A stretch of 64,000 nucleotides of DNA from Pyropia yezoensis (lineage: Eukaryota; Rhodophyta; Bangiophyceae; Bangiales; Bangiaceae). Of this stretch, positions 1 to 64,000 are shown piece after piece. The notes under the pieces are model-generated. The model saw only the letters and a list, made by a program, of their open reading frames with translations, made no database searches and was not told where the DNA came from. The stretch spans positions 16,415,346 through 16,479,345 of the forward strand of contig CM020618.1 of assembly GCA_009829735.1 (NCBI GenBank), written 5' to 3'. Every line of letters begins with the position of its first letter. The stretch's first letter is position 1. Both the position numbers and the translations under genes were made by a program.

Positions 1-1707
1 CCCGCTGCCCAGCAGCGGCTCATCTACCGGGGGCACGTGCTAAAGGATGCCCAAACACTTGGGGAGGTCAAGGAGGCCAAGGGCCTGGAAGATGGCCATA
101 CTATGCACTTGGTGCGGGGGGTGGCACCCAAGCCTGCGGCCGGCGCGTCGTCGGCGGCTGCGCCGGCTGCTGCGGCTGCGCCTACATCGGCAGCGGCACG
201 GGGATCGGGGGCTGCGGCAGGCGGGCGGCCGGCGGCTCAGCCAGCAGCGGGTGCGCCCCCACCCGGGGGAATGGCCGATCCGTTTGGGTTGCTGGGCACT
301 GGTGGCTTTAGCGGTGGCGGCTTTGGAGCACCCGCAGGAGGGGCTGCCGGCGGCATGCCCGGCGCGGGCGGCCAGATGCCATCCAACATGGCGGACATGC
401 AGCGGCAGATGATGCAGAACCCCGGAGCGATGCAGCAAATGATGAACAGCCCGATGATGCAGAGCCTGCTGGAGAACCCCGAACTCCTGCGCACTCTAAT
501 GATGGCCAACCCGCAGGTGCGGGAGCTGATGGAGCGCAACCCGGAGCTCGCGGGCGTTCTCAACGACCCCGCCACGATGCGGCAAACGATGCAGGCGGCG
601 CGTAACCCAGACCTGATGAACGAAATGGTTCGCAACACGGACCGCCAAATGGCCAACATTGAGGCCATGCCTGGTGGCTTTGATGCCCTGCGGCGTATGT
701 ACGAAAATGTTCAGGCTCCTCTGATGGACGCCACCGCTGGAGGGGTGGGTGGCCAGCCACCAGCGGGGACCCAGGGCACTGGCGAAGGGGCTGGAGGGAC
801 AGCTGCCGGCACTGGTGGCGGTGACGGGAACGACGCCTCAGACGCGCCGATGCCCAACCCATGGGGTGCTGCGGGTGCGGGTACGCGCGGCATGCCGGCG
901 GGCGGGGGCGGAATGCCTCCGATGGGCGGCGGCGGCGGTGGTGGTGGCGCGCTGGACCCCGCGACGCTGATGAACGCCATGGCTGCTGCGGGTGGGGGTG
1001 ACCCGGCTGCCGGCGCTTGGCCCGGCATGCCTGGGATTGCTCCTGGCGGGATGCCGGGTATGGGTCAGATGGACCCGGCGCAGGTGGCGGCCATGATGGA
1101 GAACCCGATGGTGCAGCAGGCGATGGAGCAGTTTGCCTCCAACCCCGAGATGATGCAGTCGATGATGGCTAGCAACCCGATGCTGCAGGCGATGGCGTCA
1201 CAAAACCCGCAGGTGATGGAGGCAATGAGGAACCCCGCGCTGATGCGGCAGCTCATGAACCCCGATACTCTCCGGTCTATGGCGCACCTGCAACAGCTGA
1301 CGTCAGCGATGCAGGGCGGCGCTGGTGGCGCGCCGGGGACAGGTGGCGGGACCGCAACGGGCGCCGCGGCGCCGGGCGCACCAGCTGCTCGCGCCGGTGG
1401 TCCTGCTGGTGGCCCCGGGGGGGGGCCGCAAGACATGGCCGCGCTGATGAACCTGCTCGGCGGTATGGGCGTCAATGGCGGCGGCTTTGGCGGCGCCCCA
1501 GGCGCCGGTGGCTTGGGCGCCCCTGCTGGTCCTAACATGGCGACCATGACACAAGAACAGTTGGAAGATCACTTCCGGACGCAGCTTGGGCAGCTACGGG
1601 ATATGGGCTTTTTGGACACCCAGATGTGCGTTAACGCGCTGCGCGCGACGGGAGGCAACGTCAACGCGGCCGTGGAGCGCCTCTTGAGCCAATTTGGGGA
1701 CAACTGA
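1..1707 (+). CDS. DSK2: Ubiquilin/Dsk2-type ubiquitin receptor, 5' end outside the window
   Basis: This is a shuttle factor that carries ubiquitylated clients to the proteasome and holds aggregation-prone proteins in the cytosol and nucleus. The reading frame is open from base 1, so the start codon lies to the left. The first ~41 residues (including [17 protein letters not shown]) are the C-terminal half of a ubiquitin-like domain. Two Met/Asn-Pro-rich STI1 regions follow: residues ~130-240 with repeated QNPxxM/ENPEL motifs, and ~350-440 with SNPEMM, SNPML and QNPQVM. A UBA domain closes the protein (~515-568, with DMGFLD and the VNAAVERLL helix). The UBL-STI1-STI1-UBA order is diagnostic of ubiquilin. 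The linkers are unusually Ala/Gly-rich, like the neighbouring genes. It ends with TGA at 1705 and converges on the next gene. No intron is needed in the visible part. Confidence 0.93.
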
Positions 1708-2437
1708 GGCGCTGCACGAGCATTCTGACAATGGTCACTCATGCGTGTGAGGCTTCGGCGCTTTTCGTTGTCGGAGGCAAGCGCTACCGCTTAGGCCGCG
1801 CCTGGGGCCTCCGGTGGGTGGACCCGTCCTCCGCGGACATGTGCGCTGTCTCCGTGGCCTGAACGTGGGTGCTTCTGCGCGAAGGCTCCCATTAATAGTT
1901 TCGGGGTCGTGCCTGGTGCTTTTGTTGTTGGTTCCACTCGTCTGGTAGCCCTCGAGCCTCTGTTGATTTGCCGCATGGTTGTCTTCTGTGTATGTGTGTA
2001 CCTGTGTGCGTGCGTGCGTTTTTTTTTTTTCTTGCCTTCAGGTCCTGGACGTGTCGTACGGCTGAGTGGCGCCCAGCGTACTGGGCGGCTCCCAGCTGTT
2101 GGCACGGCCATGGGCCATGTGTGGATGTGAGAGTGCGCGTGTGTGGGGGCTTGTTCCATAGTGCGCTTTCTCTTCTCCGCCTTGTTCCGTGCCGTCGGAC
2201 CGCCTGTTTGGACGCGCCTTGGAGTCCCTGCGCTGCGCGGTCTTGCGTGTGCGCTGCCTTTGCCTGTCCAGCTATTTTTTGTTTTACGTTTTTTTTTTTC
2301 GTGTTTGTTAACACTACCGACGATCAGGTCTGCCTTGCGGGCGGAATGGCAGCCATGGAGGGAAGACTTGAGACGACCTTCAGTAGGCGTCCGCCGTCCC
2401 AGCGTTTCCGCCTGCCACCCCGCCGCGCCCCCCCCCC
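1708..2437. other. Convergent 3' intergenic region
   Basis: This lies between the ubiquilin stop and the S4-protein stop and probably holds both 3' UTRs. It contains a GT/GC-rich simple repeat around 1987-2018 followed by a T run (about 2019-2030), and a second T run near 2290-2300. No coding signal or RNA gene was recognised. Confidence 0.6.
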
Positions 2438-3577
2438 TCACAAAAAGCGCGTCATGGCGACGCGGTGGCGGCCCTTGGCTGTCGTCGCCACCTCCCCAAT
2501 CTCCAGCCGCCCCCGCCCCCGGAAGGTGACAATGTCCCCCCCCCGGAGAGCCTTGCTCGCGCTCCCCACCTCCCGCCAATTGACAAGGACGTCCCCCCCC
2601 TTGACAGCCGCGGCCATCTTGGAGCGGGACACCCCGAAGCCCGCCGACGCAACCGCGTCGAGGCGCATCGACGCCTCGACGGTGGTGAGCTCCTTGACGG
2701 TGGGGGGGCGGACGGCCAGGTCGGCAAGCGGGATGCGCGTCACCGTCACCTTGACGGTCCGCACCGACGTGAGCAGCGCACAAACCGCGTCGGCCACGTC
2801 GGGAGTGACCAGCAGCTGGGCGCCCGTCTCGCCCTGCACGAGGATGTCCCCCACCTTGGAGCGGTCCAGGCCGACACCCAGGACGGCGCCGAGAAAGTCA
2901 CGGTGGCTGGCCTTGTCAAACAGAAAGGCGCCGCGCACCTCCAGCGCCGTCACCGCGTTGTCCGTGTCGGGCAGCACGGGGCCGGGGGGGTCCGCGCCCG
3001 CGCCGGCGGCGGCGGCAGCCCCCGCCTGGCCGTCGTCCCCTTCGACGGGCTCCCCCACCGTCTCGGCGCGTGCAAAGGCGAGCACTCGCCGCTCTGCGGT
3101 GGGCGCCCCGCCCAGGGAGCCAACGACCAGGTCCGCGACGGGCGCGAACGCCGCGACGAGCGCGGCGCGGTCGGGGGGGGCGACGAAAAAGTCCGACACG
3201 GTCGTCTCCCAGGTGGTCAGCGCCCGCTCCGCCAGCCGCACCGCCTTGTCCGCCAGCGCCCGGTCGACGCCGCCGCCCGTGGCGGTCTTGAGCACCTCCT
3301 CCCGCGGGAGGTCGGACGCCGCCGCGCAGGTGGGGGGGGGGGGGGGGATGGGCGACCACGCCGACGGCCGCCGTCCGTCGGGGGGGGGAATGGGGGGGGG
3401 AATGGGGGGGGGGGGGGCCAAAGGGGGGTGCGCCAGCCGCCGATGGCCAGGCGCCGCGGCGGCAGCGGCGGCGGCGGCGGCGGCAGCCGCGGGCCGCCCC
3501 AGCCGCAACGAGCAGCCGCGAAAGGGGGAGGCGAGGCAGAGGCGGCGGCCGAGGGTGGGCGCCGCACAAAACGCCAT
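2438..3577 (-). CDS. Photosystem II S4 domain protein (plastid-targeted RNA-binding protein)
   Basis: This is the S4-type RNA-binding protein shared by cyanobacteria and plastid-bearing eukaryotes (TIGR03069-like family, related to bacterial YlmH). The start chosen, the ATG at 3577, gives 379 aa. It opens with MAFCAAPTLGRRLCLASPF and an Arg/Ala/Pro-rich stretch to ~80, as expected of a plastid transit peptide. The mature part contains HRDFLGAVLGVGLDRSKVGD and then the S4 fold, with EASMRLDAVASAGFGVSRSK, a GDVLVNW strand and GRGRLEIGE. It ends in RVAMTRFL, the typical family terminus. Upstream in-frame sequence exists but lacks conserved character. G runs at 3331-3345 and 3380-3415 encode a Pro-rich linker and are places where sequencing error could shift the frame, though the ORF is intact here. 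The role in photosystem II is named from the family, not shown by this sequence. Confidence 0.88.
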   Translation of the reverse strand: MAFCAAPTLGRRLCLASPFRGCSLRLGRPAAAAAAAAAAAAAPGHRRLAHPPLAPPPPIPPPIPPPDGRRPSAWSPIPPPPPTCAAASDLPREEVLKTATGGGVDRALADKAVRLAERALTTWETTVSDFFVAPPDRAALVAAFAPVADLVVGSLGGAPTAERRVLAFARAETVGEPVEGDDGQAGAAAAAGAGADPPGPVLPDTDNAVTALEVRGAFLFDKASHRDFLGAVLGVGLDRSKVGDILVQGETGAQLLVTPDVADAVCALLTSVRTVKVTVTRIPLADLAVRPPTVKELTTVEASMRLDAVASAGFGVSRSKMAAAVKGGDVLVNWREVGSASKALRGGDIVTFRGRGRLEIGEVATTAKGRHRVAMTRFL

Positions 3578-4294
3578 GGCCGCAGACCGGTCACGCGCAG
3601 TGGTCGGAAGCGCTCGTGGCCGTCGCGGGAGGTAAAAAACAAAAGCCGGGGTGGGCCGCGTGTGGGGTACACTGACAAAGCACCGCAGTGGCAAAAGACA
3701 AACGTGAGTCTGGGTGGAAACAAATAAAAGAAAACAGGCGGACGTACGTAGGGATGGCGGCATCGGGGTGTTGGAGGGAGGGTGGCATGTGGGACCGTAG
3801 CGTCCGGAGGTTGCCACGTGGCGACATGAGAGAAAACGGGGAAACATGCATTTTCGAGACAAAACTCTGTGGTTGCACATCGGGAACTAGTATGCATTTG
3901 TGGGTATTCTTTTGGAAAAACGTTCGCTGGAATTTTATACGCTGAACTTACTTTCTGTCAGCAACGGTTGTGATTGTTTCCGGTGCTACTTGTGTGGTGG
4001 CCTCGCTCAAACGAAGCGCCCAGGCCACCCCCTCCTGCAGTGCCCGCGCGCAGCGCCCGCGGCGCCACTGCCCTCCCTGCGCGTTGCCCCTCGCCCGCTG
4101 AAGTCAAGTGGCTTGGTGTGGCGTGGCGTGGCTTGCCCGCGCTTGCTCCCGACGCCGCGGCGGGGCCGACGCCGCCGCGGGCGCGTCGCGTCCCGCGGTG
4201 CGGGCGACTTGCCGCTCTTTCCCCTGCACCCCTCCACCCCCCTTCTGGCCGCCCCCCCCCCCCCCCCCCCCTGCCTCTGCCACGAGCCGCCCCC
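3578..4294. other. Divergent promoter region between S4 protein and TRAPPC10
   Basis: The two genes are transcribed away from each other, so this 717-bp interval should hold both 5' UTRs and promoters. Its central part (about 3700-3980) is less GC-rich than its surroundings. I see no TATA element I would defend. A run of about 20 C at 4253-4271 lies just before the TRAPPC10 start. Confidence 0.5.
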
Positions 4295-7200
4295 ATGGCG
4301 GGTGGTGGCGGCGGAGGCGGTGGTGGCGGGCGCGGCGCCGCCAGTGCCGCCCGGGGTGGCGGCGGCAGCCCCGCGGCGACGGCTGTGGCGGCGGTGTCGG
4401 CGTCGCCCATCACCACCGCCTCTGCCGGCGCTGCTGCTGCTGCCCGTGGGGGTGCCCCCGTCAGCGCTGGGGAGGGTGGCGGCGGCGGTGGCGGCGGTGG
4501 CGGCGGCGGCAGCGGCGGCAGCAGCTGCGGCAGCGGCGGTGGCGGAGGTGGTGGGGGTGGCGGCGGCCAGCCGGCACCCCCTCCCCTCCCTCTCTCTGTT
4601 GGGGCGTCGGCGCCACCGCCGCCACCCTGGGAGGTGGGCGACGGCATTGTCGACGGCCTCGCCGTCCGGATTGTGGACCCCGCCTACGTGTGGCCGGCGC
4701 TGCGGCTGGGCCGCCACGTCGCGTTAGGGCGGCTCGAGTGGTCCATCCCGACGCCTGCGGCGCTGGCGGCGGCCGCGGCGGCGGCCGGGGGGGGTGGCGC
4801 CGCTGGCGCCGCCGGCGCGGGGGGTGGGACGGGGGGGGGGGGCGGGGGGGGCGCCGGCCTGCTGTCGACGTCTGCGTCGATCGCTGGGGGTGGGGGCGCC
4901 GGCGGTGGGGGGGGTGGCGCCGCCGGTGCGGCCAGCGGGGCAGGCGGTGGGGTGGGCGCCGGCGGTGGGGTCGGCGGCGGCGGCCGCGGCGACGCGGCCG
5001 CCGGCGACGGGGCCACCCACCGGGACTCCTCCACCGGCGCCGTTGCCATCTTTGTACGCTCCACCGAGGACGATGGGTGGGAGGCGGCGGCGGCGGCGCT
5101 GCCCCAGCGCTACCGCCGCGCGTACGTGCACGTGTACGTGGTGGCGCTGGCCGACCTGGACGGGTCAGGGCGGGAGAGCGCCTCCCGCTGGGCCCGCCTC
5201 CGCACTTTTGTCGACGGCTGCCGCGCGGCGCGGCTGGAGTACCTGGTGCCGTACGTGGCGTTGCCGGTCGGCGCGGGGGCGGACACGGCGGCGTTCAAGG
5301 CGCAGCGCAAGGCGCTGGAGCGGCTGCGCGTCGAGGTGAATGGCGCGCGCGCGGGAGCGGCACGCGAGCGGGTGCTGCGGCTGCCGCTGGGGGGGGTGGA
5401 CGAGCCGCTCGCGTCGCCGCCGGGGGGAGACGCCCCCGCGGGTGGGAGGCCCGCGGGCGGGGGTGCTGGGGGGAGGGGCGCTCCGGCGCCACTGCCCGCC
5501 GACGCGGCAGCCGGCACGGTTACTCTCGGGTATGGGGAGCTCCTCGGCCGCCTCCGTGAGTGCGTGTGCGAGGCGGCGCAAGCGCGGCTAGTCGCGTACG
5601 AGACCGAGGTGGCCCGCGCCGCCGCCGCCCGGGGGCTGTCGGGCTGGTCCTACACGGCCTTTTTCGCCACCGTCGAGGCGCTGGCGTTTGTGTATGGGCA
5701 GCTGGCGCGACCAGACCTGGCGCTCCGTCGGTACGACGAGCTCTCCGCCCTCGCCGCGGAGCGGGACGAGCGGGGTACACTCGGCTTTGGTGGCCGCGAC
5801 GTGGGCGACGACGCCGCCCCCGGGGTGATTGACCCGCTGGCTAAGGGCGGCCGTGCCCGCCTCGTCGCTGGCTGCATTACCGAGCTGGACCTCCGCTCCT
5901 ACACCTTTGCACGGCAGACGGGACTGCTGCTTGCGGAACGCAAGTACGCCGAGGTGGCCGAGCGTGGGCTCAAGTTCATCACGGCGGTCAGCCGGCGGGC
6001 GTCAGAGGAGATCGCGGGGGGGGTGCTGGAGCGGGTCTCTCCCGAGCCGGGGCGGGCGGGCTCATCCCACCGTCACCCCGACTCGGCGGCGCCGTTTGGT
6101 GGCGGGGACGACGACGGCGACGGTGGCGGTGGCGGCGGCGGCGGCGGTGGCGTGGGTGGTAATGGTGGTGGCCGCGCGGAGGCTGTCGGCAGTGTCGTCA
6201 GCGGGGGAGGGGCTGGGGATAGGGTTGGTGCTAGTGGCAGTGACGCCCCCGTTGTGGTCGGCGGTAGTAGCGCCGACGACGGGGCCCCAGCGCTGCGGCG
6301 CGGGGATGACAGCGGTGACGGCAGCGGCAGCGGCGACAGCAACGATGGGATCATCTACCCGGAGTCGGCCAGCGATGATGAGGGGCCGGGGGCGGCGAGT
6401 GGCGTTAGGCGTGGTGCTGGGGCCGGGTCTAGGGCAGGGGCACGGGCTGGTGGCGGCGGCGGTGGAGGCGGCGGCGGCGGCGGCGATCGTGGCATCGGCC
6501 GGATGTCCCTCCCCGTCGAGGCTGTTGGAGAGCTGGACTCCCCCCTCTCCCCGCCCTCCCTGTCCACCTTCTCCCGTGCCCGTCGCGGCGTGCGCCTTTC
6601 CCCCGTCTTTCGGGATGCGTGGGTCTTTTCCGCGGCTCGCGCGCTTGCCACGGTGCTCGCGCCCGCCATCCCCACCAACGCGGCCGCTCTGTCCATCTCG
6701 GCGCAGCTGCCGTCGGCGCGTGAGCGTCACACCGCCCGCCTCATTGCGGGCTTCCACGTACACGCGCTCAAGGCGTTCGCGGCGCTCGCCCATCATGCTC
6801 TACCGGGGGCGCTGTGGGCCACCTCGGCCGCCGATGGGCCCATCAATGAGGCGGCGGCCGTAGCGGCACGGGCGGCGAGCGACCCGACGTTACGGGGCTC
6901 TCTTGCGTCGCCCGCCGCCGCCACTGAGCTGTTTGCCGACATGGCATACGCAGCCGCCACCCTTTACGAGATGGGGGGCCGCCCGCGGGGGGCAGCTGCC
7001 CTTGATGGCGACGCGGGCGCGATGCGGTTGCGGAATGGCAACTTGGTCGAAGCCGAGCGTCTGCTGTCAGCCCAGTGCTCGCGCTTCTTTGCCGACCACG
7101 GGTGGGACCAGCTGCACCAGCGACGACGAGTGGAGCTGGGGAGTGCGGAGAAGGCGCTCCACCGCGTGCAAGAGTACTTGGTGTCGTGCCTGGCCATGCT

Positions 7201-10200
7201 AATGATGACGCGCCGGTCACGGCGACTGGTCACCGACGTCGATCGGGAGCCTGCCAGCGCGGGGGGGGCCGGCGGCGCTGGGGCGGGACGTCGCACCGCA
7301 GGCGTGGGCAGCGGTGTCGGCGGCGGTGACAGCGGCGCTGCGGCCGCCAGCAACGGCGCACCATCAGCCGGGAGCAGCTTAGCATCCGACGGTCGTGCTG
7401 GGGGCAGTGGCGACAGCGAGTTCAGCACCGACAGCGCCGCTGGGGCGGCGGGAGCGGCGGCGGGAGGCGGGGCCATTGGAGGCACCAACATTGACGTGGC
7501 CGAGGCGGCCGATGCCGGCGAGGCGCTGCCCCGCCCGGCCGAGTCAGACGATGAGGAAACGGCCGCGGCGGCGGTCGCCACGCCCGCGGACACCTCCAAC
7601 GCTGCCCGCTGGGCGGCCGACGCAGCAGCAGCCGCTGCACAGCTTCCCCGCGTGACAAAGTACCGGCTTGAAAAGCTCTTTCGAGTGTCTGTCACCCGCG
7701 GATCCCCCGTGTGGCTCGAGGGCGACGCCGCAGAAGCGACGGTGCTCGTTGAGAGCGACATCCCGACCGTCATTCATCTCGACTCGGTGATGCTCGAGCT
7801 CCGCGCCTCGCCCGAGCTCCGCGCCACCGGTGCTGGAAGCGCGTCCGCGGCTGCGTCTCCGCAGACAGCGGACGAGGGTGTTGGAGGGGGCGCCTCTACC
7901 GCATCGAGCGATGCCATTGTGGCGGCTGTGGCGCGGGTGTGGGTGGCTGACTGCCCCGCGGGTGCTGGCGGCGAAGCTGGAGCTGCCAACGTGGCGGCCG
8001 CCGACCCGCAGTTCACCCCTTCGCCACTGCCACGGGCGGTGCAGCTTGTCAGCGACGGCCCCGTGGATGTGGCAGCGGGGATCACCAGAGTGCGAGTGCG
8101 TGCCGGCGCACTTCCCCGGTCTGGTCGTCTGTATGTCGCGCTGGTGGCCCTCTTTTTGGGGAACCTCAAGATTGTGCAGGCCGCCCCCGAGCCGGTCGTG
8201 CCGCCCGCGCCGGCCAGCAGCCGCGCCAGCCGGTCGTCGTCGGCCTCGTCGGCTGCAGCGGCAGCCGCGGCCACGGCTGTGGCGGCGGCGGCGGCAGCGA
8301 CCACGCGGCCGTTTCCGGCCTTCTTTGTAGCCCCCCGCCCCGAGGCGGCCGCGGTGTCGCTGTCGACGCCCGCACCGCTGTTCCACCTCCCTTTTGGGCG
8401 TCAGTTTGTGGAATTGACGCTCTCTGCGGGGCCGTATGGGGTAGCGGCGGGTGCGCGCCTGCGGCTGGTGCTGACCCTTCCGCAGGGGGGTGGGACGGTA
8501 GGGTCTGACACGTCAGTGCGGTTGGTTGACACAGCCACCGAGGGGGCGACAGTAGCAGATGCCGATGGCGACTGCGCCGTTGTTCATGGCTCTGGCTCTT
8601 CTGCAGGCGCCGACGCACCAAGGCCGCCTTTTCCCCCACTGCTGCCCGTGTCTGTGGTAGACCTGCCGGCCTCGGCTGCGAGCCCCGCGGGCTATTCTGC
8701 TGGGGAGGCAATGCTGCCGACTGCGCTGCCGCCTGGCAGCGTGGTGACCCTCCGCGTGGCCTTGGCGGTTGCGAGGCCGCTGCCGCCCGTTCCTGCTTTG
8801 CGCGGCGACGCGGCGCGGGCCGCGGGTGACCTCGACGCCCCTGGCTCCGAGGTGATCCTCCGCGTGGCCGCGTCGGTGACTGAGGCCACAGGCGCTGACA
8901 CGGGCGGCGACGTTGACGCGGCCACTGACGCTCTCCCCCCCGTTGCGGGGCCGCCCACCGCCAGCCGTCGCCCCGGCGGGCCGCCGCCGTTGCCACCGGC
9001 AATCCTCCCCCCCCGGCGGTATTTGTGCGGCGCGCAGGCGGTGCTGGCCCTCCACCCCGCCCTCGACGTGTACGCACGGGTGGAGCGGCTGGCGGCTGGC
9101 GTTGCCCCCGACTCGGACGCCCGAGCGGTGGTGGTTGTGGCGGTCCGTGCGCGCGCCGCCGCGTCGGGCGCGCAGGTGCGCTGCCTCCGCCTGCGCCTGC
9201 CACCGTGGCTGGACGTGGGCACAGAGGCTGGGGGCGCCGAGGCGGCCGCCGCGGGGGCGCTGCTGCCAGCGCGCCTGGCGCCGGCGGGCATCTTTGTCGC
9301 CACCTTTGACGTGCGCCTTCGGCGGCCGCCCGTACTTGCGGCCGACGGGGCGGCCGACGGGGGGTCCTCTCTGGGCTTTGGTCTGCCTCCCAACAGGGGG
9401 GGGGGGCTCACAACCAGCCTGCCTGACGGGGAGCCACTGCCGGCGGGGAGGGGGGGACTGGGGGTGGGCGTTGCCCCAACCACGGGTGGCCGGGCTGCCG
9501 ACCTCCCCCCCGGGGCAACCCCATTCCCCGTGTACCGTCGGCGGAGTGCACAGCAGCTGCCAGCAGGCTCATCGGCTGACGGGCTGTTGGGGGAGGAGGA
9601 GGCGGGCGAGTCCGCCGACGGCCTCGGCGCATATGGGAGCCACGGCCCGGGGGGGGGCTCCCCGGCGGACATTTTGCTGTCGGCTTCCTCCCCTCCTACG
9701 GGAGGGGCTGGCGGCCCTCCCTCCGGCGGCCGCTCGGCAGCTACTGTTGCGGCCGACGGTGCGGGCGGTGCGGGGGGCGGGCGCGGCGGGGGGCACGCCA
9801 ATGAGGCCCCCCCGCCCGGCTCGACCAGGCCAGACGCAGCCGGCAGGGGCGCCCGGCCGGCCGGCGACGGTGGGGACGACGGGGACCGCGGGCGGCCGCC
9901 CGTCTCGCACCGCGCGTCCAACTCGTTTGGCGGCTCTGAGCTGATTGACCTGTCGGCGCCGCCGCCCACCTCTGAGGTGGACCTGTCGGCGGGAGGCAGT
10001 GGGGAACGCGACGGCAGCGTCGCGGACGAGGGTGTTGACGGCGGCGGTGACAGGGGCCGTGGGGGTGGGGGGGGCGGGGGGCGCGATGGCGGCGCCGACG
10101 GCGACGGCGTCGACGACGGCGACGCGGGCGGGTCAGCGTCCAAGCGGTCGGGGAAGCTGCTGCTCGCCGGGGGGGGGCGGTACCCGCGGGGGGCGGCCGC

Positions 10201-10976
10201 GTCGGTCACCAACGTGGTGGTGCTCGGCACCCCCGAGGCGTCGTGGCGACGCCCCAGTGGGCCACGCGGCGGCCGAGACGGGGCGGCCGCCGCCGCCGCC
10301 GCCGCGCCGGCCACGGCGGCCGCCACCACCGGCGGCGGGGTGGGTGAGGAGGCCACCCCGCCGTCGGCGTCGGCGGCGGCGTCGGCGGCGGTGGCGACGC
10401 CTCCGTCCCCTCCCCCATCGTCCCCGCACCTTTCCGACGCAGAGCCCGACGGGGAGTGGCGGTGGCGTGAGCCCGGGCGGGAGCCCGACGATGCCACCGC
10501 CGTGTTGTCTGTGGAGCTCCGCCTGGCGGGCGTAGACGGCACGTCGGTGTTGCACCGGCTGGTCAATGTGGAGCGGCTGCGGCCGCAGCGCCGGCGGTAC
10601 CGCATCGAGGCGGTGGCGGTAGGGGCGGCCGCTGTCGCCGCCGCCCCGCCACCGCCGCCGACTGCCGCCGCCTCCCCTGATGCAGGGGTGGAGATGGCAG
10701 CTGCAGGCAGCGACGGTGGTGACGGGGCGGCCACGTGGGAAGACGGGGACGCCCCCCCCCCGCCCCCCCCGCCCCGGTGGCCCACCCCCGCCTCCATCCC
10801 CGGGCCGGTGGCGACGGAGGGCGTGCCCGTCACCCTCCGGTACCGGGTGTCCACCCTCCCCGTCGGTCCGTATGGCCCGCCCGGGCCGAGCGGCCCCGAG
10901 CTCCTCCACTACAACGTCCTCCCCGCCGCTTCGGGGGCGGCATCCCCTGGCAGCGGTGGCGGCGGCGGTGGCGGTT

Positions 10977-11024
<48 letters not shown>

Positions 11025-11407
11025 TCAGCGGCGGCGGTGGCGGCAGCGGCGGCGGCGCGGGCGACTGGCTGCTCGTCGGCCGCACCCGCGGCACGCTGCT
11101 GGTGGCCGACCACGCGCCGGCGGTGGTGGCGGTGGCGGCGCTGCCACGGGCGGCGGGGCGGCTGGGCCTCCCCCGCCTGCGGCTGCTCGACCGCCACGGC
11201 CGGGTGGTGCCCGGGGGGTGGGTGGAGGTGGCCCACCCGGCGGCGGCCGTCACCGTCCTCCCGCGGGGGCGGGTGGTGGCGGTGTGTGGGGTGCTGCCGC
11301 CGGCGCCATCGTCGCTCGCCGCGACGCTCGCGGGGCGGCGGCTGTTGCCAGACACCCTCACCCCGCTGCCGGCTGTGTTCACCTCAGATTCCTTCTTTGA
11401 ACCGTGA
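4295..11407 (+). CDS. TRAPPC10: TRAPPC10/Trs130-like subunit of the TRAPPII vesicle-tethering complex
   Basis: TRAPPII acts at the trans-Golgi as a tether and Rab exchange factor. The ATG at 4295 sits in a CCCCCATGG context and gives 2370 aa, about twice the ~1,250 aa of animal TRAPPC10. The N-terminal region begins near residue 115 (VDPAYVWPALRLG). Recognisable family blocks are GWSYTAFFATVEALAFVYGQ followed by ALRRYDELSAL (~445-485), ELDLRSYTFARQTGLLL (~528-545) and the helical block NLVEAERLL to RVQEYLVSCLAML (~912-968). The C-terminal third (PVTLRYRVSTLPVGPYG and after) is consistent with the family's C-terminal Ig-like region. The extra length is Gly, Ala and Pro/Ser low complexity, for example poly-Gly coded at 4305-4350, 4475-4565 and 10950-11045. 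No intron is needed. TRAPPC9 is less likely because the YDELSAL and LDLRSY blocks are TRAPPC10 hallmarks. Confidence 0.8.
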
Positions 11408-12159
11408 GGGGGGAGGAGGGGGGGGGGGGGGGTGGGGGGGGGGGGGGGGGGGGGGGTGGGGGTGGGTGGTGGGGGGGCGGGGTTGAGGGGGGTGTACGCG
11501 CGGGCGGCCGCAGCCAAGGGGCGTTGCTGCTCCGTGGTGGGGGAGCGGCGCCCCCCGCGACCACTGTCCGCGCGTGCGGGCGCCGCCGCCAACGGCCAGC
11601 CGCCCCCCACCCCCGACCGTGACCTCTATCTTTTTTTTTTTTTCCTCTCCCGATGCCGCTGTTGGTCCGCAGCGCAGCGCCGACGGCGGTGGCCAACCGT
11701 CTTCGTCGCGACCGTGACCCCGATGGGTGGGTGTCTGGACACCCCCCCTCCCCTGACCCTGTCCCCCTTCCCCATTGTACAAAAAAGAACAATGACAAGG
11801 CAAGCAAGAAGCCCGCAGGCGGTGCCGTCGGTGGCGTTTCGGTGAGACGGGCTCTTTCCGACTACGACACTGATGAGGGGTGAGGGTGCGATGGGCTGTC
11901 CATCCATCTGGCAGCGCCGGGCGGGGAGAGGGGGGAAGGGTAGGTACAGTATTACTAAAGCCTCCTTTAGGTCCTACGCCAGACCCGGTGCCGCGCGGCG
12001 GCCGCGTCCCTGTGGGCGGGGGAGCGCGCCCCACGGCGGCCACGTGGCCGTGACCGCCCCCCGCGTGGCCCGCCGGCCCATTCCGGTGCGCAACGTCTGG
12101 CCGCCCCCGAGCCAGTCCGTCTGTGGTTGGCGTCCCCTCGTACTCTATATCAACTGTGC

Positions 12160-12181
12160 TGTACAGTACTTGTACTGTACA
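12160..12181. repeat. Perfect inverted repeat, 10-bp arms, 2-bp spacer
   Basis: The left arm TGTACAGTAC (12160-12169) and the right arm GTACTGTACA (12172-12181) are exact reverse complements separated by TT. It lies in a locally AT-richer stretch about 750 bp past the TRAPPC10 stop. It could be a hairpin in a 3' UTR or a dimeric protein-binding site; nothing in the sequence decides between these. Confidence 0.7.
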
Positions 12182-12415
12182 CCTCGGGTTGGGTCGCGTA
12201 CTGTATACATATCTACGGTACGCGTCGTTGGTCTCGCCAAAGGGAAGGTCAAGTGGCAAGTGTCCGTGCAGGCGGGCTGTACATACAAAAGAAGAGGAAA
12301 AAGAGAGATCACGGTCACGACAAACACACACACACACACAAAAAAAAAAAAAAACGCTTCCGCTGCCCCGCGGCGGCCCCCGCCCTTGCGTCAGCAACCG
12401 CACCGCTGGGGAGCA

Positions 12416-12454
<39 letters not shown>
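12416..12454 (+). repeat. 39-nt uninterrupted G homopolymer
   Basis: Thirty-nine consecutive G follow the A at 12415. Such a tract can form a G-quadruplex and is a likely site of length error or polymorphism. Confidence 0.95.
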
Positions 12455-12456
<2 letters not shown>

Positions 12457-13403
12457 ACAAGGCCCCGCCGGCGGCGGCCAGAGGCCAACAGCGCGCGGCT
12501 GCAACGCGGCGGCGGCGCGCGCGGCGCCCCAGCCCCGCGCACGCCTAGGTCCACGCCCCCCGCCCACACGCTGTCGCTGCCGTTTTCCGCCAGTGTCCCC
12601 GCCGCCCCCTACGCGCCCCCCCCCCGTAGAGGTGCTCCCTCTTTTCCCCGTATTCCCCACCCCCTACCCCCCACCCCCCCCCCCCCTCCCCCCTCCCCCC
12701 CCCCATCCCCCCCCACCGTGACGGCTCCATGACGTGCGCGCGCCGCTGCGGGCTCGCCGCCCAGCGGCAGCAGTCCCCGTACAGTTTGCTGCGCACCACC
12801 CCCACCCCCCCACCCCCCCCTCCCTGCCAACCCGCCAGTCCCGCCCAGGCCCCTCCCCGACTCGACTCCCCCCCTCCCCCCCCCCCCCGCTCAGGGACCG
12901 TCGCGCCCCCCCCCCTCGTTGCCGCCGTCTGTATCTGTTGGGCGGCGCGGCGGTCTGGGCGGGGGGGGCAGCGGCCGTCGGGGGGGGGGGGGGGGTGGGG
13001 GGGCGGGGGTTGTGGGGGCAGCGGGGCACGCGTTCCGCCTCCCCCCCCCCCCCCCCCCCCGCACACTCCATCCATCCCACACCGCCGCCGCGTCCCTACC
13101 ACTCGAGAAGCCCACCCACCAGCAGGGACACGCGCGCGCCAACGGCCCTTGGCTGGGGAGGTAGGGGGGGGGGGGGGGTGGGGGGGAAGAGGCCCGTCCA
13201 ATGACCACCCCGCGCCCCGCTCCCTCCTCCTGCCCCCCCCCCCCCCCCTCCCCCCCCCCCCCTGCCACTCTCACCCCACCATCACTGCCCCCACTCCCCA
13301 CCCCGGTCGCTCCCGCTCCCGCGAGGGGCGTTGCCCGCCTGCCTGGTCGGTAGGCGGCCGCCCACCCCCCCCTCCCCCCCCGCCCCTCCGCCGCCGCACA
13401 GGG

Positions 13404-13409
13404 TATATT
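13404..13409 (+). promoter_or_regulatory. Possible TATA element (TATATT)
   Basis: This is the only TATA-like hexamer in a C-rich stretch, about 195 bp upstream of the Gly-rich protein's ATG. The assignment is by position only. Confidence 0.3.
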
Positions 13410-13599
13410 GGTGACCACGGCGGGGTGGCAGGCTCTCCTCCGCCGCCGCGACCCCTGCTCCGCCCAGACGCTGCGCCACCTTCCCCCCCCCCCGTCGCCT
13501 CTGCCCACCAGCCACTCGCACCCCCCCTCCCCCACCCCCCCCACCCTCCTCCAAACCAAGTGGCGTCCGCGGCGGCTTTCCCACCCCCCCTCGGTCATC

Positions 13600-14373
13600 A
13601 TGGGTGCCACCACCACCACCGCCGCCGTGGCGCTGCTGCTCACCGCCTCGGCATCCGTGGCGTCGGGGGCGTACGTCTTCCACGGGGGCCCCGTCGCGCC
13701 GGTGGCGGCGGCGCCGAAAAAGCCGGCGCCGGCGCCGGCGCCTGCGCCGGCGGCGCCATCGTCCAACGCGGGGGGGTATGGCGGCTACGGGTGGCAGCCG
13801 CGCCCCGCGGCGGCGGCGGCGCCGACGGCCAAGCCGACCAGCGCCCCCGCGCCGTGGCGCTCCTACGGCTCGTACGGCCGCACGCCCTACACGTGGACCC
13901 CTCCGACGCCGTCGCCGACGCCGTCGACGCGGCTGGTCAATGGCGTCGACGGCGCCGACTGCACCGCCGCGTCGGCGGCGGCGACGGGCAGCCTCAATGG
14001 CGGGGACGGCACGGACGGGGTGAATGGGGGCCGCGGCGGCGCCGGCGGCGCTGGGTGCCCCGGCGGGGATGGCGGCGCCGGCGGCGACGGCGGCGACGGC
14101 AACGTGGACGGCCGCCCGGGGGGGCGGGGCGGCAATGGGGGCGTTGGCGGCGTTGGCGGCGACGGCGGGCCCGGCGGCGATGGGGGCGACGGCGGCCTGG
14201 CCGCCGCGGGCGGCGACGGCGGCGACGGCGGGGACTCGGGGGTGGGCGGCAGCGGCGGCGACGGCGGCCTGGGCGGCAACGGGGGGGCGGGGCGGGTGCT
14301 CCGGTCGGGCCGCCGCGGGCCGAGCGGCCGCGACGGCCGCCGCGGCACCGCCGGCCGCAGCATCACGGCGTAG
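13600..14373 (+). CDS. Secreted Gly-rich repeat protein, likely cell-wall or matrix
   Basis: The predicted product is 257 aa. It starts MGATTTTAAVALLLTASASV, a typical signal peptide with probable cleavage near residue 22-25 (ASG-AY). A Pro/Ala-rich segment follows, with alternating PAPAP and APTAKPTSAP, then Tyr/Gly motifs (GGYGGYGW, RSYGSYGR). The C-terminal half (~130-240) is an array of Gly-Gly-X and GGDGG units, and the last 20 residues are basic (GRRGPSGRDGRR). There are no membrane spans after the signal and very few Cys. I do not recognise a named family. The composition resembles Gly-rich structural proteins of extracellular matrices. The ATG at 13600 was chosen because it begins the signal peptide; the longer upstream frame lacks one. 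Confidence 0.65.
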   Translation: MGATTTTAAVALLLTASASVASGAYVFHGGPVAPVAAAPKKPAPAPAPAPAAPSSNAGGYGGYGWQPRPAAAAAPTAKPTSAPAPWRSYGSYGRTPYTWTPPTPSPTPSTRLVNGVDGADCTAASAAATGSLNGGDGTDGVNGGRGGAGGAGCPGGDGGAGGDGGDGNVDGRPGGRGGNGGVGGVGGDGGPGGDGGDGGLAAAGGDGGDGGDSGVGGSGGDGGLGGNGGAGRVLRSGRRGPSGRDGRRGTAGRSITA

Positions 14374-14842
14374 GGGCCGCCGCTGCTGGGCAAGGGGGGG
14401 GGGTCGGGGGGAGGGGAGGGGGGCGGGGGGGGGGGGTTGGGCGGCGCGCTGCGCGTGCACAAAAATCCCCCCTCGCGCTCCCTGGTCAGACGCGGCGGCG
14501 CGCGCTGCTCGCGCTTTGCTTCCCTTGCTGCCTCTGGGCAGAGGGGGAGGAGAGGGGGGGAGGCAGAGCGTCGCCCCTCCGCGTCTTGGTGGCGCCCCAG
14601 GCCTGGCGAGGCCTGGTCACCCTCCCCGGATCCCCGGCCGCCCGATGCTCGTGTGCTATTTTTTTATTCGCTTACTTTTCGGTGGGTAGGAAAATGTGGT
14701 TCCCTTCCCGCCTGGCCCGCCACGGCTGGCCTTCCCCCCCCGTTCACCAACTGGCGTTTCCCCCAAACCCAACCCCCACCCCCCCCAAGGCCATGCCGCC
14801 CACCTTTTCCCATCCCCCCCCCCCAGCCCCCCCCCTCACACC
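14374..14842. other. Convergent intergenic region
   Basis: This separates the stop of the Gly-rich gene (+) from the stop of URM1 (-). It has G runs near 14394-14435 and C runs near 14740-14835. No gene was recognised. Confidence 0.6.
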
Positions 14843-15077
14843 TCACCCCCCATGTAGGGTGGAGATAAACGACACGACATCCCCCTCGGCGAGCCGCGCC
14901 GCAGACGTCCCCTCCAGCTCCCAGTCCACGTCGTTGATCAGCACCAGGATGCCCGGCCGCACGGCCCCGTCGGCGGTCGCGGAGAAAGCGTCGTGGCGTT
15001 CGGTCAGTACCGACGCCCGCACATGCGTGATGAGGTCCCCTACTGTCGGTGCGGGGGGCGCGGGGGGTGGCGCACCC

Positions 15078-15111
<34 letters not shown>

Positions 15112-15274
15112 AGCCGCCGCCGCCGCCGCCACCCGACGTTGCCGCGGGGGCCACAGGCGGTGGCGGCGGCGGCGGTGGTGGTGGTGGTGGTGGGGGCAGC
15201 TCCACCTCAACCCGCTTGCGGCCGCCGACGAGGAGCTCCAGGCCGCCGGCAAAGCGCACCTGCACGCGTGTCAT
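14843..15274 (-). CDS. URM1: URM1, ubiquitin-related modifier and tRNA-thiolation sulfur carrier
   Basis: URM1 is adenylated and thiocarboxylated at its C-terminal Gly by Uba4/MOCS3. It then donates sulfur for 2-thiouridine at tRNA U34 or is conjugated to proteins. The ATG at 15274 gives 143 aa: MTRVQVRFAGGLELLVGGRK is the first beta hairpin, VGDLITHVRASVLTERHDAF the helix, RPGILVLINDVDWELEG the conserved core, and the protein ends FISTLHGG. The exposed Gly-Gly end and the LVLINDVDWELEG block identify URM1 securely. A Pro/Gly-rich insertion at ~27-65, coded by GGC/GCC repeats, lengthens it beyond the usual ~100 aa. Upstream in-frame Met codons precede only non-conserved sequence. Confidence 0.95.
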
Positions 15275-15777
15275 GGTTCTTGGGGGGGACAGACCGGCGG
15301 CGGGGGGGGGAGAGCGACAAGAGGAGGAGGGGTGGACCGGGGGGAGGGGGGGGGGAGGGGGAGCGGGATCAGACCTCAGCCCGCGAACACGCGGCGTGCT
15401 CCACACGAGGGGACGGCAGGGAAAGAAACGACGGGGATGGGTGAGGAGGAGGATGGGGAGGAGGAGGGCACGTGCAGACGCGCCGCCGAGCCGGGTGCGT
15501 CGTCGGCGACAAACTGGAGCAAGGACGGTGTACCGAAAGTATGCCACGTGGGAGATATTGTCTTCCTCTACAAGACCCATTTTCCTCCCACTCGGTATTT
15601 GAAAGACAGAAATTCTTTGTGAGTGGCGTAGAGGAACATCAGCCCGTATACGGCTATAGCGCAAGCATCGGGCCACAGGCATGTGCTCGACTTGTCGAAC
15701 CATGGAGTGTACCCCCTCCCCCCTCCCCCTCTCATCCCCACCCCCCTCCCTCGCCCTCCTTTGCCCTCCGCCCCGCC
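15275..15777. other. Intergenic region upstream of URM1
   Basis: This is the URM1 promoter and 5' UTR, plus the 3' UTR of the RING gene, both on the minus strand. The centre (15530-15680) is less GC-rich. Nothing specific was recognised. Confidence 0.5.
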
Positions 15778-16260
15778 TCAAAGGACCTGCAACAGGCTCC
15801 CAATGCGCTGCCGGCAGACCGGGCAGTTGGGCTGCTCAAAAAAGTCGTCGGCACACTCCCCACACAGGCACAGGTGGCGGCACGGCATCACCGCCACCGC
15901 GCGGGTGGACGTCAGGCACACGACGCACTCGTCGACGCCCGCGCCGTCGGCGGGGACGCCGCCCCTACCGCCACCGCCCCCCCCACCCCCCGCACCGCCG
16001 CCGCCGCCGCCGTCCCCCCCCGCGCCGCCGCCACCCCCCCCACCGCTCGCCTCGTTCGCCCCGTACAGGTGGCTCAGCGCGTAGACGGCGCGGCCGACGT
16101 GCACGCGCTGCTCAATCACCTCGAGCGGCAGCCGCGCCGGCGGCGGGGCGTCCCCCCCCGCGCCCGCCCCGCGCGCCCACCCCTCCACCGCGGCGACCGC
16201 CGCTGCCGTCAGGCGCGCGTACGTCACCAGGCACCGCACCGGCGGGGCGGGGGTCGCCCG

Positions 16261-16291
<31 letters not shown>

Positions 16292-17147
16292 CCGCCGCCG
16301 CCACCACCCCCACCCCCACCGCCCCCCCCGCCGCCGCCACCCCCACCCCCACCGCCCCCTCCGCCTCCCACCAGCCGGGAGAGGGTACGGCGGACCACCC
16401 CCACCGGCGCGATGCCATCCGCCTCCTCCTCCATCACCACCGTTGGGGCCGTGGGGGAAATTCGCGGGGAGGGGGGGCAGCGGGGGGCGGTGGCCCCGGC
16501 GGCCGACGCACTCCGCACCGGCCCGGACCGGGGGGAGCGCGGGGGAGGCGGGGGCACCCCCGCCGACGATGCACTCCGCGGCGTCGGCGACCGGGCCGAC
16601 GGGGTCCCAGCGGCAGCGGCGGGGGCGTCTACAAGCAGGGCGGGCGGGGCGCTCGCCGTCGCATCGAAGGTGGTGCCACCGCCCCCCACCGGCGGGGCTG
16701 TCGCTGCCGCCGCCGCCGCCGCCGCCGTCGTCGCCACCCCGCCGCCCCCCACCGACATCACCACCACCCACGGGTACACGCCCGCAGCGGCGGCAGCGGT
16801 GGCGGCGGCGGCGGCGGTGGTGGGGCCACCGCCGCCCGGCACGGCCACGGGCTGCGGCGCCGCGCCAGTGGCGGCGCCCACCGCCACCGCGGCGGCCGCC
16901 TGCGCGTCGAGGAGCGCCGCCAGGCGGCCCCTCCGCACGCCGCGGGACCCCTTTTGGCGGTACCCCTGCCCGGCGCCAGGGCCAAACACCGTTGCCGACG
17001 GCCGCCCCCTGCGGGGCGTCCGCGGGACGCCCCCGCTGCCGCCGCCGCCGCCGCCACCGCCAACGCCGCCGCCACCACAACCGCCGCCGCCGCAGCCGTC
17101 GAAACCAACGGCGGGGGTGAAAGCGGGGCGGGCGGTGGCGCCAGCGA

Positions 17148-17194
<47 letters not shown>

Positions 17195-17895
17195 ACAACC
17201 TCCCGCACCCCATCGTACACGGAAATAACGCCGGCGGTGCGGGCGTGAAAGGTAAACCGGAGGGCGTAGGCGCCGTCAGACGCATCCCCCGCCGCCGTGG
17301 CCGACGCGGGCGCAACAGCAGCGCCCCCGCCGTCGGGGTCACCGCCGCCGCCGACGCCCCCGCCCGAGCTGTCCGCAGCCGCCGCCGCTGCCGCCGCCGG
17401 CACCCACACCGCCTCGAGGGAGTCCGCCTCGAGCGCCACGTCGGCGGTGGCGCGGCTGGGCACCACCACCGCCAGGGGCGACGGCCCCGCCCCGGTGAGG
17501 AGGTGGGTGAGGGACATTGCCCGGCGGGCGGGGGGCGGAGGCGGTATCCACGGGGGGGTCCCAGACGGGGCCGCAGCCGGAGAGGGGGCGCCCCCGCCCC
17601 CACCCCCGGCCCCTCCCCCACCGCCGCCGCCGCCGCCGCCGCCACCGTCGTTGCCACCCGCCAGCTCCACTGACGGCGCGCCTCCGGCAGCGGCGACGGG
17701 GGCGGCAGGGCGAGGAGCGGGGGGAACCCGGAGCGGCGCCGCGTCAGGGGTGGCGCCCGCAGCGGCGTTGGATGTGGAGGCCGCTTCGGCGGAGGGGGCG
17801 AGGGCGGGGGGTAGCTCCGGCGCGGTGCCCCCGACGACAACAGAGGTGGGGAGGGGAGAGCCCCCCTCCGCAGTGTGCGAGCCGGTGTTACCCAT
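15778..17895 (-). CDS. MGRN1/RNF157/LOG2-like RING E3 ubiquitin ligase with N-myristoylation signal
   Basis: This is a RING-type E3 expected to transfer ubiquitin to membrane-associated substrates. The ATG at 17895 gives 705 aa and starts MGNTGSH; the second-position Gly with Ser at position 6 fits N-myristoylation, as in plant LOG2. The family's substrate-binding region is visible in pieces: MSLTHLLTG and ADVALEADSLEAVW (~126-155), YALRFTFHARTAGVISVYDG (~211-230) and LEVIEQRVHVGRAVYALSHLYG (~589-612). Gly/Ala-rich insertions separate them. The C-terminal RING (~657-695) is C-x2-C-x11-C-x-H-x3-C-x2-C-x9-C-x2-C (CVVC, CRH, CLCGEC, CPVC), all eight ligands present. It ends RIGSLLQVL. The insertions double the usual ~350-550 aa size. 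Its start faces the acyl-CoA-binding gene across a divergent promoter. Confidence 0.85.
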
Positions 17896-19356
17896 CGGAC
17901 GGGCACAGCGCGCGGGCCGGCGGCAGTCCAAGTGCGGGGGGGGGGGTCGACGGGTCCTCCGAAGGGAGGCAGCGCGTTGGAGGACCCGGCGCCCCCCCCC
18001 CCCCCCCGGGCGTTGGCTGGACAGCAGATGCCTCGGGCGAGAGCGTCGGTAGATGGCGACGGCGGTGGGGGCTCCCAGACGGTGACAGCCGGGGGGGCTG
18101 GCAAACGGGAACAGCGGATGGCGTGACTGCCAAAGGAGCCCCTGCGATGGTGGGGGGCTGCGCCACCGTCTCACGCCGCGCGCCGCCTTCGACAAACTGA
18201 AGTGTCGTAACCTTGGGATACATAATCCAGCGAGGCGCACTGGTCGGTGATTCGAAAGAATCAAGATCGTGAAATCGACAACCACGACCGGCGCAAAAAA
18301 AACACTAGTGCTGGGGTGTAAGCAAAAGAATTTCACACGGGTTTTGCAGCCCGCCCCACGCCGTGTGTGCCACGAGTCGGTTTACGAACTGAAAATTTGT
18401 CAAGTGACAATTGGGTAGGGGTGGCCAGCGTGTCCCAGGCTGGGCCCACGCCTGGGGGATGTATTAGGGACGACTCTAATTTGTTCAGTTGGCACTCTCG
18501 GTGACTGGGGTAGCTGCCCTTGCGCGCTCCAACGGGTTGGCGGTCTGCTTACGGCGGCTGCTTGGGGAGAGCGCAGCAGCGTCCCCTGCCCAAGGCGTTA
18601 GCCGCGGGTCGAGGCGCAGCGCCCCACTGCGCGCCGCCACGGTGCCTGCCTCGTGGCCTCATGCGTGCCTGGACAAGCCGCGTCCCCCCCGCTGTCCCCC
18701 CCCAGTCGAACCCCACCTCTTCCACGCCCCCACTCGCCGACGACCGCGACCGCCCGCGAGGCAGACGCCCGGCACCGCTGCCGCCTCTCCCCCCCGCGCG
18801 CGTGCGCGCGTGCCACTCGGGACGCCGACGCCACCCCGCCGCCGCCCCGTGGACGCGGTCGCTGTCGCGGGGCCCCCTCCTCCCGGCGGTTCCCGTCCCC
18901 ACCCATCGACGCCCACCCACCCCCTCCCCCTCCCTCGCCCCTCGTATCGGCCACGCTTGGTGAGCCGCGGGTGTCGTCGTGGTCGCCTCCTCTCCCCCCC
19001 CCCCCCCCCCTCCCCCGCGGGAGCATCCATCACGACTGCGCCACCCCCACGGGCGTTCCCGGCATCTCCACCGACCCGCTGTGTGGCCGCTCTCCCCGCC
19101 ACACCCCGGCACCCTCCTTCCACGTCGTTGGTTGACCGCTGCTTCTGGCATCCCCCCCCGTGGCCACTAGCCCCTCGGCTTTATTTTTTTGTCTTCCCTG
19201 CTGGCTCGTACTTGTTTCTTCCCGCTTGCTTTCCTCCCCGCACACGCGGACCCGCGACTCCTTTCCCTCTTCCCCCCCACCCCCCCGCACCACTTCTCCT
19301 CGCGGCCCTTGTGGCTTGCCCCAGGCTCAGCCTGTCGCTATGCGACAGTGCTGGTG
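17896..19356. other. Divergent promoter region, RING gene (-) and ACBP gene (+)
   Basis: This 1.46-kb interval contains the 5' ends of both genes. The stretch 18200-18500 is clearly less GC-rich than the flanks and is the best place for a shared promoter core, but I identify no defined element. A long plus-strand frame (18489-19364) runs through it and is Pro/Arg-rich without conserved blocks; I treat it as 5' UTR. Confidence 0.5.
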
Positions 19357-22137
19357 ATGGGTGACGACGTCGACGGGCGACCGCGTGCACCTCCGTCCGG
19401 ATCCCCGCCCGGTACACTCGTGGCGCGTGGCGGCGGCGGCGGTGACGGCCCGGCGGTCCGACTCGTGCCTCCGCCGCCGCCGCCGCCTCGTCTGGAACCA
19501 CCCAGCGCGCATCGTGGTGGCGTCCCCTGGACCGCCGTGGCCGCTGCAAACGACACCCCCGCCCCCAACGGTGGGGGCGGCGGCGGCAGCACGACTAGCA
19601 GGGAGGGAGAGGCGGTTGGGCGCGGGCCTGGCGCGCCGATAGAGGAGGCCTTTGCGGGCAGCACACAGCAACCCGCGGGGGGGGGGGGCGCGACGCCTGC
19701 GTTGACGGGTGTGGCGGAAGCGGCTGCTGAGGCGACGGCGCCCATGGATGGGGGGGGCTACACGCCCAAAGGACCCGCATGGCCCGTACGGGTGCGCCGT
19801 GGAGGAGGGGCCGTTTCAGATGGGGGGGATATTGAGAGTGGCCACGGCCCACCCGCGGGGGGTGGGGGCGGCGGGGGCAGCGGCGGAGGCGGTGGCGGTG
19901 GAGGCGCGGGCGGCAGCAGTGGCTTCTTGCCTGCCCTGTTTGGGGGCTCCAAGGGCGGCGGCGGTCTCACCGCCAGTGGCTCCCGAGGTGGGGGCGTCTG
20001 TGCCATTGCGAGTGGACCGGACCTTCGCTCCAAGCGCACCAAGCGGTTACTGGGCATGCTCCTGGTCTTCGCGTGCTTGGTTATGCTCTCGTCCGCCCTT
20101 GACGTGCGGCGGGCTACGATGAAGACGATACGCAAGCCGATGAAGGTGCAGCTGAGCATCCCTGCGCTTTCGTCTTCTGACGATGATGTGCCGCCTCCGG
20201 ATGGGGGGGCGGCGGGGGGGGTCGGATCTGCTGGCGATGGCGCGCCCCCATCCGCGGCCTCCGCCGGGCATGCAGAGGGGCTGGGCGCGTCCACGGCAGG
20301 CGGCGTGGCTCCATCCGCGGCCACATCTGATGGGGACGTTCCGACGCTGGTGTTGCCTGCGACATCCTCCCCAGACCTCATCGGCGCAGCGGCTGGCAAT
20401 GCCACCCCCGGCACTGTGCCGTACCATCTGCCGCTACCCAATGCGAACGGTGCGGCCAGTGGCATGCCGCTTGTGTCGGTGGCTCCCGGGGACGCTACCT
20501 CCGCTTCGGTGCCCGTCCCCGAATTACCCTCCGGTGAGGTTCCCGGTGGGGGGCCGGTTTCGCCCCCCGCGACCGGCTCGGTCTTGGTCTCTGCTGGCCA
20601 CGGGTCGACCTCCGCGACCACCCCGGCGCCGGTGCAGCTTCCGCAGCCACCGCCACCCCCGGCCGCCGATACCAATCTCAGCCCGCAGGAGCTGCGGGAT
20701 GACGTGGACCAGCTGATTGCACACGTGGACGCAGAGGAGAAGGAGACATCTCAGACCACCGTGTTGCCGCCTTCCACCGAGCTGGCCACTGGTAGTGAAG
20801 GGCAGCTTCCTCGGGATACGACGTTTGGGGCGGGCGTGGGTCAGCCACCTGGTGGGCCCGTGCCGGCAACGGCCGATGCGGCGGTCGGGACCGTGTCGGC
20901 TGACGCGGCGGCCGTCCCGGCTGCGGTGGGGGTCAACAGTTCGGCGGTGGCGGGTGACGTTCCCCGCCTGTCCATTGAGGAGGAGTTTCTTGCTGCCAAG
21001 GCGCGGCTCAAGAAGAACTCGGTGTATCTGGGTGCCGGAGAGCTGCTGTACATGGACGCCCTGTCACTGCAGGCCACTCATGGGGACTGCGAGACGCTGT
21101 CTGCTTCTGAGGGTGGTAGCCTGTTCAAGACCGACGCAGAGGTGGCAACCGACGATGTGGAGCGCGGCAGCGCCCAGTGGGGCGCCTGGTGTGTCTTTCG
21201 TGGCAAGTACAAGAGCGATGCAATGCGACAGTTTGCGGCCAAGGAGCGGGTCCTGCAGGACCGCATCGTGGCAGTGCTCATGGCGTCTGCCGCGCCGCCG
21301 GGGACCGGTGCGGGCGACGACGCGGACGAATTCGGTGACCGGGATGTCAATCATGGGGTGGGCGATTCGGCAGCCAATGGGGGTGACCTCAACGCCACCG
21401 CCGCGTCGGTGCCAGGGCCCGTTGCGGAAGATTCGGCCAGCGCTGCCGAAGCCGTCGCTGCAGCAGGTGCCGGCGATGCAATGACGCGGGGCCTGCCTGC
21501 CAAGCCCGCTTCCACCTCCCTCTTTTCCTCCACCGCGACGGCCAACGACACGGTGCACCCCATGAGTGTGGAACTGGTCACCCCTTTTACGGCTGCCCTG
21601 GACGCTGCGCGCACGCTGGTGCCCGACGTGGATGAACACGAGACGCGCTTTGTGTCGGCGCTCGCGCTGCAAGGCCTCCATGGCGACTGCAACGGGGCAG
21701 CCGAGGCGATGCAGCGGCCGCCTGCTGGCTCGGCCGCCGCCGCCGGGGCGGCTGCCGGTGTCGTAGATGTGGAAGACCCCGTCTTGCAGGCGCGCGTCGG
21801 CCGCAAAGATGCCCTCTGGGGGGCGTGGTGCGTACTGGGCGGCAAGCCCCGCGACGCGGCCGCGCGCGAGCTAATTGCGCGGGTGGACCTGCTGAACGCC
21901 CAAAAGCGGCGGCTCGAGGTGGAGAGCGGTGCAGCTGGCGCGGGCGCGCCGGCCGAGGACGTGGATACGGCCAGCCGGCAGGGTCGCCCTGCGGGGAATC
22001 CGTCGCAGCGGGGAGAAGAGACTGCCAGTGTGGAGAGAAGAGTGCTCACGGGCGGGGGCGCCCTCGAGGCAGAGGCCAACGCGTCGGTCGTGGCGGCGGC
22101 GATTGCCGAGCACGTGGCGCGACACTACAACCGGTAG
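19357..22137 (+). CDS. Membrane-anchored protein with two acyl-CoA-binding (ACB) domains
   Basis: The predicted product is 926 aa from the ATG at 19357 (MGDDVDGRP). A basic segment (SKRTKR) precedes one hydrophobic span at ~231-249 (LLGMLLVFACLVMLSSAL), giving a single-pass topology. Two repeats then match the ACBP fold. Repeat 1 (~543-645) has FLAAKARLKK, ELLYMDALSLQATHGDC, AQWGAWCVFRGK and KSDAMRQFAAKERVLQ. Repeat 2 (~741-850) has FTAALDAARTLV, ETRFVSALALQGLHGDC, ALWGAWCVLGGK and RDAAARELIARVDLL. These follow the ACBP pattern of an F-x2-A helix, QAT-x-GD, K/x-WxAW and a final helix. Unlike canonical ACBPs, both repeats carry Cys after HGD and insertions before WGAW, so ligand binding is uncertain. 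The linker between TM and repeat 1 is Ser/Thr/Pro-rich and acidic. Confidence 0.72.
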   Translation: MGDDVDGRPRAPPSGSPPGTLVARGGGGGDGPAVRLVPPPPPPPRLEPPSAHRGGVPWTAVAAANDTPAPNGGGGGGSTTSREGEAVGRGPGAPIEEAFAGSTQQPAGGGGATPALTGVAEAAAEATAPMDGGGYTPKGPAWPVRVRRGGGAVSDGGDIESGHGPPAGGGGGGGSGGGGGGGGAGGSSGFLPALFGGSKGGGGLTASGSRGGGVCAIASGPDLRSKRTKRLLGMLLVFACLVMLSSALDVRRATMKTIRKPMKVQLSIPALSSSDDDVPPPDGGAAGGVGSAGDGAPPSAASAGHAEGLGASTAGGVAPSAATSDGDVPTLVLPATSSPDLIGAAAGNATPGTVPYHLPLPNANGAASGMPLVSVAPGDATSASVPVPELPSGEVPGGGPVSPPATGSVLVSAGHGSTSATTPAPVQLPQPPPPPAADTNLSPQELRDDVDQLIAHVDAEEKETSQTTVLPPSTELATGSEGQLPRDTTFGAGVGQPPGGPVPATADAAVGTVSADAAAVPAAVGVNSSAVAGDVPRLSIEEEFLAAKARLKKNSVYLGAGELLYMDALSLQATHGDCETLSASEGGSLFKTDAEVATDDVERGSAQWGAWCVFRGKYKSDAMRQFAAKERVLQDRIVAVLMASAAPPGTGAGDDADEFGDRDVNHGVGDSAANGGDLNATAASVPGPVAEDSASAAEAVAAAGAGDAMTRGLPAKPASTSLFSSTATANDTVHPMSVELVTPFTAALDAARTLVPDVDEHETRFVSALALQGLHGDCNGAAEAMQRPPAGSAAAAGAAAGVVDVEDPVLQARVGRKDALWGAWCVLGGKPRDAAARELIARVDLLNAQKRRLEVESGAAGAGAPAEDVDTASRQGRPAGNPSQRGEETASVERRVLTGGGALEAEANASVVAAAIAEHVARHYNR

Positions 22138-22637
22138 GGGGCGGCGCCGCGATAACCTGATACCCATTCCCCCCCTTATTTTTGCTCTTGTCCAACGCCA
22201 GAAACCCTTTTTTTCGCGCCTTGTCCCAGTGCGGGCGCCACGCCGCGCCCGGCTGTGTTGCGTGGCGCACCGTTGGGTGGCTGGACGGCAGTGGGACGAC
22301 GAACCACCGCCCCCGCCCCCCCCCCCGCACCACGGCGGCCGCCCTCTCTGCCGTTCACTGCGGTTGTGCCTTTGTTCTCCCCCGTCATGGGCGTCGGTGT
22401 CGTCCGTGTCGTCGGCGGGTGAGCTGGGACACACCACGAGCGACAGACGCCCGTGGCGGCTGTGCCTGCCGTCCGACAGTGGGGGCGCGCACCCCGTGCC
22501 GTAGCGCTGGACATGGGAATGGCAAACCTTTGGCGGCAATGCCAGCGGCTCCCACCTCACCTCCATCCCGCCGTGGCTGCCCGTTCCCTCCCGCCCTACC
22601 CGCCTCCGCCCCCCCTCTCAAAATAGTGCGTCCCCCA
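22138..22637. other. Convergent intergenic region
   Basis: This contains the 3' UTRs of the ACBP-like gene (+) and the methyltransferase gene (-). A short T run lies near 22209. No gene was recognised. Confidence 0.6.
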
Positions 22638-24113
22638 TCAGGCTCCCCCCCAACTCGCCCCAGCGCGCGGCGGCCGCCGCTGCCCGCCGCCCGCCGCCTC
22701 TGCCGCCGCCGCCGCCGCTTCCGCTGCCGCCGCCTCAGCCGCCGCCGCCGCCTCTGCCGCCGACGCGGCGGCGCGCGCCACGGCGGGCAGCCCCGCCGCG
22801 ACACGCGCGCGGTCAACGACGACGGTGAGCGCCCACAGGTCGAGGCCGACGGCGCCAAACTTGGCCTCAAACGCAGTGAGGGCGGCGCCGCCGGGGGGCA
22901 CCGCCCACGGCGTCACGCCCGCCCCAATGTCCAAGGCGGGGCGGACGCCGCCGCCGGTGGGTGGCGGCGGCGGCGGCGGCGGCGGGGCGTTCCCCCCCAG
23001 CGCCGCGGCCGCCGCCGCAGCCTCCAACCGCCCATTGAGGGCGGTGCAGGCGGCGGCGAATTCGGCAAGGTACGGCCGCCAGCTGGCGCGGAGGACGAGA
23101 ACGCCACCCAGGCGCAGCAGCGCCGGCAGCACCGGGTGGGACCCCCACCGCTTGTTTACATCTCCCGACGAGGGGTACGGGTTGGGGTAGAGGAGGTAGT
23201 GGTGAGTGGGTGCCCAGCCCGCGTCGGCCGCCAGCCGCCACAGGTCCACCACGTCGGCCCGGAGGAGTAGCACGTTGCCGCCGTCATCCTCGCCAAGGGC
23301 GGCCGCCCCCTCCCCCCCCCGCCCCGGCCCGTCTGCATGCCTGCCCCCACCTCCCTCCTCCTCCTCCCCCCCCTCCCCGTCCCCCTCCTCCTCCCAGACG
23401 TCGCCACCACCGCCCCCACCGCCGCCGCCATCCACCCCCGCCACCCGCCCACGGTAGGCGGCGTTGCGGGACAGCCGGACGTGAGAGCGGTCCACCCCAA
23501 TGACCACCGCGTCCACGTGGCGCCCCGCCGCGAGCGTCCGCGTCGACGCGCCCGTCCCGCAGCCGCTGTCGAGGACGAGCGGCCGGCCGGCGCGGGCGGG
23601 GGCGGCCAGCCAGGCGGCGGCGGCGGCAAACGCGGCGGCCGTGTGCGCCGCGACGGGCCGCGCCGCCGCCCACGTGGCGTACGTGTCGACGGCCCGCGCG
23701 GCGAGCGCCGCCGCCCGCGGCGCGTCCCCGCGGGAGGGGATGGTGTAGAGGGCCACCCGGGCCGCGTCGGTGAGCGCCCCGGGGGGGGGCGCGCGGGGGC
23801 GGGGGGGGCGCCCCCCCCGGGCCGTGTCGTTGCCGCTGCCACCGCCACCGCCGCTACTGCCGCGGTCGCTGCCGCGGCCGCCGCCGCCGCTGCCACCACC
23901 GCCTGCGGGCACGCCCGCCGCCGCCGCCGCGGCTGGCAGGGGGGCCGACGCCGTCACCCGCCGACGCTGCCGCCCCGTCCCCGCCCGCGGGCCGCCCCGG
24001 CGGGCGGCGGCGGCAGCGGCGGCGATGGCGGCGGCGGCGGCAGTGGTGGCGGTGGTCGAGGCGGCGGCAGCCAGGCGGCGGGCGCCCCAAGGGGCGGCAC
24101 CCACAAACGCCAT
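22638..24113 (-). CDS. TrmB-type tRNA (guanine-N7-)-methyltransferase-like protein
   Basis: This is an SAM-dependent methyltransferase expected to make m7G in tRNA. The ATG at 24113 gives 491 aa starting MAFVGAAPWGARRLAAAAS, an Ala/Arg-rich N-terminus that could be an organelle transit peptide. Motif I is LVLDSGCGTGASTRTLA (~175-192), followed by VIGVDRSHVRLSRNA (motif II acidic residue and the family's RLSRN). VLLLRADVVDLWRLA, then HHYLLYPNPYPSSGDVNKRW (~300-320) is the TrmB signature, with HPVLPALLRLGGVLVLR as the next block. A Gly/Asp/Glu-rich insertion (coded about 23280-23440) interrupts the fold after RLSRN, and the C-terminus is an Ala/Glu repeat. The LLYPNPYP form is typical of the plant/algal branch. 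Without biochemical data, substrate identity is inferred from family. Confidence 0.82.
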   Translation of the reverse strand: MAFVGAAPWGARRLAAAASTTATTAAAAAIAAAAAAARRGGPRAGTGRQRRRVTASAPLPAAAAAAGVPAGGGGSGGGGRGSDRGSSGGGGGSGNDTARGGRPPRPRAPPPGALTDAARVALYTIPSRGDAPRAAALAARAVDTYATWAAARPVAAHTAAAFAAAAAWLAAPARAGRPLVLDSGCGTGASTRTLAAGRHVDAVVIGVDRSHVRLSRNAAYRGRVAGVDGGGGGGGGGDVWEEEGDGEGGEEEEGGGGRHADGPGRGGEGAAALGEDDGGNVLLLRADVVDLWRLAADAGWAPTHHYLLYPNPYPSSGDVNKRWGSHPVLPALLRLGGVLVLRASWRPYLAEFAAACTALNGRLEAAAAAAALGGNAPPPPPPPPPTGGGVRPALDIGAGVTPWAVPPGGAALTAFEAKFGAVGLDLWALTVVVDRARVAAGLPAVARAAASAAEAAAAAEAAAAEAAAAAAEAAGGGQRRPPRAGASWGGA

Positions 24114-25094
24114 TGGGAGGCAGCGGGCGGGAGGAGGGGGGGGCGGCAGAGGCAGACGGTGGGGTAGGGGGGGGGGGGAAGGAGCAGAAAGGGTGGAGAG
24201 GCGTGGGCGGTGGGGGGCTGGTGCATGAGGAGGGACGTCACTGCAGGGGGGGGGGCAGCGGCTGCCCGCGAGGACGACGAAGGCAAGGCGAAAGATGCAG
24301 ACGCGAAGGCGGCTGAACAGTTGGGGCAGGAGGACCACCCGGCGTCCCGATCTGTGGCCACTTGTGCGCGGACATAAAGTTTAGTTTGTAAAGATGGCGT
24401 AAGCTTTTCGTCCGTTTAGAGTTTCAGACGCACGTCGCACTAGACATTACCGTCCCCCGAGGGCGCGCCCGTTGGCAGCGCGCCGTGGGCGGTGCGGCTT
24501 GAATGGGAGGAGTCCCAGGTGCGCAAGAAAAAGAAGAAATAGGCGCCGCCGGCGCGGGCAGCAACGGCTGCAACCGCGGCAACGGTGTGAGTGTAACAGA
24601 CCAGCGGCAGCGGCCGCAGCAGCACCAATGGCACCTGCCGCATCTGCAGTTGCGCCGTATCCGAGTGCTCGGAAGCGGCGGGCTTCCCCCCCCCGAGGCT
24701 GCAGCAAGTGGGGGGACTGAATGCCCTGCGCTGTCCGCACCGGGCCCAAGATGCCAGCAGCACAGATAGCAGGGTCAGAGCGCGCCAGGGCGTAAAGCTG
24801 ACATGGAGGTGGAGTGTGTCCTCGACCCGGCACCAAAGGGCCCACCACGGCCAAAGGCACTGCGGACCGCGCTTGCGGTCTCGGCCACCACCGCGAGAAG
24901 GACGGGAGGGGTAGAACGCCTCGGCGGTCGGCCACGGGATCCTGGTCCCGCGTGCGGACAGGGACGGACCCCCTTCTCCTGCGCCGCCTGTGCAGCCCGC
25001 CTGGTCAATGTAAAAGCAACCGCCACGCCAACACACCCACAAATGCCAATGACGTGCGGGGGAAAACAACGATGGTCTCATGGCGCTACGAAAG
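24114..25094. other. Intergenic region upstream of the methyltransferase
   Basis: This is the promoter and 5' UTR of the minus-strand methyltransferase and the 3' flank of the Nudix gene. The stretch 24360-24450 is locally AT-richer. Several 80-280-codon frames on both strands have no recognisable domain. Confidence 0.5.
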
Positions 25095-26392
25095 TCAGCG
25101 CAAGCCAAGCACCCACTCCCCCACGCCCCGTGGGAGCCGCCACAGGAACGCCGCCACCACCGGGTGATCAACTGCCACGGGTGGCACCAGCGCGTGGCCG
25201 GCAAAGAGGCGGCCGCCGAGCGGCGCACCCACCTGCTCAACGCCACCACCGTCGCCAGTGCTGCAGCGGCCGCCACCGCTGCCGCCGGCGACCCCCCCTC
25301 CAGCCACGGCCACCAGCCGAAGCAGCGCGTTCAGCGTGAGGCCCCACAACAGCGGCCGCGTCGCAACTGCCGCGGCGGGCGCACCGGGTCGGTAGGTAAC
25401 CACCGCCGACGCAAACGCGTCGACGGTCGGATGTGAGATAGCAATGCCGGCTGGCAAGGACAAAGGGGGAGAGGCAGAGCCATACCGGCCGTAGACGCCG
25501 CTGCTGCCACCATCGTCACGGCCATCATCATGGCCGCCGCCGCCATCGCCACCGTCATAGCCGTCGCCCCTGTGCCCGACTGCTGAGCTTGCCGCTAGGG
25601 CACCCGCCGCCAAGGATGCCCGCTCCGCTCGCCCCCCCCCGGTAGCCCACACCACCGACGGCGGCAGTAGCCGCAGAAGCCGCCGGCGGCCGCGCCGCCC
25701 GGCCGGCACGACTCCCCCCGGCGCCAGCAGCGACCGGAGGGGCAGCCAGAGAGTCGCGTCCACCTCGGCCACACACGGCCGGAGGGGCGGGGTGGGGTTG
25801 CCCCCCCCCCCCCCGTGTGTGCCCACACCACCGCCGCCAGCACCGCCGGCGACCGGCTCGACCGGCGCGGCACCACCGCCGCGTCGTCGAGGCGGCCGAG
25901 GCGCACCCACGGGCCGGTGCGGAGGTCCAGGCCCACCTCCTCGGCCGCCTCGCGGGCGGCGGCCGCCTCGTCGTCCTCCCCCGCCTCCACGCGGCCGCCG
26001 GGGAAGGCGAGGTGGCCCGACCAGGCGTCCCCAGCGCGGGCGGTACGCTGGATGAGGAGCACCTCCACGTCGGCCAACCGCCACTCGGCCACTGGCGGGG
26101 GGGAGGCGGCGGGGGGGGGGGTCACCGCCCCCGCTGCCCCCGCCTGCGACGCGGACAGAGCGGCCGAGGGGGGCGCCGCCCAGCGAAGAACAATGGCCAC
26201 CGCCGCCCGCGGGGGCGCCGGCAGGGGGGGGCGCCCTAGCAGGGCCGCGAGCGCCCGGCCGAGCGCCGCGGGGAGGCCGCCCAAGCGTTCTCCGCTCAGG
26301 GGCGCGTGGGGGGTTGCCGCCAGTGCCGCCGCAAGGGGCGGAAGGCGGCCCGTCAGTGGCCCCTTGGGCACCGAACCGGCAGTGGTAGCCAT
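25095..26392 (-). pseudogene. Nudix hydrolase (CoA-pyrophosphatase/NUDT7-8-like), frameshifted in a G run
   Basis: The ATG at 26392 opens MATTAGSVPKGPLTGRLPPL. Residues 107-116 (ADVEVLLIQR) and HLAFPGG lead into a perfect Nudix box at 133-155 (G-x5-E-x7-REAAEEVGL), and the GHLAFPGGR context is typical of coenzyme A diphosphatases. After VVWAHT the frame enters a run of 14 C on the plus strand (25801-25814) and loses similarity. The family's expected continuation (EVDATLWLPLRSLL, later LLWGLTLNALLRLV) resumes in another minus-strand frame and ends at 25095. A change of +1 or -2 G in the run would join the two. I read this as one gene of roughly 430 codons broken either by homopolymer miscall or by a real indel; an intron in the tract is less likely. 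Confidence 0.75.
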
Positions 26393-27767
26393 GAGGGGTC
26401 ACCGCGGGGACCGCAGGGTGGTGGCACGGACCGCAGAGCTCGGGGTGGCAGGTCCGGTCGGGATGGCGGACAACGTGCAGGCGGCGCACCCAGTGCGGAT
26501 AGTTCTCCACGGGCAACGGAATGGCAGTGGACGGGGGCGGGAGGGAGGAGAGTGGTCGTCGAGAAACGGGGGGGGAGTGAGTGGTCGACGAGAAGCGGGG
26601 AGGGAGGGCGTGACAAAGTCGGCCGGGTTGGAGACTGTTGGGCAAGGGTTCCGCGCCAGAGGAAAGGGGAGGCCAGCCACCAAGTAGAGTCCCGATCGAA
26701 AAGTTGAAACTCTGTTACACTTTCATACCTATCCATGTCTTCTTTTTGCAGACTACCTGTTGAGTTGGCCATCCTGCCGGTTCGTCACCTACGACGACCG
26801 GTCTCGCCCTACACGAAGTCAACGCAAGGTCTCTGGCCACCCTGGCCGTCAATGTGGACACCACAAACAGCGACTGGACCAGTCGCCAAGAGATTTCTCC
26901 GGCATCCACATAACAGCAGGCACCCCAGTGGTTCCCCCACAGCGGCGGCCGGCAGCGAGCGACCCGCAGGCGGTGGCCAGCGCCGGCCGCGAGTGCCGCC
27001 GGCCACGCCATGCCGCAGCCGATGGGCCGCCCGTGGCGGCGGCTATGCATGTGGTCGGCGCAACGGCGGTGGGTGCTTCAGGCGCGGGGGGGGAGGAGCA
27101 CACCACCCCCGCTCGCGTCGGCGCGGGTCGTGCTGGCGGCAGCAACGGCGACGGCGCCGGCAGCGCGGCGGCCGCAGCCGCCTTGACGGCGCCTTTTTGG
27201 CGGCCGACAAGATGGCGGCCGCGGATGACACGGCGGGCGTTGCCGTAGCGTCGGGGGCGGCCCGCGCCCCCGAAACTCTCCCCGGTATCGGCCGGGCGGC
27301 GGCGGCGACGGCGGCCGCCGCCGTGGACGGCTGCGCAATGGCGGTGGACGGCGACGAGACGGGGGCGGCGGCTTTGCTGCCGGCGGCGGGAGGGGGTGGT
27401 TTGTTGGGGGGGGGGGGGGGGGGGAACCGCCATCTGTGGCCCCTGCGACACCGCCAGGACGGCCGCCGCCACGCCCGACGGCGGGGTGTGGCTGGGTGTT
27501 GGCGCGGTGGCGGCTGATGAGTGGATAGCGCCGGCGGCCGCGCTCCACCGCGTTGCGGGCAAGGCGGCGACGTCGGCGGGCCGCCGCGGGGCGGTGGTCG
27601 CGCCGTGCGATGCGGTGGCAGCCAGCGCCATTGCGGCAGTGGCGACGGGTGGCGAGGAGGGTGGTACAGTAGAGGCGGCGGTGGGGGGGTGTTCCCTGTC
27701 GGGGTGCGGCGATCCCTCCTGGTCGGCCACATACGTATTTACGTAGGCGTTTTATCTCCCGCTCATT
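26393..27767. other. Intergenic region with overlapping Ala/Pro-rich frames, no confident gene
   Basis: This lies between the Nudix start and the stop of the membrane-protein gene, both minus strand. Long frames exist on both strands (plus from about 27211; minus 26849-27730) but are Ala/Gly/Pro low complexity and meet at a 15-nt G run (27408-27422). The part nearest 26700-26900 is less GC-rich and may be the Nudix promoter. Confidence 0.45.
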
Positions 27768-29978
27768 TCATTGCGCCTTTTCGGCCGCCTTCTCACTGGT
27801 CATCTCGGCCACCGGCCACTCCGAGGGGGCTGCCTCTGTATCACTGCCGTCCGGGTCGGCTGCCGTCTTCTGTCTCCGTAGACATGGCCAGTCAAAGAGA
27901 CACGCCGCCGACACCACCGCCACCACCGCGTAAGCGACGGCCAGCCCAATGGCCAGCCCGCCCGCCAGCCGCGGGCGGTACCCGACGGCGGCAATGATAG
28001 TCAGCTGTTCGGTATGGGCGGCAAACACGCCCGCCCAGCCAGACCCCTCCGTGGCCCGCGTCGCGACCTCCTCCAAGACCGCCGCGGCGCGCCAGCGTGC
28101 GCCGCGGCTCTCGGCGACGGCCAGCACCACAATACCCGTGAGCGACACGACCCCTGTGCACAGGATGAGGCAATACGCCTGGTGGTCTCGGCGGCGGCGG
28201 TGGCGGCGCCCACCCCCGGGCTCCATGTGCTGCCTCCCCGAACCAGACGCCAGGCCGAGGAGAGCCAGCGTCGCCACCTCTGGCAGCACGACAATGACCG
28301 CCAGAATGAGCTCAACGTCAGAGGTGGGTGGCGAAGTGGCGTCGACGTGGTAGGTCGGCCGCGCGTACTGGTACTTGGCGTAGTGGGCGTCGCTGATGCT
28401 GCGTTTTAACGCCTGGCTCAGCACTGACCACACTAGCGCAGCTTCAAGGGTGGTAGTACTGGCGTTTGAAGAGGGTGGCGAGGCGGGAGCTCTGCTGGTC
28501 GCCGCCTGCGTCGGCGGAGGCGGAAGCACACACAAACCTACCTGTGGCCAGAGGCTGCTCGGCTCAGCGATCCCGGTCGCTCCCTCCTGGTAGGTTGGTA
28601 GCCCTGCCAGGGCGGCTCGATACCGAGGCCCAGAAGGCGCCAGCTCAGTCAGCAGCGCTGCCGCCTCCCCAGCCGCTGTCCTTGACGCCTTGGCCAGCTG
28701 GCTGCTGCTACTGCTGCCATTTTCGCTACCGCTGCCATGTGGTGCGCATGGCTCCACAGGAGGAGCCGACCCCGCGGCTGTCGTTGGTGGCGGCCCCACC
28801 TCCCAAGCAGCCATCAGCTGGTCTTTGTCGTCCTCTTCGTCAATTCCGGTTTCACGTCTGTGGTCACTGCTGTGGTGGTGGTGGCGAAAGCGGCGACGCA
28901 GCCGAGCCGGGGGTACCCCCTCGCACAGCGACTGGTCATCCACAAACGTGGAAGAGGCGCCGCACAGCACCGCAGCGGTGGCCCCCAACCAGGCCGCCGA
29001 CGCCGCCACGCCCGCCTCTGACTTGTCGCCAAGTACCCACGAGATGACGCCCCGCAGCGGCGGCGGCGGCCGCCAGCCGAGGCGGCTAGTAATGGTCGCA
29101 GGCGGGGGCGCCACCGGATCGGAGGCGGCGAGCCAGCGGCCGTCGGCCAATACCGCCCGCCCGACCGACAGCAGCGGCGCGTCACTCCACGTCGCGAGGC
29201 GGGTGGCGGGGGTGGCGGGGGTACCCCCCGAGTTGTTGCCCCCCGCCACAGGCGTCGTGACGGTCAGGGCCGCCAAAGGCGCGTCCCGCCGTGCGCCGAG
29301 GGTGGCCAGCGCAATGGGCAGCCCGCACCCCCCCGACTCCTCCCCCGGGCACCGCCCCGCGGTCGTGTGGGAGAGCACCAGAATTTCGTACGCGTCGCCC
29401 TGCGCCAGAAGGACGTGGCCGCCCAAGCTGTTGCGGCGGAGCGTCAGAGCTCGCGCCAGCGCGGCTGGGTAGGGCACCCCGCGGTCCGCGCCCCCGGCGG
29501 CGCTGCGGGGAACCGCCCAGGTGCGCCGTTTGGACATCCTTTTAGGTAGCGCCTGGCGGGGGCCAGAAATCTGGGACAGCTCTCCCAAAAGTTGACGCAG
29601 AAAGTCCTGCGGTCGCCCAATGCCGTCGTCATCGTCCACAACGTCAGTGTCCCCGTCCGTGGCACTGTCACCGCTGTTGCTGGCCCCATTGTCCTTGAAT
29701 TCTGCCCTGGTGCGTACGTTCCAGCCGCCGTCGCCGCTCAGCGGTGCGCACCTGCCCGGAGGCCCATCGCGCAGCAGCCGGCACTGGAATGCGGGTAGCG
29801 TGTGGAGGCGGCCAACGCCAACCCCTGGCGGTGGGGCAGGAAAAGGGACGACATCGCCGCTGCGTCTGATGACGGGTGCCGCCGCCGCCCCCGCGTTGGG
29901 CAACCGTAACAGGCCGGCCGTCGCGGCGAAGCCGGCGACGGCCGCTGCGGCGATGCGATGCGGCCGGTAGGGAATCAT
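27768..29978 (-). CDS. Unassigned multi-pass membrane protein
   Basis: The predicted product is 736 aa from the ATG at 29978 (MIPYRPHRIAAAAVAGFAAT). The first ~30 residues form a basic-then-hydrophobic segment that could be a signal peptide or anchor. A long soluble region follows, with an acidic patch (DGDTDVVDDDDG), a block VLLAQGDAYEILVLSHTT, an NNSGG sequon, and a His/Arg patch before an acidic one. Three hydrophobic spans close the protein at ~555-577 (VELILAVIVVLPEVATLALL), ~602-624 (LILCTGVVSLTGIVVLAVA) and ~669-695 (LAGGLAIGLAVAYAVVAVVS), then a short acidic tail. I recognise no family. Codon use and the ordered hydrophobic blocks support a real gene. The order suggests a lumenal or extracellular N-terminal domain on a C-terminal membrane module. 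Confidence 0.65.
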   Translation of the reverse strand: MIPYRPHRIAAAAVAGFAATAGLLRLPNAGAAAAPVIRRSGDVVPFPAPPPGVGVGRLHTLPAFQCRLLRDGPPGRCAPLSGDGGWNVRTRAEFKDNGASNSGDSATDGDTDVVDDDDGIGRPQDFLRQLLGELSQISGPRQALPKRMSKRRTWAVPRSAAGGADRGVPYPAALARALTLRRNSLGGHVLLAQGDAYEILVLSHTTAGRCPGEESGGCGLPIALATLGARRDAPLAALTVTTPVAGGNNSGGTPATPATRLATWSDAPLLSVGRAVLADGRWLAASDPVAPPPATITSRLGWRPPPPLRGVISWVLGDKSEAGVAASAAWLGATAAVLCGASSTFVDDQSLCEGVPPARLRRRFRHHHHSSDHRRETGIDEEDDKDQLMAAWEVGPPPTTAAGSAPPVEPCAPHGSGSENGSSSSSQLAKASRTAAGEAAALLTELAPSGPRYRAALAGLPTYQEGATGIAEPSSLWPQVGLCVLPPPPTQAATSRAPASPPSSNASTTTLEAALVWSVLSQALKRSISDAHYAKYQYARPTYHVDATSPPTSDVELILAVIVVLPEVATLALLGLASGSGRQHMEPGGGRRHRRRRDHQAYCLILCTGVVSLTGIVVLAVAESRGARWRAAAVLEEVATRATEGSGWAGVFAAHTEQLTIIAAVGYRPRLAGGLAIGLAVAYAVVAVVSAACLFDWPCLRRQKTAADPDGSDTEAAPSEWPVAEMTSEKAAEKAQ

Positions 29979-31274
29979 CAGAAACGGGGGAGAAGGACAA
30001 GCGCCGGGCCACGGCGGGGAGGGAGTACGGAGGGAGCACAAGACGCGCGGGCGGGGCGGGGCGGGAGGGCGGGGGCACTAGCGCAGGGGGCATGGCCGCC
30101 GCGCAATCCTGTACTGAGTGGCAATGCGGTGGTGTTATCCCATCAGGGAGCGCCGGGACCTCTCGCCGAATAGAGCGCTCTAGAGCAAGGCGGCAGTCTT
30201 CTTGGTGGCGTGGCGGCAGAGGCGGAGCCGTGCGCCTCTCAGTGTCCGCCCCGTGCACGGCCGTGGGAGTACAATCGTATGCGGTCGCGCGACTGCCGAC
30301 GGGGCGGCCCCTGCAGGGCATCCAGCTCACTGCCTCGCGCAGGTGCGCTCCCGTCGCTCCAGCGTACCCCAGCGGGTAGACGGACACTGGGAGCCATCCG
30401 TATTTTGACATTGTATGGCGGTACAATCGTAAGGAGAACGTCTGGCCACGACGACAAGTCGGCAACCCCCACTCAGCTGGACTGTGCGCTGGATCCGCAC
30501 CTTGGTGTGGCTCGCGTACGTACACATGTGTACGTACGTACGTCCACGTGTATGAGGACGGAGGTGCATGCGTTAGCCCAGGGGTCCCACGCTTCGATCT
30601 CAAGAGGAGCGCGTGACAGCGATGTCGATTGATTTTGACTTGGACTTGTCTTTGGTTTGACCTCGTGGTGGCGGACGGCCATCATAGAGCGCCAATGGTG
30701 TCGCGCTGTCGGCCGCCGCGCCGCGCGGTCGATGGATTTTGCAGCAAGAGGCGGGGACGCCTGAGCAGGGGCCACCGCCCTCGGTACAGCCGGCAGGTGG
30801 GGCACATCATCCGCGCACAAGCCCACACTACCTTTGTACCCCCGTCGAGCCCACGCGGCGCGGGCGTGGCCCGCCGGCCGCTTTTGCGCGCGGCGGCCGG
30901 CCTCTCGCCGCACGCCCGGCTGGGCACCCCCCGCGGGGGCCACCCGGCCGACCGCCCGCGTGGGGGTTTCCGGCGGCCAGCCTGGTCGAGCGCGCCGAGG
31001 AGTATAAATGGGAGCGCCGGCGGCTGGGGACTGGCAAGCCAACGCAGAAGCCGCAAGCCCCCGCACCCCTCTCCTCTCGCTGCTGTTGGGCGCGCTCCTC
31101 CCACCACCCTCTGTTGTGCACAGCTGCCCACCCGTCCCCGCCGTTCGCACCCCATTGGCACGGCAGCAAACGGCCCCGTGTCTGGCGCTCCCGGCCCCTC
31201 CCCCACCCCGGCCTCCCTCCTCTGCTTGGGGCCCGTCGCCGCTGCCTACACGCCCCCGCTTCCCACCTCCAGCC
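29979..31274. other. Divergent region between membrane-protein gene (-) and Cys-rich peptide gene (+)
   Basis: This holds the 5' flanks of both genes. An AT-richer stretch at 30240-30660 includes the short repeated motif ACGTACGTAC near 30520-30545. The TATA box of the plus-strand gene is annotated separately. Overlapping frames on both strands have no conserved features. Confidence 0.5.
31003..31008 (+). promoter_or_regulatory. TATA box (TATAAA)
   Basis: The consensus TATAAA stands in a very GC-rich stretch, 267-272 bp upstream of the ATG of the secreted Cys-rich peptide. With initiation ~30 bp downstream it would give a 5' UTR of about 240 nt. Confidence 0.6.
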
Positions 31275-31643
31275 ATGACGCGCCTGCTCTGGCTGTGGAC
31301 CCTCGCCATTGTTGTGCTGGTGACCGCCGTGACCACCCCCGTCGTCGGCGCGCCGCGCGCGCCGCCCGCCGGTGACGCCGCGTGGGAGGTTCCGATCGCC
31401 ATGGCCTCCGTCGCCCCCGCCCCCGCCGTCACTACCGCCGCCGCCGCCGCGAAAGTGATGCCGCCGCCCGGCACGGCCGCGGCGGTGGGGTCGGCGCCGT
31501 TGCGGGTCGCCGTCCGGACCGCGGGACCCCGGTGTGTGCCCAACGGGTTGCCCTGCTGGGGGTTCCCCTGCTGCTCGGGCTGCTGCTCGAGTGACAATAT
31601 CTGTCAGGAAAACGAGTGGGACGTTGGTCCAGCGTGCTTTTAG
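31275..31643 (+). CDS. Small secreted eight-cysteine peptide (knottin-like spacing)
   Basis: The predicted precursor is 122 aa. Residues 1-25 form a clear signal peptide (MTRLLWLWTLAIVVLVTAVT, then TPVVGA with probable cleavage). An Ala/Pro-rich propeptide-like region covers ~27-85. The C-terminal 36 residues hold all eight Cys (87, 94, 99, 100, 103, 104, 110, 121), spaced C-x6-C-x4-CC-x2-CC-x5-C-x10-C. Adjacent-Cys patterns of this kind are seen in disulfide-knotted secreted peptides. The fold and any activity are inference, and the double CC-x2-CC is not a family I can name. The ATG at 31275 was chosen because it begins the signal peptide. A TATA box lies upstream. Confidence 0.65.
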   Translation: MTRLLWLWTLAIVVLVTAVTTPVVGAPRAPPAGDAAWEVPIAMASVAPAPAVTTAAAAAKVMPPPGTAAAVGSAPLRVAVRTAGPRCVPNGLPCWGFPCCSGCCSSDNICQENEWDVGPACF

Positions 31644-34612
31644 CGGGTCCGCAATCATGATGAGCGAGGAGGCAAGTCATGCAGAGCGCTTCCTGCGGCG
31701 TTCTGTTGGGAATAGGAAGAGAACGCAGCAGTGGGTGGGAGGGGGAGAGCCGGCCTGTCGGGTGTGGCGGGGGAGGGATGCTTGCTAGCGTCCACTGCTT
31801 TTGCTGTGAGTCAATTGTTGTGGTTGTTGCTTGTTGGATGCTTTGGGTTCGTGGGGCTGCCAGCGTAGGTGAAGCGCTAGGTACATCCAAGAGCTCTCTG
31901 CCGCTCACTCCTCTTGGGTGTTTTGTCTGCGCTATGGGGCGGTTCTCCTGGCTGGCCGTGGCATTGGCGGCCCACCACCAGCCAGCTAGCCGCTCGGTCG
32001 CTGTCCACGACCACCACGAGCCCGCCCCCTGTCCACAGCCAACACTAGCCCCCCGTCCGCCGCCACCGCCCGCTAGCGCTCATGCCACGCCGACGGGCGG
32101 CCGTCCCCCCCAGCCCTTCAACGCCGGCACTACCGCCGACCGCCCCCACGGTCTTCGGCGCTTTGGCGGCGTCGACCTGAAGGACCCTTACCCCACGACA
32201 CCCTTTGTTCCCGCAGCCAGCAGGCCGCCGCCTCCTCACCCCCCCCCCCCGAGCCACCACCGCTTCCCGTGCCTCTCCCGCACAGGTCCGCCGTCCCCCC
32301 CCCTGACCTCCCGTCGACGGAGCACCCTTTTCGACGGGACCGCCGCCGAAATGGTCCATCGGTCCCTGCCCAATCGACGTCCCTTGGCAACGCAGACCGT
32401 GCTCAACAGGGGGGGACCCTGTCACAGCTGTGCGCTCCTGCGTGTCTCTCCGCCGTCGCGGTGCGGTTGTCTCCACCCCATTCTCTACCCCCCTAACCTC
32501 TGCGCCACGCGGCGGCTGCGGCGGTCGCGTACCCTCCCCGCCGCGGCGGTGCACAAAGGTCGTCCACGTGATCGCCGAGCTGTCGCCGTTGGTGGTGATG
32601 GGGCTGGGCGCGTCGCGGGCGCCCGAACCGGGCCTGCTGGGCGGGACGCTCGCCGTGAATGCGGGGCTGTACGGCGCCTACCGCCGGGGGGGGGGGGGGG
32701 GTCGCCGCCGCCGTCATGCCGCGGCGGCGGCGGCGGCGGCGGCGGCCGCTGACGCCACCACACCTGCTTGAGACGTGGGCGGCGGCGGCATGGCGCGCGC
32801 CCGCCCCTCCCTTTTTGACGACGGCCTCATTGGTCGCGGCGGGCTACCAACGCCAAAGCCGACAGCGGCGGCAGCTGCAGCGCACCCCTCGCTCGTCATT
32901 AATTGGCGGCGGTGGCCATGCCGGCGGCGGCGGCAGCGTGTCGTCGCCTGAGGGCGCTGCACGGCAGCGGTCGGGGTGGCCCGCGCGGCCGGCCGGAGCA
33001 GCCGTTGAAGGTCCTCCGCCGAGCCCCAGCCAGCACTGGCACCGCCACCACCTCCGCCACCGCCAGCACAAGTGCCACCACCGCCGACGCCGCCACCGCC
33101 ACCGCCACCGCCGCCACCACCGCCGCCGGCCACGGCCACCGCGGTCGCCACCGCCATGGCCTCACTGCCCCTCCCGCTCGCGGAGTTCGAAAACTCAAGC
33201 GTAGCACGACCCTGTCGACACGGATTCTGATGTGTTTTCGCTCCTCGAACCGACGCCTCCCAGGCGCCCCCGCCACAACAACCCTGGATGCGTCGCCGAG
33301 GTCCCGCGGGCCCTTGGGACGGTGGACAGAGTGGCACGGGTGAGGGGCTTATGTACGAACTACTTTACGGAAGGTCAGGCGGTGCTCTCGGGCAAGCCGA
33401 AGCCAATGACATCCACTCTTGCCAGCGCCTGTGCAGTACCTGCGCAGTGGGGCCAAGACCCGGTAGCTTATTATCCGCGCATTTGGCCAAATCATGCGTG
33501 CGCGGGATTGCACGGCCCCCCCGCAGGCCCCGTAAAGGGCGATTTCCACGTGCAAAAGTGCGCACGGCGGCATGCTCCTTGACGCTCATTTTCTCTCACC
33601 TCAACGACCGTCATGAGGACGACAAGGCCTACCTTCTCGTATAAAGAACAGTCATATTCGTGCTGCCCCGGCCGAAAACGTCTGTTCCTAGCACGACGTT
33701 GCACGTCGCTGTTCACGAAAATTGCGCGTATTTGCATGTTGACCTGCAGCGCTGTGCCAATGCGCTGCCCCGATTTGTTGAGCATCTGCAATTCGATGCA
33801 CGTTCGCCGCAAGACCCTGCAGACCGCGAGCAGGCTTCGTGTTTGCTCGTGCACCGTTCCTCCCTTTCCGCACGTCAAAAACACGGGCTTTGTGCACCAG
33901 GCCCTGCAGATCGGCGCCGCGTCACCGGTGTCCTTCTCTCCGACGGAGATCGCCAACCAGGCATCCAGAAGCGTGAGCCCCAAAAGGGACAATATGCAAG
34001 TGTTGTGCATGCAGCCGCCGGTTCCGTGTTCTGCGCAACACGAACCGCGCATCAAAATATGCTGTCCGTGCAACGATTCTCTGATTCCGTGGCGCGCGGA
34101 GCACGCAATGCTCCTCCCTTTGCCACTGAGCTACGGCCGGTAACTGGCTTCCGGCCCGTGCGCCGAGGGGCGGAATTGTGGCTGGCGATTTGTGGCGGGG
34201 CAACCAGGGGGTGCTGGCCGCGTGGGTGCCCGGCCCTGAGCCGCTTGGCGGCTACGGCGGCGCAACGGTCGGCCTTGGCCGTTTCGCCTGACGCACCCCT
34301 CTCCGGTCTGGGGACGCCGGACGCTACTGAGTGCCGCTCCCGCCAACGGCGGTTGCGAGGGCGCCCGGTGGGGCGCCTGTCGCTGCGGCCGCCGCCTCGG
34401 TGGCGGACGGCGCGGTGACCCGCCGCCCCCGCCGGCCGCTCTCCCCCCCTCGGCGAGGCCGCCCCTGCCTACTTCACGGCGGCCGCCGCGGGTACCCGAG
34501 CGCCCCCGTGCTCGGCAGCGTCCGTTGGCTTGCCCCGCGATTGCGTGGCAAGCCGCCGGCTACCCGTGATTGGTACGTGGTCGACGCAGACTGCGCGTAT
34601 TGCGTGTTAAGC
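31644..34612. other. Large region without a confident gene, left of the DIRS-like element
   Basis: Frames up to ~357 codons occur but are Pro/Arg or Ala/Gly-rich and overlap on both strands. 32560-32690 has coding-like bias on the plus strand (VVHVIAELSPLVVMGLG) and then meets a G run at 32689-32701. 33330-34140 is less GC-rich and has 170-190-codon frames on both strands without known motifs. It may include the left terminus of the DIRS-like element, which I could not delimit. Confidence 0.45.
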
Positions 34613-35679
34613 ATGGGTGACATCACCGGCGGGGGCGACACACTCCCGGCCAGGGCCGCTTCGGCGGCCGACCTTGCTACCATCCGGGCTGAGGTGACTA
34701 CGCTCGCCCAGCTTGTGACCGCGTCGCTGCGACATGGCGGAGCGGCGCAGCAGGAGGCTGATGGGGCGGCCGGTGACGCCGCTGCCGCCGACGCCGCACC
34801 TCGCGGCGGGGCGCATCAAGCTGCAGGTCGAACGACTACGGCAGCAGACACGGCTGGTGACGGCGACGGCTCGGACTCCCTCGTGTTCACCGCCGGCAAC
34901 ACCGACTCAGACGGCGGGCCTACCTTTACCAGTCAGCGCCGGCACCCGCGCCCGCTCGGACCGCACCTCGATGGCTTCGACGACCCCGACATCCCGGACC
35001 CCGACGACGTCCTCGTTGCCTTCAAGATGCCCAAGCGCATCCGCCGGCGTGACGAGCTGCCGGTCCCGTTTACCCCAACCGACGTTGAGCACCTGGACAA
35101 CTTCCCGCGCAGCGACCAAGACCGTGAGGAGGCAAACGCGGTTTATGCTGCCGCCACAGGGGCGCAAGGCCTCGCCAACGCGGCCAACGCTCTCTACCAC
35201 CAGCGCGAGTCCCTGCAGAAGGATACCCTCGAGTCGCGCCTCGCCTGGCTCGCCGTCGCGACGCGCCTGCACTACCGCATCATCGCCGCCCGCTATGACT
35301 ACCTCGTTGCGAGCAAGCACGAGCCCGGCCTCGCGGAGCCCTACCTCGCCACGGATGCCGTTCCCCGCAACAAGGGTCGCGGACCTGACTGGCAGCGCTT
35401 CCTCAACGCGGTTGCCGTCGATGAGGCCCGCGTGTTTACTAAGCGGGCCAACGCCGCCCTGGAGGTGGCGGTGGCGGAGGCGGGGGCAGCGGCGGTGGCA
35501 CGGGCGGCGGTGGGGGCGGCGGAGGCGGCGGATCTGGCGGCGGACGCTCAAACAAAAAGGGCGGCGGTGGCGGCGGGGGTAGAGGCGGCCATAAGAAGGG
35601 CGGGGGAGGCGCCGCAGGTGCGTCGGGAGGTGGAGGTGGCCAGAAGGGAGGCGGCGGCAAGGGCGCAGGCGGCTCGGGC
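34613..35679 (+). pseudogene. DIRS-like ORF1 (gag-like), 3' end cut by LTR insertion
   Basis: The ATG at 34613 (MGDITGGGDTLPARAASAAD) begins a ~355-codon frame. It has an acidic N-terminal third, then LVAFKMPKRIRRRDELPVPFTP and helical sequence (LANAANALYHQRESLQKDTL, LHYRIIAARYDYLVASKHE), as in gag-like ORF1 proteins of DIRS-type elements. From about 35460 this frame is Ala/Glu/Arg-rich. The +2 frame instead gives an uninterrupted Gly-rich RNA-binding-type tail (GGGRSNKKGGGGGGGRGG) that continues after the insertion site and stops with TAA at 48944, twelve bases before the RT ATG. The natural C-terminus is probably the Gly-rich one, implying an indel near 35450. Confidence 0.65.
35675..35679 (+). 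repeat. Target-site duplication of element A, left copy (CGGGC)
   Basis: The five bases immediately before the left LTR equal those immediately after the right LTR (48901-48905). Confidence 0.85.
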
Positions 35680-36218
35680 TGTAGCAGTACTCCCAAGCAC
35701 CAACCCCGAGTCAGGGAAGGAAGAGGAGTATTGCCGATATCCCAACTTGGGACACCGGAAGCAAGCACCTCCACACAGCCGAACACGGAACTTGCGTGTG
35801 GTGAGCGGGTCCACTCACCAAGGCACGAACAAGATGTGTCGGAGCCAGACGGTATTTTCTTGCTTGGCCAGCCAAGGTGGGCCCTCCCCGCCTTGCTGTC
35901 CCTCCTTATCAACCCTCCTCACACGCTCACGCAACCCCTCAAAACACTCAGAAAATGAACCCTCAAACAAACCAATCATATCACTCCACATGCAAAGAAC
36001 TCAAAGCGTAGAAATCCGTCTGGCTCCCGTGCAAAAATCCCAAGAAACAAATACCAGCAGCATTACCCTGCTCTAGTATGTCGGAAGTCCTAGTCGAATT
36101 TCCGTCCAGAAGTCAGAAGTTTCACCATCGTGGGTCGGGTGAATTTCGACTTCCGGTCAGGTCCACTTGACCCGAATCTTCAAAGTATTGGTACCGAATT
36201 CCGGCCCAATCTCCCACA
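35680..36218 (-). repeat. Element A LTR, left copy (3' LTR of the element)
   Basis: 539 bp, begins TGTAGCAGTACTCCC and ends AATCTCCCACA. It matches 48362-48900 throughout by eye. It includes the small hairpin TCCC-AACTT-GGGA at 35740-35752. Confidence 0.92.
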
Positions 36219-36231
36219 TTTCCCCCTTCTC
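36219..36231 (-). promoter_or_regulatory. Polypurine tract of element A
   Basis: TTTCCCCCTTCTC on the plus strand is a 13-nt purine run on the element's own strand, directly next to the 3' LTR. This is where plus-strand DNA synthesis would be primed, and it fixes the element's orientation as minus. Confidence 0.75.
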
Positions 36232-36471
36232 AAAAGTCCAGCCGTCCCGGTGGACGTCCAATCAGCGGCGAGTCGCAGTGACCGGGAGAGGAGGATGCAA
36301 TTCCCGAGTTGAGATGCAAAGTACGGTGCATCGCTGGCGTCTAGCGTGCACCAGGGTTACGCCGGGGTTGCACTCGCGTCCGGCGGGGCCCTCCGGGAGA
36401 GGCAGTCCCTCTCCGTGGGGTGCGCTCTCTGCCCTGACACTGGGTAGAGGAGCCCCCTCCACGCGAAACAG

Positions 36472-37190
36472 GTGTGGGGGAAAGTCGTCCCCCACCTGGT
36501 CAGGGTGCTCCACGGGTGGACTCACGTGTGGGTGAGCCCCCTAATCTGGGTGTCGGCGTACCTCCGCCACACCCCCTGCCCCTCAACTGGAGGAGTAGGG
36601 CGTCGACGTTCTCACTCGGAACGTCGACCTGCACCTGCCCCTTCAGTTGGGGTACGGTTGCTCTCGGGGGGTCGGGTTGTGTCCCCCCCTTCAGCTCGAT
36701 CCACCCCCAGCTGGCTCTCTGCGGGGTGTTCCTCACTCCTTCCCCCCCCTTTCTAGTCAGGGTTGAGGGGTGTGCGCACCCCGAGTTGGGGGTGTTGCAC
36801 TCGGTCGCCGGCGGTGGGACTCGGCCGCCGGTGCGGGGTCTTCTCTCCCCTTCGTGTGTGCGGGCGGGTGTGTGCCTTCCCGCCGCTGCTCCCTCGCGTC
36901 GGCGGGTCTGTCTCTTCCCGCCGTGCGGTTGGTGTCGTTGGTTGGGGTGGTGTCTTCCCCCTTCCGCCCCTGTGTCGGGCGTCTTCGTTGTCGGTGGGGG
37001 CGTGGGTTGTGTTCCCCCCCCTTTGTCCTCGTTGGCGGGGTTGTGTCTTCCCCGCGCTGCCCCTTGTGTCGGGCTTCTTCGTTGTCGGTGGGGGGTGTGG
37101 GTCGTGTCCCCCCCCCTTGCTCTACCTCACCGAGTCGGTCAAGGTTGGTTGTCGTCGGAGGGGGAGCGGGTCGTGTCCCCCCCCGTGCTC
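36472..37190 (+). repeat. Array of stem-loops in the leader of the element A antisense ORF
   Basis: At least nine hairpins follow one another. Arms are: 36474-36481/36488-36495 (GTGGGGGA); 36602-36611/36619-36628 (GTCGACGTTC, 7-nt loop); 36666-36671/36683-36688; 36863-36868/36879-36884 (GGCGGG); 36900-36906/36917-36923 (CGGCGGG); 36944-36947/36957-36960; 36996-37000/37014-37018; 37035-37040/37050-37055 (GCGGGG); 37090-37095/37108-37113; 37160-37164/37177-37181. Many loops share TGTGTCTT or GGGTCGTGT cores while stems differ with pairing kept. The stretch 36232-37223 holds no ORF of its own. Confidence 0.75.
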
Positions 37191-37223
37191 AACCTCACCG
37201 AGTCGGTCAAGGTTGGTCGCGTG

Positions 37224-38205
37224 ATGGCGGGTGAGCCGAGTCGGCCTTTGTCCCCGTCTCCGACGTCTCTGTCGGACAAGCGACGGACGGGAGAGGAGGC
37301 CCTCGGGACTGAGGAGTCTCTCAGCCGGGGGTCGGCCATGGAGACGACTCGTCCCGGGCGAGGGTCGGAGGCGGCCGCCTCAGCCGTCCCCGCCCCATCA
37401 CCTCCTACTGCCCCCTCGGCCGTGGTCCCACCGGGGGATGGGTCTTCCAACCCGGTGGCGGAAGGGGATGTAACTCCCATCCCCCGCCTTCCTGAGTCAC
37501 GGCTGCTACTCCCGCCGCGGCCCCGTCCTCCTATGGGGCCCCGAGCCTGGGCGCCTCCCAAGTCAGTCGGGGAGCTTCCCGACTGCAAGCTCAAGGATGT
37601 CTACTTGATCATCCCCGAGCCACGGCGGACCGACGTATGGTACCGCCGGACTCGTCGGTACCCCAACCAGGTGACTCTACCTGATGGGGTGGTCTGCGAC
37701 CTACCAGCGCTACTCTGCCTGGCGGACGCGCCTGAAGTCCAGGCGTTGTCAACCTCCCTCGCCTTGGGGTCGGGCGACAAGGAGATCGACGACACCCACG
37801 CGGTTGTGTCTACCGAGTGGTGTGCCCTTCCCCGTCCCTACCTGGGCGGAGAGGACGCCCACGCCCAACACGGCGTGGTGCGAGAGGAGTTCCGACTCCG
37901 GGGCTCCTCGGGCTTCCTCATCCACGGGTCGCGGGTGGAGTTCACCCACGTACCTCTGGAGGAGCGTGAGCACCAGTACCCTTTTCTCCCAGGGTGGTGG
38001 GAGACAGTGGAGGTACCTTGTGGGTTTCCGGCTCGGATCCCCCTCCTCGTTGCCTACTTTGGCTCCGTGCTACGCTCCAGCTCGGAGGGTAACCGGGTCT
38101 TCGCCTACCTCGCCACGCACTGGGTGGTCGTGGTGACTCGGGGCTGGTACTCCGATGTAGTCCATCGGGGTTACCTGTGGCACCTCCCACCGGCTCTGGT
38201 GGAGG
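37224..38205 (+). pseudogene. Partial copy of element A antisense ORF, cut by the sequence gap
   Basis: Same start (MAGEPSRPLSPSPTSLSDK) and sequence as the full ORF at 40208. It runs 327 codons into the N gap and ends at ALVE. It is almost certainly the same locus assembled twice, not a second gene. Confidence 0.85.
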
Positions 38206-38705
38206 NNNNNNNNNNNNNNNNNNNNNNNNNNNNNNNNNNNNNNNNNNNNNNNNNNNNNNNNNNNNNNNNNNNNNNNNNNNNNNNNNNNNNNNNNNNNNNN
38301 NNNNNNNNNNNNNNNNNNNNNNNNNNNNNNNNNNNNNNNNNNNNNNNNNNNNNNNNNNNNNNNNNNNNNNNNNNNNNNNNNNNNNNNNNNNNNNNNNNNN
38401 NNNNNNNNNNNNNNNNNNNNNNNNNNNNNNNNNNNNNNNNNNNNNNNNNNNNNNNNNNNNNNNNNNNNNNNNNNNNNNNNNNNNNNNNNNNNNNNNNNNN
38501 NNNNNNNNNNNNNNNNNNNNNNNNNNNNNNNNNNNNNNNNNNNNNNNNNNNNNNNNNNNNNNNNNNNNNNNNNNNNNNNNNNNNNNNNNNNNNNNNNNNN
38601 NNNNNNNNNNNNNNNNNNNNNNNNNNNNNNNNNNNNNNNNNNNNNNNNNNNNNNNNNNNNNNNNNNNNNNNNNNNNNNNNNNNNNNNNNNNNNNNNNNNN
38701 NNNNN
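38206..38705. other. Assembly gap, exactly 500 N
   Basis: The round size marks a placeholder, not a measured distance. The sequence to its left ends inside the antisense ORF, and the sequence to its right restarts inside the LTR. Confidence 0.98.
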
Positions 38706-41189
38706 GAAGAGGAGTATTGCGATATCCCAACTTGGGACACCGGAAGCAAGCACCTCCACACAGCCGAACACGGAACTTGCGTGTGGTGAGCGGGTCCACT
38801 CACCAAGGCACGAACAAGATGTGTCGGAGCCAGACGGTGTTTTCTTGCTTGGCCAGCCAAGGTGGGCCCTCCCCGCCTTGCTGTCCCTCCTTATCAACCC
38901 TCCTCACACGCTCACGCAACCCCTCAAAACACTCAGAAAATGAACCCTCAAACAAACCAATCATATCACTCCACATGCAAAGAACTCAAAGCGTAGAAAT
39001 CCGTCTGGCTCCCGTGCAAAAAATCCCAAGAAACAAATACCAGCAGCATTACCCTGCTCTAGTATGTCGGAAGTCCTAGTCGAATTTCCGTCCAGAAGTC
39101 AGAAGTTTCACCATCGTGGGTCGGGTGAATTTCGACTTCCGGTCAGGTCCACTTGACCCGAATCTTCAAAGTATTGGTACCGAATTCCGGCCCAATCTCC
39201 CACATTTCCCCCTTCTCAAAAGTCCAGCCGTCCCGGTGGACGTCCAATCAGCGGCGAGTCGCAGTGACCGGGAGAGGAGGATGCAATTCCCGAGTTGAGA
39301 TGCAAAGTACGGTGCATCGCTGGCGTCTAGCGTGCACCAGGGTTACGCCGGGGTTGCACTCGCGTCCGGCGGGGCCCTCCGGGAGAGGCAGTCCCTCTCC
39401 GTGGGGTGCGCTCTCTGCCCTGACACTGGGTAGAGGAGCCCCCTCCACGCGAAACAGGTGTGGGGGAAAGTCGTCCCCCACCTGGTCAGGGTGCTCCACG
39501 GGTGGACTCACGTGTGGGTGAGCCCCCTAATCTGGGGTGTCGGCGTACCTCCGCCACACCCCCTGCCCCTCAACTGGAGGAGTAGGGCGTCGACGTTCTC
39601 ACTCGGAACGTCGACCTGCACCTGCCCCTTCAGTTGGGGTACGGTTGCTCTCGGGGGGTCGGGTTGTGTCCCCCCCTTCAGCTCGATCCACCCCCAGCTG
39701 GCTCTCTGCGGGGTGTTCCTCACTCCTTCCCCCCCTTTCTAGTCAGGGTTGAGGGGTGTGCGCACCCCGAGTTGGGGGTGTTGCACTCGGTCGCCGGCGG
39801 TGGGACTCGGCCGCCGGTGCGGGTCTTCTCTCCCCTTCGTGTGTGCGGGCGGGTGTGTGCCTTCCCGCCGCTGCTCCCTCGCGTCGGCGGGTCTGTCTCT
39901 TCCCGCCGTGCGGTTGGTGTCGTTGGTTGGGGTGGTGTCTTCCCCCTTCCGCCCTGTGTCGGGCGTCTTCGTTGTCGGTGGGGGCGTGGGTTGTGTTCCC
40001 CCCCCTTTGTCCTCGTTGGCGGGGTTGTGTCTTCCCCGCGCTGCCCCTTGTGTCGGGCTTCTTCGTTGTCGGTGGGGGGTGTGGGTCGTGTCCCCCCCCC
40101 TTGCTCTACCTCACCGAGTCGGTCAAGGTTGGTTGTCGTCGGAGGGGGAGCGGGTCGTGTCCCCCCCCGTGCTCAACCTCACCGAGTCGGTCAAGGTTGG
40201 TCGCGTGATGGCGGGTGAGCCGAGTCGGCCTTTGTCCCCGTCTCCGACGTCTCTGTCGGACAAGCGACGGACGGGAGAGGAGGCCCTCGGGACTGAGGAG
40301 TCTCTCAGCCGGGGGTCGGCCATGGAGACGACTCGTCCCGGGCGAGGGTCGGAGGCGGCCGCCTCAGCCGTCCCCGCCCCATCACCTCCTACTGCCCCCT
40401 CGGCCGTGGTCCCACCGGGGGATGGGTCTTCCAACCCGGTGGCGGAAGGGGATGTAACTCCCATCCCCCGCCTTCCTGAGTCACGGCTGCTACTCCCGCC
40501 GCGGCCCCGTCCTCCTATGGGGCCCCGAGCCTGGGCGCCTCCCAAGTCAGTCGGGGAGCTTCCCGACTGCAAGCTCAAGGATGTCTACTTGATCATCCCC
40601 GAGCCACGGCGGACCGACGTATGGTACCGCCGGACTCGTCGGTACCCCAACCAGGTGACTCTACCTGATGGGGTGGTCTGCGACCTACCAGCGCTACTCT
40701 GCCTGGCGGACGCGCCTGAAGTCCAGGCGTTGTCAACCTCCCTCGCCTTGGGGTCGGGCGACAAGGAGATCGACGACACCCACGCGGTTGTGTCTACCGA
40801 GTGGTGTGCCCTTCCCCGTCCCTACCTGGGCGGAGAGGACGCCCACGCCCAACACGGCGTGGTGCGAGAGGAGTTCCGACTCCGGGGCTCCTCGGGCTTC
40901 CTCATCCACGGGTCGCGGGTGGAGTTCACCCACGTACCTCTGGAGGAGCGTGAGCACCAGTACCCTTTTCTCCCAGGGTGGTGGGAGACAGTGGAGGTAC
41001 CTTGTGGGTTTCCGGCTCGGATCCCCCTCCTCGTTGCCTACTTTGGCTCCGTGCTACGCTCCAGCTCGGAGGGTAACCGGGTCTTCGCCTACCTCGCCAC
41101 GCACTGGGTGGTCGTGGTGACTCGGGGCTGGTACTCCGATGTAGTCCATCGGGGTTACCTGTGGCACCTCCCACCGGCTCTGGTGGAGG
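38706..41189. repeat. Second copy of 35720-38205 (partial LTR plus antisense-ORF 5' part)
   Basis: Bases 38706-41189 repeat 35720-38205. It contains a partial LTR (38706-39204, lacking the first 40 bases), the polypurine tract, the hairpin array and the start of the antisense ORF. The differences I see are mostly one-base changes in homopolymer length (for example near 39009, 39537, 39736, 39823 and 39955), with one A/G substitution in the LTR. Best read as overlapping contig ends that were not merged. Confidence 0.85.
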
Positions 41190-42124
41190 GTATGGAAACC
41201 CTTGGCTTCCACTGGTTAGCCTTGGGCGCGGGGGACCTGGCTCCGTTCCTCCTTAAGGGTATGGTCACCCTGCACAATCGACTCGATTGGGCGCAGCTGG
41301 AACCCTTCCTCCGCCGCAACAAGCGTCCAGAGCCGGGGTTGGAGAGTGAGCCACCCCGGGAGTTCGTCCATGTCACCCATACTCTGGTGCAGGGACAGCT
41401 GTTCTTGCGTGAGGGGTTGGGGGACTCTTCCCTTCCCTACGCAGAGGGGGTTACTCCCTCTACGTCGCCCCCTGGCTCTGGGTGGGCGACATCATCGGCG
41501 ACGACTCGTCGTGGTGCTCATCGAGGAGCCCCTCGAAGCCGCGGGCGAGCTGTGTCGACGACTTCCCCGCGGGTCGCGACTCCGACCTCGGGGGGTGTGG
41601 AGCCGACTCAGGCTCCACCCTTCCAGTTCCTCGAGCCCTTCCCCGACGTGGCGTTGGGTTCGCTACGGGTCCGAACTCCGGTACCCATGCCGATTGCGCG
41701 TGGCGTTGGCGAGATGCTTCCCAACTTGGGAGCCATCATGTATGACGCCACGGTGGAGGCCTCACTCGTGGCCTCCCTTGACACGTTGGCTTGGGTCACC
41801 CGGCGTGTCAGTCACTTCCTCGCGTCGGGCGACTCAGCCACGGCGCGACAGTCATTGGCAGCTGAGGTCACTCGCCTCGCGGTTGGACACGAGTTTGTCC
41901 AACGGCTGCTGTCGACTCAGCAGCAGCTTCCGCGTCACGGAGGGAGTACCTCCGGACATCTATCTTACGACGGGGATGGGTCCGCGAGTCGGCGGGCCCC
42001 TCCCAGTGCTTCCACTCCGGGGCCCTCCCGAGTGGGTTACGCCCCTCCGCTACCGGCCTACGACCCTGGGGGTTCGTGGTCGGGCGGTCCCTATAGTGGT
42101 GGGGGTGGCCATATGGAACGCTAG
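40208..42124 (+). CDS. Element A antisense accessory protein (638 aa)
   Basis: The ATG at 40208 follows two copies of a CACCGAGTCGGTCAAGGTTG unit. The ORF lies between pol and the 3' LTR and is antisense to gag-pol. After a Pro/Ser-rich N-terminus (~1-115), the core includes DVYLIIPEPRRTDVWYRR, WWETVEVPCGFPARIPLLV (with AYFGSVL next), YLATHWVVV, GYLWHLPPALVEGME, LDWAQLEPFLRR and REGLGDSSLPYAEGV. Near the C-terminus come LPNLGA and a helical block (SLVASLDTLAWVTRRVSHFL), then a Gly/Ser/Pro tail. The blocks EVPxGFPA, FGSV, LWHLP, REGLG and PNLGA recur in order in the element B protein, so this is a conserved family. No enzyme motif, signal peptide or zinc finger is apparent. It is not an envelope-like protein by composition. 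Function unknown; expression could come from an antisense promoter in the 3' LTR or leader. Confidence 0.75.
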   Translation: MAGEPSRPLSPSPTSLSDKRRTGEEALGTEESLSRGSAMETTRPGRGSEAAASAVPAPSPPTAPSAVVPPGDGSSNPVAEGDVTPIPRLPESRLLLPPRPRPPMGPRAWAPPKSVGELPDCKLKDVYLIIPEPRRTDVWYRRTRRYPNQVTLPDGVVCDLPALLCLADAPEVQALSTSLALGSGDKEIDDTHAVVSTEWCALPRPYLGGEDAHAQHGVVREEFRLRGSSGFLIHGSRVEFTHVPLEEREHQYPFLPGWWETVEVPCGFPARIPLLVAYFGSVLRSSSEGNRVFAYLATHWVVVVTRGWYSDVVHRGYLWHLPPALVEGMETLGFHWLALGAGDLAPFLLKGMVTLHNRLDWAQLEPFLRRNKRPEPGLESEPPREFVHVTHTLVQGQLFLREGLGDSSLPYAEGVTPSTSPPGSGWATSSATTRRGAHRGAPRSRGRAVSTTSPRVATPTSGGVEPTQAPPFQFLEPFPDVALGSLRVRTPVPMPIARGVGEMLPNLGAIMYDATVEASLVASLDTLAWVTRRVSHFLASGDSATARQSLAAEVTRLAVGHEFVQRLLSTQQQLPRHGGSTSGHLSYDGDGSASRRAPPSASTPGPSRVGYAPPLPAYDPGGSWSGGPYSGGGGHMER

Positions 42125-42252
42125 AGTCAGCGGTCGAACGACTTGTTCTTTCCTTGGTGAGAAGAGTGGTGGGTATTCTTCTCGTTTTGTATTGTGCCAT
42201 AGTCGGCTTTGTTAGTAGAGAATCTTTGAAGAACCATGGTATGTGTTTGTAC

Positions 42253-45200
42253 TCATGGTTGGCTTGCCGCTCTGCTCTGACTTGGAGCAGGGACTTCATC
42301 CCCCGACGTACGAGTGCTACGTCGGCGTATAGATATGCCCACAGTCTGGCAGTATCTACGGACCTTCTCTACTGGTAGGTCCTCTACAAACTCCCATGTG
42401 TCGGAAGTTGGTCCATACCCGAACCACCTGACTCGGAGCATGAGTCGCCCCGACTCATCATATCCGTGCCCGACAAACTTGTCGAACACCGCCTCCAATG
42501 GCTTATTGGAAGAGGTCGGCAAGGATGGGACTTTCCATGCTTGCAAAGCCCTTTCCCAAGCGGGATCTCCCTCTGGGGGTTCGGGTGCGCGAGTCGCGTG
42601 ATTCCCATTTATTGTCCGGATACCATCATCACTCTCGATGGTTAACCGACGTCCATCCGTTTTAAGGATGTGATATGGTCCCAGAGTCTTGAAGACCAAT
42701 TTCCCTCCCTTATTGTCGTGGGAGTTAACATAAATCCAATCTCCAACTCGGAGCGGATCGCGACGATGTCTGACTCGGACATCGAAGTACCTCTTGTAAC
42801 GGGCTTGGGCCTTCTCCATAGTAGCCCGGACAAGGGGTATCATCTCCTCCAGTCTCTGGAGTAGGGAGGCTTTCGCCTGACTCGGTGTTTGAGTCGAAGT
42901 CTCACCCTCAGTTTGGGTGAGACGCTCCACAGCTACTGACGGAAGTCGTCGGGGGCAGACGAAGGCAAACGGTGCCTCTCCCGTACTACTGTGTACCTGG
43001 GAGTTGTATGCTGTCACGAGTAGTGACGCATAACGAGCCCATGTGACTACATGGTCATGGACATAGTGACGCAACTGGCGCACTAGAGTCCTGTTGAATC
43101 GTTCCACCTGCCCATTAGTCTGGGGATGGTAAGGGGTGGCGAAGTTCGTCTGCACCCCCAACATCTTCATGACTCCCTGATACAGGACGGACGCAAACTG
43201 TGGTCCGTTATCCGAAAGGATAGAGTCGGGGATGCCATAACTGGCAACCCAGACGTCGAGTAACTCACTCAGAACGTCCACGGCTGTGATATCCTTGAGT
43301 GGGGATACCCGTGTGAGCTTAGTGAAGCGATCACACATCACCAGAAGGTACTCATATCCTTCAGGTGTTCGTGGTAGTGGACCGAGTAAGTCCACTGCTA
43401 TCGCTGCAAACGGCTCTGTTGCAGGAAAGAGTCTCATGGAAGAAGTCTGCCGGGACTCCATGAGTCTATTCTTTGCGCAAGTCGCGCATGCGGCTACATA
43501 TCCGTACACATCAGCCACGAGTGATGGCCAATAGTACTTCTTACGTAGGGTCTGATACATCCTCGTAGACCCTGGGTGTCCACCCAACGGTGAGGAGTGC
43601 TCCCGTTGGAGGATACTCTTGCGTAACTCCTTGGGGACGACGACTTGCTTGTCCCCCTGGGTATATCCCTTACGGCAGAGTATGCCGTTGTCATTCAGGA
43701 AGAACCGAGTCGGTTGAGCCTGGTCGAGCTCCTTCCTGAGTCGTCGACAAAGTTTGTCGCTCTCCTGTGCCTGGACAAACTCATCCAAAGACACGGGTAA
43801 TAATTTGGCCATGCCAGGCATCCTCGGGTCGAGGACAGTTCCGGAGCGAGTGGTCACTGCCACATGAGGGAGTTCCTCAGGGATAGGGGAAGTGTCTTTC
43901 CCATCCGTCGGTATGCGAGACAACGCGTCCGCAACCGCATGCTTCGGGCCTGGCCGATATTCAACATCATAATCGAACTCAGCGAGGCAGAGTCGCCATC
44001 GATTGAGTCGGTTATTCGTACAGGCTGTAGTGGTGAGTATCCACTTCAAAGCCTTGTGGTCACATCGAATGAGGAACTTCCTTCCTTCGATGTATGGCCG
44101 TAGCATGGAGACTGCCCATACCACGCCAAGACCCTCTACCTCCGTCACAGAATAGTTCTTCTGGGCGGGTGAGAGTCCCTTACTGAAATAGCCAACGGGT
44201 AAATACTCCCCCGAAGGCTGTTGTTGGAGTAAGCAACAACCGAGTTGGTCGTAACTTGCGTCCACATCAACGATGTAGTGAGCCCCCGGTCTCGGGATCG
44301 CTAACACCGGTGGGTTGCAGAGGAGCTCTCGCAACCTATCAAACGCTTCTTGCTCCGGGGGTTTGGGAGCATCCAAGCGCTTGGGCATCTTGGAACTTAC
44401 CAAGTGGTTCAACGGTGCAGACACTTTGGCATAGTTCGCCACAAAGCGTCTGTATACGTTACACATACCCAGGAAGCTCCTGAGTTGTGTCTGCGTCTGG
44501 GGGAACTTCGCCCGACGGATGGCCATGAGGTTCTTCTCATTGACCAGAATGCGACCTGGCCGGACTATATGGCCGAGGTACTCCACCTCATTACTAAAGA
44601 GGTGACACTTCGTAGGTTTGAGTGTTACTCCTGCTTCACCCAACAGGGTAAACACTCTGTCCAAGTGGGACAAGTGTTCTTCGGCAGTCCCGGAGAACAC
44701 AATGATATCGTCCAGATACACCAGGGCGATCTGCCACTTGACTCCGGCAAGTATCAAGTCAATAGCACGCTGGAAAGTCGCAGGTGCATTGCAAAGCCCA
44801 AAAGGGAGCCGTGTACACTGATAAACTCCACAGTGACACGTGAAGGTGGTCAAGTGTCTGTCCTCCTTGCGGATGGGTATCTGCCAGTACCCCGCGTTGC
44901 AGTCCAACGTGGAAAAGTACTGTGCCTCACCGAGTGAGTCAAGGCAATCGTCCATACGGGGTAAGGGGTAACTATCCCTTACCGTCCGCTCGTTTAGCTT
45001 ACGATAATCGATGCAGAACCGCATCGTGCCGTCTGACTTGGGCACCAAGACTATGGGACTGGCCCACTCACTTGAGCAAGGCTCAATGACACCCATGTCT
45101 TGCATCCGTTGGACCTGCTCTCGGGTGAGTTCCCGTGAGTCTGGTCCCATACGGTAGGGACTCAGGCGAACTGGCCTAGCCCCTGGCTTCAACACGATTC

Positions 45201-46242
45201 TGTGTTCGGTGGCCTTGATGAGCCCAAGGTCACCATTCCACAACTTGTGATGCTTCTGGATTAACTCATCCAGTCGTCCATGTAAACACTCCGGGATGTT
45301 CTCCCGATGTACCGTCGGCGACTTAGCCGTCGATGAACTCGATTGGTCGGCAGAGCCTGCCATTCCAATATCCTCCCATTGCTGTTGAGTCACAGCAACG
45401 ACATTCCCCTCAAAGGTAGAGATCGACGCAATCTTCATGCCTCCGGGGAGTCGTCGAGGTTCCTCCGACGTGTTGAGGACCTCCACCCACCAGGTTTGGT
45501 CATCCCCACAAGTCATGGGGCCCCAAGCAACTTGCACTTGGTGAGTATAATAGACTCGGTCCACGGGGGAAACAAGTCCATTCCCTCGAAACCGTGTGCG
45601 TACTCGCACAAAGGTCCTTGATCGGGGCGGGACTACCGTACCCTTACATACTCGTACATGGGTCGTAGAGCCTCCACCCTTGGGAGAGTTTTCCCTAGGT
45701 TGATGAGTCGTAGGGGAAACAGTCCTCCCTTTACGCAATATGGGGACAGTCTCTCCATTACGCATTCGGATTATCCCTTCCGGTCCACAGACGGCCGGGA
45801 CATGGAGGTCCAGATAGTCAGTTCCCAGGAGTACGGGGACTGACATATTGGAGACTACTCCAAAGTTCACCTGCGTCTGGTAGAACCCAATGCAAACAGT
45901 CAATGCAATAGACCCAACAATGGGGAGGAGTCCCCCATTGACATCAAACATACGCCACTCGGGTGAGCCGGCGGGGCTCACATCTGTCCCCTCTGGCAAT
46001 AAGTCTTGCCTAATGAGAGAGGCAGCAGAGCCTGTGTCGACTATGACACGAGAGGTAAACTCATATCCATCCTGCAGCCAGAGTCGAGCTGCGACCTGGT
46101 AGTTACTCCCTACCAGCACTGACACAATCCGACTCGGGTCGTGTTTCTGAGGAGGGGCCTTGTCCCTAGGTCTCACCCCTCGAGGTCGAGTCAGGACCTT
46201 CACTCTCCCATGGGTCGGTGAGCGTGAAGCAACCCGCTTCAT
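42253..46242 (-). CDS. Element A Pol polyprotein: protease, RT, RNase H, integrase, chromodomain
   Basis: 1329 aa from the ATG at 46242, uninterrupted. Retropepsin has DTGS at 69-72. The RT has IDYRKLNERT, FSTLDCNAGYWQIPI and LPFGLCNAPATFQ, with the YLDD box at 509-512. RNase H starts near 655 (VDVDASYDQLG), with CDHKALKW (~727) and DALSRIP. The integrase zinc-binding set is H882, H889, C919 and C922, and the catalytic triad D951 (AVDLLGPLP), D1011 (SDNGPQF) and E1047 (NGQVERFN). A chromodomain covers ~1251-1297 (VFDKFVGHGYDESG, LRVRWFGYGPTSDTWEFVED), placing it among chromoviruses of the Ty3 group. The start lies 38 nt after the gag stop in a different frame, so Pol is made by a separate initiation or recoding event. 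Confidence 0.93.
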   Translation of the reverse strand: MKRVASRSPTHGRVKVLTRPRGVRPRDKAPPQKHDPSRIVSVLVGSNYQVAARLWLQDGYEFTSRVIVDTGSAASLIRQDLLPEGTDVSPAGSPEWRMFDVNGGLLPIVGSIALTVCIGFYQTQVNFGVVSNMSVPVLLGTDYLDLHVPAVCGPEGIIRMRNGETVPILRKGRTVSPTTHQPRENSPKGGGSTTHVRVCKGTVVPPRSRTFVRVRTRFRGNGLVSPVDRVYYTHQVQVAWGPMTCGDDQTWWVEVLNTSEEPRRLPGGMKIASISTFEGNVVAVTQQQWEDIGMAGSADQSSSSTAKSPTVHRENIPECLHGRLDELIQKHHKLWNGDLGLIKATEHRIVLKPGARPVRLSPYRMGPDSRELTREQVQRMQDMGVIEPCSSEWASPIVLVPKSDGTMRFCIDYRKLNERTVRDSYPLPRMDDCLDSLGEAQYFSTLDCNAGYWQIPIRKEDRHLTTFTCHCGVYQCTRLPFGLCNAPATFQRAIDLILAGVKWQIALVYLDDIIVFSGTAEEHLSHLDRVFTLLGEAGVTLKPTKCHLFSNEVEYLGHIVRPGRILVNEKNLMAIRRAKFPQTQTQLRSFLGMCNVYRRFVANYAKVSAPLNHLVSSKMPKRLDAPKPPEQEAFDRLRELLCNPPVLAIPRPGAHYIVDVDASYDQLGCCLLQQQPSGEYLPVGYFSKGLSPAQKNYSVTEVEGLGVVWAVSMLRPYIEGRKFLIRCDHKALKWILTTTACTNNRLNRWRLCLAEFDYDVEYRPGPKHAVADALSRIPTDGKDTSPIPEELPHVAVTTRSGTVLDPRMPGMAKLLPVSLDEFVQAQESDKLCRRLRKELDQAQPTRFFLNDNGILCRKGYTQGDKQVVVPKELRKSILQREHSSPLGGHPGSTRMYQTLRKKYYWPSLVADVYGYVAACATCAKNRLMESRQTSSMRLFPATEPFAAIAVDLLGPLPRTPEGYEYLLVMCDRFTKLTRVSPLKDITAVDVLSELLDVWVASYGIPDSILSDNGPQFASVLYQGVMKMLGVQTNFATPYHPQTNGQVERFNRTLVRQLRHYVHDHVVTWARYASLLVTAYNSQVHSSTGEAPFAFVCPRRLPSVAVERLTQTEGETSTQTPSQAKASLLQRLEEMIPLVRATMEKAQARYKRYFDVRVRHRRDPLRVGDWIYVNSHDNKGGKLVFKTLGPYHILKTDGRRLTIESDDGIRTINGNHATRAPEPPEGDPAWERALQAWKVPSLPTSSNKPLEAVFDKFVGHGYDESGRLMLRVRWFGYGPTSDTWEFVEDLPVEKVRRYCQTVGISIRRRSTRTSGDEVPAPSQSRAASQP

Positions 46243-46280
46243 TACCGCTGGAGCCTTTGGGTCAGTCTTAGTCCCAGCGG

Positions 46281-48044
46281 CTAGGCGTTTCCCTCATCCG
46301 ACTCGGATGATGGTGTATCCTTGCCACTTGAGCTGGGGGAAGAGGTTTCCCCCTTCTCAAGCGTGGACTCATCCTCTGACTTAGGTTGAGTCATGGCCGT
46401 CACACGTGTGGTGTGTGGCCGGGTATCCGAATCAGTCCTCGGAATACCGAGCTTCCCAATACGAGCCAACAGGGCTCTCAAACGAACGTCCAGAGTGGGG
46501 CATTGGGCTGCCCAGTGTCCCGACTTGGAACACTGCCAACACGGCCGATCACTCATCGACGCCGATGGCCCCGCTTTTCCCTGTGACTTATCAGGGATGG
46601 CGGCCACCATACCTTCCGTCTCTCGAGTTGAGGACGAAGGTACTGCAGGGTACGTCCGCGTGTAGGAAGGCATCCTTGCAGTTCTGCGGAAGCGACTTGC
46701 TTCCATTCCCTTAACTTCTTTCTCTCGTTCCTTCCGCTGCTCAGACACGAGCCAGCGGTACTCATCACCCTTAGTCTGGGCGATGCGTGCCAACTCCGCC
46801 AGAGTCATGGTCGGAGTATTACGCTCTCGCACAGTCGCTCGAGCTGCTCGGTGGACACCCTCCACAAAGCGTCCCTTAATGACTCCTTGGGGATATAGGA
46901 ATCCACAGAGGACGTTCAGCTGACGGAGTCGTTCAGCGAACTCCCGTTCCTCTTCACCCTTACTCTGGGTGGCGCGGTTGAACTCTTCAACCTGCACAGC
47001 CAAGGAAGCCTCGTCTGCGTGAAGACGAAGGATCCAATTAACCAACTCCAGGTAGGAGGTCACCTCACCCGGATTCCCACCATGCCGACTTGGCATGACG
47101 TTCATCACCTCGGAGCGGAGTGGCTCCTTGGTGAAGTCCTGAAGCATGAAAAACGCTTCAGCTTCAGAGACATCATTGTCATCGCAGGCTTTTGCGAACT
47201 TCCGCAAAAACTGGAAGACCTTCAGGGGTGGAGTCCCGTCCCATTCTGAACGGACCCCGAAGGATTGCGCAACGTGTTTCTTGCGCCGGCCCAGGGTACG
47301 GGCCTGGCTATTTGAGTAGGTCAACGACTTGTTGACCAACCCATATGTCTCACAGTCGAAGACATCCTTGAACAATGGATTATTCACCACGATCTTTCCT
47401 GGGACGACTCTAGTCCCAAGACGGTCCGTGTGAGTCACACGACCATGTCGAGTAAGATCTTCTTCACCCGACTTGCCACTTGCAGAGGACTCAGACTCCG
47501 AGTCCACCTCACGACGGAGAGTACGTCGAATCTCCCGTCGCTTCTGACGCCTCGAGGCCTGCTCAGGCGGAGGGGTGCTCCCCTTCAACGCCTTCCCCAC
47601 CTCCTCTCGCACGACTTGTGCGATGGCAGTCATCACCGAGTTATCCACGATACCGGATGATCCAGGTGGAGCTTGACTCGAGCTCCCACCCGGTCCTTCC
47701 GGCACCAGTCGTGGCGCGGACCCACCAACCCGGGGTACAGAACTCCCTGTCCCGTCACCTCTGCCGGTCGGCGGTCCCATGCCGAAGTGAGTGTCGTCAC
47801 TCCCCGAAGAGGTTGCCGGAGCCTGACGCTGGCTCGGCGCTCCCACCGGAGAAGGGCGAACTCCGCCCGTCTCTTCCTGTGACGGCCTGGGAAGGAACCT
47901 GGCCGATCGCCATCGGGGTCCAACCTCTGGACCCACCACATCCGCACTGCCCGGCCTGGGTGGTACTCCGCCCGTCGGGGGAGGACTACGCTCCCCCTCC
48001 CCAGGTACACTCGGCGCAATGGGGGGGTCTCCCTCACCAGCCAT
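46281..48044 (-). CDS. Element A Gag with CCHC zinc knuckle
   Basis: 587 aa from the ATG at 48044 (MAGEGDPPIAPSVPGEGE). After a Pro/Gly/Ser-rich N-terminus and a basic-acidic segment, the retrotransposon gag core runs ~225-430 (FDCETYGLVNKSLTY, EWDGTPPLKVFQFLRKFAKA, EVTSYLELVNWILRL, FAERLRQLNVLCGFLYPQGV). One zinc knuckle, CWQCSKSGHWAAQC, follows near 515. The tail is Ser/Glu-rich and acidic (TPSSESDEGNA). The gag core is collinear with the element B Gag. Confidence 0.9.
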   Translation of the reverse strand: MAGEGDPPIAPSVPGEGERSPPPTGGVPPRPGSADVVGPEVGPRWRSARFLPRPSQEETGGVRPSPVGAPSQRQAPATSSGSDDTHFGMGPPTGRGDGTGSSVPRVGGSAPRLVPEGPGGSSSQAPPGSSGIVDNSVMTAIAQVVREEVGKALKGSTPPPEQASRRQKRREIRRTLRREVDSESESSASGKSGEEDLTRHGRVTHTDRLGTRVVPGKIVVNNPLFKDVFDCETYGLVNKSLTYSNSQARTLGRRKKHVAQSFGVRSEWDGTPPLKVFQFLRKFAKACDDNDVSEAEAFFMLQDFTKEPLRSEVMNVMPSRHGGNPGEVTSYLELVNWILRLHADEASLAVQVEEFNRATQSKGEEEREFAERLRQLNVLCGFLYPQGVIKGRFVEGVHRAARATVRERNTPTMTLAELARIAQTKGDEYRWLVSEQRKEREKEVKGMEASRFRRTARMPSYTRTYPAVPSSSTRETEGMVAAIPDKSQGKAGPSASMSDRPCWQCSKSGHWAAQCPTLDVRLRALLARIGKLGIPRTDSDTRPHTTRVTAMTQPKSEDESTLEKGETSSPSSSGKDTPSSESDEGNA

Positions 48045-48059
48045 CTCCACAAGAGTCAC

Positions 48060-48361
48060 GTGGAGTCAACCAAAACGACCAAACGGTGTCCAGAGTCGGG
48101 GATCGTCAGCTAGGGAGTTCCTAGAGCACGTTCCACCCCTCCACCTGCCTCAAGGAAGGCGGTGAGGTTTCCCGAAACTCCGGGTCTCCCACCAAGACTC
48201 ACGGTGGCCAACCTCGTCGCCCAGCGAACGCTCGGAACGTAGGCGAGTCGATCGTGTCACCGGAAGTCTCGGTGCCGAAGGGGGAGAGGGGCCAACTTGG
48301 TCCCGTCTCCGGTCAAGGGAGGTACCAAAGTCGATATCCTCTCCCCCGCTGATCCACCAAC
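48060..48361 (-). other. Element A leader between 5' LTR and gag
   Basis: 302 bp of non-coding leader on the element's strand, holding the primer-binding site next to the LTR. No other feature was recognised. Confidence 0.6.
48342..48359 (-). promoter_or_regulatory. Primer-binding site of element A
   Basis: Two bases inside the 5' LTR, the element strand reads TGGTGGATCAGCGGGGGA. The leading TGG complements the CCA end of a tRNA, and the rest fits an acceptor plus T-stem. The tRNA species cannot be named without comparing to the organism's tRNAs. Confidence 0.55.
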
Positions 48362-48900
48362 TGTAGCAGTACTCCCAAGCACCAACCCCGAGTCAGGGAA
48401 GGAAGAGGAGTATTGCCGATATCCCAACTTGGGACACCGGAAGCAAGCACCTCCACACAGCCGAACACGGAACTTGCGTGTGGTGAGCGGGTCCACTCAC
48501 CAAGGCACGAACAAGATGTGTCGGAGCCAGACGGTATTTTCTTGCTTGGCCAGCCAAGGTGGGCCCTCCCCGCCTTGCTGTCCCTCCTTATCAACCCTCC
48601 TCACACGCTCACGCAACCCCTCAAAACACTCAGAAAATGAACCCTCAAACAAACCAATCATATCACTCCACATGCAAAGAACTCAAAGCGTAGAAATCCG
48701 TCTGGCTCCCGTGCAAAAATCCCAAGAAACAAATACCAGCAGCATTACCCTGCTCTAGTATGTCGGAAGTCCTAGTCGAATTTCCGTCCAGAAGTCAGAA
48801 GTTTCACCATCGTGGGTCGGGTGAATTTCGACTTCCGGTCAGGTCCACTTGACCCGAATCTTCAAAGTATTGGTACCGAATTCCGGCCCAATCTCCCACA
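48362..48900 (-). repeat. Element A LTR, right copy (5' LTR of the element)
   Basis: 539 bp, same ends and sequence as 35680-36218. It is followed at once by CGGGC. Confidence 0.93.
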
Positions 48901-48905
48901 CGGGC
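48901..48905 (+). repeat. Target-site duplication of element A, right copy (CGGGC)
   Basis: Matches 35675-35679. Removing element A plus one copy rejoins the DIRS-like ORF1 Gly-rich tail in frame. Confidence 0.85.
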
Positions 48906-48955
48906 CAGGCAGCTGCCGGGGGCAACCCCAGCGGCAACTCCCAGTAATATCTACA

Positions 48956-50340
48956 ATGGGCCGAGCTTTCGGCCAGCCGAAGGGGTCAAACGCCCGCCCC
49001 GCCGGCGATCCGACGTGGGTCTCCAAGGCGGGGGATGGACGGTACGTCCCGCCCCACTCCCCCGTCCGGCGCGCGGTCAAGGCTTGGCGCGCGCTCGGGG
49101 CGTCCCGTTGGGTGTTGCGTAACATCCTCGACGGGGCGCAGATCCCATGGAAGTGCCGCCCGCGGTATCACCGCGCGCGTGCGTTCCCGGTGTCCGAGGA
49201 GGACAAGGAGCTCGAGTTGGCGGAGATGGAGCGGTGCCTCCGCCTCGGCTACTGGACGGAGCTCTTCGGCGAGGACGCGACGAAGCCGATAGTGATCGTA
49301 AACGGCTTTGTCCCGCGGTCAGCGGGCAAGCAGCGCTTTGTGATCGACGCCCGCTACCAGAACGAGGCGATCGAGGACAAGTCGTTCAAGTACGAGAGCC
49401 TTGCGGACCTGGCGCCGCAGCTGCGCCCGGACGACCACCTGCTAGGCTGAGATATCAAGGACGCGTATCACCACGTGCAGCTTAGGGAGTCGGACAAGCC
49501 CTACTTCGTTTTCCGATGCATGGGGAGGACCTTCCAGTGCAACACGATGCCGTTTGGGCCCAAGGTGGCGCCGTTCCTGTGGACAAAGGTATGCCGGCCG
49601 GTGGTCCAAGCGCTGCATCGGGAGGGCTTCCGTGTGGTGGTGTACGTCGACGACTTTGGTGGGGCCCTTCCGTCACGGACCAGCCGGCGGGGGGCGACGA
49701 AGCGAGAAGCGGTGGACGCCGGGCTGCGGGTGAGGCAGCTGTTTGGAGACCTCGGCCTGACCCTGCACCCGACGAAGGATGTGTGGGACGGCACCCAGTG
49801 CCTCCCTCTCCTCGGCTTCCTCGTGGACACGAAGCGGCGGCTCTTCCTACTGCAGCCCGCCCGGACGTCCAAGATCGTTGGCATGGCCGGTCACCTGCTG
49901 GCGTCAGCCAAGACGCACCGGCGTTGGGTCCGCAACTCGGCACTACGCAGCTTTTGTGGGACGGCGGTGTCTACGCACTTGGCGGTGACGGCGGCACGGC
50001 TACATCTCCGCTCGCTGTACACGGCAATGCGGGACCACTGGGACAAGCGCTGCGGCCGTGTGCGCCTCGGGCGGCAGGGGATGCAGGACCTGCAGTGGTG
50101 GCACGCGCTGACCACTCACGCCGAGAATGGACGCGCCCTGTGGCCGCGGGAGGCGGACGTCCGGCTGAAGACCGATGCCAGCGGGACGGGGTTGGGCGCG
50201 ACGTGGGACGGGCTCGTGCCCGCTCGGGGCGTCCACACGCCGTCGTGGAGGAAGGCGCACATCAACCTCCTGGAGCTCGGAGCCGTGCGGCTGGGCATCC
50301 TCTCGTTTGTGGACTTCCTCAGGCAACCAGAGACGATTGT
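48956..50340 (+). pseudogene. DIRS-like reverse transcriptase/RNase H, nonsense-interrupted and 3'-truncated
   Basis: From the ATG at 48956 the frame covers the N-terminal RT region (RFVIDARYQNEAIEDKSFKY). It is interrupted by TGA at 49448-49450, directly before DIKDAYHHVQL. The same frame then continues with FQCNTMPFGPKVAPFLW, the catalytic VVVYVDDFGGALPS, LHPTKDVW, LLGFLVDTKRRLFLL and LRLGR-type connection sequence. It ends in the RNase H start LKTDASGTGLGATW. At 50341 element B's LTR cuts it. These features fit DIRS/PAT-type RT rather than Ty3. The single stop makes this copy non-functional as read, but otherwise the frame is well preserved, so decay is recent. Confidence 0.82.
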
Positions 50341-50808
50341 TGTGGCAAAAACCACTCGCACACACAGTACCCAAGTTGGGGCGGTGTGCGAGGGCTGCCT
50401 CCCGTGTCGGGGGAACCGGAAGAAGTGCAAGTCGCACACACTCTATCCCTGTTGTGGGGCAATCCCCCCACGGACAAACAAGAAGATGGTGTGTGGTCCA
50501 ACAGTTTCTTGGTCGGGACGGGGACGCAGGGCCAAGCCCCGCTGTCCCTCCTCTTATCCCCCCAGGGTCCACTCAGAATCTCGCCACTCAGAATCTCCCA
50601 CCCCAGCACCTGCCCACCGGGCCACACGAAAATTCAAGACGATAAATGCAGAAAACCCTCAAATCCAAGTTGGATTTACTACTAAGCTAACTATCCCGAA
50701 CTTAGGGAATATGGACCCAAATGCAGGGGGAGGAACGGATCAGGCTAGTGGCCTGCCGCCCCTTGCATGGCACGTGTTGCCCCCTACCTGGGGGTCAATA
50801 CTGCCACA
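50341..50808 (-). repeat. Element B LTR, first copy
   Basis: 468 bp, begins TGTGGCAAAAACC and ends CAATACTGCCACA. It contains the hairpin AAATCC-AAGTT-GGATTT at 50661-50677 and CCC-AAGTT-GGG at 50370-50380. Confidence 0.92.
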
Positions 50809-50821
50809 CTCCCCTCTCCTC
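50809..50821 (-). promoter_or_regulatory. Polypurine tract of element B1
   Basis: CTCCCCTCTCCTC on the plus strand is purine-only on the element strand and abuts the 3' LTR, the standard plus-strand priming site. Confidence 0.75.
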
Positions 50822-51149
50822 AGTTCCGACCGACCCGGTCGGCCCTGTGAGGGGGTGCGTAAACGCACGTCTCGGCGTTGGGGGGGACGCGACTTGCTGT
50901 CCCCCCTTGAGTACGTAACGCGGATGTGGAGGCGGTCACGTTGGCCGCCCCTCTCCTCAAGCTTGCCCACTTGGCAGCTTGCTCTCCTCGGTTCACACCT
51001 CACCACCACCACCACTTCTCCTTCACCTTACACGGGGCCACCCCACGCTGGGGAGGCCACCCGTTTACCCACGATCCGAGTCCCCCTCAACTCGAGGCGG
51101 GTCTCGTGCCGCGATAGCCAGGACGTCTCTCCCCAACTTGGGGAGAGCC
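50822..51149 (+). other. Structured leader of the element B1 antisense ORF
   Basis: This non-coding leader has inverted repeats: 50855-50859/50864-50868 (GTGCG), 50881-50888/50899-50906 (GGGGGGAC, 10-nt loop) and 51127-51134/51140-51147 (CTCTCCCC, loop AACTT). The last hairpin ends two bases before the ATG. The equivalent leader of B2 spans 59449-59776 with the start hairpin at 59754-59774. Confidence 0.7.
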
Positions 51150-53093
51150 ATGGCGACTCCGGGAGTGGAGACGGACTCTCTCGATGAGCGTATGGAGGAC
51201 ACCTCCTACGGTGCAGCGCCTGCCGGGACTTCCGGCGGGGGCTCCGCGATCGCTCCGGGGGGTGGGACTCCCGCGTCACCCGGCTTTGGGTTGACGGCAG
51301 GATCTCCCCCGGAGGCGGGACAAGTTGTCCCGCGTGAGGCCTTGGGGCGGTGGTTTTACCCCGCTTGGCCTCTGTATGAGGAGGGGTTGACTGTTCTTCG
51401 CTGTGGCCGACTCGGCGCAGCGATGGGTCGGGTATGGGACCGCCTACGGGAGAAGTATCCCCGTAGGGTCGGGTTCCCTGCCGGCTTCAGGACGGACCAG
51501 TTTGCCTTCCTGGACGACGAGGAGGTCGAGGACGTGCAGCGGGCCAAGGCCATGGTGGACCGCGGGGGAACTATCCCGGGTCCCGGCGACTTGCCGACCT
51601 TCACTTGGGACGCGGTGGCAACTCGCCCCCCGTACCTTCACGAGGCCGATCCGCACACTCATCACTTTGATGTGCGGATGGAGAAGGACTTCCGGCGAGG
51701 TCCCTACTTGGTGACCTCGGCTCAACTTGAGTTTCCTCAGCAGTCTGCTGCCAGTAAGGAGCAATACTACCCGAAGAAGCCCGAGTGGTGGCCTCAAGTT
51801 GAGGTCCCCTACGGGTTCCCGGCATTGTTGCCACGGTTGCTTGACCACTTCGGCTCCGTCATGTTGACGGCTGGCCCTGATCATCTGGTGTGGGCCATGT
51901 TGGCCACCCAGTGGCTCCTCGAGGTCATGTCGACCTGGGTGTCATGTGTTCAGCGGCGGGGGATGCTCTGGCATCTCCCCCTCCGGCTCATCCAGGGTTT
52001 GGAACAGCTCACCCCTCAGCTAGTTGCTGAGGGGTGCTCGTCAGGACAACTCACTCTACTTGAGGAGATGCTCCGCCTCCACAAGTTTATCGAGTGGGAG
52101 AGCATTGAGCACAAGTTGCGCCGCCCCACTCGGGGGCCCAAGGACGATGGCGCACTTCGCCAGTTCGTGTGGGTCGCTCGTGAACTTCACGACGGCCGTG
52201 TGGTCCTACGAGAGGGGTTGGGCATCGGGGACTACCCGTATGCCCCGGGGGTGGATCGTCACACTGCGCCACCCCCGGACAAGCCCATAGTTATGGCTGT
52301 GCCCTCATATGATGACCATATGACTCAACCTACTGCGGGAGCCCCAAGTCGGGGTCGCAGTTACACCCGGGTACCGCCACCTCGGCGTGCCCCTCCGCTT
52401 CCTCCTGTTCCTTTCCAGCCTCACGGGAACATCCCGATCAGCGTGGCCGTGGAGTCATCCACACCGGTGTCCCCCAACTTGGGGGCCACCCTCCTGACGG
52501 TATACCCCAAGTTGGTGTTACCGCCCACGCCTCTAACCTCAGAGATGATGATCACCACGTTGGTGCGCACCATTTCCTGGTTGGCCGCGTCGACCGCAAC
52601 CCTCCAAAGTTCCGAGACTCCTCAACTTGAGGAGCGCGTTCGTACTGCAGTGGCGACCGCGAGTTGCGAGTCGGTGGCGGAGTTTATGACGGCCGAGTTG
52701 GCTCGCATTGGGGCTATTATGCCCCAGCCAACCCCACTTGGGCGTGGCAAGCGTCGTGCGAGCCGGGCATACTCGCCTCCTCGCCGTCGTCGCCGTCACT
52801 CGCGGCGCTCTCCCTCCGTGTCGGAAGACGAGTTGTCTTACTCCGTCTCGGAGTCCTCTACCCCATCGGAGACGGAGTCTGTCCAGCGTCTGCGTCGCAA
52901 ACTTGCGCGCAAGACCAGGCAGAAGAGTAGCCACGGTCGGCGCCACTTGCGCGACCGTGAGGGGCGCGACGGTTCCGACTTGGAGCCGCCGCCCCTTCCA
53001 ACGAGTGGAGACCGTTATCGGCGTGGGTCTCGCCGCTCGCCTCCACGTGAGGGCGAGGGCCGTGGAGTGGGAGAGTCTAGCATGCGTGCCTAG
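51150..53093 (+). CDS. Element B1 antisense accessory protein (647 aa, SR-like tail)
   Basis: The ATG at 51150 is in a GAGCCATGG context right after a hairpin. Blocks shared in order with the element A protein are PQVEVPYGFPALLPRLL and HFGSVM, WAMLATQWLLEV, GMLWHLPLRLIQGLE, FIEWESIEHKLRR, FVWVARELHDGRVVLREGLG and SPNLGATLL, plus a helical block (LVRTISWLAASTATL). Unlike A, the C-terminal ~110 residues (from ~530) are Arg/Ser-rich with RRRRRHSRRSPSVSEDE and many Ser/Thr-Pro or acidic Ser sites, like SR-type RNA-binding or nuclear proteins. No known enzymatic or membrane motif. It lies antisense to gag-pol between pol and the 3' LTR. Function unknown; nucleic-acid binding is a guess from the tail. 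Confidence 0.78.
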   Translation: MATPGVETDSLDERMEDTSYGAAPAGTSGGGSAIAPGGGTPASPGFGLTAGSPPEAGQVVPREALGRWFYPAWPLYEEGLTVLRCGRLGAAMGRVWDRLREKYPRRVGFPAGFRTDQFAFLDDEEVEDVQRAKAMVDRGGTIPGPGDLPTFTWDAVATRPPYLHEADPHTHHFDVRMEKDFRRGPYLVTSAQLEFPQQSAASKEQYYPKKPEWWPQVEVPYGFPALLPRLLDHFGSVMLTAGPDHLVWAMLATQWLLEVMSTWVSCVQRRGMLWHLPLRLIQGLEQLTPQLVAEGCSSGQLTLLEEMLRLHKFIEWESIEHKLRRPTRGPKDDGALRQFVWVARELHDGRVVLREGLGIGDYPYAPGVDRHTAPPPDKPIVMAVPSYDDHMTQPTAGAPSRGRSYTRVPPPRRAPPLPPVPFQPHGNIPISVAVESSTPVSPNLGATLLTVYPKLVLPPTPLTSEMMITTLVRTISWLAASTATLQSSETPQLEERVRTAVATASCESVAEFMTAELARIGAIMPQPTPLGRGKRRASRAYSPPRRRRRHSRRSPSVSEDELSYSVSESSTPSETESVQRLRRKLARKTRQKSSHGRRHLRDREGRDGSDLEPPPLPTSGDRYRRGSRRSPPREGEGRGVGESSMRA

Positions 53094-53204
53094 TTGGCAG
53101 CTGCCTTTGTTGTGAGAGTGTGAGGGTTAGGGCTGTAGTTTAAAGCCACTCTGCGTACCACTTCGACTTGAAGCACTCTCTTGGCACTGTTGCTCGGCCT
53201 TCCC

Positions 53205-56200
53205 TCACGTTGAGGGAGGGCTGTTAGGGTCTATCTCGTTCCGGGCACAGTACGCCCGGACCTTCTCAGCAGGAAGGTCCTCCACATACTCCCACGTATC
53301 ATCCTTGGCTTTGTAGCCAAACCAACGCACCCTCAACATGAGGCGGTCAGTATCCTCATCCCAGCCGTGGTCGATGAACTTGTCGAACACGTACTCCTGC
53401 GGGCCCTGTTTGGCTGCAGGCAGCGAGGGCAGGCGCCACGTTTTCAAAGCACGCGCCCAAGCTGGGTCGCCTGCAGGCGGTGGTGCAACTTTGACCACGT
53501 CCTGTCCGTTCACTGTGCGGACCCCATCGTCACTTTCGATGGTGAAGCGCCGCCCATCAGTACGAAGGACCTGGTACGGCCCCTTCGTCTGGAACACCAA
53601 CTTACCCCCAGTTGGGGTGTGTGAGTGGACCAATACCCAGTCACCCTGCTCGGGGACATGCTTGGCGTTGCGCACCTTTTTGTCAAAGGTACGCTTGTAG
53701 CGCTTTTGTGCTTTGTCCATCTCAGCCCTGACTTTAGGGATGAGGTTTTCAAGCCTAGCAGCGAACTCCGCCTTACTCTCAGTAGGAGTGGGCGTACTGC
53801 CACCATCCTCCCTAGTTGGGAGCGGCCGCCGCACGGCAATAGACCGCACGCGACGGGGGGTCACAAAAGCGAGGGGTACTTCCCCGGTAGATGAGTGAAC
53901 CTGCGAATTGTAGGCAGTGGTCAGAATAGAAATGTATTGGTCCCACGTCTTCACGTGCTCACTCACATAATAGCGCAGCTGCCTAACAATAGTTTTGTTG
54001 AAGCGCTCCACCTGCCCATTAGTTTGTGGGTGGTAGGGGGTGGCATAGTTTGCCTTAACCCCCAACATATCCAGCACTCCTTGAAACAGTACAGACGCAA
54101 ATTGCGGTCCATTGTCCGATAGTGTACTATCCGGAATGCCATACGCGGCAACCCAGTGATCTAGGAAGGCTGACACGACCGACATGGCCGTGATCTCTGC
54201 CAGTGGGATCGCTCGCGTAAGTTTCGTGAAGCGGTCACAGATGACCAGGAGGTACTGGTTGCCCTCCTCGGTCACTGGCAGTGGCCCAAGGATGTCCATC
54301 GCCAACGCGGCGAAGGGCTCCTTGGCCGGGAACAATAGCATAGCCGTAGTAGGCCGCCGTTCCATCAGACGGTTCTGTGCACAACTTGTGCAGGCAGCCA
54401 CCCAACTGTAGATGTCCACCACCATGGACGGCCAGTAGTACCTGGTCCTCAGGGTCTGGTACAGTTTACTAGACCCCAGGTGTCCACCCGTGGGAGCGTT
54501 ATGCTCCCTCTCAAGGATACTGTCCTTGAGGGATGCGGGGACGACAAGTTGTTCAGCCCCTTGGAATACCCCCCTCCTCATGAGGAGGCCATCGTCTCCC
54601 AGAAAGAAACGCGTCTCCGCCACTGTATCCAGGGTATCCCTCTGCGACTTGCAGAAGGGATCCTCGGCCTGGGCCTTCACTACTTCGTCCAGGGACAGGG
54701 GCAAGTACTTCTTGTTCCCTGGAGCCTCGGGATTCAACGCCTGACCCGAGCGCGTGACTACCCCCACGATGGGGATGTCCTCATCGACTGGGGTGGTGTC
54801 CAGTCCCTCGGTAGGTACCCGAGAGAGGCCGTCGGCAAGGGCATGTTGCCTGCCAGGTCGGTACTCAATATCAAAGTTGAAGGGTGCAAGTCGCACCCTC
54901 CACCGGTTGAGACGAGTGTTCGTACAGTCCGTCTTGAAGATGAACTGCAACGCGCGGTGGTCACAGCGGATGAGGAACTTCTCACCCTCTAGGTAGTGAC
55001 GAAGTGACGTCACCGCCCATACCACTGCGAGTCCTTCCAACTCGGTGACTCCGTAGTTCTTCTCGGCCGAGTTTAGCCCCTTGCTGAAGTATGCCACCGG
55101 CAAGTACTCCTTGTCCGGCTGTTGCTGAAGCAACACACAACCAAGTTGGTCGTAGCTAGCGTCCACATCCAGGATGTAGTGGCCTCCCAACCTGGGAATA
55201 GCCAGGATAGGGGGCTTCAGCAGAAGGTCCCGAAGAGTCTCAAAGGATTCCTGCTCCACCCGACTTGGGGGAGGCAGGTTCTTCGGTAGCGTTGAGCTCA
55301 CTAACTCATTCAACGGCTTCGCCACTTTGGCGAAGCCCTTAGTGAAACGTCGGTACACGTTACACATCCCGAGGAAGCTCCTCATCTGGGTCTGGGTCCG
55401 GGGGTACTGAGCCTTGCGGATGGCCCTCAAGTTTTTCTCGTTGACACTGAGACGCCCCGGACGGACAACATGTCCCAAGTACTCCACCTCTTGAGTGAAG
55501 AGGTGGCACTTACTCGCCTTCAGTGACACTCCGGCGTCAGCAAGTAGCTTGAACACCTGGCCAAGATGGCCAATGTGTTCCTCCGGACTTCGGGAGAACA
55601 CAATGATATCGTCTAGGTACACGAGACAGATCTGCCACCGTACTCCGGCCAGAATCATGTCCATAGCGCGCTGGAAAGTTGCCGGCGCGTTACACAGGCC
55701 AAACGGTAGACGCTTGCACTGGTAGGTACCACAGTGACATGTAAAGGTAGTTTTATGCCTGTCCTCCGGGGCAATGGGAATTTGCCAGTACCCCGCGTTA
55801 CAGTCCAGGGTAGAGAACACGTTTGCCTCCCCCAGAGAGTCCAGACAGTCATCCATCCGAGGTAGGGGATAACTGTCCTTCACCGTGCTCTCGTTGAGCT
55901 TACGGTAGTCGATACAGAACCGGGGGGTCCCATCAACTTTGGGGACGATCACCACCGGACTCGCCCACTCGGCGTTGCTGGCCTCGATCACATCGAGGGC
56001 CTCCATGCGAGCAACTTGCTCCTTAACGAGGGCCCTTGAACGGGGTCCCCCCCTATACGGTTGTTGGCGTATAGGGGGCGCACCGGGTTTCAACTCGATC
56101 CGGTGTTGGGTAGCTCTCATGAGTCCCAATTGACCATCCCACAACTTGTGATATTGGTCCAAGAGGCGTTCAACTTGAACCCTCAACCTGGGTGGAACAC

Positions 56201-57188
56201 CCTCCATGTTTACCTGGGGCCGAGGAGAGGCGGCCGGCTTGGCTTGATGCTTCTCCTTTCCGGACTTCGGGTTGCTACTTGCGCCCGCGCTGAGGGTGAC
56301 CGCTACTACCGGTCCCTCGTGTTGGTCGATATAGCCGAACTTGGCCCCCGACTTGAAGAACTTGGGCGACGAGCTCAGGTTCATCACCTGGATCCTCCAC
56401 GGGACTCCGGCTTTGGAGTCCATCGTGCCCAGGGCAACATGCACTTGGTGCTTGCGAGCAAGACGGGGGTTAGGGTGCACCAACCCGTTCCCCGCATAAT
56501 CAGTTACAACATCCACGTGCGCCACCGAGTTGGGGGGCAACGTGACTTTACGGGCTAAACGCAGAGTAGCAGTAAACCCTTCCCTCACAGAACAAACAGG
56601 CTTCGACTGTGAAACTGTCACAGGAGCCACAGACTTTCCCTTACCAAGGATGGGGATAGTCTCCCCATTCATCAACTTGACCCAGTACTCAGGGCCACAA
56701 ATCAAAGGCACTTGTGTTACGACATAAGGGGTACCCAGAAGCAGGGGTACCGATATATTCTCAACTACACCATAGGTCACGTCGACCTCATGGGTCCCCA
56801 ACCGAGTTGGTAGGGTCACGGCACCAACGATGGGAAGTACCCCACCATTGATATCGATCAGATGGTCAGCTTTAGACTTCCAGCGTTGGAGCCTCATCCC
56901 CTTTGGTAATAGCGACATGCGTATCAAGGAGGCTCCTGACCCGGTATCAAGTACGATACGGACACAACAGGCGCGGCCGGGGGCAAGTTGCACCCGTCCA
57001 GCCACCTGGAAGTTCTCACCCGTCAGCACCGCGATGACCCGACGTGGGTTTACGTTCTTGGGAAGTCCCACCCGAGGTGGGCGGACTCCCTTAGGTCGCC
57101 GCAGTATCCGACACGGTCGGTTCGTCCTCTTGGCCCACTTGGCCGAGGCTGCCGTTGTGAGCTTCGGACGACCAGCTCCAACGGTCAT
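53205..57188 (-). CDS. Element B1 Pol polyprotein: protease, RT, RNase H, integrase, chromodomain
   Basis: 1327 aa, uninterrupted. Protease DTGS is at 81-84; RT has FCIDYRKLNESTVKDSY and FSTLDCNAGYWQIPI, with YLDD at 524-527; RNase H has LDVDASYDQLG and CDHRALQF. The integrase has the H/H/C/C finger (REHNAPTGGHLG, CTSCAQN) and a DDE triad in MDILGPLP, LSDNGPQF and NGQVERFN. The chromodomain is at the C-terminus (YVFDKFIDHGWDED, LRVRWFGYKAKDDTWEYVED). The ATG overlaps the gag stop as ATGA (57188-57185), which suggests termination-reinitiation coupling. Collinear with element A Pol but clearly a distinct family. Confidence 0.93.
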   Translation of the reverse strand: MTVGAGRPKLTTAASAKWAKRTNRPCRILRRPKGVRPPRVGLPKNVNPRRVIAVLTGENFQVAGRVQLAPGRACCVRIVLDTGSGASLIRMSLLPKGMRLQRWKSKADHLIDINGGVLPIVGAVTLPTRLGTHEVDVTYGVVENISVPLLLGTPYVVTQVPLICGPEYWVKLMNGETIPILGKGKSVAPVTVSQSKPVCSVREGFTATLRLARKVTLPPNSVAHVDVVTDYAGNGLVHPNPRLARKHQVHVALGTMDSKAGVPWRIQVMNLSSSPKFFKSGAKFGYIDQHEGPVVAVTLSAGASSNPKSGKEKHQAKPAASPRPQVNMEGVPPRLRVQVERLLDQYHKLWDGQLGLMRATQHRIELKPGAPPIRQQPYRGGPRSRALVKEQVARMEALDVIEASNAEWASPVVIVPKVDGTPRFCIDYRKLNESTVKDSYPLPRMDDCLDSLGEANVFSTLDCNAGYWQIPIAPEDRHKTTFTCHCGTYQCKRLPFGLCNAPATFQRAMDMILAGVRWQICLVYLDDIIVFSRSPEEHIGHLGQVFKLLADAGVSLKASKCHLFTQEVEYLGHVVRPGRLSVNEKNLRAIRKAQYPRTQTQMRSFLGMCNVYRRFTKGFAKVAKPLNELVSSTLPKNLPPPSRVEQESFETLRDLLLKPPILAIPRLGGHYILDVDASYDQLGCVLLQQQPDKEYLPVAYFSKGLNSAEKNYGVTELEGLAVVWAVTSLRHYLEGEKFLIRCDHRALQFIFKTDCTNTRLNRWRVRLAPFNFDIEYRPGRQHALADGLSRVPTEGLDTTPVDEDIPIVGVVTRSGQALNPEAPGNKKYLPLSLDEVVKAQAEDPFCKSQRDTLDTVAETRFFLGDDGLLMRRGVFQGAEQLVVPASLKDSILEREHNAPTGGHLGSSKLYQTLRTRYYWPSMVVDIYSWVAACTSCAQNRLMERRPTTAMLLFPAKEPFAALAMDILGPLPVTEEGNQYLLVICDRFTKLTRAIPLAEITAMSVVSAFLDHWVAAYGIPDSTLSDNGPQFASVLFQGVLDMLGVKANYATPYHPQTNGQVERFNKTIVRQLRYYVSEHVKTWDQYISILTTAYNSQVHSSTGEVPLAFVTPRRVRSIAVRRPLPTREDGGSTPTPTESKAEFAARLENLIPKVRAEMDKAQKRYKRTFDKKVRNAKHVPEQGDWVLVHSHTPTGGKLVFQTKGPYQVLRTDGRRFTIESDDGVRTVNGQDVVKVAPPPAGDPAWARALKTWRLPSLPAAKQGPQEYVFDKFIDHGWDEDTDRLMLRVRWFGYKAKDDTWEYVEDLPAEKVRAYCARNEIDPNSPPST

Positions 57189-58822
57189 TCGTTTCCCGCC
57201 GACTTGGCGTCCGAATCTGAGGGCGAAGGGGACGACGACGAGTCCGAGGACGACGTGTCCGCCCCCTCCGTCGAGGGTGTGGCGACCGCCACCACTGGTC
57301 GAGACCCACCCTCGCGGCGTGAACGCACTTCGTTCGTAGCCGACTTCTTACTCGCATTCCTAACAAGCTGTTGGATGCGTTTACTCAACTTGGGGCAATC
57401 ATATGCCCAGTGACCATCGGAGTTGCAGTTCCAACACCGATGATCAGTTCCCGGAGGGGTCTTCCCAACTGGGGAAGACGACGAGGTACCTTGGGAAGTT
57501 CCCACGGCAGCTACCACCCTCTCCTTGCGGATTCGGCGTGCCTCTCGCAACTCTCTGGCCTGGCGCGCCTCTTCCCGTTCCTTGGCCAACTCGGCCTGAC
57601 GCTCCTGGCGTTGTTCCTCCCGCAACTTGCGGTAGGCCTCGCCTCTGCGGTAGGCGAACCTGGCCAACTCGGCCAGGGTCGCCCGGGCAGTGTTATGCTC
57701 CCGGGTCTCCATGCGGACTGACCAATGGAGCCCCTCCACAAACCGACTCTTCACCACAGCTTGTGGATGAAGAAACCCACAAAGATTGTTGAGCTTACGA
57801 ACTCGCTCCGCAAAGGACAACTCGTCCTCAGCCTTTCCCTGGTGAGCTTGGGTAAACTCCTCAACTTGAGAAGCCAACGCTGCTTCATCCACCATGGCTC
57901 TCAACAACCAGTTGACGAGCTCCAAATAGGACGTCACCTCACCAGCGCCTCCACTTGAGGAGCTGGGCATGACGGACATAAGTTCTGTCCGTAGGTCGCC
58001 CTTCGTAAACTCCTGTAGCATGTAAAAAGCCATGCCTTTACTTATGGCATTGTCGTCACAGGCTTTTGTGAAACGACGTAGGAACTCAAAGACACGGAGG
58101 GGGGGAGTTCCATCCCACTCCGCTTTGTGCCCAAAAGAGTGAAGTGCATTCTTCTTGGCACGGCCCATGGCTCGGGCCTGGTCAGGACCATACGCCACCG
58201 ACTTGTTGTGGAGGGCGTAGGTCTCACAGTCAAAGATCCTCTGGTAGACCGGGTTGGCTACCTGGATCTTGGGCGGCACCTCACGTTGAGGGAACAGCCG
58301 CTGTGGCACTGGGGTAAGTTCACCCACAGTGCCTGTAGTCCGGCGCGGCGCGCTTGGTGTAGCCGCCGGTGTTGTCGGGGGGAACTCCCCCATGAAGGGC
58401 GTACGCCCCACCGAGTATGGTGTGGCTCCCTCGTTGGGAGTCACAGGGGTCGCCCCCTGTTCAGGGCGACCCGAGATAGGTGTCAGGGGGGGCACCCCCT
58501 GCGCCTGCGGGCTCGAAGGCCCCAATCCGGTCTGGACATTAAGGCCATCTGGCAAACTCGCCACAATCTGATTCAGAATAGTATTCGTCATCGTGACCAC
58601 CAGGTCCGGCAAAGTCTGCCGCAACACATTGGTCGCCTCCCGACGGACAGTTTCCGCGAGGAGTGGATTGACGACTCCAGTTGAGTCTCGGTCCACCTCC
58701 GGGAGTCCACCTGAGGGGTAACCACGTTCCTCAGGGGTCTCAACCGGGGGCATGGGCGCGAGCCCATCGCCGACCAACGGAGGTCCGCCGTCCTCCGAAA
58801 GCCTAGTTGGCGATGGCTCCAT
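57185..58822 (-). CDS. Element B1 Gag with CCHC zinc knuckle
   Basis: 545 aa from the ATG at 58822 (MEPSPTRLSEDGGPPLVGDG). The gag core has FDCETYALHNKSVAYG, EWDGTPPLRVFEFLRRFTKA, EVTSYLELVNWLLRA and FAERVRKLNNLCGFLHPQAV. A long charged helix follows (QERQAELAKEREEARQAREL), then the zinc knuckle CWNCNSDGHWAYDC. The tail is Ser/Asp-rich (SSDSSSSPSPSDSDAKSA). The stop overlaps the pol start by four bases. The open frame extends upstream into the LTR, but the Met at 58822 is the first inside the element. Confidence 0.9.
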   Translation of the reverse strand: MEPSPTRLSEDGGPPLVGDGLAPMPPVETPEERGYPSGGLPEVDRDSTGVVNPLLAETVRREATNVLRQTLPDLVVTMTNTILNQIVASLPDGLNVQTGLGPSSPQAQGVPPLTPISGRPEQGATPVTPNEGATPYSVGRTPFMGEFPPTTPAATPSAPRRTTGTVGELTPVPQRLFPQREVPPKIQVANPVYQRIFDCETYALHNKSVAYGPDQARAMGRAKKNALHSFGHKAEWDGTPPLRVFEFLRRFTKACDDNAISKGMAFYMLQEFTKGDLRTELMSVMPSSSSGGAGEVTSYLELVNWLLRAMVDEAALASQVEEFTQAHQGKAEDELSFAERVRKLNNLCGFLHPQAVVKSRFVEGLHWSVRMETREHNTARATLAELARFAYRRGEAYRKLREEQRQERQAELAKEREEARQARELREARRIRKERVVAAVGTSQGTSSSSPVGKTPPGTDHRCWNCNSDGHWAYDCPKLSKRIQQLVRNASKKSATNEVRSRREGGSRPVVAVATPSTEGADTSSSDSSSSPSPSDSDAKSAGNE

Positions 58823-58952
58823 GCCAAAGTTGGCTCCAACCCGAGTGGAACTCGCGGGGACAGTCCTCACCCCTTGGGACGTTCCCGTTGAGTATACCAC
58901 GCGGTGGCCAGACTTCGGCCCACCCACGTCAGAAGTGTCACCCGAGTGAACT

Positions 58953-58967
58953 CCCGACTGAGTCGGG
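58953..58967. repeat. 15-bp palindrome at the primer-binding-site position of element B1
   Basis: CCCGACT (58953-58959), G, AGTCGGG (58961-58967) lies flush against the 5' LTR. Priming normally requires a TGG-led tRNA complement here, and none is present. Confidence 0.8.
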
Positions 58968-59435
58968 TGTGGCAAAAACCACTCGCACACACAGTACCCA
59001 AGTTGGGGCGGTGTGCGAGGGCTGCCTCCCGTGTCGGGGGAACCGGAAGAAGTGCAAGTCGCACACACTCTATCCCTGTTGTGGGGCAATCCCCCCACGG
59101 ACAAACAAGATGATGGTGTGTGGTCCAACAGTTTCTTGGTCGGGACGGGGACGCAGGGCCAAGCCCCGCTGTCCCTCCCCTTATCCCCCCAGGGTCCACT
59201 CAGAATCTCGCCACTCAGAATCTCCCACCCCAGCACCTGCCCACCGGGCCACACGAAAATTCAAGACGATAAATGCAGAAAACCCTCAAATCCAAGTTGG
59301 ATTTACTACTAAGCTAACTATCCCGAACTTAGGGAATATGAACCCAAATGCAGGGGGAGGAACGGATCAGGCTAGTGGCCTGCCGCCCCTTGCATGGCAC
59401 GTGTTGCCCCCTACCTGGGGGTCAATACTGCCACA
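58968..59435 (-). repeat. Element B LTR, shared between the tandem copies B1 and B2
   Basis: 468 bp, same ends as 50341-50808. It acts as 5' LTR of B1 and 3' LTR of B2. The polypurine tract of B2 follows at 59436-59448. Confidence 0.92.
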
Positions 59436-59776
59436 CTCCCCTCTCCTCAGTTCCGACCGACCCGGTCGGCCCTGTGAGGGGGTGCGTAAACGCACGTCTC
59501 GGCGTTGGGGGGGACGCGACTTGCTGTCCCCCCTTGAGTACGTAACGCGGATGTGGAGGCGGTCACGTTGGCCGCCCCTCTCCTCAAGCTTGCCCACTTG
59601 GCAGCTTGCTCTCCTCGGTTCACACCTCACCACCACCACCACTTCTCCTTCACCTTACACGGGGCCACCCCACGCTGGGGAGGCCACCCGTTTACCCACG
59701 ATCCGAGTCCCCCTCAACTCGAGGCGGGTCTCGTGCCGCGATAGCCAGGACGTCTCTCCCCAACTTGGGGAGAGCC

Positions 59777-61720
59777 ATGGCGACTCCGGGAGTGGAGACG
59801 GACTCTCTCGATGAGCGTATGGAGGACACCTCCTACGGTGCAGCGCCTGCCGGGACTTCCGGCGGGGGCTCCGCGATCGCTCCGGGGGGTGGGACTCCCG
59901 CGTCACCCGGCTTTGGGTTGACGGCAGGATCTCCCCCGGAGGCGGGACAAGTTGTCCCGCGTGAGGCCTTGGGGCGGTGGTTTTACCCCGCTTGGCCTCT
60001 GTATGAGGAGGGGTTGACTGTTCTTCGCTGTGGCCGACTCGGCGCAGCGATGGGTCGGGTATGGGACCGCCTACGGGAGAAGTATCCCCGTAGGGTCGGG
60101 TTCCCTGCCGGCTTCAGGACGGACCAGTTTGCCTTCCTGGACGACGAGGAGGTCGAGGACGTGCAGCGGGCCAAGGCCATGGTGGACCGCGGGGGAACTA
60201 TCCCGGGTCCCGGCGACTTGCCGACCTTCACTTGGGACGCGGTGGCAACTCGCCCCCCGTACCTTCACGAGGCCGATCCGCACACTCATCACTTTGATGT
60301 GCGGATGGAGAAGGACTTCCGGCGAGGTCCCTACTTGGTGACCTCGGCTCAACTTGAGTTTCCTCAGCAGTCTGCTGCCAGTAAGGAGCAATACTACCCG
60401 AAGAAGCCCGAGTGGTGGCCTCAAGTTGAGGTCCCCTACGGGTTCCCGGCATTGTTGCCACGGTTGCTTGACCACTTCGGCTCCGTCATGTTGACGGCTG
60501 GCCCTGATCATCTGGTGTGGGCCATGTTGGCCACCCAGTGGCTCCTCGAGGTCATGTCGACCTGGGTGTCATGTGTTCAGCGGCGGGGGATGCTCTGGCA
60601 TCTCCCCCTCCGGCTCATCCAGGGTTTGGAACAGCTCACCCCTCAGCTAGTTGCTGAGGGGTGCTCGTCAGGACAACTCACTCTACTTGAGGAGATGCTC
60701 CGCCTCCACAAGTTTATCGAGTGGGAGAGCATTGAGCACAAGTTGCGCCGCCCCACTCGGGGGCCCAAGGACGATGGCGCACTTCGCCAGTTCGTGTGGG
60801 TCGCTCGTGAACTTCACGACGGCCGTGTGGTCCTACGAGAGGGGTTGGGCATCGGGGACTACCCGTATGCCCCGGGGGTGGACCGTCACACTGCGCCACC
60901 CCCGGACAAGCCCATAGTTATGGCTGTGCCCTCATATGATGACCATATGACTCAACCTACTGCGGGGGCCCCAAGTCGGGGTCGCAGTTACACCCGGGTA
61001 CCGCCACCTCGGCGTGCCCCTCCGCTTCCTCCTGTTCCTTTCCAGCCTCACGGGAACATCCCGATCAGCGTGGCCGTGGAGTCATCCACACCGGTGTCTC
61101 CCAACTTGGGGGCCACCCTCCTGACGGTATACCCCAAGTTGGTGTTACCGCCCACGCCTCTAACCTCAGAGATGATGATCACCACGTTGGTGCGCACCAT
61201 TTCCTGGTTGGCCGCGTCGACCGCAACCCTCCAAAGTTCCGAGACTCCTCAACTTGAGGAGCGCGTTCGTACTGCGGTGGCGACTGCGAGTTGCGAGTCG
61301 GTGGCGGAGTTTATGACGGCCGAGTTGGCTCGTATTGGGGCTATTATGCCCCAGCCAGCCCCACTTGGGCGTGGCAAACGTCGTGCGAGCCGGGCATACT
61401 CGCCTCCTCGCCGTCGTCGCCGTCACTCGCGGCGCTCTCCCTCCGTGTCGGAAGACGAGTTGTCTTACTCCGTCTCGGAGTCCTCTACCCCATCGGAGAC
61501 GGAGTCTGTCCAGCGTCTGCGTCGCAAACTTGCGCGCAAGACCAGGCAGAAGAGTAGCCACGGTCGTCGCCACTTGCGCGACCGTGAGGGGCGCGACGGT
61601 TCCGACTTGGAGCCGCCGGCCCCGCCGACTGGTGGGGAGCGTTATCGAAGTGGGTCTCGCCGCTCGCCTCCACGTGAGGGCGAGGGCCGTGGGGTTGGAG
61701 AGTCTAGCACGCATGCCTAG
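59777..61720 (+). CDS. Element B2 antisense accessory protein (647 aa)
   Basis: Same length and nearly the same sequence as the B1 protein. Differences cluster in the last ~45 codons (B1 PPLPTSGDRYRRGS versus B2 PAPPTGGERYRSGS; B1 SSMRA versus B2 SSTHA) plus one Thr/Ala change before PLGRGKRR. The frame is open without indels. The same hairpin (59754-59774) precedes the ATG. Confidence 0.78.
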   Translation: MATPGVETDSLDERMEDTSYGAAPAGTSGGGSAIAPGGGTPASPGFGLTAGSPPEAGQVVPREALGRWFYPAWPLYEEGLTVLRCGRLGAAMGRVWDRLREKYPRRVGFPAGFRTDQFAFLDDEEVEDVQRAKAMVDRGGTIPGPGDLPTFTWDAVATRPPYLHEADPHTHHFDVRMEKDFRRGPYLVTSAQLEFPQQSAASKEQYYPKKPEWWPQVEVPYGFPALLPRLLDHFGSVMLTAGPDHLVWAMLATQWLLEVMSTWVSCVQRRGMLWHLPLRLIQGLEQLTPQLVAEGCSSGQLTLLEEMLRLHKFIEWESIEHKLRRPTRGPKDDGALRQFVWVARELHDGRVVLREGLGIGDYPYAPGVDRHTAPPPDKPIVMAVPSYDDHMTQPTAGAPSRGRSYTRVPPPRRAPPLPPVPFQPHGNIPISVAVESSTPVSPNLGATLLTVYPKLVLPPTPLTSEMMITTLVRTISWLAASTATLQSSETPQLEERVRTAVATASCESVAEFMTAELARIGAIMPQPAPLGRGKRRASRAYSPPRRRRRHSRRSPSVSEDELSYSVSESSTPSETESVQRLRRKLARKTRQKSSHGRRHLRDREGRDGSDLEPPAPPTGGERYRSGSRRSPPREGEGRGVGESSTHA

Positions 61721-61831
61721 TTGGCAGCTGCCTTTGTTGTGAGAGTGTGAGGGTTAGGGCTGTAGTTTAAAGCCACTCTGCGTACCACTTCGACTTGAAG
61801 CACTCTCTTGGCACTGTTGCTCGGCCTTCCC

Positions 61832-64000
61832 TCACGTTGACGGGGGGCTGTTAGGGTCTATCTCATTCCGGGCACAGTATGCCCGGACCTTCTCAGCGGG
61901 AAGGTCCTCTACATATTCCCACGTATCATCCTGAGCTTTGTAGCCGAACCAACGCACCCTCAACATGAGGCGGTTAGTGTCCTCATCCCAGCCGTGGTCG
62001 ATGAACTTATCGAACACGTACTCCTGCGGGCCCTGTTTGGCCGCAGGCAGCGAGGGTAAGCGCCACGCTTCCAACGCACGCGCCCAAGCTGGGTCACCTG
62101 CAGGCCGTGGTGCAACTTTGACCACGTCCTGTCCGTTCACTGTGCGGACCCCATCATCACTTTCGATGGTGAAGCGCCGCCCATCAGTACGAAGGACCTG
62201 GTACGGCCCCTTCGTCTGGAATACCAACTTACCCCCAGTTGGGGTGTGTGAGTGTACCAGTACCCAGTCACCCTGCTCGGGGACATGCTTAGCATTGCGC
62301 ACCTTTTTGTCAAAAGTACGCTTGTAGCGCTTTTGCGCTTTGTCCATCTCAGCCCTCACTTTAGGGATGAGTTTTTCAAGCCTAGCAGCGAACTCCGCCT
62401 TACTCTCAGTAGGAGTAGGCGTACTGCCACCATCCTCCCTAGTTGGGAGCGGCCGTCGCACGGCAATAGACCGCACGCGACGGGGGGTCACAAAAGTGAG
62501 GGGTACTTCCCCGGTAGATGAGTGAACCTGCGAATTGTAGGCAGTGGTAAGAATAGAAGTGTATTGGTCCCACGTTTTCACGTGCTCACTCACATAGTGG
62601 CGCAGCTGCCGAACAATAGTTTTGTTGAAGCGCTCCACCTGCCCATTAGTTTGTGGGTGGTAGGGGGTGGCATAGTTTGCCTTAACCCCCAACATATCCA
62701 GCACTCCCTGAAACAGTACAGACGCAAATCGCGGTCCATTGTCCGATAGTGTACTATCCGGAATGCCATACGCGGCAACCCAGTGATCTAGGAAGGCTGA
62801 CACGACCGACATGGCCGTGATCTCTGCCAGTGGGATCGCTCGCGTAAGTTTCGTGAAGCGGTCACAGATGACCAGGAGGTACTGGTTGCCCTCCTCGGTC
62901 ACTGGCAGTGGCCCAAGGATGTCCATTGCCAACGCGGCAAAGGGCTCCTTGGCCGGGAACAATAGCATAGCCGTAGTAGGCCGCCGTTCCATCAGACGGT
63001 TCTGTGCACAACTTGTGCAGGCAGCCACCCAACTGTAGATGTCCACCACCATGGACGGCCAGTAGTACCTGGTCCTCAGGGTCTGGTACAGTTTACTTGA
63101 CCCCAGGTGTCCACCTGTGGGAGCGTTATGCTCCCTCTCAAGGATACTGTCCTTGACGGATGCGGGGACGACAAGTTGTTCGGTCCCCTGGAACACCCCC
63201 CTCCTCAAGAGGAGGCCATCGTCTCCGATAAAAAACCGTGTCTCCGCCACTGTATCCAGGGTATCCCTCTGCGACTTGCAGAAGGGATCCTCGGCCTGGG
63301 CCTTCACCACCTCGTCCAGGGACAGGGGCAAGTACTTCTTGTTCCCTGGCGCCTCGGGGTTCAACGCCTGACCCGAGCGCGTGACTACCCCCACGATAGG
63401 GATGTCCTCATCAACTGAGTTCGTGTCCAGCCCTTCGGTAGGTACCCTAGAGAGGCCGTCGGCAAGGGCATGTTGCCTGCCAGGTCGGTACTCAATATCA
63501 AAGTTGAAGGGTGCCAGTCGCACCCTCCACCGGTTGAGACGAGTGTTCGTACAATCCGTCTTGAAGACGAACTGCAACGCGCGGTGGTCACAGCGGATGA
63601 GGAGCTTCTCACCCTCTAGGTAGTGACGAAGTGACGTCACCGCCCACACCACTGCAAGTCCTTCCAACTCGGTGACTCCGTAGTTCTTCTCGGCCGAGTT
63701 CAGCCCCTTGCTGAAGTATCCCCCCGGCAAGTACTCCTTGTCCGGCTGCTGCTGAAGCAACACACAACCAAGTTGGTCGTAGCTCGCATCCACATCCAGG
63801 ATGTAATGGCCTCCCAATCTGGGAATAGCCAAGATGGGGGGCTTCAGCAGAAGGTCCCGAAGAGTCTCAAAGGATTCCTGCTCCACCCGACTTGGGGGAG
63901 GCAGGTGCTTCGGTAGCGTTGAGCTTACTAGCTCATTCAGCGGCTTCGCCACCTTGGCGAAGCCCTTGGTGAAACGTCGGTACACGTGACACATCCCGAG
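61832..64000 (-). CDS. Element B2 Pol, C-terminal 722 residues (5' part outside window)
   Basis: Covers the end of the RT connection (GMCHVYRRFTKGFAK), RNase H (LDVDASYDQLG, CDHRALQF), integrase (zinc finger, MDILGPLP, LSDNGPRF, NGQVERFN) and chromodomain to the same stop position as B1. No stops or frameshifts. Near the integrase Asp the motif reads GPRF where B1 has GPQF. YLPGGYFSKG replaces YLPVAYFSKG of B1. Confidence 0.9.
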   Translation of the reverse strand, partial: LGMCHVYRRFTKGFAKVAKPLNELVSSTLPKHLPPPSRVEQESFETLRDLLLKPPILAIPRLGGHYILDVDASYDQLGCVLLQQQPDKEYLPGGYFSKGLNSAEKNYGVTELEGLAVVWAVTSLRHYLEGEKLLIRCDHRALQFVFKTDCTNTRLNRWRVRLAPFNFDIEYRPGRQHALADGLSRVPTEGLDTNSVDEDIPIVGVVTRSGQALNPEAPGNKKYLPLSLDEVVKAQAEDPFCKSQRDTLDTVAETRFFIGDDGLLLRRGVFQGTEQLVVPASVKDSILEREHNAPTGGHLGSSKLYQTLRTRYYWPSMVVDIYSWVAACTSCAQNRLMERRPTTAMLLFPAKEPFAALAMDILGPLPVTEEGNQYLLVICDRFTKLTRAIPLAEITAMSVVSAFLDHWVAAYGIPDSTLSDNGPRFASVLFQGVLDMLGVKANYATPYHPQTNGQVERFNKTIVRQLRHYVSEHVKTWDQYTSILTTAYNSQVHSSTGEVPLTFVTPRRVRSIAVRRPLPTREDGGSTPTPTESKAEFAARLEKLIPKVRAEMDKAQKRYKRTFDKKVRNAKHVPEQGDWVLVHSHTPTGGKLVFQTKGPYQVLRTDGRRFTIESDDGVRTVNGQDVVKVAPRPAGDPAWARALEAWRLPSLPAAKQGPQEYVFDKFIDHGWDEDTNRLMLRVRWFGYKAQDDTWEYVEDLPAEKVRAYCARNEIDPNSPPST

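Follow-up and report, generated by a model that had tools for sequence, protein, structure and literature searches.

What is the long plus-strand open reading frame (ORF) between two retrotransposon features of the Pyropia yezoensis genome, and what would its product do? The window, by which we mean the whole stretch of 64,000 nucleotides that was analysed, holds two LTR-retrotransposon families, A and B, each with one long ORF opposite to the gag-pol strand, between pol and the 3' LTR. An earlier note, made from the letters of the window, took these ORFs (aORFs) for a conserved antisense protein family. The host genome (107.5 Mb in 11 contigs, as searched here) is rich in such elements: according to the accessible text of PMC7423979, repeats make up 48% of it, with LTR elements predominant.

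Two element families with one gene arrangement

In element A, gag (46281..48059; zinc knuckle of 20.0 bits, slightly under the Pfam cut-off of 20.8) and pol (42253..46242; reverse transcriptase (RT), RNase H, integrase and a weak chromodomain by Pfam) lie on the minus strand, and the aORF lies antisense to them on the plus strand at 40208..42124 (638 aa). The LTR at 48361..48900, also on the minus strand, is the 5' LTR in the gag-pol sense. The 3' LTR is visible at 38706..39204 (minus strand); its remainder falls inside a 500-N assembly gap (38206-38705), which interrupts this left LTR. On the far side of the gap, a second copy of A is present in part (35679-38205), and the apparent duplication across it may be an assembly matter.

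Family B is represented by the copies B1 and B2. B1 comprises a 3' LTR with TG...CA ends (50341..50809, minus strand), the plus-strand aORF (51150..53093; 647 aa, from the ATG at 51150 to the stop at 53093), pol (53205..57188, minus strand, with the same domains as that of A, the weak chromodomain included) and gag (57185..58965, minus strand, with a zinc knuckle), whose start codon is provisional owing to a deletion at 58967/58968. The LTR at 58968..59436 (minus strand) is common to B1 and B2. At this junction (58967-58968), B1 is without about 280 bases beside the LTR that are present in L010-L012. B2 continues with its own aORF (59777..61720, plus strand; protein 98.8% identical to that of B1) and a minus-strand pol cut by the window end (61832..63994). 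A different RT fragment occupies 48901-50340 on the plus strand, between A and B; it is 25% identical to the A pol, and its RVT_1 score of 28.0 bits is under the cut-off. Genome-wide, 301 candidate relatives of this fragment were found, of which 136 were scored. Elsewhere, at positions 202-2802 of L078, a stretch of 2.6 kb forms a rearranged array of three B LTRs, which differ in orientation and are separated by other B pieces.

The earlier note had described the LTRs as different and gag and pol as divergent. Indeed, blastn at 1e-10 gave no match between the A and B LTRs, and the two families are 60% identical in pol and 51% in gag over 325 aa; the position of the aORF, as described there, is the same in both. 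As to the label of chromovirus, a Chromo match (PF00385) sits at the expected position at the integrase end of the A and B pols, but its scores (19.5 and 16.7 bits) are under the Pfam cut-off of 25.1.

The antisense products are homologous and match no family in the libraries searched

The A and B products align with 37% identity over 288 aa (BLASTP, E 1e-45). The raw score in the plus frame is 443, against a mean of 52 (sd 7.6) and a maximum of 76 for 300 shuffled sequences, so that the comparison with shuffled sequence proposed in the earlier note comes out clearly in favour of homology. The next-best pair of frames is the complement frame, which scores 292 and contains 16 stops in A and 25 in B. 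The matching part corresponds to a conserved domain at 40619..41473 in A (plus strand, tblastn of B against the window) and 51432..52274 in B (plus strand, BLASTP and tblastn against A). Within the product of about 640 aa, this single domain has proline-rich flanks on either side, and its invariant core in seven sequences reads roughly YP...VE(V/I)PxGF.P...P...W...V...LW.L. All the shared blocks named in the earlier note (EVPxGFPA, FGSV, LATxW, LWHLP, REGLG and PNLGA) are present, although the last overlaps a DNA palindrome that is found in the LTRs as well; PNLGA may thus be partly a DNA feature and not a protein block throughout.

The frame of A is open from 39749. Its start was set at the ATG at 40208 (MAGEP...) because this codon and the next 36 are free of stops and indels in all 51 other loci compared (L014-L062, L071, L076) and because the proteins P0005 and P0010 start at the same place. 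Many older A copies show a stop within the searched stretch; only two copies have stops after 40208, so the stops of the older ones must sit upstream of it.

The earlier note did not recognise the protein, and neither does any library that we searched: Pfam, scanned at E 10 with 7 and 10 members, gave no family, NCBIfam no match at E 1, and PDB nothing credible (best E 0.46 and 0.5). Two matches in PHROGs were at chance level, and a scan of IMG/VR gave 278 pattern stretches with none confirmed. A likeness in layout (GF...P...LW) to Transposase_28, the antisense domain of plants, was dropped since the profile (PF04195) matched neither the genome, searched in full at E 10, nor the 7 and 10 members. 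AlphaFold2 models from alignments of 3 and 9 sequences had a mean pLDDT of 33 and 36, too low for use. Neither the A nor the B product contains a CxxC motif, a zinc knuckle or a membrane-like segment (hydropathy over 19 residues peaks at 1.38 and 1.23, respectively). The B protein (pI 9.3) has an arginine-rich tail, with a net charge of +11 over the 20 residues 534-553 (52749..52808, plus strand), which is a possible nuclear or nucleic-acid-binding signal as far as its composition goes; the A protein (pI 6.7) is without such a tail.

The frame is open in most copies examined and under purifying selection

Among 3674 candidate B copies, the ORF was open in all 68 that were scored. In A, 49 further copies (the 30 best matches without the one in the window, and 20 that were chosen) contained a stop in two cases and an indel in none over 1800 nt. 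The earlier note had asked whether the ORF is absent from most intact copies of the families; it is open in these B copies and free of stops in 47 of the 49 A copies, although both sets were picked by protein match and therefore favour intact copies. Seen from the RT side, the aORF motif stands at the expected distance in 49 of 100 places with an RT motif, a count in which other families and truncated copies are included.

The pattern EVPxGFPA occurs 1096 times in the genome and its reversed control not once. At 33 of 40 of these places (first 3.54 Mb of C1), the RT motif VYxDDI is found on the opposite strand 3.66-3.87 kb downstream; at the same 40 places it was never found on the same strand and once upstream. 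With a stricter RT motif, 49 of 80 places had it opposite to EVPxGFPA.

Substitution patterns point the same way. Between B and L064, dN is 0.007 and dS 0.126, a ratio of 0.06 where neutral simulations give about 0.9; third codon positions hold 58 of the 69 changes, and among all six frames that of B has the most synonymous changes. The ratio is 0.25 between A and L071 (88% identical, no stop, no gap) and 0.26 between B and L075 (86%, no stop), against neutral simulated averages of 0.91 and 0.86, respectively. L075 has a valine codon in place of the ATG of B, with the frame otherwise kept. For L073 (601 of 647 codons) the ratio is 0.23, and for the broken or partly matching copies L063 and L065-L070 it ranges from 0.09 to 0.49. 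These values cover 11 of the 15 loci L063-L077; four with broken frames (L072, L074, L076, L077) were left out. Within A, fixed differences between subfamilies number 16 synonymous to 8 nonsynonymous, versus 86 to 120 within both (pooled, Fisher p 0.029); taken singly, the subfamilies show 28:36 and 58:84 (p 0.093 and 0.026). The ratio between A and B themselves was not used because dS is saturated (18 by maximum likelihood, 1.7 by NG86).

The selection on the protein that the earlier note had deduced from its retention is thus borne out: dN/dS in the open-frame loci L064, L071 and L075 is 0.06-0.26, not near 1. Purifying selection on the protein is established in A and B, and a third branch of the family in this genome, C, is homologous to them. 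That the antisense ORF is a gene under selection is, in our judgement, nearly certain.

A third branch and relatives in Pyropia vietnamensis

The family extends beyond the two proteins, to branch C in the same genome and to relatives in P. vietnamensis. Branch C is abundant. A broken copy of it lies in L080 (1222-3521), and L081 holds an open piece of 320 aa; C is 25% identical to B over 138 aa (E 3e-7) and scores 48.9 bits against the A and B profile, where the best of 2500 shuffled sequences reached 7.1. Of 667 candidates genome-wide, 134 were scored and all 134 matched. C lies opposite VYxDDI at a near-constant distance in five of the eight places checked, and in three it does not. The RT fragment of 48901-50340 and the best RVT_1 matches were also tried as partners of C; judged by eye, their place lists had no constant neighbourhood, whereas VYxDDI had one.

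Words from residues 95-480 of A retrieved at least seven relatives (about 8000 candidates scored), namely four hypothetical proteins of P. vietnamensis, two proteins from lgn-marked sources and one that is ena-marked. Searches with P0002 and with alignment A1 returned P0003 alone among about 8000 candidates scored each. A is 55-59% identical to the P. vietnamensis relatives; over the domain, its identity to them (59%) exceeds that to B (36%) and to C (27%). It is therefore probable that the A and B types split before the species did, unless elements moved between them. In the tree, long branches lead to B and C, and the order of these two is provisional (support 0.72-0.84). The antisense placement between pol and the 3' LTR is seen directly for A and B; what is seen for C is its position opposite an RT motif, and P. 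vietnamensis is represented by sequences alone.

A palindrome shared by LTRs, leader and coding sequence

The palindrome CCCAASTTGGG occurs 10 times exactly in the window, where 0.08 are expected, always within the elements and never in the first 35.6 kb. The ten correspond to five distinct sites, the others being second copies. One is CCCAACTTGGG in the A LTR (48423..48433; also at 38726 and 35741) and another CCCAAGTTGGG in the B LTR (50370..50380; also at 58997). The leader of B carries CCCAACTTGGG on the plus strand at 51132..51142, ending 7 nt before the aORF ATG, and this site lies within a perfect 21-nt inverted repeat (51127-51147), which stops 2 nt short of the ATG. The remaining two fall on the PNLGA codons of the aORFs, at 41720..41730 in A and 52473..52483 in B; the PNLGA peptide is kept in P. 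vietnamensis too.

Among the 1024 palindromes of this form, CCCAASTTGGG is joint first by exact count in A and B; with one mismatch allowed, it ranks first in B and fourth in A. The genome contains 4776 occurrences versus 53 of the reversed pattern, an excess that is probably mostly due to copy number. In the aORF, the pol and the gag of B, occurrences of CCCAASTTGGG or the form CTCAASTTGAG outnumber those in 60 synonymous shuffles. Compared with the best that any palindrome reached in the shuffles, B is higher in pol and gag; the aORF is higher by exact count only, its one-mismatch count merely equalling that best. A has one palindrome per LTR and one in the aORF, with none in gag-pol even when one mismatch is allowed, and the degenerate C stretch of L080 has none. 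Since it is sparse in A and absent from that C stretch, the palindrome may belong to a host factor. The sister palindrome CTCAASTTGAG is found exactly at 51721, 51793, 52621 and 57860 in B1 and nowhere in A. Two ACCGAGTCGGT palindromes lie at 40113-40191, in imperfect tandem repeats directly before the start codon of A, with another at 43704.

Possible role of the antisense protein

Taken together, the best overall explanation, which we hold tentatively and at somewhat less than an even chance, is a selected antisense accessory gene whose product is a nuclear, sequence-specific regulator of its own element. Related LTR-retrotransposon families of the red alga carry this accessory gene opposite to gag-pol, with pol on one side of it and the 3' LTR on the other, as seen in A and B. 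A plus-strand transcript would probably be made from a promoter that lies within the 3' LTR or in the leader upstream of the ATG; the protein would act in the nucleus and read CCCAASTTGGG in the LTR, upstream of its own start codon and elsewhere in the element, and this reading would tune transcription or counter silencing of the element. The specific mechanism through CCCAASTTGGG, which we derive from sequence, is tenable but rather doubtful. The enrichment of the palindrome in the window, in the genome and in the aORF, pol and gag of B is consistent with it, as are the arginine-rich tail and pI of the B protein and, in a plant analogue, the nuclear location and own promoter of the antisense protein of Grande (in the accessible part of PMC7264820). 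Against it stand the A protein, which is not basic overall and has no such tail, the absence of any known DNA-binding domain in the Pfam, NCBIfam and PDB searches, the sparseness of the palindrome in A and its absence from the C stretch of L080, as well as its fourth rank in A and the one-mismatch count of the B aORF.

It is somewhat unlikely, but a serious alternative, that the protein is a selected accessory factor working without the palindromes, for instance as an inhibitor of a host protein of silencing or RNA decay, while a host transcription factor binds the palindromes. Purifying selection tells us no more than that the protein is important, and the palindrome is missing from the gag-pol of A and from the C stretch seen; its presence in the otherwise unmatched LTRs of A and B, beside the start codon of B and within the aORF, suggests instead a link with the gene. 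For a structural protein (capsid-, envelope- or movement-like) that aids particle formation or cell-to-cell passage, the length and conservation of the product could be invoked, together with a mostly helical fold in the low-confidence prediction. However, the lack of a membrane-like segment and of CxxC, the lack of any gag or env profile match and the need for an mRNA of its own imposed by antisense coding make such a role improbable. We regard as similarly improbable the capture of a host gene domain of ordinary cellular function that is simply carried along. LTR elements are known to capture genes (PMC7264820, in its accessible part), and four relatives appear as genes in the P. vietnamensis annotation, but Pfam, NCBIfam and PDB hold no credible relative and the three divergent branches each exist in several copies that are found opposite RT motifs. 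Finally, retrotransposon antisense transcripts may act as RNA, as what is available of PMC7264820 has it, and double-stranded RNA or interference could be the function here with the reading frame as a by-product. The clustering of the B/L064 changes at third codon positions, the dN/dS of 0.06-0.26 and the lack of indels in 49 other A copies render this extremely unlikely.

Relation to known antisense genes

The kind of gene, an ORF antisense to gag-pol with pol and the 3' LTR as its neighbours, is already known from flowering plants; the earlier note had pointed to some plant Ty3 lineages. The accessible text of PMC7264820 and PMC11963269 lists such additional ORFs (aORF-3R) for the Ty3 elements Grande (gene23), RIRE2, Retand and PvRetro13, and the algal genes share with them one long ORF in this position that is kept across families. 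They differ in their red-algal host and in a protein without Pfam match; Transposase_28, the usual domain of Retand, was not found in the genome. Moreover, Retand belongs to a non-chromovirus lineage, whereas the algal pol ends in a weak, sub-threshold chromodomain. Retroviral antisense genes such as that of HTLV (PMC7264820, PMC11963269, as far as their accessible text goes) likewise encode a protein in antisense, close to the 3' LTR; the likeness drawn here is one of position, and the algal ORF lies tail to tail with pol without overlap. Among the titles and abstracts listed from the open-licence literature, we found no description of such an antisense gene in red algae or of this antisense protein family.

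A further comparison, by analogy only, can be made with the VANDALs. These are DNA transposons. In Arabidopsis, the anti-silencing VANDAL protein VANC (PMC5735166, accessible part) resembles the algal case in that an element-encoded accessory protein coexists with a short element-enriched motif; there, the motif stands in tandem repeats and binding was shown, whereas palindrome binding by the algal protein is a guess. On this analogy, one might imagine an independently evolved self-regulating or anti-silencing system, in which an antisense-coded protein recognises CCCAASTTGGG in its own LTR, promoter and coding sequence; we consider it unlikely. If true, it would follow a VANC-like logic, with retrotransposons as the carriers and a protein that is not related to VANC.

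The roles of the antisense genes in Grande and RIRE2 are described as undetermined in the accessible part of PMC7264820. The algal elements, which are near-identical and high in copy number, add another antisense protein family from a distant group of hosts, with clear selection and a candidate DNA target, and it is the proof of selection together with this candidate target that makes the question of the role of antisense genes testable. On the side of annotation, P0006, P0007, P0008 and P0010 are relatives of the element protein that stand as hypothetical in the P. vietnamensis gene set, which element genes may, to judge from these sequences, inflate.
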